Positions 1-64,000 of a stretch of DNA of 64,000 nt are shown here, one piece after another (the first letter of the stretch is position 1; every line of letters starts with the position of its first letter). The notes beneath the pieces are model-generated. The model saw only the letters and a list, made by a program, of their open reading frames with translations, did not search any database and was not told the origin of the DNA. The position numbers and the translations under genes were made by a program. Origin of the DNA: Amphiura filiformis (taxonomy: Eukaryota > Echinodermata > Ophiuroidea > Amphilepidida > Amphiuridae); assembly GCF_039555335.1 (NCBI RefSeq), contig NC_092637.1:496001-560000 (forward strand), written 5' to 3'.

Positions 1-16
1 TATTTGCTTTATTATT

Positions 17-262
17 ATGCGGCCCATACACGATCAATTTGATTGATCAATATTGAAGACCCTAGATGCAAGAGTGGATACAAAATAATATTTTTCCTCA
101 ATATTATTGAAGAGATCTGATGTAGTTTGATTTAATTGACGGCTGGACAATAGAATCACTATTATGTTCGTGTGCACAGTGCACAATGGTAGATTTTGTA
201 TCCACTCTTGTATCCGGAGTCTTTGATATTGATCAATCAGATTGATCGTGTATGGGCCGCAT
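17..262. repeat. Fold-back (MITE-like) element with about 65-bp arms
   Basis: The left arm begins ATGCGGCCCATACACG at 17 and the right arm ends with its reverse complement at 262. Complementarity runs inward for about 65 bp with few mismatches and encloses about 110 bp of AT-rich spacer. There is no coding capacity. This fits a non-autonomous DNA transposon or fold-back element. I found no convincing target-site duplication, so the class is unknown. Confidence 0.75.
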
Positions 263-345
263 TACTTTAATGATAAAGTGACTTTTGCTAACTATTGTTG
301 TGTTACTATTTATCTCCAAAAAGTCCACTGTTCTTTTTTTTTCAG

Positions 346-459
346 ATGTATGCGATGAAGGTTACTTTCCCTGTTCTGATGACGGACCATGCATTGAAAA
401 CCACTTTTACTGTGATGCATATCCAGATTGCAAAGAAACACAGATGGATGAGAAAAGTT
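346..459 (+). CDS. Gene A, LDLa exon 1 in window
   Basis: This 114-nt internal exon encodes one LDL-receptor class A module. It follows a T-rich tract ending TTTCAG and ends at a GTAAGT donor. The translation has six cysteines spaced as in LDLa (CDEGYFPC, then GPC, FYC, PDC and a final C completed across the splice). The C-terminal acidic calcium cage is weak: KETQMDEKS replaces the usual DxSDE, so calcium binding may be poor. The exon is phase 1-1 (starts at codon position 2, ends after position 1), as is usual for shuffled LDLa modules. Its closest relative in the window is the exon at 5248, with the same FPC/GPCI pattern. The upstream part of the gene lies outside the window. Confidence 0.75.
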
Positions 460-1338
460 GTAAGTTATTTCAAATCAAGTTTCCAACAAAAATATTCAGT
501 ATACGGATAAGTTAGGGTGCGGTTTAGATCAAAATTTAGTATAAATTGCCACTTGATTATTATTAAATGAAGAGATTGTTTCCAAAGGGATTAAATCTTT
601 TTTGCAAAGTTGTGCGAAAACAACGTGTTTTTTTGTTTGTTTTGTTTTTTGTTTTTGTTTTCTTGTTTTTTAATAATGATGTCGCACTTTTGTAAGTTCA
701 TATTCTGCCCTATTAAAACATTATTATGTCGTATCCTACAAACAAGGTTTGGTTCATTACTTTATTTTCACTGTAGGATACGACATAATAATGTTTTCAT
801 TTTTTTTCTTTGTTTGCGGACACGAGTGGATTTCATCCCTTTTTGAAACAAACAGTTTTGACCAATTTTCAGAACCGCATTGCAAGAAAATCTTTATTTC
901 AAAACAAGGATCTGAAAGACAATGTCATAGCACACTGAAAATAGAAAATCGCATTTAAGTACCTCTTAAAATTTTTGAATTATAATTGTATTGTTATTTT
1001 GTTAGACAGCTGCACATTCTTTTAATAACTTATTTTTTTTCGTGTGCAATTTTCTAGAATTATTTTACTCCTTTACTTTTAATAAGTAATAGATTATGTT
1101 CTATTATTTACGAACATATAAAAAAAACACTTTCAGACCCGAACATGTTACCGATGTGAAATAAGATTAACATATAAAAATAAGTACTTAATAATAATAA
1201 TAATAATAATAATAATAGCTCTTCGCCATGTAGGTACATTTTGGTATAAAAACATTCGTAGTAACATATTCAGTAATACAATTATAGCGTTCTAAAGAGT
1301 ACCATAGAGTAAAATACCACTTAATTTAATAAATCTAG
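460..1338 (+). other. Intron with a perfect 22-bp hairpin and an (AAT)n run
   Basis: This is AT-rich intronic sequence between two LDLa exons. It contains a perfect inverted repeat (arms 719-740 and 772-793, core GTCGTATCCTAC) and an (AAT)n run at about 1189-1216. The short open frames look random in composition and match no domain. Confidence 0.6.
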
Positions 1339-1449
1339 GTCCATGTCTACGAGAAGGCGACGTCCGATGTGATAACTTACGGTGTATTAATCCTAACGTG
1401 ACATGTGATGGGAAAGATGATTGTGGTGACAACTCCGATGAGACAGAAT
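1339..1449 (+). CDS. Gene A, LDLa exon 2
   Basis: This 111-nt exon lies between an AATCTAG acceptor and a GTAAGT donor, phase 1-1. It encodes a canonical LDLa module reading PCLREGDVRC, RCINPNVTC, then DGKDDCGDNSDETEC. All six Cys and the DxxDCxDxSDE calcium-binding motif are present; the first residue is completed from the previous exon. It has no internal ATG, so an ATG-anchored ORF scan misses it. It closely resembles the exons at 6411 and 8276 (shared RCDNLRCI), which points to local tandem duplication. LDLa modules bind calcium and protein ligands in extracellular or receptor proteins; the ligand here is unknown. Confidence 0.88.
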
Positions 1450-1475
1450 GTAAGTTGTTTTCATGCATGTATTAT

Positions 1476-1677
1476 CACTTCACTCTCTTCACGCGGGTGT
1501 CCACAGCAGACGACAAGTGACAATTTTTTTAAACTTCAAAGGTTTCAGAATTGTAAATTTTCATGACCATATTTGGAATCAGCATGAAAAAATCATTAAA
1601 ATGAGTACAAACAAGCTTAGTATTGGTTCATTGGTTTTTGAGATAGCTCTTGATAATTTGAGAAAAATGGACTTCTT
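1476..1677 (+). repeat. Dispersed repeat shared with 23378-23577 (inverted)
   Basis: The segment from ACGCGGGTGTCCACAGCAGA through the GAGAAAA stretch near 1668 recurs, diverged and in reverse complement, at about 23378-23577. There the mirrored landmarks CTGCAGTCGACACCCGCGTG and ATGCTTGTTTGTACTCATTT are visible. The pair occupies introns of gene A and gene B, so it is a mobile repeat rather than conserved coding sequence. The family was not identified. Confidence 0.7.
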
Positions 1678-2057
1678 ATGTTGAAGCCTGGTCGCTAGCA
1701 CGCAGAGTATTAACATTTTCTGTCGATCCTTTATTTTGATAAGGCAAAAACCAATAATATTTTACCTCTTGCCCCATGCGAGTTTGTTTTTATTCAACAA
1801 CGCCGATTTTGAATATTTTGTATACTATTCCAATATAAATGCAATCATATTCTGTTGTTAATTTGTACATAATATTGCGTCAAAAAGCTGTTAGTGCTGA
1901 GCCTGTTTAGTCAGGTGATTTTAATAATCCCAAAACTACATCATATTATTTGTTATGCACGAGTTTACGCAACTCAAACGGCAAATATACGACAAGTTAT
2001 AAAGAGGATTATTCTGTTTTTTTAATAAAGTATACTGTTATTTTATTTTCAATATAG

Positions 2058-2078
2058 GTCCAGTGTCTACGACAGCAA
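2058..2078 (+). CDS. Gene A, candidate 21-nt microexon (PVSTTA linker)
   Basis: A TTTTCAATATAG acceptor is followed by 21 nt and a consensus GTAAGT donor. The segment is phase 1-1 and would add PVSTTA between LDLa modules, a plausible Thr/Ser linker. Its length keeps the frame. The evidence is splice-site quality and phase agreement only. It could also be a chance pairing or the decayed remnant of a longer exon. Confidence 0.4.
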
Positions 2079-2101
2079 GTAAGTTAAGGATGCAATCAAA
2101 G

Positions 2102-2202
2102 CTCGACCGGCGGTTGACCGACGGTACCGTCCGGTTTTTATTGTTCTAAACAATGGAAACCCGGCGGAACCGGGCGGAACCGGCAGTCAACCGCCGGTCG
2201 AG
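2102..2202. repeat. GC-rich hairpin
   Basis: The arm CTCGACCGGCGGTTGAC at 2102-2118 has its exact reverse complement at 2186-2202. The arms enclose CCGG-rich sequence that partly continues the pairing. It stands out from the AT-rich surroundings. It is probably a small fold-back element. Confidence 0.65.
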
Positions 2203-2387
2203 TTTTTATTTCATCCCTTATTATTTTAAAAGTTCTTATTACTTTAAAGGGACATGCTGATAGTTATATTCTGTGCAAAAAGTTTGCGTAACTTAGCATA
2301 TAATCAGCATACCGAGATTACTCTGAACATTTTATAACTTTTTATTGTTATTATCAAACAGCTTTTTGACAACAAACTTAAGCTACA

Positions 2388-2520
2388 CGTTTTTAGGCAT
2401 GTCATTGCCCCACCTGTATCCTGTACTCGGCATTATAAGCCATTTTGGTATTTTCCAAAATTTAAAATGATACATTTAACTCGGCTGGTTTTAAGTATAA
2501 ATTTGTTTAAACCGTTCACA
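2388..2520 (+). repeat. Dispersed direct repeat, copy 1 (copy 2 at 4974-5104)
   Basis: About 130 bp beginning near TTTTAGGCATGTCATTGC and ending near TTTGTTTAAACCGT recurs in the same orientation at 4974-5104 with scattered substitutions. Both copies lie in the same intron. No termini or coding potential were recognised. Confidence 0.7.
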
Positions 2521-2703
2521 TCCAGGAAATTGAATGCATATCAATGTGTAAGCGCTCTTTAGCAAAGTCATAGTTCATTGAATTTACAACCGTATGACAA
2601 AACAGGCGAAAATAGTAACTTTTTTCACAAGATTTGCAATTTAAAGAGAATCGGACATTGCTCATTCTAGTGACGCTAGTAAACTCAAGCTATACACGAA
2701 TTA

Positions 2704-2887
2704 GAGAATAAACGATAGAATTTTTATTTTGCCTATCCTCTTCGTGTGATAGACGACAGGCAGGTCCAATATTTTGAGTAGTGGATGCCGGCGCAGCCGG
2801 TATCCACTACGATAAAAATATTGGACCTGCCTGTCGTCTATCATAGGTAGAGGATAGGCAAAATAAAAATTCCTATCGTTTATTCTC
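2704..2887. repeat. Long hairpin, about 85-bp arms
   Basis: GAGAATAAACGATAG at 2704 pairs with its complement ending at 2887. Pairing continues through the GACGACAGGCAGGTCCAATA region with a small indel. The loop is a short GCCGGCGCAGCCGG palindrome. A near-perfect stem of this size suggests a recently inserted fold-back MITE. Confidence 0.75.
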
Positions 2888-3404
2888 ATTCTTAGTCAGT
2901 TAAATACTATTTCAATAACTGTAAACAATTTTTTAAAGCAAAAACTAAGTTACCGTCATAAAACTCCCTCATTATAAAATGAACGAAACTTGTTTACAAC
3001 TTCACGTATTCTGTTGCGCGTACTGCTAGCGCGTCGCGTATTCCGCACTAGTCTACGCATTACAGCGCAATACATACGCGCACCTCTACAAGCGTGTAAG
3101 GCATTATCAAGACGCATGATGACGTGGGGTCGTCTACGGCCTGATAAACGGCACCCGAAACCTTGCGATTGTCCAATCAAAAATGTGTCTACGAACTAGA
3201 CCACTCCCACTGACTAAGAATACGACTTGACACATTCCTACACCTCACTGGCGGCCATAGCTAGCTGGGTGCTTCCATCCATTTTTCGCGACGCCAGTAT
3301 CATTGGCGTGCAGCGTTTACCGCTTTCATGACGCGCGGCACAAGTGTTACGCGCTCCAATGCGCTCACGATAATGGGCGTCTTGGATCGCAATCCAAACG
3401 AACT

Positions 3405-3861
3405 AAAGCTGAATTTATACTCGATCGCTTTTGCAGAAAAGCGATTCTCACGCATATTCAGTGTTTACTTACATTTCCAGAGCGTCGAGGCAAAAACGAC
3501 ATCGCTTTTGCAAGTTGAAGAAATCTCAACTTCCCAGCGATATCGCTTGACACGTGAATGCGTCAACCAATCATTTTCAACCAACTGGATCTATTATTTT
3601 GCTAATTAATTTACCTTTCTCGATTATTAACTTTTGATAATGGATTAATTCAAAGCAATAATTATTGACAGCAACTATTGTTTTAAAAATATATCTTGAG
3701 GCATATTAGAATATTTTAATTGTCGTCTGCAATCGCTATCGCCGTGGTAAGTATAAAGGCAAAAGCGACGAGCGATCGGATGCATCACAAAATTCGGCGA
3801 TTGCCCATCGCTTTCCAAAAGCGTTTCATCGCAATCGCTCGGCGATCGTATAATTCAGCTT
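3405..3861. mobile_element. TIR element rich in AAAAGCGAT motifs
   Basis: The left end AAAGCTGAATTTATACTCGA and the right end, whose reverse complement starts AAGCTGAATTATACGATC, form imperfect terminal inverted repeats. Subterminal motifs (GCGATT, AAAAGCG) also recur in inverted orientation. It has no ORF with a domain and fits a non-autonomous DNA transposon. Its right end touches the TTAA of the next element. Confidence 0.55.
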
Positions 3862-4231
3862 AAGGTTATTAATTATTTTAAACTGTTGTGATTTGGTAGT
3901 TCAGAGCATCTTACGAATGGTAGTGAGCTTTGGCAAAAACTGCATTGCTCAATTCATAACGAGCGTGTAAAAGAATTAAAATATCACAGATATACTTTTA
4001 TAGGTGCTGCGGTTCTTGAGTTACGTTGTAAAGAGGGCTGAAACAACAACACTTTTGTAAAACGTACATAACTCATTAACAACAATAAATTCAGCAAGTT
4101 TGCAAAGTATACGATTTGTAGAATGGACTTTTGCAAAACATCAAGGTGTTAATTTTTAATAATATATTGAACTAGATAATGAAAATCGATTTTTAGGTTG
4201 CTTCGACCAACAATACCTCGTCTACCCTTAA
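3860..4231. mobile_element. TTAA-flanked MITE, family 2, copy 1
   Basis: This copy is about 80-90% similar by eye to 63480-63824. Shared landmarks are GAATGGTAGTGAGCTTTGGC, AGAGGGCTGAAACAACAACA and CGACCAACAATACCTCG. TTAA bounds both ends. The 63-kb copy has clear TIRs; here the left TIR is degraded. The right TTAA is shared with the adjacent family 1 MITE. Confidence 0.65.
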
Positions 4232-4897
4232 GGGATCTAGAATGAGCGTTTATGGCGTTTCGACAGTATTTTTAGTGGGACATGAGAGCACATCAGACGT
4301 ATCGAATTGCATTCTGAATACGAAGCATGTCTTTCTGATATCAAATAATTTTCATTTTTTTAATTTCACGTTATAATACAAATTTTATGACAAATTAAAA
4401 AAAATAAATATTTTTCAAATTTTGATATATAACAGTCCTCGAAATTAATTTTATAAATCTAATGATATATTCTTAAAGTGTATGTAGCTGGGAGGAAAAG
4501 CCGACGATCAATTGAAAATTTTGACCTTTTATATTGAAGATAATATGGATTTTTTTCCCAAAAAGACCTTTTTTTTTTTTTTTTTTTTGGAAAAAAATCC
4601 ATATCTTCAATACGAAAGGTCTAAATTTTCAATTGATCATCGGCTTTTCATCCCACCTACATACACATTAAGTATAAATCATCAGATTTATAAAGTTTAC
4701 TTCAAGTACTGTTAAATATCAAAAATATCAATTTTAATGATTTGCCATAAAATGTGTATTACATTGCGAATTTCAAAAATCTAAATTATTTGATATCAGA
4801 AGGACATTCTTCGTATTCAGAATGCAATTCGATATGTCTGATGTGCTCTAATGTCCCACAATAAATACTGTCCAAACGTTCATACCCCTTCCCTTAA
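4228..4897. mobile_element. TTAA-flanked fold-back MITE, family 1, copy 1
   Basis: This 670-bp element is bounded by TTAA at 4228-4231 and 4894-4897, with ends TTAAGGGATCTAGAATG and CATACCCCTTCCCTTAA. Almost the whole element is an imperfect inverted repeat. Both halves contain the TCGAATTGCATTCTGAATAC motif, and a central palindrome (CAATTGAAAATTTTGACC) flanks a T-rich loop. Five near-complete copies and one half copy occur in this window. TTAA target duplication is typical of piggyBac-type transposition, so it may be a piggyBac-mobilised MITE. It encodes nothing. Confidence 0.8.
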
Positions 4898-4973
4898 GCT
4901 AGTTTGGCGCGGATGGCCCCCAGCTATGGCCGACTTAATCCTGACCATCACTTGGCTCGTCGGATTCGTTTAT

Positions 4974-5104
4974 ACGTTTTAGGCATGTCATTGCTCCACC
5001 TGTAGCTTGTGCTCAGCATTATAAGCCATTTTGGTATTTTCCAAGATTTATAATGATACATATAACTCGGCTGGTTTGAAGTATAAATTTGTTTAAACCG
5101 TACA
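4974..5104 (+). repeat. Dispersed direct repeat, copy 2
   Basis: This is the second copy of the repeat at 2388-2520, in the same orientation and with scattered point differences. Confidence 0.7.
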
Positions 5105-5247
5105 CTTCCGGGTTTATTTTATTTTATCTTAAGTTTAGTTTGTTTCTATGAAATTAAAATGGCTCAAAACATCAACATGTTAGTTATACCCTAGCCCGCA
5201 TTGTTTTAATATTGCTTCCAAAGTATGTATATCATATTTATTTACAG

Positions 5248-5361
5248 ATCCTTGTGAAACAGGTTTATTTCCCTGTTCAGCTGAGGGACCATGCATAGAT
5301 GAGCGGCGTATTTGTGATGGGTATCCAGATTGCCAAGAGACAAAGAGGGACGAAATGGGAT
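5248..5361 (+). CDS. Gene A, LDLa exon 3
   Basis: This 114-nt phase 1-1 exon follows TATTTACAG and ends at GTGAGT. The translation runs PCETGLFPC, EGPCIDERRIC, DGYPDCQETKRDEMGC. The six-Cys LDLa pattern is intact. The distal calcium motif is again altered (QETKRDEMG rather than xDxSDE), as in the exon at 346, so these two form a distinct non-canonical subtype. The first Cys-containing segment is completed by the upstream exon. The module is probably extracellular; its ligand is unknown. Confidence 0.85.
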
Positions 5362-6410
5362 GTGAGTCGTATAGTTGTAAAATAATATCTACTTTTTAAG
5401 GCAAATGAAAAAATACGACTCAATAAAATTCGTACCATCATCACAACGCCTAGACGTTAACCCACACACCTCAGCACCCAATTCACATTGTCGCTGACCA
5501 CTATACTATCCACATCATTCCATAAATCATTTAACGACAAATCAGGGCTTTGCTACTTAAAAGCGCACACCCTAGACATTCCACAGTTGACCTTTGCAGC
5601 CATGATCACCTCTCCAATTAGCTGTAGGTCATTGTCTAGGGGAATTTCACGCTAACTAAATATTTCCACGTGAGCGTATACTAAACCATCGCCAGGCTTC
5701 GAACCCTCAACCTCTCTCACTATTGTCGAACGCCATATCGATTGAACTAACTTGACTGCTTAACATAATAATTATTGTCCTTTGATTAATACGTATCAGT
5801 ACTAGTCAAGTCAAAACGTCACAACAAAAAACAAAAACATGTCATTTCAAGAGGTGGAACAGTGCCTAATTTGCATAATACTAATGTATTACCCGATGGT
5901 GCACCGGGGTCAGGAATTGATAACACTTTAAACAAAAAATAGTTTTACCATAATAACATGTGTTTTTATACCTGGCGAACATCATAAAATATATATATTT
6001 TTTATTTCTTGTTTCGATTGGTTGCGCACTGTTGATACTCGCAACTTCAATTTAACACAATGGATGTTATCGCTTTACTTTATATTAAACGAATGAATCT
6101 TAAATTTTGCAATGCTTCAACCTTCCCCTATATATATTATTATAGGATCTTGACCTTGTCAACATAATGTGTAAAAAGTAAACCAAATTGCAAAAATATA
6201 ACCAGATACCAAAGATACCCCCACACCCCCCCCCACACACACACACACCCCACCCTCCCCCACACGCACACGCACACAAAGTTTTCGTACCAACTGTTTC
6301 GAACTTTTTTGCCTCATGCACCATTCCATCTAAAGGGAAACACTAAACCCCGGACAATACACGTATTGTAATCTATTATACGTGGCTATTTTTTCACAAA
6401 TTATTGCAAG
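5362..6410 (+). other. Intron with a minus-strand tRNA-derived SINE
   Basis: This intron separates LDLa exons. It contains a SINE head (5690-5766) and its possible body (about 5430-5690), an AT-rich segment, and a C/CA-rich tract at 6220-6280 made of (CACA)n and C runs. No exon was found. Confidence 0.5.
5690..5766 (-). mobile_element. tRNA-derived SINE head
   Basis: On the minus strand a pol III B box (GGTTCGAAGCC, plus 5695-5705) follows an A-box-like stretch (TAGTTCAATCGATATGGCG, plus 5731-5749) at tRNA spacing. The acceptor stem does not pair well, so this is a retroposed tRNA-like head, not a functional tRNA. The SINE body probably extends to lower coordinates, but its end is unclear. 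Confidence 0.6.
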
Positions 6411-6520
6411 TCCATGTCCAAACGAAGGCGAATTCCGCTGTGATAACCTAAGGTGTATTGACCCTGACCTGGAATGCAATGGCGACGATGATTGTCGTGA
6501 CAATTCCGACGAGGCCGATT
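6411..6520 (+). CDS. Gene A, LDLa exon 4 with a damaged splice acceptor
   Basis: It encodes an intact LDLa module ([34 protein letters not shown]) ending at a GTAAGA donor. It is nearly identical to the exon at 8276. Where the sister exon has TATAG followed by GTCC, this copy has GCAAGTCC, so the AG expected directly before the exon is AA. The only usable AG lies one base further in. That gives a 110-nt exon instead of 111 and breaks the phase 1-1 register. The module may be skipped, or it may be a pseudoexon. The coding part has no stop. Confidence 0.65.
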
Positions 6521-6655
6521 GTAAGATAATTAGAGGTTTACAATATAAATTACTCATAATAATAGCGACGATGTTGATTATAATTTTCATAATTTGTGAT
6601 TATGATGTTTCTTTAACGTATTGTGCCGATTCTTCAATGCGCTATATAAATGCTG

Positions 6656-6698
<43 letters not shown>

Positions 6699-6748
6699 GC
6701 CTCTTATTATTACGTTATTGCCTGTTGTTTCTGTTCCAACCCATTTAG
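6521..6748 (+). repeat. Short intron with an (ATT)n microsatellite
   Basis: About 16 ATT repeats occupy 6659-6706 inside the 228-bp intron between two LDLa exons. Translation through it gives a poly-Leu stretch (in an open frame that spans both exons), which is not expected to be protein. Confidence 0.8.
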
Positions 6749-6859
6749 GTCAATGCCCAAATAAAAACCATTTCCGATGTGCCAACATGCGGTGTATTCC
6801 TCCTCAACACGTGTGTAATGGAAGAGATGACTGCAGAGATATGTCCGATGAGATAGATT
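6749..6859 (+). CDS. Gene A, LDLa exon 5
   Basis: This 111-nt phase 1-1 exon lies between CATTTAG and GTAAGA. It encodes [37 protein letters not shown], a complete LDLa module with six Cys and an intact DxxxCxDxSDE calcium-binding motif. Only 228 bp of intron separates it from the upstream module. It is more diverged from the 6411/8276 pair than those are from each other. Confidence 0.88.
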
Positions 6860-7103
6860 GTAAGATAAATAGATAAACAATTATGTGGGTTTTTTTATAT
6901 TTCAATTGCCCTTGAATGGTATATTCAATAGTAATTAGTATAATAATGAATAAGTGATGATCGTTTTAGGTATATGGACCTAATTATTATGAACTTTTGC
7001 CGCCACAAAATCAGTAGGGCTGATGATGCGTTCAGGATTGGACGTGAAAATTTCCCACTCAAAAATAGTAAGTCCAGTTGACTAGATTATAGTTTAATAT
7101 TAA

Positions 7104-7163
<60 letters not shown>

Positions 7164-7169
7164 ATGGCC

Positions 7170-7233
<64 letters not shown>

Positions 7234-8275
7234 ACGGGATGACACGGGGTGTCCCTGAAAGAACTGAATCGTCGGAAACTTTAAAGTTGTTTGGGTATTT
7301 TGACGCCACAATTAATCATAACTAAACAGGGGCGTAGCCAGCTTTCTTGGTCGGGGGGGGGCAAAATAACATTTTGGGGGCACAGACGAAAAAAATTGCA
7401 GTTGCATTATACAATACATAGAGACTGTATGTCTTCGAGCTTCCCGAAAAGGGCCTTATTGGGATGATGTGGGCGCGTAGCGCGAAAAAATGGTATTTTA
7501 CACTATTTTCGCCCGTTATCCGGCTAAAAAAAAACTCTTTATTGTTAATGTGCGCGCGTAGCGCGGAAAAATTTTGTATTTTACACTATTTTGGCCCTGA
7601 ATTTTGCTAGAAAAGGGGCTCCTTGCCCTTTTTCTTTTCCTTTGCCCTCCTGATTTTCTCTTTCATCTTTTGTCAGAGGGGCACTCTTTCTTTTATTTTT
7701 TTGTAAGGGGAGCACTCTGCCCCCCCTGCCCCCACCCCACCCCAACCCCAACCCCCCCCCACCACCCGCTGGCTACGCTACTGTAACTAAAGACTGGTGT
7801 GTTTGAGGAATAAATCACCTATCACATACTTTTTTGAATTTTGACAATTGATCACACCGTTCGTGAACTATAAGGATTTAACGAAACTCCCTCATTTTAA
7901 AACATTTCCACGGATTCAAATTTTAATCGATGCTATGTATTCGGAGTGCTAATCACTGCGCATCATCAACGCATGAGGTGTCTACTGTTATGATGAGGAT
8001 AATGAACTGATATTTAACTCAGTAAAACGGGCTGAAAATGAGGCCCGGAAATGAGGTAGCTTCGTAAAATTCTTGTATTTAAAAAACGGAGCGATCAATT
8101 GTCAAAATTCATGTAATGTAATATTAATAAGCATGTAATAGCTGATACATTCCTCAACTACATTGGTTAGTTAGTCATGTTTGGTTTATGCGTTAAAACA
8201 CTAAACAAATTCAGTTTCTGAAGATACAGTTCTATCAGGAACACCCTGCTTATAACTTTGCTCAAATAATTATAG
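6860..8275 (+). other. Intron with a large (ATT)n tract and a hAT MITE
   Basis: ATT repeats fill about 7098-7231, interrupted once near 7162. A non-autonomous hAT-like element lies at 7327-7783. The rest (7800-8270) is AT-rich and unremarkable; no exon was found. Confidence 0.6.
7327..7783. mobile_element. Non-autonomous hAT-like MITE with 8-bp TSD
   Basis: Terminal repeats are CAGGGGCGTAGCCAGC at the left and GCTGGCTACGCTACTG at the right, which match the CAGNGGCG-type termini of hAT elements. The flanks carry a perfect 8-bp duplication, TAACTAAA, at 7319-7326 and 7784-7791, the size hAT transposases produce. The interior is G/C-run rich with two GCGCGTAGCGCG motifs and no transposase. A related deletion derivative is at 13195-13475. 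Confidence 0.85.
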
Positions 8276-8386
8276 GTCCATGTCCAAACGAAGGCTATTT
8301 CCGCTGTGATAACCTAAGGTGTATTGACCCTGACCTGGAATGCAATGGTGAAGACGACTGTCGTGACAATTCCGATGAGATCGATT
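8276..8386 (+). CDS. Gene A, LDLa exon 6
   Basis: This 111-nt phase 1-1 exon lies between TTATAG and GTAAGA. It encodes [37 protein letters not shown]. All six Cys and the calcium cage are intact. It is a near-duplicate of the exon at 6411, and its acceptor is intact where the other is damaged. The two probably arose by a recent local duplication of exon plus flanking intron. Confidence 0.9.
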
Positions 8387-10048
8387 GTAAGATAATTAGA
8401 ATTTTATAATAATATGCATACTAGAATAAACCCCTCACATCGAAACACGACAGTTGTTGGAAACCCACATTTAAAGATAATAAAGCCAATGTGCTCTGAA
8501 AAATAAAGAAAATAAAAAGAAATTTGAACTGTATTTGTCAATCGCCATTCTACATGCGATGTTAAAGAAAGAGGTGCCATTTTAAAGCTTAGAAACAGTC
8601 CTTTAGTTTGGTAACAAGTCCATTTTTGACGACAACTGCCGTGTTTCGATGTGATGGGTTACATTTGAGCTTAATTGTATACTAATATAAAAGAGAAAAG
8701 ACAATTTCAAATTTAGATGGAAAAAGCTCGGAAAACTACAGTAAGAGATATGTATTCCGTTAGCTTGGGGGGGGCGGACAAGAAAAACTACTTATTTAAC
8801 CAATGTCAACATGGGGTCACCGGGCAAAATGTTCTTCTAATACATTAACAAACTCCACAATATGGCAGCAATGGACATAAAAATGTTCCTCATTATTTGG
8901 CACTTTAAATTTGAACAAATTAACGCCTTCATACACAACACATATCCCACGCTTGATCGTTTCATTCATAATGATGATGATGATTGATCAACATCATCAT
9001 CATCAGAAAAAGTTAGAGGACATCTCCCATTCACCCGTGTGTGGTGAATTCTCGCTATTCGCAATAAGGGCGCCGCCAGCGGTTTGCGATGGGAAAATCG
9101 TGATGTATCATGGTAAAAGGTCGACATCCAAGTCCGCGCAATACGAATATTACCATGTTATATATGCTAATATTCGTATTGCGCGGACTTGGATGTCGAC
9201 CTTTTCCCATGATACATCACGATTACATCGCAAACCGCTGGCGGCGCCCTTATTGCGAATAGCGAGAATTGACTACGTAATCTTACTAAACAAAGGCATT
9301 TAGGCCAAAATATCACAATAATGATTTGAATATGTTATCTTCATATAATATGTCAAAAAAAAAAAAATTAAAAAACCGACACATGGTACCTGATGTAATT
9401 TCAACCAAGCATTTCACTGTTTCGTAGTGAATGTGGATGTAGATGACGGCGTACTGTCATTCTTATCACAGTTCATTCATAAAAAAAAAATATCACTCGA
9501 TAGTACCGACCATAAGGCATATACTAGCCAAATTAGAACACCATCCGGCTATTTTGCATTATTGCAATATTCATAAATATTGGTCATAATGCCCATATTT
9601 GGCATTTAGCAAATACACAAATATTATAAATATTATAAACAGAAAAATATACGCTAAAAATTACCACACACGGAAAACAACTAACTCCTCTTTTGATGTT
9701 TACTGGGGTATGGCGAGTGTGGCCTTCAGCAGGTAAAATTGTTACTATTTTAAAGCTATTGTAAGTTTGTCATTCGGTGTATTGCAACTTGTTATTTCTA
9801 CTCCATTTAGTTTTCAAGAAATAGCTATTTAAATGTGCCATTTTTAGGCAGAATATAATAAAAAATCATTATCATACTGAAGATGACGATAATGATCACG
9901 ATGACGAGGATGATAATGAATATTATGACAAAAATGATGACGATGATGGTGGTTTTAATGATAGACCTAATAATGATGATGATGATATAACCTAAAAACA
10001 ATTTTATTTTAACATATTAACGGTAGTATCTTTTCTGTTCTACTACAG
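8387..10048 (+). other. Last intron of gene A (tentative)
   Basis: It contains a long hairpin (9047-9270), short (ATG)n/(ATC)n runs near 8970-9005 and a GAT-rich low-complexity stretch (9880-9990). I saw no further LDLa exon. A T-rich tract leads to the CTACTACAG acceptor at 10048. Confidence 0.45.
9047..9270. repeat. Long near-perfect hairpin, about 105-bp arms
   Basis: GAATTCTCGCTATTCGCAAT at the left is mirrored by ATTGCGAATAGCGAGAATT at the right. The arms are almost perfectly complementary through the GGTCGACATCCAAGTCCGCG segment, with a short AT loop near 9155. The extreme stem identity suggests a young fold-back element or a source of hairpin RNA. Confidence 0.8.
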
Positions 10049-10065
10049 GTCCGGACACTATGTAA
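10049..10065 (+). CDS. Gene A, tentative terminal exon (PDTM-stop)
   Basis: After a CTGTTCTACTACAG acceptor the phase-1 frame reads GT CCG GAC ACT ATG TAA, giving Pro-Asp-Thr-Met and a stop. The acceptor and phase match the preceding LDLa exons. No AATAAA follows closely (the nearest seen is about 10789, inside a repeat). This is a weak terminal-exon candidate. Confidence 0.35.
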
Positions 10066-10289
10066 CAACATGGAACGATAGAATATTAATTATTGATGAT
10101 AATTAATGCTAATAATTAATGATAATAGATACATTATCATTGGAAAACGGGAAACTTAGCTTGTCTTCCTACTATAATATATAACAAAATGATGAAATTA
10201 TTTGTAACGTAAGTTTTATTTGTTAAAATGTATAAGTAGCGTTGTTATCTGAGAAGCAATGCAACTGCAAAAAGAATTGTTGCAAAGTA

Positions 10290-10768
10290 AACATCTCAAA
10301 AAAAAAGTAACTTACCCCCTTAAATAATAGCCATTATTCAAAAAGGGGCTGATGTATTGCAAATCTGTAAAATGCGGTGGAAGCAGAATTTATTTCTGCG
10401 CATTTTGACACCTCATTTGATACGATAGCCCAGAAAACGATAAAACACCGGTCAATTTAATGTAGTGAGGTCCAGATTTGAAAGTTGCACTTACATACAA
10501 ATTTTTACAATACAATCATTACAGAGATTTCCTTCCATTACACTGAATGCTAAATCAATAGAATTTACTGCAACTTTCAAATCTTGGGCTACATTGATTT
10601 AAATGTACGCTGTGACGTCAATATTTAGTCAATTGCTACAAATGAGGTGTCAAAATGTGCAGAAATATGTTCTGCTTCCAACGCATTTTACAGATTTGTA
10701 ATACAATCACCCGTTTTTGAATAATGGTCATTATTTAAGGGGGGTCAGTTACTTTTTTTGAGATGTTA
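10290..10768. mobile_element. Fold-back element with about 140-bp arms
   Basis: AACATCTCAAAAAAAAAGT at the left is mirrored by ACTTTTTTTGAGATGTT at the right. The long arms include the ATTTGTAATACAATCACCC segment on the right and its counterpart on the left. The interior of about 190 bp is AT-rich. It fits a non-autonomous TIR element of about 480 bp. Confidence 0.75.
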
Positions 10769-10835
10769 ACATGAATCATAAGTGTAAAAATAAATATTTC
10801 AATTACTCTTAAAGCAGTATTCAGACTTTTTATTG

Positions 10836-11070
10836 TACGTAAAATATTGTATGTAACATATCTACGTTGTTTAATCTATTGCCATTCTAATTCCAGTAAT
10901 GTTTAAGTTCTAACGAATGTTTGATGACGTAAAATCGATAATATATTTCTACTAGATATTATATGTAACATATTATCGATTTTTCGTCATCAAACATTCG
11001 TTAGAACTTAGACATTACTGGAAATAGAATGGCAATAGATTAAATAACGTAGATATGTTACATACGTACG
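10836..11070. repeat. Hairpin element, about 105-bp arms
   Basis: Both arms carry CTACGTTGTTTAATCTATTGC and GTTCTAACGAATGTTTGATG motifs (or their complements) with few mismatches. The arms meet near a short TATATTTCTACTAGATATTA loop around 10950. It lies almost directly after the 10290-10768 fold-back. Confidence 0.75.
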
Positions 11071-11199
11071 TCTAATACTCGGAGTCTGTGGAGCGCTTAA
11101 GTTATCATATTAAATGTCATGGTAAGTCAGTGATACATAATGATCAGATTATTGGCATTGTTTATAACATTATTATCCAGTTAAAATTCGACAAGTTTC

Positions 11200-11860
11200 C
11201 GCAAAATTCACAATATTTGCGCTATTTTTCACCGAGTTATAAAAAAAGGCTGTAAATAACGTGTTTATTATTGCCCAATGTATGTTTTACCAATTATTTC
11301 CCAAATTGTTTGTAACAGATATATATCATAATCATCAATTTCTTAAACGTCAGTATGAATTTGAGAAAATATCACAGCACATACGTGGGCGTGATCGATT
11401 TGAGTTTTTCCTGCAAAATTCACAATATTTGCGCTATTTTTCACCGAGTTATAAAAAAAAAAGGCTGTAAATAACGGGTTTATTATTGCCCAATGTATGT
11501 TTTACCAATTATTTCCCAAATTGTTTGTAACAGATATATATCATAATCATCAATTTCTTAAACGTCAGTATGAATTTGAGAAAAATATCACAGCACATAC
11601 GTGGGCGTGATCGATTTGAGTTTTTCCTGCAAAATTCACAATATTTGCGCTATTTTTCACCGAGTTATAAAAAAAAAGGCTGTAAATAACGAGTTTATTA
11701 TTGCCCAATGTATGTTTTACCAATTATTTCCCAAATTGTTTGTAACAGATATATATCATAATCATCAATTTCTTAAACGTCAGTATGAATTTGAGAAAAT
11801 ATCACAGCACATACGTGGGCGTGATCGATTTGAGTTTTTCCTGAACAAACTTATGGATGC
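11200..11860 (+). repeat. Tandem repeat, three copies of about 212-216 bp
   Basis: The landmark GCAAAATTCACAATATTTGC starts at 11201, 11413 and 11629. Units differ mainly in A-run length (AAAAAAA versus longer). The third copy diverges after TTTTTCCTGAAC near 11843. Each unit contains ATACGTGGGCGTGATCG. The short ORFs in it repeat with the unit and are not credible genes. It is possibly a nascent satellite. Confidence 0.85.
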
Positions 11861-12215
11861 TGTTATAGCAAAGTCAAATTTACCGTTGCTGTCTCTTTTT
11901 TTTTCTTTTTTTTTTTGTTTATTTGAGTGATATAAAACAATAATGTTAATTACAAAGGTGTAGGAACTAAGCAGAACGCGAATATTACTTCGATCCAACG
12001 ATCAATACTGGGCCATTTTTAAAAATTATGTATGTTAATGATATTCACTTTCTTACTAATGTTATTGCCATTATAACCATTAATTTTTATTCAACTCACA
12101 CAATCAGTGATTGAAGTGAGGAGCCTGCAAATTTAGATGGTTCCAAATGAATCGTTTATACGCTGAAAAAAGATACCTTACTTTGTCCTGAACATGAACA
12201 CAAGTAAAATCTACA

Positions 12216-12492
12216 GGTTGTAACAATATCAAGCAAAATCAGTCGTAAGTCGGAAATGTTGATTTTGAGATATAGTCACTGCAAGCAATTTCTTTTACTT
12301 TCCATTGCTTTTGAAACCCTTTTAAAAGATTTCTAATGTTAAAACTGCTCATATCTTGGAGCTATTGGTCCAATTTTAATAGGGTTTTCTGCAAAATGTA
12401 GCTTTGCAAATGCGTTATTATACATCAAAGTAGAACAATGAAAATTGAATATCCCCGACTTCAGACTGATTTTGCTTGATCACACCACAATT
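12216..12492. mobile_element. Small TIR element
   Basis: ATCAAGCAAAATCAGTC at the left and GACTGATTTTGCTTGAT at the right are inverted ends, and the similarity extends into the AAGTCGG region. The size is about 280 bp with no coding content. It fits a MITE of unknown superfamily. Confidence 0.65.
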
Positions 12493-13194
12493 ATTAGAAA
12501 ACAGTTTTAGGCAAGCATGTTGGTGTTAGTAGGCATAAAATAATAACGGTTTGAAAATTATTTGAGTGATTTCAATAAAGTTTATCAACTGAAAACTTGT
12601 CGCCAAGGTAGTTTCTTAAATGTAATTAATGAAACTACAGATGTGGAAATGAGAGTATAAACTGACCTGCTGATACCAGTTGATACCAGTTTATGGCATA
12701 TTGGATGGCCCAGGAGAAAATTAGCCCATATCAATTTGCAAGAATATCCATGCCTACAAGGAGAAATGAACTTACTTATGATACCGTCTGGCCGTGGTTT
12801 GGCCTACTGTCTGCTGTTTACCTTTTCCTGTGAAATAAGTAATTCCAATATGGGACTTTAAGTTACAACATAAGTTTGCATAAGTGAAGACATTGCCAAT
12901 TGTGTAAAGTACCTAGTCCCAAAAGTGACATGAACCATCTGGTGTTCGTAAGATGGGTAATTTTAATGAGGAGTTTGATATGGTATTTTAAATTATAAAC
13001 TTGAAAGAATATTATACTATTTGTTACCAATGTTAAAGAAAATAAACATTTGTTTTTGTTTTGGGATCTTTGATGGTATGGGAGTTCATTTTACGTGTCA
13101 CCTGCAAGACAAACAACCGGGTTCTTATCAAATAGCATAAGAGTTTAACGGTTTCTGTCCATTCTGCAGTGAGCCAGGTGTGGTTGATGTTAGA

Positions 13195-13475
13195 CAGTAG
13201 CAGCTAGTAGCGTAGCCAGCGGGGGAGGGTGGTGTCAGGGGGTGTGTCAGGGAGGGGCAGACTGAAAGAAAATCTGGAGGGCAAAGGAAAAGAAAAAGGG
13301 CAAAATTCACCTCGATCATGGGCCAAAATAGTGTAAAATACAAGCTTTTGCGCGGTACGCGCGCACATCGTCCCAATAAAGCCTTTTTTTGGAAGCTCGA
13401 ATTGCAACGGCAATTTTTCTCAGCTTTGCCCATGAAATTTTATTTCCCCCACCAAGAAAGCTTGCTACGCCACTG
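13195..13475. mobile_element. hAT-like MITE, short derivative with 8-bp TSD
   Basis: The right end reads GCTTGCTACGCCACTG (reverse complement CAGTGGCGTAGCAAGC). The left end starts CAGTAGC and, after a small internal duplication, continues TAGTAGCGTAGCCAGC. The flanks carry a perfect 8-bp duplication ATGTTAGA at 13187-13194 and 13476-13483. Interior motifs are shared, in inverted orientation, with 7327-7783. Confidence 0.8.
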
Positions 13476-14141
13476 ATGTTAGATAAGTGCACTCCAACAA
13501 TGTGTCGAGTTATATGAGTGCTCCATGGATCTTTTCCTGCAGCAATATTCAGGATAGTGACAAGACATTCTTGACATTTAATATACTCAAAGCCTTTTTT
13601 TTGTGGTTTGGGTGTTTGATGTAACACTCAATGAAACTTTCCATGATTCTGGTAGGAGGTAATTTGTTAGGTAGAGCATTCCCTTGACTTTGTTTCTACC
13701 CACCCCCCCCCCCTTGTTTTTGGTGCAGTATAAATGCATGTAGGCTATTTGTATTTTAATCATGGTAATTGCAGAAGTGGTTTAAATGTTATTTAAACAA
13801 ATTAAGTATTTGATATGAAGCATATGTACAACGTACACTGTACACAGCCATAAACATTGACACTCATCCAAATCATTTTACATCCCTCAAAACGTCTTTA
13901 AAATGAAATATTCATCAAAATTTAACAAACTTGTCATCATAATCAACCAATTTGTGTCTGTGGGTTACAAATTGGATTTTTTTTCAGGCTGTTTAACTTT
14001 TTGTTTTCAAAATGCAGTATTTCTATATCGGAGGATAAGAGTGTATGGGGTATTTTAGGAATACCATAAAACTGAACATATCGTTTTAAAGGGCATATTA
14101 ATGAAATACGTGATGTTATTACTGAGGTTATTAGGTTGAAC

Positions 14142-14412
14142 TTAAGGGCTCAGATAGCAACGTTTTCGCGTATTTTTTATGGGACTTGAAAGCACATCAG
14201 ACATATCGAATTGCATTTTGAATACGAGGAATGCCCGTCTGATATCAAATAATTTTTATTTTTTTAGATTCGTGATATAATACACATTTTATGGCAAAAG
14301 TGATATGAAATTTAAAAGTATTCGAAGTATAAATCTAATGATATGCACTGAAAGTGTATGTATCTTGGATGAAAAAACGTCAGATTAAAATGTTGACCTT
14401 TAGAGTAAAAAG
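14142..14412. mobile_element. Family 1 TTAA MITE, half copy
   Basis: It begins TTAAGGGCTCAGATAG and carries the diagnostic GGGACTTGAAAGCACATCAG and TCGAATTGCATTTTGAATAC blocks. It stops near TTGACCTTTAGAGT, the point where full copies reach their central palindrome. Only the left half remains, more diverged than the other copies. Confidence 0.75.
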
Positions 14413-15537
14413 AGAGACATCAAAAACAAATGATATGGTTGTACTAAGCCTCCTTAAAATGCTTGGAATATTATATAAGTGATATAAGAGAAATAATTAG
14501 CTGCTAGGTTTTTTTTTAATTCGTTTAATAGTGAAAGATGTATTGTGTTGATCCATTCACTCGCCGTTCCGGCTAGTGGTATGGCACAATCCATCTTTGA
14601 CCTCTTGTTTATATCTTGACCAGTACACAATTAGCCAGTTGATATTCTGTATACCATTAAATGGCCTACATATTACCTGTTTAGTGACCCTTTAAAAAGT
14701 TGTCTATTCGAATTCCTATTAGCACAACTACTTTTGAAATTGTACATATGTTATGGCAGATGGATATCACGTTCGCTAATTAGTGTAAGTAATGGAAAGA
14801 ATATAATATTGCATATAAATTGTTACTTTCTTCCAGAAGACCGCTTAAAAGAAACATGTAAGATTTCAGTAAATAGATGAATTTTGTAGGATTGTAGATA
14901 CAAATTATTCAAAGCCTTTTTGCAAGGTAATCCAATGGTAAAGAAACTCACTTCTTTAATAGCTTTGGCCGTTTGTGATGGCGGCTTGATCACAGTGATT
15001 TGGTGCACTGCTTTTCCCGAAAAAAAACTCTGTTTGACATTTTTCGAAAGTGACGATGTTTTTGTTCACAGCAGTGGATCGTACATGTGATCGAGACTTA
15101 TCACGGTTAATTGCTTTGGCCCACTCTTGTGATTTTGGATTACTTCCATTAACCCTAGAAATACTGAGCCATATTTTGCAATTATAAACGTTATATAGGG
15201 CCTACCGTATAAATATTTAGTACCAATGCATAGCTATGGGTCTCTTCTATCCATTGGTACCAAAATAAGTACAAACATGCCCCACATAATGTCGCTATGA
15301 CGTCATAATGTGAGGAAAGCGCAAAGGATGGATCTACGATTACCTTCGACCCCCTCCCTCTTAGTTCTAAGGTTAATATTATAAATAGGAGGGGACCATG
15401 AACAGACCATTGTGGGAGACTAGCATTGATCCACTTCAAACTGGACTTGCTATATATTCATGATTTTCTTGGAAATATGGTCATAAACGGCAGATTTGCG
15501 TTAAGAATCAACTTCGGCAAAAAGATAAGATGTGTGT

Positions 15538-15735
15538 ACCCAGCAAACAAAAATGTTCTTAAAACGTTTATTCAAAACGTTTAATAACATTTAAATATCG
15601 GGTTAATAAAGATCATGAACATGCTTTTAAAACGTTATTGTAAAATATTTTGGGCAAACTTTTTTGCAAAATAGAATGTCAACACTTAGAAAACACTCAT
15701 TTAGACTGTTTGCATCACGTTTTCAAAATTGTTTG
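15538..15735. repeat. AACGTTTT-type repeat, short copy
   Basis: CCCAGCAAACAAAAATG followed by several AAAACGTTT motifs and ATCGGGTTAATAAAGATCAT. The pattern matches the larger fold-back at 40159-40870, which has the same CCCAGCAAACA start and TGTCGGGTTATAT core. Confidence 0.7.
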
Positions 15736-17557
15736 GTGAATGTTATACTCCGTTTAACGCCTTCAATTTTAAGTTTAATGAAATACGCTTCATCTTAAGG
15801 AGCATATCGAGGGTTCAGAACCAGAAAGCCGTAACTCACTATGAACAGCTATTACAAAATGAGCATAAAGTTGGCTCCTTGCTTTGGTCTACAAAAATCA
15901 ACATTTCCTCCAAAATGTATTTTGTTTTCTATTGAATTTTGTTGTCATGATTAATGAACTGTATCTTCTATTATAGTGCCCTGGCGACTTTATGATCATT
16001 TTGTGAGAGTAGGTGATCATGAGTTGAGGCTTCCTGGCTCTCAACCCTCGATATGTGTCTCACGCTGCAGTTATTTAATTAAACATCTCTGCAAAATTCC
16101 AGACATCGACATCAACAATTCTCCATTGGTAACCGAGCGTCTCTTTTAACATTTCGGGACAGATTCAATCAAGGTATTTACTTAATTTAAGCTTTATTAA
16201 CAAAATACTAGCTTAGGCCAATCCCTTAACCGTTGCCCTACGAAGTCACAGGGTTTTTTGTAGCTTTGCTCCAAAGCCAACCTATTTTCCATCCAATTGA
16301 AAGAAAAAATGAAAAAAACATGCCATATGCCCTCTGACACTATAGTAAAGACCGGCTGTAGGTCGCTGGCGCGTCGGTCACTGGATTTTCGCGGTTGGTG
16401 TGTGGGGTAGACCAATATCTCAGGTAGACAGTGATCTATAAGTGGTCCTACTTGACTTGTGAAGCTTGCCTTCGGCAAGCTCTGTACAAATACATGTACT
16501 GCTGGGTGATGCATGGGAGTGGTATTAATTTTTTACAGAATGGATTGGCCTATATATACATTTTCTTTACTAATACTAGTCACTTGCTTGGGTTTATTTT
16601 ACTTGGGGATCTCTGGATCTTCTAAGGTACTGCGAGGGCTCTGATCAAGAGCTAGGTTTGTTGTTCTAAGGCCTTTTCAGCATTCTAAAATCCTCGTATT
16701 TGGACGAACATGACTTGGTTCAATATAGTAGAATTTGTGCTATAACGGTCACCTAGCTATGAATTTGCGAGGGATATGGACTCTAACTTTGATATTAAAT
16801 TGGAATCATAAACCTTGTAAACTGGAGTCAAGTTTTTGAGAGGCAACAATATCACAATACTAATAGCACTTATCCTAGGGACAGCTTGAAGCCGTCTGTA
16901 GATCTAGAGGCAAATGGTATTGTATTAACCAGTGCACTGCAGTGACAAGGTGGTATTGCCAGAGGTCGTTAATTTTGAGTATTTTATGACTCCAATTTGA
17001 TATTTAATCATACCTGGACGAATGATCACCTTCACAAACGAATCTAATTTTGAACTTGACCACTTCCTTTCAAATCTAGCACAGAAATACGGTTAAAATA
17101 GCCCATCTTTGTATAAATGCGATTTGCCAACTTTGCAAGGGGCGACCATGATTTGGCTGTTTTTCCAATGAGATTTTCTCCATTTTCAAATCGATTAGGG
17201 GACACGTGCCCCCTCCCCTCCCGTGCCAATATGACGCTACGCCACTGAGTCCGTATGCCTTCATCGAGGCAACAAATGATCGGTTTTGAAAATAACCACA
17301 CACTTTGATTTTACTTTACTGCCTCGATGCATGCAAACGGACGCTAATAGTAGGATGAGCTAATACTAATCAATCTGAACTGGTGACTTATCAGGCAGTC
17401 AGATAAAAAAAAAAACAATTATATTTAATCAAGGACATAAACATGATAAAGAAGAGGTAACTTGAGATTGAGAGAGATACTGATGATATAGATTTTTTGT
17501 GAACGACTTTTTACAGAAACATTAAAGCGTATATGTTGTTCGTCTGAACGGCTCTTT

Positions 17558-17835
17558 CAGTAGACTTCGGTTGTATATATAAATGCGCATTTATAAATGC
17601 GCACGTGACCAGATGGCCAGCGCCATATTTGCATTACATCACTGTCAATCACTGAAATGGCGACCATTGAAGGAGTGGCTAAAGTTGTGACCTTGTTTCG
17701 TGGCTAGCACTGGCAAGGAACATTGGCTGGAGGTTCGATGCTATAAATTTGCAAGGATAAATCATGGATATCGAAGGATCATGATGATTGCACAACACCC
17801 CCCAATGTACAAACATAACTAATGTTTATTTATTT

Positions 17836-17902
<67 letters not shown>

Positions 17903-17904
17903 TT

Positions 17905-17975
<71 letters not shown>

Positions 17976-19427
17976 TTATTTAATTATTTATTTATGTACT
18001 TAGGCGACGAAAAACGAACAATTTTGAACAAATTGGGAAACAAATTTTTCCTGTACAAATGAATGCCGACCCCAAATTTCGGAAATTTCAGGATAATTTT
18101 TTTTGGTATTTTCTCAAATTGAAATTTATTTACAGATTTTTGTGATTTTTTGGGTTATTTAAAAAAATTGAAAAAAATACCAACCGACCGACCGACCCTA
18201 CTTGAAAGGTCCGTCCGCCCGTAGAACAAGGTTTCTTTTTTTCTCGCCTTACTTATAATTTTATAAATATTATTTGCCCCCCCCTTCCCCCAAATCACCC
18301 CTCCCACCTTTTACACTCATAAATTAATTGTTTTTTTTTTTTTTTTCCCCTTCCGTATAAAGTAAAACTTTAAATGCCGCTTGAATCAAACTGAACAAAA
18401 TTGACGTATACAATTACAATATAATACCATGACAATAATGTGTATGACGAGATCTAACTTACTAGCTGAATAAACCTCAAACCATGCATCACATACGTGA
18501 TTGTACGTCAAATTGTCATATAACGTATGAGCGTGATGTATAGTATGCAAGTCTTCCTCAACATCTTCCAGCCGGGATGATTAGATCATGTACAGTCATC
18601 TACGTGTTTATACTCTAAATTGTACGTCAACATGGTCAAAGGGTGTACAGATCACCGATTTAGCATGGGGGACACAAAAAGGTGCTGAAAAACACATTTT
18701 GAATTAGTTTTTTGTCAATTTTTGATATTTGATGTGAGCATCTGTGATGTGAGCGAGCGAATGAGTAAGTTAGGGTTGAGGAGGTCGGGCCGGGACATCT
18801 AGCCTATTAGTTCAAGAGGGTCCTTATTCCGAAAAGGGCTAAAGTTATAGTTTCGTCAATTGACGTTAAAATTAGAGTTAAAATTAGGGTCTGGGTTATT
18901 GTTCAGTGGCGGCACTACGGGGGTGGGGGATATTTATCGCGACTCCCAAATAAATAAATCCATGACCCATTCCTTCCGAAAAAATGACAGCCCCCTAAGT
19001 TCCCTATCATCACGTGCAAAAATTATCAAATAACATCATCGGCAGCTACTCAGTTCTGACCTTAATGCCAGTAAGAATCACATTTCGTCATCAATATGGC
19101 CAATTGCCACGCCCATTTAGCACGGAAATAATGAAATATAAGTTTTAAATCAGCTATATCTAGCTTTTCCGTCATGAATTTTTTTTCCGTGATGGAAAAT
19201 CCAAATAAAGAGTTTATGTTTCGGGTCAAATTATTTTGCCCTTTGCAATCAATGCCACTATTTTGCAAAAACAATTTTCCTTGTAACCTGTCATTTTCGC
19301 CTATACTTTTGCGTGTGGAATTTGTGCACATCCGGGTACCTTACATCGTTGAACACGGTATGGCGACTTGTAGATGTCACGTGCGCATTTATATATGCGC
19401 ATTTATATATATACCCGAAGTCCACTG
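17558..19427. mobile_element. 1.87-kb non-autonomous DNA transposon with 50-bp TIRs
   Basis: The left end CAGTAGACTTCGGTTG and right end ACCCGAAGTCCACTG start inverted repeats of about 50 bp, continuing through the ATAAATGCGCA and GCACGTGAC motifs. A 5-bp direct repeat TCTTT flanks both ends (17553-17557 and 19428-19432), a candidate target duplication. The interior has a long (TTTA)n array and a GACCGACCGACC motif but no transposase-like ORF. Confidence 0.7.
17824..17996 (+). repeat. (TTTA)n microsatellite
   Basis: About 170 bp of nearly pure TTTA repeats inside the 17558-19427 element. The apparent FIYLFIYL peptide is a repeat translation, not a gene. Confidence 0.95.
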
Positions 19428-20093
19428 TCTTTGGTAGATCCAACAACACTTCTTGTTTGTAAATTTTTGCCTGAACAGACCAAAGGCTTAATAATAAGCA
19501 AGATCGCTTGTAGATAGCATGGTACGTGGAAGTTCAGAGTTAGTTTCTTCTGTGGAAGAAATGCGCTGCAAAACTAGATTCCATTTTAAGAAGACCAGAA
19601 AAATCAAAGGTGGGGTGTAGGTTATAATGACGCACTAGAGCGCAATACCTAAAACATTTTTTGACATTGGGCTATTCCTGAAAATAAGTGCACACCCACT
19701 ATGAGCACTAGGAGTAACTTTTCAATCAAAAAAATGTCTGGGTGTCCAGGTCTTCTTTCTGAAAACGACTGGAATTCCAGTTGCAAATGTCACTTGAAAA
19801 AGTCGGGAAATCCAATTAAATGAAGGAAAAATCACGGAAATGTCCAATATGTGCTCTCAAATTGAGGATATTTTATTTTTCTCTTTTTTTGTGCTGCATT
19901 GTTTCGCCTTTGGACACTTTAAAAGCCTGGATTTCCAACGGTCACGACTGGACAAAAAGTCCGGAAATCCGAACTCCTGGGGGTGTGCATCTATTTCCTG
20001 GAATATAGCCCATTACGTAACATCAACAACATCATTAACCGTCTTACACGGGTCTATTGGCCAGCTAGAGATAAATTTAATCAGCAATTGCTA

Positions 20094-20673
20094 TTAAGGA
20101 CGTATCGAATTGCATTCTGAGTACGAAGCATGTCTTTCTGATATCAAATAATTTTCATTTTTTGAAATTCACGATATAATACAAATTTTATGACAAATTA
20201 TTAAAATTTGATATTTTTCAAATTTTTGATATATAACAGTCCTCGAAATAAATTTCATAAATCTAATGATATATTCTTAAAGTGTATGTAGCTGGGAGGA
20301 AAAGCCGACGATCAATTGAAAATTTTGACCTTTTATTTTTTTTTGGTGTTTTGGAAAATAAAATCCATATCTTCAATACGAAAGGTCAAAATTTTCAATT
20401 GATCGTCGGCTTTTCATCCCACCTACAAAGTCCTACATACACTTTAAGTATTAATCATCAGATTTATAAAGTTTACTTCAAGTACTGTTAAATATAAAAA
20501 ATATCAATTTTAATGATTTGCCATAAAATGTGTATTACATTGCGAATTTCAAAAATCAAAATTATTTGATATCAGAAGGACATTCTTCGTATTCAGAATG
20601 CAATTCGATAAGTCTGATGTGCTCTAATGTCCCACAATAAATACTGTCCAAACGTTCATACCCCTTCCCTTAA
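20094..20673. mobile_element. Family 1 TTAA MITE, copy 2 (internally deleted)
   Basis: It is bounded by TTAA at 20094-20097 and 20670-20673. After TTAAGGA the sequence jumps directly to CGTATCGAATTGCATTCTG, so about 75 bp next to the left end are missing. The rest matches the family, including the central palindrome near 20330-20360. It ends only 124 bp before the gene B start codon, so it may contribute to promoter or 5' UTR sequence. Confidence 0.8.
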
Positions 20674-20796
20674 GAGCTCGGACCCTTTTAATCTTGGCAG
20701 AAGCTTTGACCATAAAATAGAAGCATGTATTTTAAATCTTTCAATGTTAGTGAACTCCAATATTATTACAAACTATATGCATTATTATTTAGGACG

Positions 20797-20872
20797 ATGT
20801 GTGTGTTTTTGTCTTCTCTTCTGTTGGGATTTCTGATGACCAGTTCCTTATGCGGAGTTCAAGGACAAACAG
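20797..20872 (+). CDS. Gene B, first exon: signal peptide
   Basis: The ATG at 20797 opens a 25-codon exon encoding a classic secretory signal: a short MCVF start, a hydrophobic core (LSSLLLGFLM), a small-residue region (SSLCGVQG) and QT. It is followed by a GTATTT donor. The exon ends in phase 1, matching every later exon of the gene. An upstream in-frame ATG at 20725 would add 24 non-hydrophobic residues, so I prefer 20797, which puts the signal at the N-terminus. It predicts that the LDLa/mucin/FN3 product is secreted or displayed at the surface. A TATA-like CATAAAATAG lies near 20711. Confidence 0.75.
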
Positions 20873-21001
20873 GTATTTCTTTTTTTAGACGACAATATCT
20901 GCTTGGAATATTATGCCATTGTGAATTTCTTGTCTGACCTTTATCTTGATGAATTTTTTTTTTTTTTTTTTTATTTAATTTTTTATTTATTTTTTTTTTT
21001 T

Positions 21002-21033
<32 letters not shown>

Positions 21034-21082
21034 TTTTTCTCATTTATTTATTTTTTTTTTTTTTATTTTTTTTATTTTTTTT

Positions 21083-21149
<67 letters not shown>

Positions 21150-21557
21150 TTTTATTTTATTTATTTATTGCCCGGCGAACAAAAATTAGTTACAATTTTA
21201 ATGTATTCCTTTATGGAGACTTGGATGGGAGAAATTATTTTTTACTCATCAGTGGGCGAAGCTTTTTTTTTTACACAAATACTCCATCTACCCTGGAAAT
21301 TAAATGGTGCGCTCCTTTCATCAACATTTTGTTACGTTGTCCTAAGATATTTGGCCCAAAACGACCGTTATTTGGGATTTTCTGCAAAAATGAGTATTGT
21401 TTGCTCAAATTTGACCTCAAAAATTAATTCATCAAGTTAATTCTATATTCAATATGTATACTTTTATATACTTTTGACCAACAAATTTTATCAGTTTACA
21501 TAATTCCAGGGTTAAGACCACCCTTTTTAAGAATTAGAGGGTCATTCATATAATTCC

Positions 21558-21626
21558 ATGACTAAACGGTTGTTTATGCCCGAGGGGCCACTTGCGACCC
21601 GAGGGCATAAACAACCGTTTAGTCAT
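21558..21626. repeat. Hairpin with GACTAAACGGTTGTTTATG arms
   Basis: ATGACTAAACGGTTGTTTAT pairs exactly with its complement ending at 21626, continuing through GCCC/GGGC with a short loop CGAGGGGCCACTTGCGACCC. It is probably a fold-back repeat. Confidence 0.75.
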
Positions 21627-21748
21627 AAAAATATGAATTTTCCCTACCCCGCGATTTCATATCTGGGCTACCGGGCACAAACGTTGTTTATGTCCGGCTC
21701 TCAACCAATCACGCACGCCGTTATATAGCGTGTATGAAAGAACACCCG

Positions 21749-22358
21749 TTAAGGGGTGGGGTATGAACCTTTGGACAGTATTTATTGTGAGACATTAGAG
21801 CACATCAGACATAACGCATTCTGAATACGAAGAATGTCCTTCTGATATCAAATAATTTTGATTTTTTGATATTCGCAATGTAATACACATTTTATGGCAA
21901 ATGATTAAAAATTGATATTTTTGATATTTAACAGTAGTCGAAGTAAACTTTATAAATCTGATAATATGTACTTAAAGTGTATGTAGGTGGGATGAAAAGC
22001 CGACGATCAATTAAAAAATTTGACCTTTCGTATTGAAGATATGGATTTTTTCCCAAAACACAAAAAAAAATTAGGTCTTTTGGGAAAAATCCATATCTTC
22101 AATATGAAAGGTCAAAATTTTCAATTGATCGTCGGCTTTTCCTCCCAGCTACATACACTTTGAGAATATATCATTAGATTTATAAAAATTTACTTCGCGG
22201 ACTTTTGTATTATATCGTAAATTTCAAAAAATGAAAATTATTTGATATCAGAAAGACATTCTTGGTATTCAGAATGCAATTCGATATGTCTGATGTGCTC
22301 TCATGACCCACAAAAAATACTGTCGAAACGCTTAAAACGCTCATTCCAGATCCCTTAA
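21749..22358. mobile_element. Family 1 TTAA MITE, copy 3 (inverted orientation)
   Basis: TTAA at 21749-21752 and 22355-22358 bounds the element. It starts TTAAGGGGTGGGGTATGAAC and ends CTCATTCCAGATCCCTTAA, the reverse of copies 1, 4 and 5. The TCGAATTGCATTCTG motif and central palindrome are present. It ends 55 bp before the exon at 22414, overlapping the region where the branch point and polypyrimidine tract would lie. Confidence 0.8.
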
Positions 22359-22413
22359 TAATACTAGTAACCTCAGAAGTAAACTTAATTCCGATCTTCA
22401 AATGTTTTTGTAG

Positions 22414-22872
22414 TTGAATGTGGGGAACATCAGTTCAGATGTGATGATGGCCAAAAATGTATCGCAGAATATTACCAATGTGATCACATCCCTGACTGTG
22501 ATGATAACAGTGATGAAGATGGCTGTATATGTGATCCAAGCATTGAATTCACATGTACCACTGGCGGGTGCATTAATAATACCTGGGTTTGTGATGCCAG
22601 AGCTGATTGCTTCGATGGCAGTGATGAAGTCACCTGTACTGAGTGCGCTGAAGGATTGTATCTATGTACCAATCATAGCTTTTGCATTCCTGAAGATTGG
22701 ACATGCGATAATATTACAGACTGTCCCGATAACAGTGATGAAGTTGATGGTTGTCTATGTGATCCAAACACTGAATTTACTTGCACTGTAGGTGGATGTA
22801 TCGACGGTACTTTGGTTTGTAATGGTGAAGCCAATTGTGATGATGCTAGTGATGAAGCAGCAGATATATGTG
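22414..22872 (+). CDS. Gene B, exon with four LDLa modules
   Basis: This 459-nt phase 1-1 exon follows TTTTTGTAG and ends at GTAAGA. It encodes four consecutive LDLa modules with almost no linkers. They begin ECGEHQFRCDDG, ICDPSIEFTC, TECAEGLYLC and LCDPNTEFTC. Each has six Cys and a C-terminal DxSDE-type calcium motif (DNSDEDGC, DGSDEVTC, DNSDEVDGC, DASDEAADIC). Modules 1 and 3, and 2 and 4, resemble each other, so the exon looks like a duplicated pair. One-module-per-exon structure, as in gene A, has been lost here. Likely extracellular ligand-binding region; ligand unknown. Confidence 0.92.
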
Positions 22873-23377
22873 GTAAGACAACTGCTGTACGTTAGGTTCC
22901 ACTGCCTTAACAAGATAGGTCATGCATGTCTCACTTCTTTTATTCAACAACATCGACAGTAATAAATCGTGAAGTGTGAGCCTCTGGAGGGAATTCAAGT
23001 TTTAATCATGACTGTTATGGCAGTGGCACTTAATGCGGCAAAATTAACCCCCATTTGGTAATTTGTCCGGCTAAAGTAACTTTGGCAGCAGGTATCGGGA
23101 CAAGTTTGCAATTGTACACCTTGAACATTTTGGCTAGTACACTACTGCACATCGATATTTTCCCCACAGTGTAGCCAAAAATAAATAGATCTGGGGTCAT
23201 AAGTATATTGAATTTCTGTATGTCCGACATTGAATTCCACTTCAACACTTTGCACTAAGAGATTTCGCTAAGCATAGAAAATTGCAACTTCGATATTTCG
23301 AGTACTTTTTTTGTCAATAGTTAATGCTCTGCATGCTAGCCATGCGCTTCATCAACGGAAAAAGTTCAAGTTTTGAA

Positions 23378-23577
23378 ATATTTTCTCAAAGTATCAAGAG
23401 CTATCTTAAGAATTACTGAACCAATACTATGCTTGTTTGTACTCATTTTAATGCAATTTTCATGCTGATTCCAATTATGGTCATGAAAATTTACTTTTCT
23501 GAAATTTTTGAATTTTAAATTTAAAAAAAAAAAAACATGTCGTCTGCAGTCGACACCCGCGTGAAGAGAGTTAAGAT
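23378..23577 (-). repeat. Dispersed repeat, inverted partner of 1476-1677
   Basis: This is a diverged reverse-complement copy of the repeat in gene A intron 2, with CTGCAGTCGACACCCGCGTG as the clearest anchor. Confidence 0.7.
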
Positions 23578-23737
23578 CAAAATGTAAGATTGTAGTATCA
23601 GTAACATTTCATGTACCAAAATAAGCAATAAAATAAATAAATACTTCTATCTGTTAGGGTGTTGTTTCTGTTTCGATGATTGGACGACGGCAAGTAAAAC
23701 TGGCGCATGCAAGAGCGTAAACAGAAGCAATTTGTTA

Positions 23738-24045
23738 CATATCATTTATAAAATTTCGTGTAAACAAATCAATTGATTATTTGGTAAAATGATGTTAAAC
23801 ATACCTAACAATGACGTTTCGTGTTACATCGTAGCACTTTCTCAAATCGACTGACCAATTCTCCCAGTCCTCCTCGTCTGCTTCCTGTCGGAGCGTGACG
23901 TTGGTGGCGCTGTTTTAGGTGGTTTTAGGAGTTGATTTGAGAAAGTGCTACGATGTAGCACGAAACGTCATTGTTAGGTATGTTTAACATCATTTTACCA
24001 AATAATCAATTGGATTTGTTTACACGAAATTTTATAAATGATATC
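23738..24045. repeat. Long hairpin, about 130-bp arms
   Basis: ATATCATTTATAAAATTTCG at the left pairs with its complement near 24045. The pairing includes ACCTAACAATGACGTTTCGT and the GTAGCACTTTCTCAAATC segment with very few mismatches. The loop of about 60 bp contains TCCTCCTCGTCTGCTTCC. It is a fold-back element or young MITE. Confidence 0.8.
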
Positions 24046-24278
24046 TACTGACAATCCTGATGAACTTGTTTACGGAAATTTACTACATATTTTATCGATG
24101 TGCACTTGTCACGGAATAGTTGGACTAAAGTCACCCTCTTGATAAATGATAAGAGAAAACATCCCTTGAGGATAATTTAAGGTAACCTTTTTGAATATTG
24201 GTTAATTCTGTGAAATATACAACTATATGTGCATACTATTACACAATGTCAAGTAAATCTGTATTCACTTTATTTCAG

Positions 24279-24545
24279 TTTTTTTCACCGTTGGAAATGT
24301 CACCTCTTCCACAATCCATGTGATTGTAACGGAGATTGTAGATGCTGAATTCTACCAACTTGTCTTAATTGACCCCAGTGGAATTGAAACAGTAATTAAT
24401 ATTGACTCAGATTATCTTATGGATGGATATTATAATTATGTTTTTGGCAATCTTAAACTTGGAACTGATTATGAAATAACCCTTAGCTATACAAAATTTG
24501 ATGGAGAAACTATCACCACAGGAAGATCGGTGGCAACGACTGCAG
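24279..24545 (+). CDS. Gene B, FN3-like domain exon 1
   Basis: This 267-nt phase 1-1 exon lies between TTATTTCAG and GTAATT. The 89-residue translation begins FFTVGNVTSSTIHVIVTE and ends SVATTA. The alternating hydrophobic pattern resembles a fibronectin type III fold: a conserved-Tyr-like F-Y-QLVLI strand, LKLGTDYEITLSY as strand E/F, and a terminal TTA linker. The LxxGTxYxIxLS motif is the best FN3 hallmark. The usual B-strand Trp is replaced by Val/Ile. FN3 modules act as extracellular adhesion or spacer units. The fold is inferred from the motif only. Confidence 0.75.
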
Positions 24546-26695
24546 GTAATTATCATTGATTATTGTGTGCCTTGCAAAAACATCTCATGTAGATATTATA
24601 CTAAGCAGTCGCAAGGAATTTAACTTATGTCGCTTATCGGAAAAATTGCCTATATCTGCTCTATAAGTCACCAGCATGCCGTAGCGCTTAAAGCAATATT
24701 ATAACATTTTCAAACAAAATAGATTAGCATTTCTTTGCCATAAAATGTTAGCTTTTACTGTCAGATATATACCCTTTTATTTTTGAGCCGAACAACTACG
24801 GCAAAGCAAAGAAAATTGGAATTTACTACCAGCGCACATGTCGCCAATACGTACCACTCCTTCGGTCATGTTGTGGTACGACCCTTTGTTGTGTATATCA
24901 CCGTCCCGCACGCCGTGACGTACTGTGTGTTATGAACATCGTGTATGCGTTCGACTAATAATTCCATCGTAATAATAAAGCGCTGAATCAGCCTTTAATT
25001 CAAAATCACGGATTTTGACAAAACTACAGCACTTAGAGTCTTGATTTTTGCAGGGTATATTGGTTTAATAAAGTACAATTTAATCGTGTAAAAAAGGGAA
25101 TTTTAAAAATTCAGTGAGGGCGTCTTCCTCAGCAAATGTTATAATATGGCTTTAACTTGAAGGCTACTTTGACGCAACGTCGCTAGACACGATTGAACGA
25201 TGATTGGTTGCGATTTTCAAACGCTACGCTACGTTTCTTCACTGATAATAGAGAGATTGCTATGTTACATACGCGTGGTGCGTGGCACGTACGTTGGCCC
25301 TTGCGTTTATACGACGTTTTAAACGGTGTTAAATATTGCTAGTCTCGGTTCCAAACTGGAGTGTGCTCATTCGTCACGAAGGAGAACAAGGCGGCTCGAA
25401 CAAAGAGTAATATCTGATCTGGTCGTCAATGGTCGATAGAGGGCAATGTGATTGAAAATGTCATGGTTACCAAGTCTCTGCCTAATTCAATATCACATAC
25501 TTTTTATTTTGACTAAAAATCAAGGTTATCATGCTGCTTAAACTTGTATTTTTGTGCTCCCCAAATATTATAGTTGCCCAAAAACATATATTTTTGTAGA
25601 TTAAGGACCACTTCATATATCATGACTTTACTTTCAAAATGAGACTTTTTCGCGGTGAAAATTAGGTGTGTTGCATGAACTTCGACAAGTTGTACAATCA
25701 GCATATTTCCACGTCACACGTGCGTTTTATACGACGTTGGTGTCCAAAATGTGGAATCGCAATGTCTGTTTTTACGGAAAGTATTACATACATTTCAATG
25801 GACAATCTCTGCGTGTGAACATTGCGTATATATAGAGTCAATTGTTAACACATCGCTGTAGCATTATTATAATGATTTGTTACAAACAAAAAGGATCATA
25901 ATAATAATAAGACTTTCCTTCGTATGTTCATTATTCTTGACTATCTTTAACACATTGTTAAATGGACAAATGTTGTGCAATTTCAACGATGTATTCACGG
26001 TCATTTTGAACGTGCAAAATCTTCAAAACTGTCTAAATACGCGACCTCGCTTCGATAAAGGAGAGTGGTTTTGAGTAGATCGATGTGCGTACGATCACTA
26101 CGTTTGGAAATCGCAATCTCTCTAATAATTTAATCGCACGCAGCGGGCTTATTATAATACAGACATTACACTTTATCTTGTAGGTAGATTTAAAGGCTTT
26201 TAAAGGTAATTTTATAAAATTGTGTCGGTATCATGGCCCAACCACCGAAAAATCTGCAGTCCCGCAGTCATGATTTGAATGGTTAAAGTTTTGTATTTGA
26301 AGACGTTCTGAAAATCGGTAATTTGTAATACCAATGTAGAATCATGAGGCAGTCAATGAAATCTTTGTTGAAACAAAAAACCAACAAAAACAAATATTGC
26401 ATCTATAAATGCCTACCATTGACTTATTATGGCACAGTTTGAAGTCCGGAGGCACGCTCTAAACATTATTCATAAGTGATGTTTGAGTTATACTATCATG
26501 ATAAAATTCGCGTTAACTGGTTAAAAACAATAAGGCTAAAGGCATTTGTATTTATCACAGGCAAACAATTATCATGACATCATCCTCCTCTTTAGAAATT
26601 GACAATAAAGTCAAACCTTGACAGAAACTAAATTTTAAATGCTAGCATTCAGTAACAAGTAAATCGGTGACGACCTTTTAACTTTTTCTTAAAAG
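24546..26695 (+). other. Gene B intron 3, 2.15 kb
   Basis: It is AT-rich with a possible TIR element at 25247-26123. Otherwise no exon, tandem array or known repeat was recognised. Confidence 0.5.
25247..26123. mobile_element. Possible TIR element (AGAGAGATTGC ends)
   Basis: The left boundary reads AATAGAGAGATTGCTATG and the right reads GCAATCTCTCTAATA, giving a short inverted repeat of about 14 bp. ACGTACG and TATACGACGTT motifs recur inside. The termini are short and no target duplication is certain, so this is tentative. Confidence 0.35.
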
Positions 26696-27067
26696 ATACA
26701 TGTGCTGAAGATGAGTACGCCTGTGCTGATGGTCAGAGGTGTATTGCAGAACATAATCGCTGTGATTCCTACGATGACTGTACAGATGGTAGTGATGAAG
26801 TCGACTGCATTCAATGTGAAGAAGGATCGTATCAATGTTCTAGTGGTAAATGTATACCTGAAAGATGGAGATGTAATTACTTCAGTGACTGTGAAGACAA
26901 CGGTGATGAAATCGATGGTTGCGCATGCGATGATCCAATAAATGAGTTTAATTGTACCGCTGGTGGATGTATTAGTCGCATCTGGATTTGTGATGATTAT
27001 CCAGATTGCATCGATGGCAGTGATGAGGCAGTCGAATTATGTGATATGAGGTCTACCACCGAATTCA
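26696..27067 (+). CDS. Gene B, exon with three LDLa modules
   Basis: This 372-nt phase 1-1 exon lies between TTCTTAAAAG and GTATGT. The modules start TCAEDEYACADG, IQCEEGSYQC and ACDDPINEFNC; all have six Cys and DxSDE or DNGDE calcium motifs. The exon ends with DMRSTTEF. Modules 2 and 3 are nearly identical to the LDLa pairs in the four downstream cassette exons. This exon is therefore the likely progenitor or nearest relative of the cassettes; there the first half of module 1 is replaced by a Ser/Thr-rich segment. Confidence 0.9.
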
Positions 27068-27353
27068 GTATGTATGATTTTATTCTACTGCCGATATCAG
27101 TGTTTAAGTTGATGCCTCTCACATAATAGTGTTAAACTCCAATCAGATAACTTTTCAATGTTTTCTCAAGATTTGAAACGTGTACTTCTACATTTTTGGT
27201 ATGCTTCAATTACAAGAAGCTTTATGCTGTGCATTTAAAAAACAAAGAAGATTGAAAGCCGGGTTTAAAAGATACACTAATGCATTTATGAATTATTTCT
27301 TGCAAACTACAAAATGATGTATGTAGTTATTATTCGATTTTGTAAATATTTAG

Positions 27354-27941
27354 GATCGACCAGAATTCCACCAGTGACTACAACAAACTATGCAAATACA
27401 GCCGAACCATCGGATATCACCGAATTATTAAGCACAACCGAACTCTTTGGTACCACACCCCAATTAAGTACAGATAATATATTGACTAGCACACTTAATA
27501 TGGATACAGATGAGGTAGTTGTTACCACGGACACAGATAATCCTAGTACAACATATTCATTGGGTAGCACAGACCCTTTAAGTACTGCCGAACTCTTGGG
27601 TATCACAGATCTGCCAAGTACAACAAAACAAACAAGTCCCACAGCTTGTACAGATGGTAGTGATGAATTAGGATGTATTCAATGTCAAGAAGGCTATTAT
27701 CAATGTTCTAGTGGTAAATGTATACCTGAAACATGGAGATGTAATTATTTCAGTGACTGTGAAGACAACGGTGATGAAATCGATGGCTGCGCATGCGATG
27801 ATCTAATGAATGAGTTTAATTGTACCGCTGGTGGATGTATTAGTCGCATCTGGATTTGTGATGATTATCCAGATTGCATCGATAGCAGTGATGAGGCATA
27901 CGAACTATGTGATATGAGGTCTACCACCGAATTCAGTATGA
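27354..27941 (+). CDS. Gene B, cassette exon 1: Ser/Thr-rich + LDLa
   Basis: The exon is 588 nt and phase 1-1, following AAATATTTAG. The donor is probably GTATGT at 27942; an alternative GTATGA at 27936 is 6 nt shorter in the same phase. The first ~100 residues are Ser/Thr-rich and acidic (start RIPPVTTTNYANTAEP), with TTELFGTTPQLST-type units like the giant exon. Next comes a truncated LDLa (only CTDGSDELGC), then two full LDLa modules starting IQCQEGYYQC and ACDDLMNEFNC. Likely an O-glycosylated stalk plus calcium-binding modules. It is one of four tandem copies about 0.87 kb apart. Confidence 0.88.
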
Positions 27942-28151
27942 GTATGTATGATTTTATTCCATTGACGATATTAGTGTTTAAGTTGATGCCTCTCACAGAG
28001 TAGTGTTTAACACCAATCAGATGACCTTTCTCTGTTTTCTCAAGATTTTAAATATGTACTTCTACATTTTTGGCATGCTCATTACATGAAGCATTATGCT
28101 GCATATTGTTTGGGAAAAAAAGAAGACGGAAAGCCGAGTTTAAATGATACA

Positions 28152-28773
28152 TTAAGGGATCTGGAATGAGCGTTTTGTGCGTTTCGACAGTATTTTTTGT
28201 GGGACATGAGAGCACATCAGACATATCGAATTGCATTTTGAATACGACGAATGTCTTTCTGATATCAAATATTTGTCATTTTTTGAAATTCACGATACAA
28301 TACAAATTTTATGGCAAACTATTAAAATTTTATAAATCTAATGATATATTCTTAAAGTGTATGTAGCTGGGAGGAAAAGCCGACGATCAATTGAAAATTT
28401 TGACCTTTCATAATGAAGATATGGATTTTTTCACAAAAAGACATAATTTTTTTTGGTGTTTTGGGAAAAAATCCATATCTTCAATACGAAAAGTCAAAAT
28501 ATTCAATTGATCGTCGGCTTTTCATCCCATCTACATACCCTTTAATTATAAATCATCAGATTGATAAAGTTGATTTCGAGTACTGTTAAATATCAAAAAT
28601 GTCAATTTTTAATGATTTGCCATAAAATGTGTATTACATTGCGAATTTCAAAAACTCAAAATTATTTGATATCAGAAGGACATTCTTCGTATTCAGAATG
28701 CAATTCGATATGTCTGATGTGCTCTAATGTCCCACAATAAATACTGTTCAAACGTCCATACCCCTTCCCTTAA
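28152..28773. mobile_element. Family 1 TTAA MITE, copy 4
   Basis: TTAA at 28152-28155 and 28770-28773 bounds the element. It starts TTAAGGGATCTGGAATGAG and ends CATACCCCTTCCCTTAA. It lies in the intron after cassette 1 and is absent from the equivalent introns after cassettes 2 and 3. Removing it restores the ~0.87-kb cassette period, so it inserted after the cassette duplications. Confidence 0.85.
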
Positions 28774-28849
28774 TGCATTTATAAATTATTTCTAACAAAA
28801 ACCAAAATGATGTATGTAGGTATTTTAAAATTGCTTTTTTATAATTTAG

Positions 28850-29434
28850 GATCAACCAGAGTTCCACCAGTGACTACAACAAACTATGCAAATACAGCCG
28901 AACCATCGGATATCACCGAATTATTCAGCACACCCGAACTCTTTGGTACCACACCCCAATTAAGTACAGAACTATTGACTACCACACTTAATAAAGATAC
29001 AGATGAGGTAGTTATTACCACGGCCACAGAAAATCCTAGTACAACATATTCATTGGGTAGCACAGACCCTTTAAGTACTGCCGAACTCTTGGGTATCACA
29101 GATATGCCAAGTACAACAAAACAAACAAGTCCCACAGATTGTACAGATGGTAGTGATGGAATAGGTTGCCTTCAATGTGCAGAAGGCTATTATCAATGTT
29201 CTAGTGGTAAATGTATACCTAAAAGATGGAGATGTAATTATTTCAGTGACTGTGAAGACAACGGTGATGAAATCGATGGCTGCGCATGCGATGATCCAAT
29301 AAATGAGTTTAATTGTATCGCTGGTGGATGTATTAGTCGCATCTGGATTTGTGATGATTATCCAGATTGCATCGATAGCAGTGATGAGGCATACGAACTA
29401 TGTGATATGAGGTCTACCACCGAATTCAGTATGA
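28850..29434 (+). CDS. Gene B, cassette exon 2: Ser/Thr-rich + LDLa
   Basis: This 585-nt phase 1-1 exon follows TATAATTTAG; the donor is GTATGT at 29435 (or GTATGA at 29429). The layout matches cassette 1: RVPPVTTTNYANTAEP start, acidic Ser/Thr-rich region, truncated LDLa (CTDGSDGIGC), and LDLa modules starting LQCAEGYYQC and ACDDPINEFNC. The truncated module's DGSDE is altered to DGSDG. It differs from cassette 1 by scattered substitutions and one codon fewer in the Thr-rich part. It remains fully open and splice-competent. Confidence 0.88.
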
Positions 29435-29722
29435 GTATGTATGATTTTGTTTCACTGACGATATTAGTGTTTAAGTTTATGCCTCTCACAGAATAGTGTT
29501 TAACACCAATCAGATGACCTTTCTCTGTTTTCTCAAGATTTGAAAAATGTACTTCTACATTTTTGGTATGCTTCAATTACAAGAAGCTTTATGCTGTGCA
29601 TTTAAAAAACAAAGAAGATTGAAAGCTGGGTTTAAAAGACACACTAATGCATTTATGAATTATTTCTAGCAAACTACAAAATGATGTATGTATAGTTATT
29701 ATTCGATTTTTTATATATTTAG

Positions 29723-30307
29723 GATCGACCAGAATTCCAGTGACTACAACAAACTATGCAAATACAGCCGAACCATCGGATATCACCGAATTATTAAGCA
29801 CAACCGAACTATTTGGTACCACACCCCAATTAAGTACATCAAATATATTGACTACCACACTTAATATGGATACAGATGAGGTAGTTGTTACCACGGACAC
29901 AGATAATCCTAGTACAACATATTCATTGGGTAGCACAGACCCATTAAGTACTGCCGAACTCTTGGGTATCACAGATCTGCCAAGTACAACAAAACAAACA
30001 AGTCCCACAGCTTGTACAGATGGTAGTGATGAATTAGGATGTATTCAATGTCAAGAAGGCTATTATCAATGTTCTAGTGGTAAATGTATACCTGAAACAT
30101 GGAGATGTAATTACTTCAGTGACTGTGAAGACAACGGTGATGAAATCGATGGTTGCGCATGCGATGATCCAATGAATGAGTTTAATTGTAGCGCCGGTGG
30201 ATGTATTAGTCGCATCTGGATTTGTGATGATTATCCAGATTGCATCGATGGCAGTGATGAGGCAGTCGAATTATGTGATATAAGGTTTACCACCGAATTC
30301 AGTATGA
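29723..30307 (+). CDS. Gene B, cassette exon 3: Ser/Thr-rich + LDLa
   Basis: This 585-nt phase 1-1 exon follows TATATATTTAG; the donor is GTATGT at 30308 (or GTATGA at 30302). Sequence starts RIPVTTTNYANTAEP, lacking one Pro codon relative to its sisters. It then has the Thr-rich stalk, a truncated LDLa (CTDGSDELGC) and two full LDLa modules. By eye this is the copy closest to cassette 1, so cassettes 1 and 3 may share a recent duplication or gene-conversion history. Confidence 0.88.
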
Positions 30308-30580
30308 GTATGTATGATTTTATTTCACTGACGATATTAGTGTTTAAGGTTATGCCTCTCACAGAATAGTGTTAAACACCAACCATATAACATTTCACTG
30401 TTTTCTCAAGATTGACATACTTCTACATCTTTGGCATGCTCCATTTACATGAAGCATTATGCTGTGTATTGTTTGAAAAAACAAGACGGAAAGCCGGGTT
30501 TAAATGATGTATTTATGAATTATTTCTAGCAAAACACAAAATGATGTATATAGATATTAATTGTTCCTTTTTATATTTAG

Positions 30581-31171
30581 GATCGACCAGAATTGCACCA
30601 GTGACTACAACAAATTATGCAGATACAGCCGAACCATCGGATATCACTGAATTATTAAGCACAGCCGAACTATTTGGTACCACATCCCAATTAAGTACAG
30701 CAAATCTATTGACTACCACACTTAATATGGATACAGATGAGGTAGTTATTACCACAGACACATATAATCCTAGTACAACATATTCATTGGGTAGCACAGA
30801 CCCATTAGGAACTGCCGAACTCTTGGGTATCACAGATCTGCCAAGTACAACAAAACAAACAAGTCCCACAGATTGTACAGATGGTAGTAATGAATTAGGA
30901 TGTATTCAATGTGAGGAAGGATTTTATCAATGTTCTAGTGGTAAATGTATACCTGAAAGATGGAGATGTAATTATTTCAGTGACTGTGAAGACAACGGTG
31001 ATGAAATCGATGGCTGCCCATGCGATGATCTAATGAATGAGTTTAATTGTACCGCTGGTGGATGTGTTAGTCGCATCTGGATTTGTGATGATTATCCAGA
31101 TTGCATCGATGGCAGTGATGAGGCAGATGAACTATGTGCTATGAGGTCGTCTACTACCAAAATCAGTATCA
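30581..31171 (+). CDS. Gene B, cassette exon 4: Ser/Thr-rich + LDLa
   Basis: This 591-nt phase 1-1 exon follows TTATATTTAG. The GTATGT donor at 31172 is the better choice, because the alternative site used as comparison in the sister exons reads GTATCA here; this supports the longer form in all cassettes. Sequence starts RIAPVTTTNYADTAEP, then the truncated LDLa (CTDGSNELGC, with the calcium-motif Asp changed to Asn) and modules starting IQCEEGFYQC and PCDDLMNEFNC. It is the most diverged cassette and the one nearest the giant repeat exon. Confidence 0.88.
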
Positions 31172-32161
31172 GTATGTATGATTTTGATTCCACTAACGCT
31201 AAATGTTAGAGTGTGTGCCTCTCTATAATTGTGTTGCTATAAACAAATGTCTCGCAAGAAGAAAAACAAGATGCAGGCGCAGTGGTACGAGCTACTGGTG
31301 GATGAGGTTCTGGTCTATGCTTGAGATATTAATTACCCTTAAACTTTATATCCGATGAGGGACATACAATCGGAAACGGGTATCTTCATTAGCTTCTTAT
31401 GTAGCCCTTCCTACCTAAGTCTCTATACCCAGAAGTATTAAAATTAAACACTAGTTGAGGTTTAAACAGCGATCAGATATCCGTTCATACGCCAATGACA
31501 AGAATCAATCATCATCATCATCATCATCAGTCGGCTGCGGAGCAGGCGACTACAAGCTTTCTCCAACTAATGCGATCTTGGGCAAGCGAAACAATTTTGT
31601 TTGGCTGCAGCATCCATTCAGTATCTCCCAGGAGGTGCTGGACATACTGTAAGTACAGTGTGAGTGGCCGTCCCGGTTTCCTCTTCCCATGTGGTGGAAT
31701 ATAAAGCGCATATTCTTTCACAGGCTCGCCACCTTCAAGACGCAGTATATGGCCGAGAAATTTGAGTTGATGAATCTTGACTCTGGCAACCAGTGCAGTG
31801 GTGTTGGTCAGGTTGTAGATGGTTTCCTTTGGAATCCGATCCACACGCTTGATGTTTAACATGACTCTGTAGCAAGATGTTGCAAATGCATTGATCTTTT
31901 TTTCCATGTCCTTGGTAATTACCCATGACTCGCACCCGTACAGAAAGACAGTAACACACGTTGTCTGAAACAGCTTGATTTTTGTTTCGATTAGCAGGGA
32001 CGGGCTTCTCCAAAGGCGTTCCAGTTTCCAAGAATCAATATGCTGTGAATATTTTTTTTTTTAAACGAGTTTGAAAGATAAACTAATTGCATTAATCAAT
32101 TATTTGTAGCTAATATAAAATGATCTATTTCAGAATTATTCGGCTTTTTATATATATTCAG
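31172..32161 (+). other. Gene B intron before the giant exon
   Basis: It contains a 5'-truncated LINE fragment (31510-32028) in opposite orientation to the gene. The rest shows partial similarity to the other cassette introns near its end. Polypyrimidine TTTTTATATATATTCAG precedes the giant exon. Confidence 0.6.
31510..32028 (-). mobile_element. 5'-truncated RTE-like LINE tail with 11-bp TSD
   Basis: The minus strand encodes the C-terminal part of a non-LTR reverse transcriptase. It reads TTCVTVFLYGCESWVITKDM, then KKINAFATSCYRVMLNIKR, HQLKFLGHILRL, KRKPGRP and a stop; the first part is in a different frame from the second. It ends in a (TGA)n-type tail, seen on the plus strand as CAATCATCATCATC. 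An exact 11-bp duplication CAAGAATCAAT flanks it (31499-31509 and 32029-32039). This is a textbook 5'-truncated, target-primed insertion. No active domain remains. Confidence 0.85.
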
Positions 32162-35100
32162 GATCGACCAGAATTACACCAGTGACTACAACAGACTCTA
32201 CAGATACAACCAAACCATCTGATATCACAGAAATATTAAGAACAACAACACTCTTTGATGCCACACCCCACTTACGTTCAGCAACCCTATTGGCTACCAC
32301 ACAGACTATGAATACAGAAGAAGTAGTTATTACCACGGACACATATAATCCAAGTACAATTTATTCATTGGGTAGCATAGAGCCATTAAGTACTGACGAC
32401 CTCATGGGCACCACGTATGATCTATCAGGTACAACAAAACAATCGCATCCAACAGAGACATTGAATAAAGTAGGTACCACTGACACATTAAGCACATCAG
32501 AACTATTAAATCCGGCAGGATCAGTCGATTATTTAGGAACCATAGAGACATCAACTATATCAGGTACAACGGATACAGCAAGTACCTCTGAACTAATGGA
32601 TGGCACAAAAATATCAAGTACACCTGAGTATGTAGGTACTACTGATATATTAATCACATCATATTTATTTGGCACTACCGAGCCATCAAGCACAGCCGAA
32701 CTACTTGGTACTACAGAGGTATCAAGTGCAGCTAAAGTATTGGGTAACACAGATATATCAAGCACAGCCGAATTATCTGGTACCACGGATATGTCAAGTA
32801 CAACAGATTTATTAGGTGCCACGGATACACCAAGTACAGTCGAACTGCTAGGTACAACAGAGAGAGCAAGTACATCTGAACTAATGGATAGCACAGAGGT
32901 ATCAAGTACACCCGAGTATGTAGGTACTACTGATATATCAAGTACAGCCGAATTATCTGGTACCACGGATATGTCAAGTACAACAGATTTATTAGGTGCC
33001 ACGGATACACCAAGTACAGTCGAACTGCTAGGTTCAACAGAGAGAGCAAGTACATCTGAACTAATGGATAGCACAGAGGTATCAAGTTCACCCGAGCATT
33101 TAGGTACTACGGATAACTCAATCACATTCGATTTATTTGGCACTACCGAGCCATCAAGCACAGCCGAATCACTTGGTTCCACAGAGGTATCAAGTACAGC
33201 TAAAGTATTGGGTAGCACAGATATATCAAGCACAGCCGAATTATCTGGTACAACGGATATATCAAGTACAATAGATTTATTAGGTACCACGGATACACCA
33301 AGTACAGTCGAACTGCTAGTTACAACAGAGACAGCGAGTACATCTGAACTAATGGCTAGCACTGAGGTATCGTCCGCACATGTAGGTACTACTGATATAT
33401 CAAGTACAGCCGGATTATCTGGTACCACGGATATATCAAGTACAATAGATTTATTAGGTGCCACGAATACACCAAGTACAGCCGCACTGCTAGGTACAAT
33501 AGAGACAGCAAGTACACCTGAACTAATGGATGGCACAGAGATATCAAGTACACCCGAGTATTTAGGTACTACTGATATATCAAGTACAGCCGAATTATCT
33601 GGTACCACGGATATATCAAGTACAATAGATTTATTAGGTGCCACGAATACACCAAGTACAGCCGCACTGCTAGGTACAATAGAGACAGCAAGTACATCTG
33701 AACTAATGGATGGCACAGAGATATCAAGTACACCCGAGTATTTAGGTACTACTGATATATCAAGTACAGCCGAATTATCTGGTACCACGGATATATCAAG
33801 TACAATAGATGTATTAGGTGCCACGAATACACCAAGTACAGCCGCACTGCTAGGTACAATAGAGACAGCAAGTACACCTGAACTAATGGATGGCACAGAG
33901 ATATCAAGTACACCCGAGTATGTAGGTACTACTGATATATCAAGTACAGCCGAATTATCTGGTACCACGGATATGTCAAGTACAATAGATTTATTAGGTA
34001 CCACGGATACACCAAGTACAGCCGAACTGCTAGTTACAACAGAGACAGCAAGTACATCTGAACTAATGGCTAGCACAGAGATATCAAGTTCACCTGAGCA
34101 TTTAGGTACTACGGATAACTCAATCACATTCGATTTATTTGGCACTACCGAGCCATCAAGCACAGCCGAATCACTTGGTTCCACAGAGGTATCAAGTACA
34201 GCTAAAGTATTGGGTAGCACAGATATATCAAGCACAGCCGAATTATCTGGTACAACGGATATATCAAGTACAATAGATTTATTAGGTACCACGGATACAC
34301 CAAGTACAGTCGAACTGCTAGTTACAACAGAGACAGCGAGTACATCTGAACTAATGGCTAGCACTGAGGTATCAAGTACACCTGAGTATGTAGGTACTAC
34401 TGATATATCAAGTACAGCCGGATTATCTGGTACCACGGATATATCAAGTACAATAGATTTATTAGGTGCCACGAATACACCAAGTACAGCCGCACTGCTA
34501 GGTACAATAGAGACAGCAAGTACACCTGAACTAATGGATGGCACAGAGATATCAAGTACACCCGAGTATTTAGGTACTACTGATATATCAAGTACAGCCG
34601 AATTATCTGGTACCGCGGATATATCAAGTACAATAGATTTATTAGGTGCCACGAATACACCAAGTACAGCCGCACTGCTAGGTACAATAGAGACAGCAAG
34701 TACATCTGAACTAATGGATGGCACAGAGATATCAAGTACACCCGAGTATTTAGGTACTACTGATATATCAAGTACAGCCAAATTATCTGGTACCACGGAT
34801 ATATCAAGTACAATAGATTTATTAGGTGCCACGAATACACCAAGTACAGCCGCACTGCTAGGTACAATAGAGACAGCAAGTACACCTGAACTAATGGATG
34901 GCACAGAGATATCAAGTACACCCGAGTATGTAGGTACTACTGATATATCAAGTACAGCCGAATTATCTGGTACCACGGATATGTCAAGTACAATAGATTT
35001 ATTAGGTACCACGGATACACCAAGTACAGCCGAACTGCTAGTTACAACAGAGACAGCAAGTACATCTGAACTAATGGCTAGCACAGAGATATCAAGTACA

Positions 35101-38100
35101 CCCGAGCATGTAGGTACTACTGATATATCAAGTACAGCCGAATTATCTGGTACCACGGATATATCAAATACAATAGATTTATTAGGTACCACGGATACTC
35201 CAAGTACAGTCGAACTGCTAGGTACAACAGAGACAGCAAGTACACCTGAACTAATGGCTAGCACTGAGGTATCAAGTACACCGAGTATGTAGGTACTACT
35301 GATATATCAAGTTCAGCCGAATTATCTGGTACCACTGATATATCAAGTACAAAAGCTTTATTAGGTACCACGGATACTCCAAGTACAGTCGAACTGCTAG
35401 GTACAACAGAGACAGCAAGTACACCTGAACTAATGGCTAGCACTGAGGTATCAAGTACACCCGAGTATGTAGGTACTACTGATATATCAAGTACAGCCGA
35501 ATTATCTGGTACCACGGATATATCAAGTACAATAGATTTATTAGGTGCCACGGATACACCAAGTACAGCCGAACTGCTAGGTACAATAGAGACAGCAAGT
35601 ACACCTGAACTAATGGTCGGCACAGAGATATCAAGTACAACCGAGTATGTAGGTACTACTGATATATCAAGTACAGCCGGATTATCTGGTACCACGGATA
35701 TATCAAATACAACAGATTTATTGGGTACCTCGGATACATCAAGTACAGCCAACATACTGGCTACTACAGAGGCCTCAAGTACAGCTGCATTATTGGCTAG
35801 CACAGATATATCAAGTACACCCGAGTATGTAGGTACTACTGATATATCAAGTACAGCCGAATTATCTGGTACCACGGATATATCAAGTACAATAGATTTA
35901 TTAGGTGCCACGGATACACCAAGTACAGCCGAACTGCTAGGTACAATAGAGACAGCAAGTACACCTGAACTAATGGTCGGCACAGAGATATCAAGTACAA
36001 CCGAGTATGTAGGTACTACTGATATATCAAGTACAGCCGGATTATCTGGTACCACGGATATATCAAATACAACAGATTTATTGGGTACCTCGGATACATC
36101 AAGTACAGCCAACATACTGGCTACTACAGAGGCCTCAAGTACAGCTGCATTATTGGCTAGCACAGATATATCAAGTACACCCGAGTATGTAGGTACTACT
36201 GATATACCAAGTACAGCCGAATTATCTGGTACCACGGATATATCAAGTACAACAGATTCATTGGATATCACGGATACATCAAATACAGAGGAACTATTAG
36301 GTACCACGGACACATCAAGTACAACCGACATACTGGGTACTACAGAGGCCTCAACTACAGCTGAATTATTGGCTAGCACAGATATATTAAGTACAGCCGA
36401 GCTTTTGGGTACTATGGGTGTATCAAAAAGTACAATAAATTTATTGGGTACTACAGATACATCAACTTCATTCGACCTATTAGGTACCACAGATATATCA
36501 AGTTCAGCCGAATTTTCTGGTTCCACGGATGTATTAAGTACAGTCGAACTACTTGGTTCCACAGAGGTATCAAGTACAGCTGAATTATTGGGTAGCACAG
36601 TTATATCAAGTACTTCCGAATTATCTGATACCACAGATATATCAAGTACAACAGATTTATTAGGATCCACAGATACACCAAGTACAGTCGAACTACTTGT
36701 TACAACAGAGACAGCAAGTACATCTGAACTAATGGATAGCACAGAGATATCAAGAACACCCGAGCATTTAGGTACTTCGGATAAATCAAGCACATTAGAT
36801 TTATTTGGTACTACCGCGCCATCAAACACAGCCAAACTACTCAGTACTACAGAGACGCTCCGTACATCTGACCTATTGAGTAGCACAGATATATCAAATA
36901 CACCCGAGTATGTAGGTACTACTGATATATCAAGTACAGCCGAAATATCTGGTACCACGGATATATCAAGTACAATAGATTTATTATTAGGTACCACGGA
37001 TAGACCAAGTACAGTCGAACTGCTAGTTACAACAGAGACAGCAAGTACATCTGAACTAATGGATGGCACAGAGATATTAAGTGCACCCGAGTATTTAGGT
37101 ACTACTGATATATCAAGTACAGCCGGATTATCTGGTACCACGGATATATCAAGTACAATAGATTTATTAGGTGCCACGGATACACCAAGTACAGCCGAAC
37201 TGCTACGTACAATAGAGACAGCAAGTACACCTGAACTAATGGATGGCACAGAGATATCAAGTACAACCGAGTATGTAGGTACTACTGATATATCAAGTAC
37301 AGCCGGATTATCTGGTACCACGGATATATCAAATACAACAGATTTATTGGGTACCTCGGATACATCAAGTACAGCCAACATACTGGCTACTACAGAGGCC
37401 TCAAGTACAGCTGCATTATTGGCTAGCACAGATATATCAAGTACACCCGAGTATGTAGGTACTACTGATATACCAAGTACAGCCGAATTATCTGGTACCA
37501 CGGATATATCAAGTACTACAGATTCATTGGGTACCACGGATACATCAAATACAGAGGAACTATTAGGTACCACGGACACATCAAGTACAACCGACATACT
37601 GGGTACTACAGAGGCCTCAACTACAGCTGAATTATTGGCTAGCACAGATATATTAAGTACAGCCGAGCTTTTGGGTACTATGGGTGTATCAAAAAGTACA
37701 ATAAATTTATTGGGTACTACAGATACATCAACTTCATTCGACCTATTAGGTACCACAGATATATCAAGTTCAGCCGAATTTTCTGGTTCCACGGATGTAT
37801 TAAGTACAGTCGAACTACTTGGTTCCACAGAGGTATCAAGTACAGCTGAATTATTGGGTAGCACAGTTATATCAAGTACTTCCGAATTATCTGATACCAC
37901 AGATATATCAAGTACAACAGATTTATTAGGATCCACAGATACACCAAGTACAGTCGAACTACTTGTTACAACAGAGACAGCAAGTACATCTGAACTAATG
38001 GATAGCACAGAGATATCAAGAACACCCGAGCATTTAGGTACTTCGGATAAATCAAGCACATTAGATTTATTTGGTACTACCGCGCCATCAAACACAGCCA

Positions 38101-39459
38101 AACTACTCAGTACTACAAAAACGCTCCGTACATCTGACCTATTGAGTAGCACAGATATATCAAATACACCCGAGTATGTAGGTACTACTGATATATCAAG
38201 TACAGCCGAAATATCTGGTACCACGGATATATCAAGTACAATAGATTTATTATTAGGTACCACGGATAGACCAAGTACAGTCGAACTGCTAGTTACAACA
38301 GAGACAGCAAGTACATCTGAACTAATGGATGGCACAGAGATATTAAGTACACCCGAGTATGTAGGTACTACTGATATATCAAGTACAGCCGGATTATCTG
38401 GTACCACGGATATATCAAGTACAATAGATTTATTAGGTGCCACGGATACACCAAGTACAGCCGAACTGCTACGTACAATAGAGACAGCAAGTACACCTGA
38501 ACTAATGGATGGCACAGAGATATCAAGTACAACCGAGTATGTAGGTACTACTGATATATCAAGTACAGCCGAATTATCTGGTACCACTGATATATCAAGT
38601 ACAAAAACTTTATTAGGTACCACGGATACACCAAGTACAGTCGAATTGCTAGGTACAACAGAGACAACAAGTACATCTCAGCTAATGGATAGCACAAAGA
38701 TATCAAGTACGCCCGAGTATGTAGATACTACTGATATAACAAGTACATCCGAATTATCTGGTACCACTGATATATCAAGTACAATAGATTTATTAGGTGC
38801 CACGGATACTCCAAGTACAGCCGAACTGCTGGGTACAACAGAGACAGCAAGTACACCTGAACTAATGGATAGCACAGAGATATCAAGTACACCCGAGTAT
38901 GTAGGTACTACTGATATATCAAGTACAGCTGGATTATTTGGTACCACGGATATATCAAATACAACAGATTTATTTGTTTCCACGAAAACACCAAGCACAG
39001 CCAAACTGCTAGGTACAACAGAGACAGCAAGTATACCTGAACTAATGGATAGCACAGAGATATCAAGTACACCCGAGTATGTAGGTGCTAGTGATATATC
39101 AAGTACAGTCGAATTATCTGGTACCACGGATATACCAAGTACAACAGAGACATCAAGTACGACCAAACTATTGGGTACCACACAGAAATCAAGTACAACT
39201 AAACTTTTGGGTTCCACGAACAAATCAAGTTCATTCGAACCTGCGGGTGGCACAGAAACATCTAGTAAAACACATTTATTCGGTACAACAGAGACATCGA
39301 GTACAGCCCAACTACTGGATACCACTGAGACACCACATACAACGGAAGCATCTGCTTCTACGAAGACACCAAATGCAACAGAACTACTGGATTCAAACAC
39401 AGATACGCACAGTGCAACTATATTTACCACAGAGGCGCCGAGTACAACAAATTCACAAG
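32162..39459 (+). CDS. Gene B, giant mucin-like repeat exon (one frameshift)
   Basis: A single exon of 7,298 nt runs from a TATATTCAG acceptor to a GTAAAT donor. It starts like the cassettes (RSTRITPVTTTDSTDTTKPS) and then encodes about 2,300 residues of a Ser/Thr/acidic repeat with almost no Lys, Arg or Cys. The basic unit is 12 residues (36 bp), e.g. GTTDISSTAELS. Five unit types form a 60-residue (180-bp) higher-order repeat. Likely a heavily O-glycosylated, negatively charged mucin-like stalk. The frame is broken once: near 35281 the CCC of ACACCCGAGTATG is CC, giving a TAG at 35290; the rest is open in the next frame to 39459. Length plus one base is divisible by 3, as expected for a phase 1-1 exon. 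Confidence 0.85.
33361..35280 (+). repeat. 180-bp higher-order tandem repeat (5 x 36 bp)
   Basis: Within the giant exon, lines of sequence repeat at exactly 180 bp, for example GATATATCAAGTACAGCCG every 180 bp. Each 180-bp unit has five distinct 36-bp subunits (types DISSTAEL, DISSTIDL, TPSTA-LL, TASTPELM, ISSTPEYV). A larger repeat of about 1,002 bp is also visible: the ACTACGGATAACTCAATCAC block occurs near 33106 and 34108. Recurrent unequal exchange would give this pattern. Confidence 0.9.
35460..38340 (+). repeat. 360-bp and about 1,266-bp tandem duplications in the giant exon
   Basis: The 360 bp from 35461 to 35820 are repeated almost exactly at 35821-36180. A larger block containing ATGGGTGTATCAAAAAGTAC recurs about 1,266 bp later (36414 and 37680), spanning roughly 35,800-37,070 and 37,070-38,340. 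Copies differ by a few substitutions, so the duplications look recent. Confidence 0.88.
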
Positions 39460-40966
39460 GTAAATAGCATGGATCATCCAGGGAGAATTCTGACTCATTT
39501 TCCCAATATGATGTGTGTGTGGGTCGTGAGGATTGGGGGATATGTGTGTGTTATAAACCATATAGGTATCATTACCGTTTGGTATCAGCCATTGTGTTAA
39601 ATACAATAAAGTCTCCTAAGATGGTATGTAACACATGTCCACAAGGCGATGTTATACGTCAAACACTTGGGATGCTACAATGCTCCATACGCCTTGCCAC
39701 TAACGCGTGATATGGGGCTGTACATCTAAATATAGTATGAAATTCCAATATCCCCGGGATATGCCTACTTAAATTCAACATGCTATTGATGCTAATCAGA
39801 ATAAATATGCAACTTAAAATCAATTGCATTTCAATGTTTCCCAAATATTTAAAAAAGAAAATAATAAAAATCGGTAAATTAAGGCCTGCTAGGTTCTAAT
39901 GTTATGACGTTGTCAAAATCATATTTTTAGGTTCGTTGCATCATACCGCGTGAGTCTTTATTATTATACGGAGAAATATCACATGCAAATCTATTGAACA
40001 ATCTGGGTGTATGTACTGCACATATCAATAAAGTCAAATGATCACACTTCACTGGAGCTTTATTATAATGATTTCTTGCAAACGATATGAATATATTTAT
40101 TCCTTGACATTTGATATTTAATTATATTTAATTATTATTTATATTATTGTCATTATGCATCCCAGTAAACACAAAAACGTTTTTAAAACGTTTTAAATAA
40201 GTTATATTTTAGCTTTTGGTTTAGGTAAAAACGTTTTAATAACATTAAAATGTCGGGTTATATAATGGTCATGATAACGTTTTAAAATGTTTTGTATGAA
40301 AAAACACTGTAACAATATTATAATATATATAATATGTTTTCACAAAATGTTATTGTAAACTATTTTTGCAAACATTTTTGCCAAATATTGTGTCAATACT
40401 TAAATAACATTATGTTAAAATATTTGAATCCAGCAAACACAGAAATGTTCTTAAAATGTTTTTTTCAAAACCTTTTAACAACATTTAAATGTCGGGTTAT
40501 ATAAAGGTCATGAAAACGTTTTTAAAACGTTATTGAAAATATTTTGGCCAAACATTATTCGCAAAATATTTCTTCAACCCCAAAATAACATTCTGTTTAG
40601 AATGTTTTGTGTCAAGTTTTCAAGAATGTTTTTGGAATGTTATTAAAACGTTTTTATACCCTTTATATAACCCCACATTTAAACGTTTTCTGCAAAACAT
40701 TTTTGTTTGCTGAGCAAAAGTTTTGATTATCAAAAAAATGTTATTTAATGTTATAAAAACGTTTTATACCATTAATGTATCCTTTATATAACCCGACATT
40801 TAAACGTTTTCTGACAACCTTTTATAACCTTTTGCGAATGATATTGAAAACGTTTTGTGTTTGCTGGGATACTATTTTGTATAATATTTTCTTCTAATCA
40901 AAGGTTAATAAGTTCAAAATATTATAACATACCTGCATATTGTTTGGTACCTTTTTCTAATTGAAG
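39460..40966 (+). other. Gene B intron after the giant exon
   Basis: 1.5 kb with an AACGTTTT-rich fold-back element (40159-40870). The interval 39480-40150 is AT-rich and carries no recognised exon. Confidence 0.55.
40159..40870. mobile_element. AACGTTTT-rich fold-back element
   Basis: It starts ATCCCAGTAAACACAAAAAC and ends GTTTTGTGTTTGCTGGGAT, near-perfect inverted ends. The interior is a mosaic of AAACGTTTT, AATGTCGGGTTATATAA and ATGTTATT motifs in both orientations, with an internal CCAGCAAACACAGAAATG start at about 40430, suggesting nested copies. A short relative is at 15538-15735. Confidence 0.8.
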
Positions 40967-41248
40967 GACCACATATCCTATATGAAGCGACTCTACAAAG
41001 TTACATGGACCCACTCGTGGTAAGATGGACATGGCCAGTCGGATCTCCAGTTGATGGTTTTAAGATTGAATTTAAGCCAACTATGACTGATGTGTGGAAT
41101 GTCGAGTATGCCACGGCAGATATGAGGATGTTTAACTTGCATGTGACAGGATTGGTTGATATACGGATTTCTACCATTCCGGTTATCACTTCTACCTTCC
41201 CAATAACAATTCCTACCACCACCGTTCCGATAACATCGCCGACACCAG
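40967..41248 (+). CDS. Gene B, FN3-like exon 2
   Basis: The exon is 282 nt and phase 1-1. I chose the acceptor TTCTAATTGAAG at 40966 because it has a pyrimidine tract and correct phase; the AG at 40987 is an alternative. The donor is GTATGG. The translation includes DPLVVRWTWPVGSPVDGFKI, EFKPTMTDVWNVEYATAD and VDIRISTIP, then a Thr/Pro-rich linker. The VxWxWP strand, GFxIEFK strand and IRIS strand resemble FN3. It is homologous to the exons at 42320 and 42964. Confidence 0.75.
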
Positions 41249-42319
41249 GTATGGGGAATTACTAAATGTACATTAAATTTTGTGTTCCAAAATTGAGTGG
41301 CTTTGGTATGCGAGCCCCAATTCAGGGGGGTGACACCAAATGCCAATGCCAAATGACAAAATGCCGTTGGTTCGCGAGCTAGAGAGTGCGGGAAGCTATG
41401 GGCCGGTGTTAATATGATAAACATACTGGACCCTTGTTAAGATTGCCAATTAAAACCGGCGTTAGTTAAACTTGGTCTGTTTAATGCAGTGCCGTAGCCA
41501 GCACTCTTTCAGTGAGTGGGTGCAGGGGGGGGGGGTCAACTGTTAAGGAGTAAACTTTGACGCCACGGGTTAAATGCGAGTGCAAGGTTATTTAATTTAT
41601 ACTTTTTATTGTAAAAAATAGTCTACTAATTTGAAATGGAAATGATTATTTCCTGTAGTAATGTCGAAACTCAGATTTCTTGCTTATAAAAAGAAGGAAA
41701 TACGTTACACGAAAATCTTTAACAACCTCACCAAATTAATAAATCTACACTAAATCAGTGTTTTGTGCTTGGCTGCCAGTAGGGCCTATGAAGAAAAGCA
41801 CCATACATTAACAAATGTTTTGAAAGCTTAATTTATTGGTGATATTGATAGTATTTGATGAGAGTGCGACCATTCCATCGAAAAATTGAACTGGTCAGAA
41901 TACTACATTCGTAAGTGGTGGTTCTGGTTATCATAACTATGTAATGGTTATCTTGATGTATTATCATGTTTAAAGTAAAGATGAAGCTATATATATCTCC
42001 AAAATGCACAATCTTGGTTCGGTCGGGTCCATGAATCATTTTTCGTCGTTTAAACACCACATTTCATATGCATGTAGTAAAATGTGTTTTTTTTTTTTTG
42101 CCTCACTTGTCCGGCTTTTTCTTGGTAAAAAAAGCTTCTGATCATCCCCCAAAAATAGCACATGCCTCATCTGCTTTGTTGTTCTTTTTAAAAATCAAAG
42201 ATCAAAATCACAAATTACAAGGGACAGTCAATGTCAATGTGTTTTACAGTTTGGTTGAGGTTGATAAGAAAATCGCTTAGCATGCGTATTGTTCTGTGTT
42301 TATCTTAATTAAGGGCCAG
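41249..42319 (+). other. Intron between FN3-like exons
   Basis: 1.07 kb with a solitary hAT-MITE-like end near 41485 (CAGTGCCGTAGCCAGC, then a G run) and a poly-T run near 42090. No exon was recognised. Confidence 0.5.
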
Positions 42320-42604
42320 GTTTCATATATTACGGGTGGTTAGCGGCCTTTTCGGATTCTCTCGTGGTGAGGTGGACATGGTCTACTGAGTTTCCAGTAG
42401 CGGGCTTTATGATTGAATATAAATTAGATGATGCTGATGCGTGGAATATCGTGAATGCCACAAAGGATCAAAGAATGATAACGTTACAGGGGTTGACGAC
42501 AGGATTGTATGAGTTACGGATATCTATAATTCCACTTATCATCACATCTGCCACAACTACAATACCGATACCAACATCTGCCACAACAACAGTCCCGATA
42601 CCGG
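42320..42604 (+). CDS. Gene B, FN3-like exon 3
   Basis: This 285-nt phase 1-1 exon follows GGGCCAG, a weak acceptor context (an AG at 42343 is an in-phase alternative), and ends at GTATTT. The translation contains SDSLVVRWTWSTEFPVAGF, MIEYKLDDADAWNIVNATKD, QRMITLQGLTTGLYELRIS and a linker TSATTTIPIPTSATTTVPIP. This is the clearest FN3-like copy: LxGLTTGLYELRIS corresponds to the LxPxTxYxVxVxA region. It is likely part of the extracellular stalk after the mucin region. Confidence 0.78.
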
Positions 42605-42963
42605 GTATTTGTTTTTAATTGTATAGGTATACTCTACATTATTTTTGAATCCCTTAAATTTATTATCAAGAAATATTTATATATTGCATTTATGTCATGT
42701 TCTTATTTGCATGCACCTTTATATTTTATTTTAAAATGATATCCCTTTATCCAGGACAACAACTATTAGCGAATTTTATGTGTGATAAAAACCTTGAAAT
42801 ACATCCCAAATATTTCAATATATGTCCATGATCACTTTGAGACAACGCAGCAGGCATTTAGCGCCCAAGCTAGTTTGGATTTCTATCCCAGGTGTTTCCT
42901 TTTTTCTGAGGATGCTGTCCATGCAAAATAGTATACACAATGTTATTTTTTGTATCTTCGAAG
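42605..42963 (+). other. Short intron
   Basis: 359 bp of AT-rich sequence between FN3-like units; nothing else was recognised. Confidence 0.5.
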
Positions 42964-43193
42964 ATCAAAATGTTTTATCCGAGGTATGGTTAATGGTTTT
43001 CGCGGATTCGCTCGTGGTGAGATGGGGCTGGCCAAAAGAGATTCCAGTAGCTGGCTTTTTGATTGAATATAAATTAGATGGTACTGATGCCTGGAATATG
43101 GAGCATGCCATGGTGGATCAAAGAATGATTACACTGCAAGGGTTGATAACAGGAAAATGTTATCATGTACGGATATCTAAAATTCCACTATAA
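42964..43193 (+). pseudogene. FN3-like exon 4, probably decayed
   Basis: After a TATCTTCGAAG acceptor the frame reads through FADSLVVRWGWPKEIPVAGF, LIEYKLDGTDAWNMEHA and QRMITLQGLITGKC to RISKIPL. It then hits TAA at 43191, where the sister exon continues into its Thr/Pro linker. Downstream sequence still resembles the linker (CACATCAGTCCC) and is followed by a GTAGGC donor-like site, in a shifted frame with another stop. Either this is a pseudoexon, or it provides an alternative C-terminus. Confidence 0.6.
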
Positions 43194-43439
43194 GCACATC
43201 AGTCCCAAAATGATCAGGTAGGCGACTTTGTTTTTAATTTACTCTTTTCACTTGCATTTCTGATAATTCCCTCCTGGTGAGATAGATATTCACTCGGTCG
43301 GACATCCGGGAGCATTGTCCCCTTCGCCCCCTTTGTACATGCTCGCGCATAGCAACCAGCTCGAGAAAGGGGAACTGCACATGCGCTGCACATGCGCACA
43401 CTGGTTTTACAAGGCTATTTCCCCTTTGTGACGTCAGCC

Positions 43440-43606
43440 CGACCAAGAGAATGGTCAAGTGGTTTTTCAGTAGCGGGCTTTATGATTGAATATAAAGTGG
43501 ATGGTACTGACGCGTGGAATATCGAGTATGCCCCCGGCCGGGAGTATGTCAAAGAATTGTACAGGGGTTGCTAAGAAGAATGTACAAGGTACGGGTGTAT
43601 AATTTT
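43440..43606 (+). pseudogene. FN3-like relic
   Basis: A fragment reads FSVAGFMIEYKVDGTDAWNI, then EYAPGREYVKELYRGC and a stop. It matches the middle of the FN3-like units at 42320 and 42964, but the N-terminal strand is replaced by unrelated sequence (with CATGCGCTGCACATGCGCA). The C-terminal LQGLTTG segment survives only as scrambled nucleotides (ACAGGGGTTGCTAAGAAG). It is a decayed fourth tandem copy. Confidence 0.7.
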
Positions 43607-44794
43607 TTTACTACACCCCTTGATAAATGTGTGACTATTTTTGTATTTTTGTACATTCTAGCAGTACCTCTTTTCTTATCCTCTTGTCTTGAGTCACTGA
43701 AATTCCAGTATAGTAATTGGATTCCTTACCCCTATAATATACATAACTTTTGTTACCAGAGTTATTATTTTTTGAGAAATAATTTATCAAGGAGTGTAGT
43801 ACCCCTTAATGGTATAGCAATAATAAATCCATGACATTAAATTAATTCGTTTTATCAGATTTGCATAGAACTCTTCTTAGTTTATATCAAAATCTTAACA
43901 CTTCCTATAGGACTGTAACCAATCGAGCATTTCAGGTCTAGAAATAATGAAATACCGTTTTCCCCAAAAAAATATTTGCACTATACAATGGTCACTTTTG
44001 AAGTCTTTGAATCTATATCACCATTTCACAACATTACATTGACACAACTAATCTACTACCATCACTGTATACACAACTACTACTGCCCTGGGACCTAGGG
44101 AGGGTGCAGGTAACACGCCCGGGGATGATCCCCCTACTCATTTCGATAAGACCTGCAACTTTTACGTGCTCAGGTTTGACTCGTCTGACACACGGAACCG
44201 CCATTTTACGTGACCATTCGAACCACGAGACGCCAGGCACCCACCGTGTACATTCTACACAGTGGATGGGAGCGAGGAGAAATATTCTACTAGACTGAAA
44301 GAGAATATGATTATAATATTTCCGACCTATTGGAACTATTTAGAGTGAGCAACATTAACAAGGATAGGACGGGATGGGGTTTCGAACCACGGACCCTTCG
44401 CTCTCCCTAATGGTCCAGCGCCTTAGACCACTAGCCCACCTCGCCCTCAAAGTGCAAACCGCTATTATATAGAACACATACCTGATAACATGTGCTATAA
44501 AGTTTAAACATGTTGGTTAACATTTTAACCAACAATTATGTGGTTCATCTGGTGTTCCGTTTTGGTTAAAAATTTAACATTTTCTAACAGTGTACGCCAT
44601 GCTCTTCTCCGTTTAGGGTTCACCAGCATAAACAAGTTTTGGAGGTATCTTTAGCTATTTCCAGCCAAGTAATAGTAGAAACATGCAATATTATGGGATA
44701 GTTAAAAGGTCTTTTCTTCTTTACTTCAGGATGCATGCTTCATTTGTTTTTAATTAACTTATTTCATTGGGTGTTCTTTTTTCCTGTATTACAG
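43607..44794 (+). other. Interval with a SINE head; 3' part of gene B uncertain
   Basis: No convincing exon was found. It holds a minus-strand tRNA-derived SINE head (44365-44450). A T-rich tract leads to the CCTGTATTACAG acceptor at 44794. Confidence 0.45.
44365..44450 (-). mobile_element. tRNA-derived SINE head
   Basis: The minus strand starts GAGGGCGAGGTGGGCTAGTG. It has an A-box-like GGGCTAGTGGTCTAAGGCG and a consensus B box GGTTCGAAACC (plus 44378-44388). Spacing between boxes fits a Leu/Ser-type tRNA with a long variable arm, but T-arm and acceptor pairing are imperfect. A retroposed tRNA-like sequence is therefore more likely than a functional gene. Confidence 0.6.
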
Positions 44795-44802
44795 ATCTCT
44801 AA
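44795..44802 (+). CDS. Gene B, tentative terminal exon (DL-stop)
   Basis: A strong acceptor (TTTTTTCCTGTATTACAG) is followed, in phase 1, by AT CTC TAA. With a G from the previous exon this gives Asp-Leu-stop. This parallels the tiny terminal exon proposed for gene A. No AATAAA is seen soon after, so the end of gene B remains uncertain. Confidence 0.3.
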
Positions 44803-45436
44803 ACTCAAATGCATCGCACGAATGGACCGTATAATTATGGCAATCAGAAGTTGCGTATAACTACATGTACAAATGTGTGTATACATGAAATGTAGAAAAG
44901 TACTGGTGATGTTATTGTAAATGTCCTTCTATCATAAGTAGGTCTGATGGTGATGGTGGTTCTTTCAGACGTTCGCCCAACAATACCAGGATTATAATTA
45001 TCATATTACAAAACCAAACTTTTGAACACTGACCTGACAGTTTCGTATGTCTTGGACGACATACTTCCTCAGAGTGATTGGTATCCCATCATCCTCTTAG
45101 CGGCTGGTAACACAGCTCCATCCCCAGGGGGAGTGGTCTTGAGGAGAGGGTCATACACGTGACTGAGATGATAGGCCCCTCGTCTCTGTTCATGGCGGGG
45201 CAAAGACAACAAAAAATTCTCGGTGGGTATCATTTTGTTCCTTTGTTGCCAATTTTGAACGAAGCACGAAAACGTTTCCCCATACGTACACTGTTTTAGC
45301 CAAAATTAAGGTGAAAGTATATGTTTACCCGGCTACCAGTTTTCAATTTCACTTAAGGGAAGTTAAAATTATCTTTGGGGATGGGATTTTTTTAGGGCAA
45401 ATATGAATACTTCTTGCCATTCGGTGTAATAAGAAT

Positions 45437-45472
45437 TTAATTAATTAATTAATTAATTAATTAATTAATTAA
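45437..45472 (+). repeat. (TTAA)n microsatellite, left flank of the family 3 element
   Basis: Nine TTAA units end exactly where the element at 45473 begins (AAGGGCATTTCGTGATG). Confidence 0.95.
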
Positions 45473-46362
45473 AAGGGCATTTCGTGATGCACAGCCTCAT
45501 CCCACCCCCCCACCACTTTTCTTTAAAAAAATAGATTTTTATACCACTGGAAACCTCTCACATCGTCATCATCCCTATATCTTCGTGTCAAACATTGCCG
45601 TGATAGTACAGCGAATCCTCTCGTTTTTCAACAGCTATGCATCGCGATTTTGTTCGAGATAAGCCGAGCGACTCAGGCTAAGAATACCATGACTATCATA
45701 TGAGATACAAGAGAGTTTCTATATTCTACACATTATTACTATTTGTGCATGCTCTCGTACCCCCATATGATGTTTCTATTACAAGAAAATTTGTTTTCAG
45801 GTAAAATCAGGGTTTTGTTTCCAGTACACACTCACTCGAAAAGCAATATACTAATTAGCGGGGCCTTGCAGCTTGCTGTGGATATCTTTTACTGCATTTT
45901 CAAAGTAAAAATTTTGAAATCCAAAGTTAAAATTGTGATATATTTAATTTTGAGAATTACACTTAATATTTTATAGGTATAAAGGAACACGTTTAGCCCA
46001 GTTAGTTAAGTTCCAGGTGTAAGCCCTATAACACAATGCATATGTAAATTTTCTTTATCTGTGTCAATAATAGAATATTGATTTCAACGGAGTATTGAGC
46101 TGTATGGAAAAATATTTATAATACAGGGTGTTGACACTGTGCCTTTGGCTACATGTTTGTGTACCAAAATTTTCTTACAGATTCGTTTAATATGATCAAA
46201 TGGTATGCCAGAACGAAATTACAACAGTGGCCTATGCATAATCATAATCATGCATAACTCGCAAACGCAAAATCGGAATCAACTGAAATTTTCGGAATGA
46301 GCTTATTTCGTGGAAATCTACTGCAAAAGTCATAAAAAGAGGATGCTAGGGTCACGAAACCC
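45473..46362. mobile_element. Family 3 TTAA element, long copy (890 bp)
   Basis: It starts AAGGGCATTTCGTGATGC and ends GGGTCACGAAACCC, inverted ends shared with 47450-47784 (GGAGTATTTCGTGATCC and GGATCACGAAATGCCC). Shared blocks include CATGCATAACTCGCAAACGC and GTCATAAAAAGAGGATGCTA. Both sides are (TTAA)n arrays, fitting TTAA-specific insertion. No transposase ORF was seen. Confidence 0.75.
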
Positions 46363-46424
46363 TTAATTAATTAATTAATTAATTAATTAATTAATTAATT
46401 AATTAATTAATTAATTAATTAATT
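46363..46424 (+). repeat. (TTAA)n microsatellite, right flank of the family 3 element
   Basis: About 15 TTAA units begin directly at the right end of the 45473-46362 element. Confidence 0.95.
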
Positions 46425-46529
46425 ATAAATAAATTAATAATTAATCTGCGACGTGCCGTTCTCTAATTATAAGCAAAAATGTCAAAGATCAACTGTTAGG
46501 GCCAACAGTGGTCAAGACTCAAGAACCAG

Positions 46530-46735
46530 ACTTGTAGTACCCGTACCCGTACTAGTGCCCGTACTTGAGTCCCAATTTCCGTACCCGTGCCCGTAGTCGT
46601 ACCCATGGCTCAGGATCCGTACCCGTACTCACGCCCTATTTTGGTTTCGGACCCGTACTCATGAAGTGTGACCCGGACCCGTACTCATGACGTGGGATCC
46701 GTACCTGTACCCGTACTCATTACATGGGACACATA
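46530..46735 (+). repeat. GTACCC-type degenerate minisatellite, array 1
   Basis: Repeats of GTACCCGTACCCGTACT and CCGTACTCATG with GAGTCCCAATTTCCGTACC spacers. The hexamer GTACCC recurs in register. A sister array is at 48074-48385. The ORFs in it (Tyr-Pro or Gly-Thr-Gly repeats) are repeat translations. Confidence 0.8.
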
Positions 46736-47449
46736 GCCCAGGGGCTGAAAAGGTAAATCTGGCCCTAGCTACACAAAATGTACATGTATGATATACACAG
46801 TGTAGATACCTACATTGTGACAGTCTCCAGCCTGTGCACACTTTATGTCACCCATATACCATTTATACTAAGCTATTGTACATGTCGCATTCACACTCAG
46901 AAAAAAGCAGCAAACTGGAAATCATTTCAAGAAATTATCATGTTTAATATCATATTATAGCTTTTATTCATCATTTTAATATTCCCCATCCGAATACACT
47001 CCCCTACATGCACAAGGGCACACATGAAGAACTACTAGTACATGATAATGTGACTGGGGAGCACTTGCACATGCACTTGGGCTTGTGCATCTGAATCAAA
47101 TGAATAGAGAGTTCCTTTACCATACCATATTTACAGACATTTAGGATTTATAGGAGCTTATAGGCAAAGTATTAATAAAACGTTGATATTAATTATCCAG
47201 ATGTGCATAATTAATGATATGGGATGTATGTGCAAGGTTCTACTTATTGGGAAAACTGACAACTGATTTAAGTCTATAAATTTTAGATCAAATTTGCGAT
47301 CCAATTGGTGTTTTGAGATGATAACTTGATACATAATACTGCGAAATGTTTGTTGAAATTAGTATTACGCAGTCTGTGTGTCCATACACAGACGTCCGTA
47401 GTTTGTTTCACTTGCATGATTTTTGCATCCACAAATATGCCACCTTTAA

Positions 47450-47784
47450 AGGAGTATTTCGTGATCCTAGCATCCTCTTTTTATGACATTTTTCAGTATA
47501 TATCCACGAAAAAAGCCTATTCCGAAAATTTCAGTTGATTCCGATTTTGCGTTGGCGAGTTATGCATGATTATGTGTATTACACTGCTCCATAGACAATG
47601 CGTTGTAATTTCGTTCTGGTGCACCAGAACGAAATTCAAATTTCACGATATCTTTGCAAAACGAATTAATCTGCAAGAAATATTTTGTACATAAACATTA
47701 TGTAGCCAGAGGTTTCCAGTGATATAAAAATCTCAACTTTTTTGAGAAAAGTGGGGGATGAGGCTGTGGATCACGAAATGCCCT
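47450..47784. mobile_element. Family 3 TTAA MITE, short copy
   Basis: TTAA flanks at 47446-47449 and 47785-47788. The inverted ends start AGGAGTATTTCGTGATCC and finish GGATCACGAAATGCCCT. A central palindrome CGTTCTGGTGCACCAGAACG lies at about 47613-47632. Confidence 0.8.
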
Positions 47785-48073
47785 TTAAGCTCGACTCACA
47801 AGACCACCAATATTACATCTCTTGTTATACTTGATTAATTCCACAAAACCAGTTCTTAGCAAATAAAAATGTTTCAGCAACTCATGGCACACATAACAAC
47901 TTTAAATGTATGTTGTATATGATCATGGCATAGTAAATTTCTCTAATATATTCGGTGCAAAATGTAGTTTCATTCATTTGTTGTGGTAAAAATGACATCA
48001 AAGAGTGTATTTACAGCATGAGCAAGGTATAATTAATGTTTACACTAATAACAATAGCTTTGTTTATAACAGG

Positions 48074-48385
48074 GATACCCATACCCATAATGGGACCCAG
48101 TATTTGAGTCCCAATTCTCGTACCCGTTACCCATGGCCCGTACCGGGCCCGTACCAATACTGGGACCCGTACCGGTACTCGAGTCCCAATTTCCATACCC
48201 ATACTCATACCGTACATATGGCTCCGGACCCGGACCCGTACTCATGGCTAGGGACCCATACCCATACCCGTATCCATGGCCTGGGACCCGGACCCGTACC
48301 CGTACCTATGGTCTGAGACCCATACCCTTACTCAAGACATGGCTTGGGACCAGTACCCGTAGGCCCTACTCATGACTGGTCCCAA
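48074..48385 (+). repeat. GTACCC-type degenerate minisatellite, array 2
   Basis: ATACCCATACCCATAATGGG, GGGACCCGTACCGGTACTCG and similar blocks repeat with spacing of 6 or multiples of 6. TTTGAGTCCCAATTCTCGTA and GAGTCCCAATTTCC are shared with array 1. Confidence 0.8.
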
Positions 48386-48689
48386 TACCATGAATACCAA
48401 AAGACTGCAGAACTCAAAAGTGCTCTGATTTCAACGAGCCTTTGCCTTTGTAATTTTAGGTTTGTTGCAAAATTGTCAACAGAAGTATGTGTACGATAAC
48501 AGTATCACTCATCATGTGCACCAATATAAGTCCCGTGCACATTTTTCTTGTAACCATTTCATGTTGATTTGATCAAGCCGAGAGGTGCGTGTAGCATTTT
48601 TAGCATTGTATTTCAGTGCTTCATTCGGCATCTGTAATTGTAATGAAAAGGAAAAACACTTGCAATTGTTCCGTGAATATTTACGTTGA

Positions 48690-48892
48690 CCTTTTCGGTA
48701 AATCCCGTAAGCCTTTGCGAGTACACCTGAGATGTCGTCACTTGACGTCACGCTGATGCGCACATCTTTTAATGAACATCGCTACTGCGCATTTCAGAGC
48801 CGTGAAGTGCGCAGTAACGATGTGCGCATCGGCGTGACGACATCTCAGGTGTAATCGCAAAGGCTTGTGGATTTACCGAAAAGATCAATAGA
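48690..48892. repeat. Hairpin element, about 80-bp arms
   Basis: ACCTTTTCGGTAAATCC at the left pairs with GGATTTACCGAAAAG at the right. GCCTTTGCGAGTACACCTGA and TCAGGTGTAATCGCAAAGGC also pair, as do GATGCGCACATC and its complement. It is a fold-back MITE. Confidence 0.75.
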
Positions 48893-49663
48893 ATAGAACC
48901 CAAGTAACCAGAAGTGATAAGTGGAAAAGTCATATATCATAGTGTTTAGAAGAGTCCAATGCCTTGAAAAACTTAAATTTTTATGTTAAACTAAAGTCTG
49001 CGCAAAAAGTAACGCAGCTGTTATAAATACGCGTATAGTTTCAGAACTAATAATTGTTTTCACAATATTTCAACATAGAAATACCCTAATTTAAAAGTTG
49101 CAGTTTACAGCGATCAATGGTTATTATGCCAGCACTGTAGCACGTCAAGCACGTCGTTATCTTCGCGCTATACTTCACATCGATACAAATAGCTGCAACT
49201 TGTAAATTCGGGTATCTTTGTTTCAAAACACCAGTCTGCTGTGTTGTTAACATTGAACAAAACTTGACAAATTGGGTAGCAAAATAGCGTAAATAAATTA
49301 TCCTTCTTTTTATGTACCTGTGATGTGGGATATGTTCTTCGCAAGTTTCCTCTATATAGATGTTCAGCCATGGATACCATCAGCATCTTCTGCTCATTAC
49401 TCCGTAAACAATGTATACAAAGTCGACACATCTGTAGCATTGAAGAATGATATGGATACATAATAAATACCAACATTTTAACTATACATGAATCGGGAGA
49501 ATGTTTTCTGTGTTTAGCCCTGTATTGGTGGGACTGCATTTGATTTCGCACGGCCACTGATTGCTTATACTATTAACATGATTTATTTAGAGAAATCGAA
49601 TTGCACGAATAGCACTGGATAAATGACTAGCAGCTCACTGGGTAGTTGTAGTTACGTTTAACA

Positions 49664-49730
49664 CGAGTAGATCGAGCGATAAGGTGCTAACTCTAATGCG
49701 TGACGATACGTGTTCGAATCTCTTAAATGG
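49664..49730 (+). mobile_element. tRNA-derived SINE head
   Basis: GATCGAGCGATAAGGTGCTA resembles a tRNA A box region. GTGTTCGAATCTC about 35 nt later is a B box (GTTCGAATC). The arms do not form a full cloverleaf. It is probably the 5' part of a SINE. Confidence 0.5.
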
Positions 49731-49850
49731 TGTCAGCTTGCTCCCGTGAACAAGCCAGGATGAAGTTGTCTAGGACTAGACGCATCGTTCCTGGAACCCA
49801 TGCTAGGTGGCAGCACACGACGATAGCTTTGATGGAACACCTTAATTACT

Positions 49851-49910
49851 TTCATATGCGAAGACCAGGTAATGCTCTGTTTCATATGCGAAGACCAGGT
49901 AATGCTCTGA
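49851..49910 (+). repeat. Exact 30-bp tandem duplication
   Basis: TTCATATGCGAAGACCAGGT followed by AATGCTCTG occurs twice back to back (49851-49880 and 49881-49910). Confidence 0.9.
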
Positions 49911-50062
49911 GATGGCCCAGATATCTATGATGTAGCCACAATTTTGACATTGTAGCGCATGGAATGCCTTAGGATGTTTTCAAAAGGGTTGGAAACGCTG
50001 ATAAATATACGAAACAGCATAGATCTGGGCCAAAAAAGTGCATTTAATCAACAGCTCTAATA

Positions 50063-50097
50063 TAGACCCGTGACGTCTGCGCGACGTCACGGGTCTA
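50063..50097. repeat. GC-rich palindrome
   Basis: TAGACCCGTGACGTC and GACGTCACGGGTCTA form a perfect 15-bp stem with a 5-nt loop (TGCGC). It contains TGACGTCA-like half sites. Function unknown. Confidence 0.7.
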
Positions 50098-51439
50098 GCC
50101 GGGTATAGCCCCCTTCATCTGGCCAGACGCCACCAACGGCATCTATCTCTAGTTCCGAAAAACTCTGGATGCTACGTTTATTTCGGTACTGTAGCGCTAT
50201 CAGTACGTCGATGGCTCTTTCTATCAATACTCTGACCATTCAAATAGTGTTGTCAGGTTTTATTTAAATAAGAAATGATAGCACTATGCAATCGTTCATT
50301 ATTATGCTCGAAACTATTTATTAAGGTTTGTCAGAACTAGCCATCGGTAGTAACTCTCAGAGCACTGATATCGCTGAGGACCTAACTATAAGTGGTGCCT
50401 TATTGCCGCTTGTCTAGGTATTTTCTGTAGAAAATAGGAAGCTGATCATGGCTACGTAATGATTTTAGGGTATGCGCTTCTGAAGCTTGTAGAGTGTATT
50501 TGACAGGTATTTGTAATTAAAGCCATAATGTACGATCTTATAGTATGAAATTGGTTACTTTCTTTCAAACGTTTTTTTTTTTTTTTTTTTTTTTGCATAT
50601 TTGGAATGTTTACACATGTTCAGCTTAAAATTGACAGAAACCCTTTCCGATAATTTACTATAGAAAAAACTTTTAATTCGTGTACATTGTGGAACATACT
50701 CTTTGCGTGGTTGTGCGTAGTAAGTGTTGTACGCAGATAACCTCTCTAATATGGACGCGTAAAGTAGCGTTGTACGCTCGTGCATCGGCAATTCGGCATG
50801 ATTAGTCGCGGAGTAACAAGCGTAGTTGAATGTTCCACGGTGTACACGATGTTCCACGATGTACACGAATTATATATAGTACTTCAGCATTTTGAGTATT
50901 ATAATAAAAAATAAATTTGAAAGAAATCGTACATTAAGGCTTTAAGAAACGAAATAAATATAGTTGAACAGACTTACTCGATTATCGCACGACTCGCAAG
51001 CTGATGTATAGCAGATTTGGTTTAAAACATTAATATCGCTCAGTCGCAGGCTGTAAAAGAGCAAAAGAGTTTACAAAAATGCAATTTACTACTTGCAGCA
51101 TTCGAAATGATTTGCATGTTAGTGTGAAATGAATACATAAGACAGCGAAAAAACACGTTGTTTCAAGTGAAAACCCTCACTTATAACCTAGTTGCTTATG
51201 TCAAGGGTCACTATAACACCTTGGTGACATTATATAATGTACTCCTGATGTTGATCACACTTATGCTCATGACTGTTGTTTGCAATATGCAATCTTTATC
51301 TTTAAACAATCATAAGCATTATAAATTCATTTTCTGATACTATACCTTGTAACAATAATGCAACTCCGTAAAATGTCTTGCAATTTACTGTAATTATGTA
51401 TATTGTATCATTATAATATAATCCTTGTATAACGACTGA

Positions 51440-51480
51440 TAAATGAAATATGAATCAATCAATCAATCAACCAATCAACC
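51440..51480 (+). mobile_element. Probable LINE/CR1-type 3' tail
   Basis: ATGAAATATGAATCAATCAA followed by more AATC repeats is typical of the short-repeat 3' tails of CR1/L2-like retrotransposons. The body to the left (about 51190-51440) was not recognised. Confidence 0.4.
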
Positions 51481-51779
51481 CAATTTTGCTGCAAGAAAAT
51501 CCGGATAATTTTACATGCATAGGCCTACAGCAACAACAACGAAATATCCCCAAATTGGAAACTATGGGTTGATCGGGCCCGTAGACCGGTTGTTTACCTC
51601 GCCTAATGCAAAGAACATTTAATATAAGCATGCTAATTGGAAATATTCTTTTACACCTTTGACCTATTAATTAGCAGGGGACGACACTAAATTCGCTGTT
51701 TTTCTTTTAGCAACGCAAACCTATGACGAATTCTGTTGGTTTGCGATCTACAAAGTGAGGCAAGATATCAATCGGTTAT

Positions 51780-52262
51780 AAATAATTAGAAGAGAGAGAT
51801 GCTGCTCAGAGTACCCCTGTTGGTGATGACAGAGTACACCTGTTGGTGATGACAGATCAGGATTAAAGCCTGCTACAGGAAGTCCTGTTCTTGACGGTCC
51901 CAGGAAGGAAAGGAACATCACCCCTTTAAGGAAGCCAATAAATATTGCTACATGGAATGTACGCAGTATGTCAGGAGGAAAGATTGAAGTTGTGGAGAAG
52001 GAGATGGTTGCAAACAATATTAAGATCCTAGGAGTAACAGAGTTGTGGTGGCTTGGACAATTGGGAGGTTCACTACATATGATGGAAGTATGTTCATCTA
52101 TTCTGGAAAAGATACTGGAAGGAAACGAGGAGGTGTGGGTTTCATAATAGAAAGAACCACAACCAAGTGTGTTTTGGGATATAATGCAATAAATGAGAGA
52201 GTGATGACTGTAAGACTACAAGGACATCATTTAAATATTTCTATCATACAAGTTTATGCTCT
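51780..52262 (+). pseudogene. RTE-like LINE, endonuclease fragment
   Basis: The plus strand encodes the start of an APE-type endonuclease: INIATWNVRSMSGGKIEVV, then EKEMVANNIKILGVTEL. A frameshift near 52045-52060 moves the rest to another frame: RFTTYDGSMFIYSGKDTG, then RKRGGVGFI and ISIIQVYA. WNVRSM and QVYA are hallmarks of the RTE/craniofacial-development-protein-2-like endonuclease. It stops abruptly at QVYA, where minus-strand LINE sequence begins. A 26-bp duplication (TTGGTGATGACAGA) near 51815-51860 marks the 5' region. It cannot encode a functional enzyme. Confidence 0.85.
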
Positions 52263-54240
52263 CTCTCTCTAGGTGCCATATCCTAAGACGTTGGCGATCA
52301 TGTCATGCCACAATTCTCTGTTATAAGCCATCTCCACAAGCTCTGTCGCTTTATGTTCAGCTCCCCTTTCTTTTAGCCAGTCTTTCAGATTTGATAACCA
52401 CATCACTCTCTTCCTGCCTCTGCTCCTTGTTCCTTCTATTCTTCCTGTCAATACTAGGTTCTCGAAACCATCCTTTCTGAGGATATGACCAAGGAATTTG
52501 AGCTGCTTAACTCTGATTTCACGTAACAGCTTCCTGTTCACATTTGCTCTACTTAGGACATCGTCATTAGACACTTTATCAGTCCACGGGATCTTCATCA
52601 TTCTTCTAAGGAACCACATCTCGCAGCTCTCCAATCTTCTTTCAATGTCTGTTGTTATTGACCATGCTTCACTTCCATACATTAATACAGGGATGACATA
52701 GCAGTTGAGTACCCGAATTCTGGTCTCTATACTGAGGGCACTGTTTTTTTCTTGTCTAATTTTGAGAACGCAGACTTAGCCAGTGCAATCCTTCTCTTAA
52801 CCTCCTTAATACATCTGGCATCTTCTGTGATTAGACTGCCAAGGTAGTTGAAGGAGGAAACTTGCTTAATTCTTTGATCTTTCACCTTCAATATGCATGT
52901 TGGGCTTTCAGTCTTTGATACCACCATACATTCTGTCTTCTTGCAATTTAACGATAAACCTTTCCTCTCACTTTCCTGAACCACCACATCAAGAAGCCTT
53001 TGCGGATCCTCCTCAGACTCAGCTAATAGGACAGTGTCATCTGCATATCTTATGTTCGTGATGTTATGTCCACCTATACCGAGACCATTTTCCTTTTCTA
53101 GCTCCCTTAGGATCAGCTCACTGTAATAATTAAAGAGATCTGGTGACATCACACATCCCTGTCTGACTCCTCTCTTAATGCTTGTATATTCACTACAATC
53201 TCCATCCACCCTTATGCACGCTGTTTGGTTCCAATAAAGGTTCTGCAACAGTCGTAGATCCTTTCCATGCAGGTCTAGCTTACCAAGATCTTCAAAAAGC
53301 TGATCATGTCTCACCTTGTCAAAGGCTTTTGAGTAGTCAATGAAACACATGAAAACATCCTTCTGCATCTCTACCGCTCTCTCTGTTATCATTCTCAAGA
53401 CATAAATCGCATTCCTGGTACCAGCATCTTCTAAAAAGCCGAACTGCTCTTTACCAATCTCAGGTTTTATTCTACTTCTTGCACGGAGAAACAGGATTCT
53501 TAGAATTATCTTTGTAACATGGCTCATAAGGCTAATTGTACGGTGTTGTTCACAATCCACAGCGCCAGGTTTCTTGGGAAGAGCAATAAAGATTGATTTG
53601 CTCAGGTCTTCCGGAAATATCCCATCATCATACATTCTGTTGATGACTCCTGCAAGTTTCTCAATTCCATAATCCTCTAATGCTTCAATCATTTCAACAA
53701 CAATTCCATCTGGCCCAGCAGCCTTATTTCTGCTCATCATTTTTATAGCTGATCGAACCTCTGACTGCAATATCTTCGGACCCTCAATAGAATCTGGAAA
53801 GCTTGGCAAACCGTCCCTTACATCGTGAAATAACTCCCCAACATATTCCATCCACCTTTTCATTACATCATCTTTCCCTACCAGCATATTACCATTCTTT
53901 GCCTTGATGCACCCAGAGCTTGAAGACCCTGATTTCCTGCCTGAGATCTCATTTATCCTCTGGTACACATTCCGATTCTCTCCAAATTGACTCTCAATTT
54001 TGGCACATTCACTATTCAGCCAGGTCTCTTTGGCCTCCTTGCAACGTTTCTTTATTTGCCTGTCCAACTCTCTATATTCTTTTGAATCCCTGTCCATGAT
54101 CTTTTGCCTGTCTCTCATCATTGATAGAATTTCTTCTGTCATCCACTTGCTTTTACTTTCTCTCTTCTTCTTTGGCAGGCATTCCTCTGCTGTTTCAACC
54201 AAAATATCCCTCATGGGCTTGTTACTCCGTCTTGGGCTAT
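52263..54240 (-). pseudogene. RTE-like LINE reverse transcriptase, 5'-truncated, frameshifted
   Basis: The minus strand encodes linker, reverse transcriptase and C-terminal region. A 495-codon segment (54214-52727) has RT motifs SRNKAAGPDGI, CFIDYSKAFDKV, GVRQGCVMSPDLF and the catalytic RYADDTVLL, then NYLGSLI. It is interrupted at a T7 homopolymer (plus 52744-52750). The C-terminal segment follows in another frame (52682-52269; YGSEAW, WFLRRMMKIPWTDKVSNDD, KFLGHILRKDG) and ends in a (GA)n tail. The endonuclease is missing, so the copy is 5'-truncated. The catalytic Asp pair is intact, but the element is dead in cis. Similar tails occur in RTE-clade elements. Confidence 0.9.
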
Positions 54241-54620
54241 GACCAAGAATGATAAGAAGAGAGTAGATGCTTTTGAGATGTGGTGTTACAGGAGGCTTCT
54301 ACGAGTGACATGGAAAGACAGGAGAAAAAATTTTGGATCCTCGACAAGATTGGTATAAGTCTAACCATCAGAAGCGGCATAATGGAGAGAAAGCTGATGT
54401 ACTTTGGCCATATTGTCAGGAAACATGGAGGTGTAGAAAAACAGATTTTGCAAGGGGCTATGGAGGGCAAACGAGGAAGAGGACGTCCACCAACATCTTG
54501 GACTAATGACGTGAAGCTGGTTTCTAACCAAGGAATGCAAGGTGCAACGCACTTGGCACCAGATCGAGTGAGATGGCGTACTCTTGTGAAGACCACAGCA
54601 GCGCTATACAGCGCCACCTG

Positions 54621-54621
<1 letters not shown>
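54241..54621 (+). pseudogene. RTE-like LINE, C-terminal fragment
   Basis: The plus strand encodes the last ~125 residues of another RTE-like polyprotein: TKNDKKRVDAFEMWCYRRLL, RVTWKDRR, then KLMYFGHIVRKHGGVEKQIL, GKRGRGRPPTSW and a stop near 54619. It belongs to a different subfamily from the adjacent minus-strand RT (compare MYFGHIVRKHGG with KFLGHILRKDG). A (GA)n tail follows (54625-54650). Confidence 0.88.

Positions 54622-54624
<3 letters not shown>

Positions 54625-54650
<26 letters not shown>
54625..54650 (+). repeat. (GA)n microsatellite tail of the LINE
   Basis: About 13 GA units follow the stop codon of the LINE fragment. The minus-strand RT copy ends in the same motif (plus CTCTCTCTCT at about 52259-52270), so the tail is probably intrinsic to this family. 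Confidence 0.85.
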
Positions 54651-54651
<1 letters not shown>

Positions 54652-55016
54652 TAAAATAATTCACACTTAGCGCTTACTCGGCCCATGTCGTCAGGCCAAC
54701 ACACACAGGTAACTTAAGCGAATCATAGCTGTTCAGGCGGTATAGGACACGCGACACGTAACGTACGAGACTGACGAACATACAGGCTGACAGCCCCATT
54801 CATAATAGACGGTTAGCAGTTACAAACTTGAAAAACAACATAGGCCTACTTTGAGTGTGGTACTGTGTCGTACCCCAACGGTTTTAGAATAACATTTTTT
54901 TTCTTTGACACCACATAACACATTTAGAGTTGTTTGTGAAGATTTCATGTTTACGTGTTAATCGAATGGCGACGTTAAAAATGGCGATATCGCATCCGCC
55001 GCCACCTGGTACCTGT

Positions 55017-55106
55017 GGTATTACCCATAGTGGAATGCCACTCTGTGGCATTACCCATAGTGGAATGCCACTCTGTATCATTACCCATAGTGGAATTCAT
55101 TATGTG
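55017..55106 (+). repeat. 30-bp tandem repeat, three copies
   Basis: ATTACCCATAGTGGAATGCC followed by ACTCTGT occurs at 30-bp spacing three times; the third copy degenerates after GGAATT. Confidence 0.85.
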
Positions 55107-55379
55107 TGCGGCCCGGGTGTGCGTAAGTAAAATACGCCCTCTAGCAAGGGCACACCCTCCAGAAATGGGTCAACTACTATAACCCCATCCGGCAGTACTG
55201 ATTTGTTTTTCCAAAAAAAGAAAGTCTTCCTATTTGGTAAAGGAATGAATTTTTGTTATAGTAATGTCGAAATTAGGACTTACTGTCAATAACCGATCGA
55301 TACGATGCATCGCTTAGTTGAGAGCAAACCAACCACAATTATGTCATAGGTTTGCGTTGCTAATAGAAAACTGTGAAGT

Positions 55380-55535
55380 TATAATTGAAGACCGAATTAA
55401 AAAGACTAGTTTGCGTATGACGTCCTGTCAACCAGACCAAAAATGCCGTACTGCGCAGGTCAGTAACCAATCACGCCGCGCCTTTGCTCTGACGTCAGAC
55501 GCAAACTAGTCTTTTTAATTCGGTCTTCAATTATA
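55380..55535. mobile_element. TIR hairpin element, 45-bp arms
   Basis: Left arm TATAATTGAAGACCGAATTA (continuing through GACTAGTTTGCG) and right arm ending AATTCGGTCTTCAATTATA are inverted over about 45 bp with few mismatches, with a GACGTC at the inner end of both. The loop of about 65 bp is GC-richer. It fits a MITE. Confidence 0.8.
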
Positions 55536-56967
55536 GTGTCATCCTCCTGCTATTATAGACGAATACATCGAGCCAAGTGATGGTCAGAATTCAGTTGGCC
55601 ATTACTGGGTCCCCTCTGCACCAAACTTGTGTTGTTACTGCCCAATTGGGTGGATTAAATCCGCTTAAAAATCGATGTTGAATTGTATTGTATTGTATTG
55701 TAAACTTTCATCATTCTTTTGTCTACGTGTAACACGGGTGATGAAATGCAGTTTAATAACCTCGCCAAGGCCACATCATTTCACATTTTAGGTGGGAGAA
55801 ACCTAAGGGGGACCCAGCTATGGCTGCCATTGAGGTGTAGGAATGCGTGAAAACGGATTCGTCTATAGCCCATACTGACCTTGCTAATTTGTTGGTTTGT
55901 AGCGAATTCAGAAGCGATACAGAAAGTGTATCATGAACAATGGATTCATATTTGCCGCCTCGAAGTAACTGGGGTGATTGGTTTGCCTGGAGATAAATGA
56001 AAGAAACAAACATCCATATTCGCTAGTGTAGTACACGCACAGAGCATGGTACACGTTAGAATATGACCGTTGCTAGGTCAACTGGCTCACGCTTTCATTG
56101 TTACGAACTACTGATCGAAATCGCAACACAAAGCCTATGGCATACCATAATTCGGAAGAGGTGTACGTGCACTACGTCAGCAAATATTAGCACTATTTAA
56201 TTTGTTCCTTTCTTCTTTACTTCATAGCATTCTTCCTTTTGCTTCTTTCCTTCCTTCCTTCCTTCCTTCCTTCCTATCGTCCGTCCTTCCTTCCCTCCTT
56301 ACTTCCTTCCTTTCTTCCTTAAATCAGTCCGATTTAACAAGTTTGAAGCCATTATGTATGATTTCCGTTAAAATAAATAGTAGTTTTGTTATTCTTTACC
56401 CAAAATGCTGACATAATATTAGTAATAACTGCCGGGAAGGGTTTTTGTCCATTTTAGCCGAAAAACAAGGTAAAGTGAAAGAAATTTGGGCCGTTTAACA
56501 TGGATTACAAACACAACAAAACTTGGCTGATTCTATTTAGATTTAAGTTGGGACATGTTAAATCATTACAAATATGTCAAAAAATCAGTTTTGAAAAACA
56601 AATCACCAATTTCATATTTTAAGATCGTACATTATGGCTTTAACATAACAAGCATCAAGATACTACCGGTACCATGTTGTGTAATTCGTGGGTCGCATCT
56701 ACTTAGGCCTACCTCTAACAGATGGATATTCATTTCTTGGTCCAGAACAAAATCCCACCTCGCTAACTCAAAAAAAGTTCGCCCTGGTGCTGCAAAACAA
56801 GTATAACAATTTATATAGTTAATAGTATCATGGTATTCTTATAACCTGGCAGACCGATGACCGGGTTAATTAATTGATATGAGGCAATTTTATGAAGAAA
56901 TTAATCCTCAATGAAAACGTTCCGCAGATATGGAAATGTGTTTTGCGCATTTTAATACCTAAATCTA

Positions 56968-57170
56968 CAACAGCGATTTTCGATTCACCTCTGCGACTTT
57001 CGGTTCTCAGCAGCAATTTTTGATATGCCTCTGCTACTTTCGGTTCTCCGCAGCGATTTTTGATTCACCTCTGCGACTTTCGGTTCTCCGCAGCAATTTG
57101 CGATTCACCTCTGCGATTTTTGGTTCTATGCAGCGATTTGCGAATCACCTCTGCAACTTTCGGTTCTACC
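56968..57170 (+). repeat. Minisatellite, about 43-bp unit x ~4-5
   Basis: GATTCACCTCTGCGACTTTC, then GGTTCT(C/A)(C/T)GCAGC, recurs four to five times with substitutions. Confidence 0.85.
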
Positions 57171-57624
57171 AGTTCCCGCGTTACAGAGTCAACACCAGTA
57201 ATTTGCAACTACAAGCCAATATAGAGCCGCCGCCGTAGCGGGCGCCCCAAAAAACATGATAAATGTTATTACTGTCCTAATTTCATTATTCTTAAACTCA
57301 TTAATTCCAAAAGTGACACAATGCTTTGACAATAAACAGACTTTCTCGTTTCATGTCAACCGGTATATAGCCAAAATTAGCGGGAAAATACTATATTCAT
57401 AATTTTTGATGGCTGCTATACAGCTACGAATCGCTTTCGCACACTTTTTTCAAATATACTCTAGTATATTCTGAGATATATCCTGTATACAAAATCTATA
57501 AAATGCCAAAAATCAGGGTTTTCATCATTCTTTTATTATTTCTGGACGACAGCATCCATTCATATAGTCATATAGTAAATACTGTACTTTCACATATCGA
57601 TCTATCGCAGTTTTCCGTGACACA

Positions 57625-57720
57625 GTTGTTAGAGCGTCAGACTATTGATGCGGGCTTCTGAAAAAATGAAATACATCACGAGTCGTTTCTCGCTTAATTC
57701 CCGTATTGAGCCCATAGATA
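57625..57720 (+). mobile_element. Degenerate tRNA-like SINE relic
   Basis: GTTAGAGCGTCAGACTATTG resembles an A-box and anticodon arm. A degraded B-box-like stretch (TTAATTCCCGTATTGAG) follows about 50 nt later. Weak evidence only. Confidence 0.3.
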
Positions 57721-58093
57721 AAGATATGAAACATGAGTTTAAATTGAACAAAATTAATGTTATTCATGCACGAAGTAGTAAAAAAAATGAGGGAAAACTG
57801 CATGTCAAGATCACCAAAATGGTTATATCTACAACTGTGAGCAAACGCTCGTCGTATGCTTTACTCTAATGATAGACATTAATTAACATTACATTAAACC
57901 CAGTATTAAATTTTCATCGAAAATGATTGGTAGAACAAAACACGTTGTAGGTTGAAATGTTGCTTTCAAAGAGGCCGTGTGTCGTATTCGTGCGTGACCA
58001 CTGGTGATCAGTGTCACTAGAAAAATCGGCAGCCGGCCTTGTCCATATATCGAATAATAATCGTCAGAATCGTCCAGTTGACTCCAGTGATAT

Positions 58094-58574
58094 TTAGGGG
58101 TGGTGCAATAATTATGTGTACCCCCGGGGGGGTGAATTCTCAAAATGGTCTGCCAAAAATCGCTTGCCCCCCCTTTGGCCGTGCCAAAAAACCTTTGCCC
58201 CCCCTTTCGACGTGCCAAAAAACCTTTGCCCCCCCTTTTGACCCCTTGCCCCCCCCACACATGCAAGATTTTGGGGAACCCGAATTTAAAACCTTAAATT
58301 GTCTTAACATATAATGCGAGCGCAGCGAGCAGGAAATTTTGCATATTTGAACGTGTTCGTAACGTTTTCCTACGCCTTTTAGGGCGTAATATAGAAACAG
58401 TGCCCAAAATATCTGTGCCAAAAATTGCTTGCCCCCCTTTCGACCTGCCAAAAATCACTTGACCCCCCCCCCTTTCGACCTGCCAAAAATGCTTGCCCCC
58501 CTTTTGGCCTGCCAACAAATCTTTGCCCCCCCTATAATTCCCCAGGTACTCATAATTATTGCACCACCCCTTAT
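58094..58574. mobile_element. TIR element containing a C-rich minisatellite
   Basis: The ends AGGGGTGGTGCAATAATTAT and ATAATTATTGCACCACCCCT are inverted. Inside, CCCCCCTTTCGACCTGCC AAAAA-type units of about 28-30 bp (CTTGCCCCCC, TTTCGACGTGCC, AAAAATCGC) form two clusters, 58140-58260 and 58425-58540. They are separated by AT-rich sequence with GCGAGCGCAGCGAGCAGG. The ORFs inside are repeat translations. Confidence 0.8.
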
Positions 58575-60203
58575 TTATTCATACAAAATACTTCTAATCA
58601 CAGACCAACGGAATGCGCATAGGTTTCCGTTGCTATTATAAAAAATATGAATTTTGAATTAGCAAAGAACACATTGAAAACATATTCAGACCAACCTTGA
58701 GTCGTGTGCTGACGTTATATGGATTGCGCCTCTGATGTGATGAATTCGGCTCACCAACACTTCTCTGACTACGGTAGCAATCTTATCGTATACTTCTACA
58801 GGATCCATACCTGTTGCAAAATGGAGGGGGAACAGACACTAGGATCCACAACATGCTCATATATCAGTACAAAGTTCTTTAGGCCCAACACATTTATACA
58901 TTCATTGAATGACCTTTGAAATTTTGGGTACAAAAACTAATAACTTTGCAATTTGAGGTCAAATTTTGTACTATGATTGTTTTATTGAGGTTATTGAACT
59001 ACGCCATTGAGATGAGGCCATTGTGATCCATAGTGCGAGTTTGTAAATGTGACTTGACACCACATCACTAATCTTTGGACAAGTTATTGAGTGAAGTTTT
59101 CTGCCATTTATGCGTGAAATTCAACAACTGATTAAATAAAGGTTATTTATGTATTAAGGGATCTAAAATGAGCGTTTATTGCGTTTCGACAGTATTTTTT
59201 GTGGGACATGAGAGCACCTCAGACCTATCGAATTGCATTCTGAATAAGAAACATGTCTTTCTGATATCAAATAATTTTCATTTTTGAAAATCACAATATA
59301 ATACAAATTTTATGACAAATTATAAAAATTTGATATTTTTCAAATTTTGATATATAACAGTCCTCGAAGTAAATTATATAAATCTAATGACATATTCTTA
59401 AAGTGTATGTAGTAGGGAGGAAAAGCCGACGGTCAATTGAAAATTTTGACCTTTCATATTGAAGATATGGATTTTTTTCCCAAAAAGACCTACTTTTTTT
59501 GGTGTTTTGGGGTAAAAAATCCATATTTTCAATACGAAAGGTCAACATTTTCAATTGATCGTCGGCTTTTCATCCCACCTACATACACTTTAAGTATAAA
59601 TCATCAGATTTATAAAGTTTACTTCAAGTACTGTTAAATATCAAAAATATCAATTTTAATGATTTGACATAAAATGTGTATTAAATTGCGAATTTCAAAA
59701 ATCAAAATTATTTGATATCAGAATGACATTCTTCGTATTCAGAATGCAATTCGATATGTCTGATGTGCTCTAATGTCCCACAATAAATACTGTCCAAACG
59801 TTCATACCCCACCCCTTAATGACGTTAAATTTAAATTTGGGGGTAGGGTAATACACATAATCATGCATAACTCGCAAACGCAACATCGGAATCAATTGAA
59901 GTTTTGGGAATAAGCTTTTTTTATTTTCTTGGATATCTTATATAACTTAACCCGGAAGTGACAGCACCAGAACAAATGACGTCATTTCTGGATTTTAGCC
60001 GAGACGGATACAATTGCAACCACGCACCGGTATACAGATAACCAGATCTAGTTTTACTAAAGTAAAACATCTTTGAGTGCTACTAAATGTTTTCTACTGA
60101 TACCTTTAGTTTTGAAATATTCCGCTACCATTTGCCACCTGCTATACCCAATGTCTCTAAATCGCGTCATTTGTGGAAGCTAAAAACGACAAAATAAACA
60201 AAA
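58575..60203. other. Non-coding interval with MITE remains
   Basis: It contains family 1 MITE copy 5 (59154-59819) and a fragment of family 3 (about 59848-59925, CATGCATAACTCGCAAACGC). The stretches 58575-59150 and 59930-60200 hold nothing recognised. Confidence 0.55.
59154..59819. mobile_element. Family 1 TTAA MITE, copy 5
   Basis: TTAA at 59154-59157 and 59816-59819. Starts TTAAGGGATCTAAAATGAG and ends CATACCCCACCCCTTAA. Full-length, with central palindrome (GACCTTTCATATTGAAG and CTTCAATACGAAAGG-like arms, one mutated to TTTTCAATACG). At 666 bp it is the same size as copy 1. Confidence 0.85.
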
Positions 60204-60425
60204 TACCGTAAAACCTCGTCTACAAGCATATAGCGTTTTTGATGAAAGCTCAAATAATATGAAACAAGCGTCAATATGCCAATAAAATAGATTGGTCTTA
60301 CAATAATACTTGTTTGTTTATTGCTTGGATCTGTAATTTATTTGCTTAAACTCCATAATGGCGCCTGGATCAATTTAGCTTTCATCAGAAGCACTCTATA
60401 TGCTTGTAGACGAGGTTTTACGGTA
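60204..60425. mobile_element. MITE with TACCGTAAAACCTCGTC ends
   Basis: Left TACCGTAAAACCTCGTCTAC and right GTAGACGAGGTTTTACGGTA are perfect 20-bp inverted ends. The pairing continues through AAGCATATAG, and the TGATGAAAGCT / AGCTTTCATCA motif is also mirrored. The terminal TA may be the target duplication (mariner-like), but this is not certain. Confidence 0.8.
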
Positions 60426-61164
60426 TAATAGAGAGAATATGAAATTTATTTTTGTAAGATAAATACAACTACAGTGCTCAGCGCCACAACAGAATGGACT
60501 ATTCCAGTTGAACACATCCCTGTGGAAGACATGACCTTAACCTCCCACACAGGAGGGGTGATTTCAAATGGAGTCACCTATATGCTGAGAGGGGTTATCT
60601 TTTGGCGAAATGTCGTGATAAAAAGGCGTCTTTGTCAATAGTTTATTACCTTAGTTTTTGTAAGAAAAGAAATTACAAAAAATTCAAAAATAAGATGTTT
60701 TGTTGTGAGGATTTGACATCATCCGGGTACTTTCTTTTAGAACTCGTCATCTCTAACCATAATATTTTGAAAGATAGAGATAAAAAAGACTTTATCGCGT
60801 CTGACGTCACTTTCAATCAAATTCCCTACGATCCTTGATTGGTTAATAGCGCGTACAAGGAAGGCCGATTTATCGATATCGATTTATCTATAAAGACCTA
60901 ATTTTTGAGATGGTTTGTATGTTTGAAGGTGCAAAATTAACAATAAGGCACCCGGTTATACCGCCGCGTTCAGCAAGTCATCATCACGACACTTGTAAAC
61001 AAACCCTAGTCGAGTTTGATGACGTCAGACGCGATAAAGTCTTTTTATATCTGTCTTTATGTTTCTTGGAGTTATTGAGTAAAACAAGATTCCAAACTTG
61101 TGTCCAGAATTGTAAAACGGTCCGGTGTTTATAGAGAAATCCTAATTACATCATTCGGACTTGC
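60426..61164. other. Non-coding interval with a TIR element
   Basis: TIR element at 60772-61056; the remainder (60430-60770) contains CAGTGCTCAGCGCCACAACA-type repeat-like sequence but nothing identified. Confidence 0.45.
60772..61056. mobile_element. TIR element (GACTTTATCGCGTCTGACGT)
   Basis: GACTTTATCGCGTCTGACGT at about 60788 is mirrored by ACGTCAGACGCGATAAAGTC at about 61022. AGATAGAGATAAAAA is partly mirrored by TTTTTATATCTGTCT. It is about 285 bp and non-coding. Confidence 0.75.
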
Positions 61165-61406
61165 CTGATCTATTAACAGTTTGGAATGATCCCCATCTGT
61201 AACGTACGTATCTATGTTACCAAAATCGTCTGGTTCATATTTATTCGGTGCAATCCGTCCACTAGGATCAGTCGAATAAATATACGCCCTCAACGGTGTA
61301 ATGGATGTCACGACAACAAAGGCAACAAATTGTGCCACATGACCATGTATGAGCAATTGATTGGATATGAATTCCTGAATAACTCCTTCCTTATCTAGGT
61401 CTAGGT
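61165..61406 (-). CDS. Candidate minus-strand exon, unidentified protein
   Basis: A TTTGTTTTCTGTCAG acceptor (minus strand) precedes 242 open nucleotides. They encode LDLDKEGVIQEFISNQLLIH, then GHVAQFVAFVVVTSITPL, YIYSTDPSGRIAPNKYEP and NIDTYVTDGDHSKLLIDQ. The segment ends at GATCAG with a GCAAGT site that could be a GC-AG donor, or the exon may continue to a stop. Composition looks protein-like rather than random. A faint resemblance to OTU-like folds (GH..., I-YSTDPSGRI) is only an impression. No partner exon was found in the window. Confidence 0.4.
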
Positions 61407-61465
61407 CTGACAGAAAACAAAACAACAATCAATTTCACTTACGAAACAATATGTTTAATCGTGAT

Positions 61466-61466
<1 letters not shown>

Positions 61467-61519
<53 letters not shown>

Positions 61520-61712
61520 CAGTAGTAGTAGTGGTAGTAGTAGTGGTAGTGGTAGTGGTAGTGGTAGTGGTAGTGGTAGTGGTAGTAGTAGTAGTAGTAG
61601 TAGTGTAGTAGTGGTAGTAGTAGTAGTAGTGGTAGTAGTAGTAGGTAGTAGTGGTGGTAGTGGTGGTAGTGGTGGTGGTGGTTGTGGTAGTGCATGAGTA
61701 TATTATTATTAT

Positions 61713-61770
<58 letters not shown>
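61467..61770 (+). repeat. (TAG)n / (GTA)n microsatellite
   Basis: About 300 bp of AGT trinucleotide repeats with GGT variants, interrupted by TGCATGAGTATATTATT near 61690. The poly-Ser, poly-Val and poly-Thr reading frames are artefacts. Confidence 0.95.
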
Positions 61771-61771
<1 letters not shown>

Positions 61772-63479
61772 TTTCTTATTGTTATCATTATTACACTAAT
61801 ATTAGGTATATCACCTCAAAAATAAGCGCAGCAGAAAAACGTTATTTAATGTTTCTACATGAATGAGCTTTATTAAAGCATCAAAAATCAAAAAACGGAA
61901 TTGAAATCGGTCAATGCATTGTGATGTAGTGTCAATTTTAAGATGCTCGTAAATGGAATTAAAACCTGCCACAAATGGTTATAATGACAAAATTGGCACA
62001 TTTCGAGATTTTGAAGGTTTATTTGGACGCTTGCTTGAAAAAGCAGCGTTAATTTAAATACCACAGGTTAAATGCCTATCTTTCCTAACTTCGTTAAAGA
62101 AAACAAAATTTAAAAATCTATCATTGAATAATTATAATAAATTAACCAAATATATTTTAGCAAATTCAGCCAATCTGCAGACAAATTAAAGGTGAAAAAA
62201 TGACTAAGTTCAGCTAATTAATATGCAAAATTGATGCCAATAGAAAACCGTACATGATATCAGGGTGCGGGTTTTTTTGCACACATATGTATACAGAGTT
62301 ATTTCAATTGATAACAAAAAATACACAAAAAGTAATTAATTATGCAAATTAGCTAATTACAGGTAATTATGTATTCATGATATTTTTATGTAAATTAGGC
62401 ATGAGTAATTTTGTGTTTTTTCAATATTTAATGAAAGTATATTCATTCACCATAAATATGTCAAGTATGAACCTGTTATGATGTTGAATAAAGAAACTGC
62501 AGTTAATTAATTAAATATAATACAAAACATACAAAGTTTGACATTTTGACGATGTCTGGAATAGAATTTTCATTTTCTGCTGCAAACATGGTATGTGTCA
62601 CCATTGCTCAAAGCCAAATCCAAAAAGTAAAAATCATAATTCATTTGCAATGAGACTTTAAATGAACATTTTGTTATCTGGATTAACATGGGTTTACAAA
62701 TGGTAAACGGAAAAGCCATCCCCACTGTACCGCGTATACAAAAATAGTATGGCCTTGGACACACACAATGGCTTAGAGCTATTGAGGTTTGGAAAATAAC
62801 TCCCTAAAAATATCTCTGATATAATGTTTTGTTTCAACTAGTTTTCTCGAAGTGTTTCATTCGTTTTCGACGGAAATAATTTACATGCTAAGAAAGATTA
62901 GTATTTCAGCTAAATGGTGGTAGGTCCCTTTATTTCAACAGGCCTATATTTACTGATTTATGAGCGATCTTCAAAAATCCATAAAAACAGGCAGTAGCTC
63001 TTAAACAAAACAATTTTTAATTTTGAGGGACCCGATGGTAGCCTCGGAAAGGCTTCACACACCATATATTAAAAATTCAAACAATTTGGATAAATGAAGC
63101 ATACTGAGGAAATTCATTAATCGACATGGATGTTTTCTAAAATTGGCCAACTTTGAAGCGCACTCTTTTCAATTCACTGTTATGCTTGCATGCACAGTGT
63201 AGCAGAATTATTGTGCAGCCACTGTGACATACCCACTAATATGTAACTTCGAAAAGTACTTCAAAAAAGAACCTTCAGAGCACTGATTTACCTCGAATTG
63301 GTTTGACGATATTCCCTCTGTGTTGTATACCCTTCTGTATCCATCTCTGCGCCGAATTTGGTGATTCTTTGATCTAAAATGCAAAACATAAATGTATTTT
63401 ACGGATAGATACAATTATGCCACTATATTTTCCCTTTTCCCCTCGGCACTTGAACTCATGAAAATTGAGATATTAGCTT
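61771..63479. other. AT-rich interval, nothing recognised
   Basis: I see no coding exon, tandem array or terminal-repeat element in this 1.7-kb stretch. Short open frames match nothing and lack splice-site support. Confidence 0.5.
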
Positions 63480-63824
63480 TTAAGGTTATACGATGTATTG
63501 TTGGTCGAAGCAGCAGAAAAAAAATAGTTCATAGCATCTTGCGAATGGTAGTGAGCTTTAGCAAAAATTGCATTGCTTAATTCATAGCGAGCGTGTAGAA
63601 GAATTCAAATATCACAGATATACTTTAGTAGGTCCTGTGGTTCTTGAGTTAGGTTATAAAGAGGGCTGAAACAACAACACTTTTGTAAAACGTACATATC
63701 TCATTAACAACAATAACTTTTGCAAAACACCAAAGTGTTATTTTTCAATGATATATTGATTCAGATAATGAAAATCGATTTTATTTTTGGCTGCTCCGAC
63801 CAACAATACCTCGTATACCCTTAA
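63480..63824. mobile_element. TTAA-flanked MITE, family 2, copy 2
   Basis: TTAA at 63480-63483 and 63821-63824. Inverted ends of about 35 bp: TTAAGGTTATACGATGTATT at the left and AATACCTCGTATACCCTTAA at the right, with TTGGTCGAAGCAGC and GCTGCTCCGACCAA inside them. The interior matches 3860-4231. This copy defines the family's termini. Confidence 0.85.
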
Positions 63825-64000
63825 TGAATTAAAGTTCGTAGTTTTCTCATAAGCCATAAGCCTAACTCCAATAATATTTTAAGCCTAAGCTACTTTGTAT
63901 GTTTAGTGGAAGCTTCACTGGTAATATCCCTTACACACGTAGAGGAATAAGTGTTAAAACTGAGAAACTTGCATCCGGTATTTCAAATATAACTTGGATC

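Follow-up and report, generated by a model that had tools for sequence, protein, structure and literature searches.

The 64,000-nucleotide window of Amphiura filiformis DNA analysed here (NC_092637.1, positions 496,001 to 560,000 of the forward strand) contains a 7.3-kb array of 12-residue repeats that had been proposed, in the original prediction, to form one exon of a new secreted or surface protein. This raises the question of what the array encodes, whether it belongs to the same gene as the modules around it, and how it arose. The parts distinguished lie at positions 20797..43568 on the + strand, and the gene model joins, at phase-1 junctions, a signal-type exon, exons with 15 complete LDLa modules, the array, and FN3-like exons. 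Splice sites were chosen by eye with regard to phase rather than by a gene finder, and the signal peptide of E1 was called by eye on a hydrophobic stretch rather than by a predictor. The following parts were distinguished:

20797..20872, + strand: E1, signal-peptide-type coding start (MCVFLSSLLLGFLMTSSLCGVQGQT), phase 1 at its end
22414..22872, + strand: E2, four LDLa modules, phase 1-1, Pfam PF00057 at E 3.6e-38 in 4 stretches
24279..24545, + strand: E3, phase 1-1, no Pfam match, no family assigned
26696..27067, + strand: E4, three LDLa modules, phase 1-1, Pfam PF00057 at E 6.9e-29
27354..27935, + strand: E5, Thr/Ser-rich spacer, LDLa remnant, and two LDLa modules, local LDLa profile
28850..29428, + strand: E6, module as in E5, local LDLa profile
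29723..30301, + strand: E7, module as in E5, local LDLa profile
30581..31165, + strand: E8, module as in E5, Pfam PF00057 at E 5.7e-19
32162..39459, + strand: E9, the giant exon, an E5-type spacer followed by about 190 12-residue units, no LDLa
40967..41248, + strand: E10, FN3-like with a Thr/Pro tail, phase 1-1
42320..42604, + strand: E11, FN3-like with a Thr/Pro tail, phase 1-1
42984..43190, + strand: further FN3-like copy with a stop at its end, no matching phase-1 acceptor by eye
43353..43568, + strand: fragment of a fourth FN3-like copy, local profile E 1.3e-09, no Pfam match

The limits proposed for the giant exon held, an acceptor (...TTCAG/GATCGA at 32162) and a donor (CACAAG/GTAAAT after 39459) being found at its two ends, and the nine other complete coding exons of the model (E2 to E8, E10, and E11) were all multiples of three in length. 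The reading frame stays open from the ATG through E1 to E8 and on into E9, yielding 2,209 residues as far as a frame break, in agreement with the earlier placement of the array in a gene with a signal peptide. The donors of E5 to E8 fitted the consensus poorly, at 4, 4, 4, and 3 of 9 positions, respectively. A retrotransposon-like fragment was located at 31527-32060, in the intron preceding the giant exon. No 3' end was located for the gene; with this end missing and the frame broken as assembled, the giant exon makes up 7,298 of the 11,364 nt that the modelled coding exons total, compared with the one third of a protein or more that tandem repeats occupy in the sequence definition of a PTS mucin.

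E2, E4, and E8, the three LDLa candidates submitted to the scan, all matched Pfam PF00057, whereas the LDLa modules of E5 to E7 were taken from a local profile. The acidic motif, which has a calcium role in LDLa modules, was present in all 15 complete six-cysteine modules, and 3 of its 18 matches fell in LDLa remnants. The PDB matches of E4 were LRP2, VLDLR, and LDLR, with LRP2 as the best match, and the LDLa parts of E4 to E8 displayed dN < dS in 9 of 10 pairs. A search with E8 gave no confirmed match in phages, viral contigs, or prokaryote genomes, collections that hold no animals and are silent on animal homologues. The proposed FN3-like flank was upheld downstream of the array, weakly: single exons scored 18.6, 19.6, and 23.0 bits against Pfam fn3 (cut-off 25), and a three-copy profile reached two titin chains, one at E 4.7e-07 without any stretch passing individually and the other at E 2.5e-06 in a single stretch covering profile positions 10-68; further FN3 proteins came up only at E 0.1-0.4. 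Upstream, the FN3-like assignment of E3 (24279-24545) was unsupported, as this exon had neither a Pfam match nor any hhalign similarity to the FN3-like exons that lie downstream. The copy at 42984..43190 is either the last exon or decayed, and the fragment at 43353..43568 is probably decayed.

Three parts of the giant exon are distinguished:

32162..32454, + strand: 5' part homologous to the E5 to E8 spacer, dS 0.22-0.26, dN 0.20-0.24
35268..35292, + strand: frame-break region, a one-base slip near 35,280 and then a TAG at 35290-35292
35818..38598, + strand: most extensive recent duplication, offset 1,266, length 1,515 bp, 99.1% identical, copies overlapping

Segmentation of its two in-frame pieces yielded 79 + 112 = 191 units of 12 residues (36 bp), of which 187 exceeded 4 bits; this count matched the expected number of about 190; a stricter rule gave 184 units. 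The five unit types of the proposed superunit were also recovered. At an identity of at least 80%, 150 of the 184 units fitted one of five consensus units, and when each unit was given its best label, the order ABCDE was followed in 144 of 167 directly adjacent pairs (permutation control: mean 36 of 183 pairs, maximum 52, 1,000 permutations), indicating that the order is mostly fixed. The duplicated blocks of 360, ~1,002, and ~1,266 bp found their counterparts at offsets 360 (444 bp, 99.8% identical), 1,002 (620 bp, 96.6%), 1,008 (710 bp, 99.6%), and 1,266; a further duplication was present at offset 180 (863 bp, 95.3%). The 2,431 residues of the exon contained 24.9% Thr, 17.3% Ser, 7.8% Glu, 7.3% Asp, and 3.3% Pro, with 26 Lys, 13 Arg, and no Cys (Lys+Arg 1.6%, Asp+Glu 15%), and the predicted composition, almost free of Lys, Arg, and Cys and rich in Thr, Ser, Asp, and Glu, was thus confirmed. 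Hydrophobic residues amounted to 23% and were regularly patterned, and the computed pI was 4.05 for each in-frame piece. The Pfam family Drf_FH1 matched both pieces at 127-153 bits against a cut-off of 40; formin FH1 is a proline-rich segment, yet the array lacks any PP dipeptide, and the match was rejected as repeat-driven. Gln-synt_C-ter, above cut-off on the first piece, and the remaining Pfam matches on the array were dismissed as repeat- or composition-driven. No match to the array was confirmed in viral contigs, a collection that holds no animals and is silent on animal homologues.

The exon is not uninterrupted, as had been claimed. Its length of 7,298 nt leaves a remainder of 2 on division by three; the frame open from 32119 ends at the TAG, and the array continues in a second frame that is open from 35268 to 39467. 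At the break, one of 17 copies of the motif starting ATCAAGTACACC lacks a base present in the other 16, and the lost base belongs to a short single-letter run within a near-perfect repeat. Such runs are common sites of assembly error. The exons spliced as assembled encode 2,209 residues that terminate inside the array, 1,167 of which precede the giant exon, so that the latter supplies nearly half. Beyond the break, 1,392 codons are free of stops in the new frame and reach a good phase-1 donor. The assembled sequence does not distinguish an error of sequencing or assembly from a real frameshift allele.

On a Fitch parsimony tree of 97 distinct 36-bp sequences, none of the 264 substitution events inferred created a stop (expected 6.4-10.6). 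The 184 units contained no in-frame stop, against 12.9 +/- 2.5 in 500 column shuffles, which overstate the expectation because they break the linkage within unit types. By eye, ten distinct indels were counted, of which nine were multiples of three and one was the frame break; two strongly diverged in-frame stretches of 22 and 18 residues were left aside in this count. Amino-acid changes in the array are near-neutral, without visible constraint: 76 of 229 single-base codon changes were synonymous (0.33; neutral expectation 0.27-0.31), and dN exceeded dS in 13 of 16 duplicate pairs, which overlap. Gains of Lys, Arg, or Cys on the tree numbered 16, with about 26 expected (transition bias 2, scaled to the 229 single-base changes), and selection against these residues was not found among recent changes (8 gains in 50 changes vs. 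13-20% expected).

The giant exon and E5 to E8 have about 85 bp of upstream intron in common (five sequences; mean column identity 79%). Each of the four spacers of E5 to E8 held four or five 12-mer units above 3 bits, with scores of 41.9-49.7 (shuffle means 0.4-0.5, shuffle maxima 8.8-15.8). Because these spacers hold degenerate 12-mers and the giant exon starts with an equal spacer and intron flank, the array most likely grew out of a Thr/Ser spacer of the E5 to E8 type. Tandem duplication of exons with a short Thr/Ser spacer preceding an LDLa pair would have given rise to E5 to E8; one exon copy would have lost, or never possessed, its LDLa pair, and the spacer 12-mer of that copy would have been multiplied by unequal exchange into units of 36, 180, 360, and over 1,000 bp. 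The array would then keep its reading frame and gross composition while its exact residues drift.

Judged from its sequence, the array is probably the mucin-like domain of a secreted, O-glycosylated, polyanionic animal protein with LDLa heads. E1 to E11 would be transcribed as one mRNA, the Thr and Ser residues of the array would be O-glycosylated, and the array would form a stretched, negatively charged, and hydrated rod, whereas the calcium-binding LDLa head may attach to ligands or to further components of the matrix, anchoring the rod to a surface or within a gel. Thr+Ser reached 42.1% over the 2,431 residues and at least 40% in 1,813 of 2,233 100-residue windows, whereas proline stayed below the usual 5% or so, and both marks (S+T at least 40%, P at least 5%) coincided in only 161 of the 2,233. 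The proposed secreted or surface mucin-LDLa-FN3 protein was retained as probably secreted, LDLa-bearing, and mucin-like, with FN3-like exons following the array and with less proline than is usual in a classical PTS mucin domain. The low proline, the 15% Asp+Glu, and the acidic pI of both pieces would also suit a proteoglycan-type or calcium-binding acidic matrix domain instead of an O-GalNAc mucin domain, and type-B units start with Ser-Gly behind an acidic residue (exact ELSGTTD, n = 17). However, such an acidic Ser-Gly domain is unlikely, as SG occurred 32 times vs. 28.3 expected from composition, and SGxG was absent; glycosaminoglycan-type Ser-Gly enrichment was thus rejected.

If the frame break is real, the allele or gene would be truncated or dying, its product would comprise 2,209 residues and end within the array, or its mRNA would be degraded, and the remaining array and the FN3-like exons would go untranslated from it. 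The break is present in the sequence, two further downstream FN3-like copies appear decayed, and the residue changes in the array appear neutral; however, a single uncompensated base in 7.3 kb, the long open frame behind it, and the position of the lost base where assemblies commonly err make truncation doubtful. It is quite improbable that the signal and LDLa exons and the array lie in separate transcripts, or that neighboring genes were joined by the model. The splice sites were placed by eye, the E8 donor is weak (3 of 9 positions), and the retrotransposon-like fragment lies in the intron concerned, but the giant exon is paralogous to the spacer part of E5 to E8, with equal intron flank, phase, and strand, and its phase-1 start calls for an upstream exon. 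A 36-bp repeat propagates an open frame on its own, 36 being a multiple of three, and the array could in principle be a non-coding satellite that owes its open frame to this period, with which the near-neutral residue change and a largely open antisense frame (1 stop vs. 6.6 in shuffles) would agree. Such a satellite is scarcely credible in view of the splice sites and their phase, the lack of stops among the substitution events, the nine of ten indels counted by eye in multiples of three, and the in-frame homology to spacers of exons whose LDLa parts have dN < dS in 9 of 10 pairs.

As a mucin-like domain with LDLa heads, the array recalls several known systems. Like LDLR, LRP, and VLDLR, the gene carries LDLa modules in series, each bearing the acidic motif, whereas Thr/Ser spacers separate the LDLa pairs here, and neither YWTD nor EGF was among the Pfam matches of the scanned exons. 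In SORL1, an LDLa cluster is followed by an FN3 cluster; the order is alike, whereas here the mucin-like array stands between LDLa and FN3-like exons, and VPS10 and YWTD were lacking among the same matches. Mucin PTS domains and exonic VNTRs are defined, in passages of PMC9080433, PMC2515642, and PMC12776774, by repeats in multiples of three with >40% Thr+Ser, and as far as these passages go, the array resembles those of MUC1 and MUC7 in being large, exonic, in multiples of three, above 40% Thr+Ser, and composed of drifting and duplicating repeats. In contrast, its 3.3% proline (usual mark about 5%), strong acidity, and regular hydrophobic residues set it apart. LDLa modules stand ahead of the array, whereas mucins bear VWD or SEA domains in the relevant extract of PMC9080433; of the domains of gel-forming or transmembrane mucins, VWD, cystine knot, SEA, NIDO, and AMOP were all missing from the Pfam matches of the scanned exons and ORFs, in a gene model without an established 3' end. 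“Mucinization,” in which genes became mucins by repeat gain (Pajic et al., 2022, as described in part of PMC12776774), is similar in that an existing gene acquires an expanded Thr/Ser repeat exon; in that account the seed is a proline-rich protein, whereas here it would be a Thr/Ser spacer between LDLa modules, with four unexpanded sister exons alongside. Drosophila “mucin-related” proteins, whose ST-rich repeats lack proline in the portion of PMC2515642 cited, are likewise Thr/Ser-rich and proline-poor, a likeness without demonstrated kinship.

No equal architecture was recognised among the matches listed (best 10-15), or in extracts of PMC2515642, PMC9080433, PMC12776774, and PMC7853314, for literature on mucin with LDLa, echinoderm or hemichordate mucus and mucins, and repeat-driven mucin evolution. 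The claim of a new architecture, which rests on absence in this limited search, was overstated, and the protein is an unusual, not unprecedented, mucin-like type with a clear birth history. Tentatively, the locus might represent a mucin domain caught being born from an inter-LDLa spacer, with four unexpanded sister exons (E5 to E8) beside one that expanded to ~190 units without an LDLa pair, yielding a calcium-binding-headed polyanionic polymer outside every described mucin family. Formal tests of whether the absence of frameshifts in exonic repeat expansion departs from neutrality are lacking, according to a section of the review PMC12776774. Such a test could draw on this locus, where initial counts (0 stops in 264 events, nine of ten indels in frame) point to a departure, one break excepted. 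If intact and expressed, the gene would encode a large secreted mucin-like protein, the repeat exon of which is directly comparable with unexpanded sister exons of one and the same gene.

The giant exon contained a tandem array of 36-bp units on the forward strand, from approximately 32.68 to 39.14 kb of the window, for which Tandem Repeats Finder counted 179 copies, with overlapping rows of 180 bp (27.5 copies) and 360 bp (15.6 copies). In translation, the array fell into two in-frame pieces with 79 and 112 units of 12 residues; 187 of these 191 units scored above 4 bits, and the average unit approximated LGTTDISSTAEL. These counts agreed with the approximately 190 units of the original prediction, and its five unit types (A to E) were recovered in a mostly fixed order, as ABCDE was followed in 144 of the 167 directly adjacent pairs (permutation mean, 36 of 183). 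The higher-order duplications that it had proposed were found within the array at offsets of 180, 360, 1,002, 1,008, and 1,266 bp, with identities of 95-99.8%, and residue counts for the exon (Thr plus Ser, 42%; Asp plus Glu, 15%; Lys, 1.07%; Arg, 0.53%; Cys, 0) confirmed a composition poor in Lys, Arg, and Cys and rich in Thr, Ser, Asp, and Glu. Antisense open frames also spanned the array, at 32529-35306 (925 residues) and 35258-38677 (1,139 residues), with one stop over 184 units compared with 6.6 expected from shuffles; this openness is probably a by-product of the repeat.

The exon had also been predicted to be uninterrupted, which did not hold, because it changed frame once. The first frame, which began at 32119, was closed by a TAG at 35290-35292, with the remainder of the array in another frame (35268-39467). 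The exon length of 7,298 nt left a remainder of two, and E2-E8, E10, and E11 were all multiples of three. One base was missing at the frame break from a single copy of a motif that occurs 17 times. The exons spliced as assembled would yield a product of 2,209 residues that ends inside the array. In this single sequence, the break may be either an error or a real allele. The exons around the array, with splice sites chosen by eye without a gene finder, were modelled as follows:

20797-20872, forward strand: signal-type exon (E1), ending in phase 1
22414-22872, forward strand: four LDLa modules (E2; Pfam), downstream of E1
24279-24545, forward strand: exon without family assignment (E3), between E2 and E4
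26696-27067, forward strand: three LDLa modules (E4; Pfam, PDB sequence search)
27354-27935, 28850-29428, 29723-30301, and 30581-31165, forward strand: E5-E8, a tandem series of four copies, each with a Thr/Ser spacer, an LDLa remnant, and two LDLa modules, between E4 and the giant exon
32162-39459, forward strand: giant exon
40967-41248 and 42320-42604, forward strand: two FN3-like exons with Thr/Pro tails (E10, E11), downstream of the giant exon

Complete modelled exons were in phase 1 at both ends, as was the end of the giant exon when read in its second frame; phase-1 joins are the rule for shuffled extracellular modules. LDLa modules were identified firmly by Pfam in E2, E4, and E8 and by a local profile match in E5-E7, and those of E4 matched LRP2, VLDLR, and LDLR in the PDB sequence search. 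The predicted FN3-like modules held weakly for the exons behind the array, where single exons scored 18.6-23.0 bits (below the Pfam cut-off of 25) and a three-copy profile matched two titin chains (E 4.7e-07 and 2.5e-06) and reached other FN3 proteins only at E 0.1-0.4; neither the Pfam scan nor hhalign against these exons supported E3 as FN3. Two further FN3-like copies at 42,984 and 43,353 appeared decayed or terminal, and no 3′ end of the gene was found. Upstream of the signal exon, five forward-strand ORFs at 282-8403 harbored six further LDLa modules (Pfam matches at 282, below cut-off, 1308, 5184, 6334, with two, and 8197), which probably belong to a separate LDLa gene.

A palindromic, MITE-like dispersed element, located with a single 32-base probe (at most five mismatches), had ends at 4285, 4818, 14189, 20594, 22270, 28209, 28694, 59211, and 59740, forming opposite-facing pairs approximately 0.5 kb apart at three places, and some copies lay in introns of this gene. 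A minus-strand ORF at 31527-32060, in the intron preceding the giant exon, matched only DUF6451 in Pfam (18.8 bits, below cut-off) and presumably resembles the terminal part of a polyprotein from a non-LTR retrotransposon. A minus-strand reverse transcriptase ORF at 52269-54298 (RVT_1, E 2.7e-34, 52727-54295) was followed by an overlapping ORF in a different frame. Other repeats included a 215-bp tandem repeat at 11196-11843 (3 copies), a 64-bp repeat at 48224-48361 (2.2 copies), and a run of approximately 100 TAG triplets at 61466-61771.

The 5′ start of the giant exon corresponded to the spacer of E5-E8 (dS 0.22-0.26, dN 0.20-0.24), and the preceding intron stretch was the same as that before E5-E8. 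Units of the 12-mer type were already present in the spacer: scored against the 12-mer, the E5-E8 spacers reached 41.9-49.7 (shuffle maxima, 8.8-15.8) and the giant exon's own spacer copy 24.3 (shuffle maximum, 10.6). The spacer of E5-E8 occupied the position taken in E4 by the opening portion of an LDLa module; in E5-E8, only the end of that module remained (CTDGSDELGC in E5). The simplest history suggested by these sequences is that an LDLa exon gained a spacer and was duplicated in tandem, and that the 12-mer then expanded in one copy devoid of the LDLa pair.

Substitutions in the array were counted on a tree built from 97 distinct units. The 264 events produced no stop codon, compared with 6.4-10.6 expected (P between 2e-05 and 2e-03), and 76 of 229 single-base codon changes were synonymous, which is near neutrality. 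Changes to Lys, Arg, or Cys numbered 16, compared with 26-37 expected unscaled and approximately 22-32 when scaled to the 229 single-base changes; among 50 recent nonsynonymous changes counted separately, there was no such depletion (8/50). Of the 16 duplicate pairs of the array, which overlap, 13 had dN above dS; the LDLa parts of E4-E8 showed the opposite (dN < dS) in 9 of 10 pairs, and spacer dN/dS scattered about 1 (<1 in four of six E5-E8 pairs; 0.77-1.10 against the giant exon). These counts indicate that the reading frame was kept and the folded modules were constrained while the repeat residues drifted, as expected for a domain that acts by gross composition.

The most likely product would be a secreted protein in which O-glycosylation would make the array an extended rod of negative charge, and LDLa modules stabilised by calcium would serve as binding heads at the N-terminus. 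Another role for the array, for example as a domain of proteoglycan or acidic matrix type, may fit its low proline content and regularly placed Leu and Ile; its Ser-Gly sites were no commoner than composition predicts. Judged from its sequence, the array appears to work like a mucin domain, although strict PTS membership fails on proline: it reached the Thr plus Ser mark (>40%) quoted in PMC9080433 and missed that for Pro (~5%), and the less strict thresholds of Lang et al. (20% ST, 5% P), quoted in PMC2515642, gave the same outcome. In PMC2515642, proline-free ST-rich repeats are termed "mucin-related." PMC12776774 describes repeat-driven mucin birth and most mucins as independent in origin ("orphans"); because of the latter, the array may be classed among a known mucin-like kind. 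The interest of the locus lies in its precursor exons, which are still preserved.
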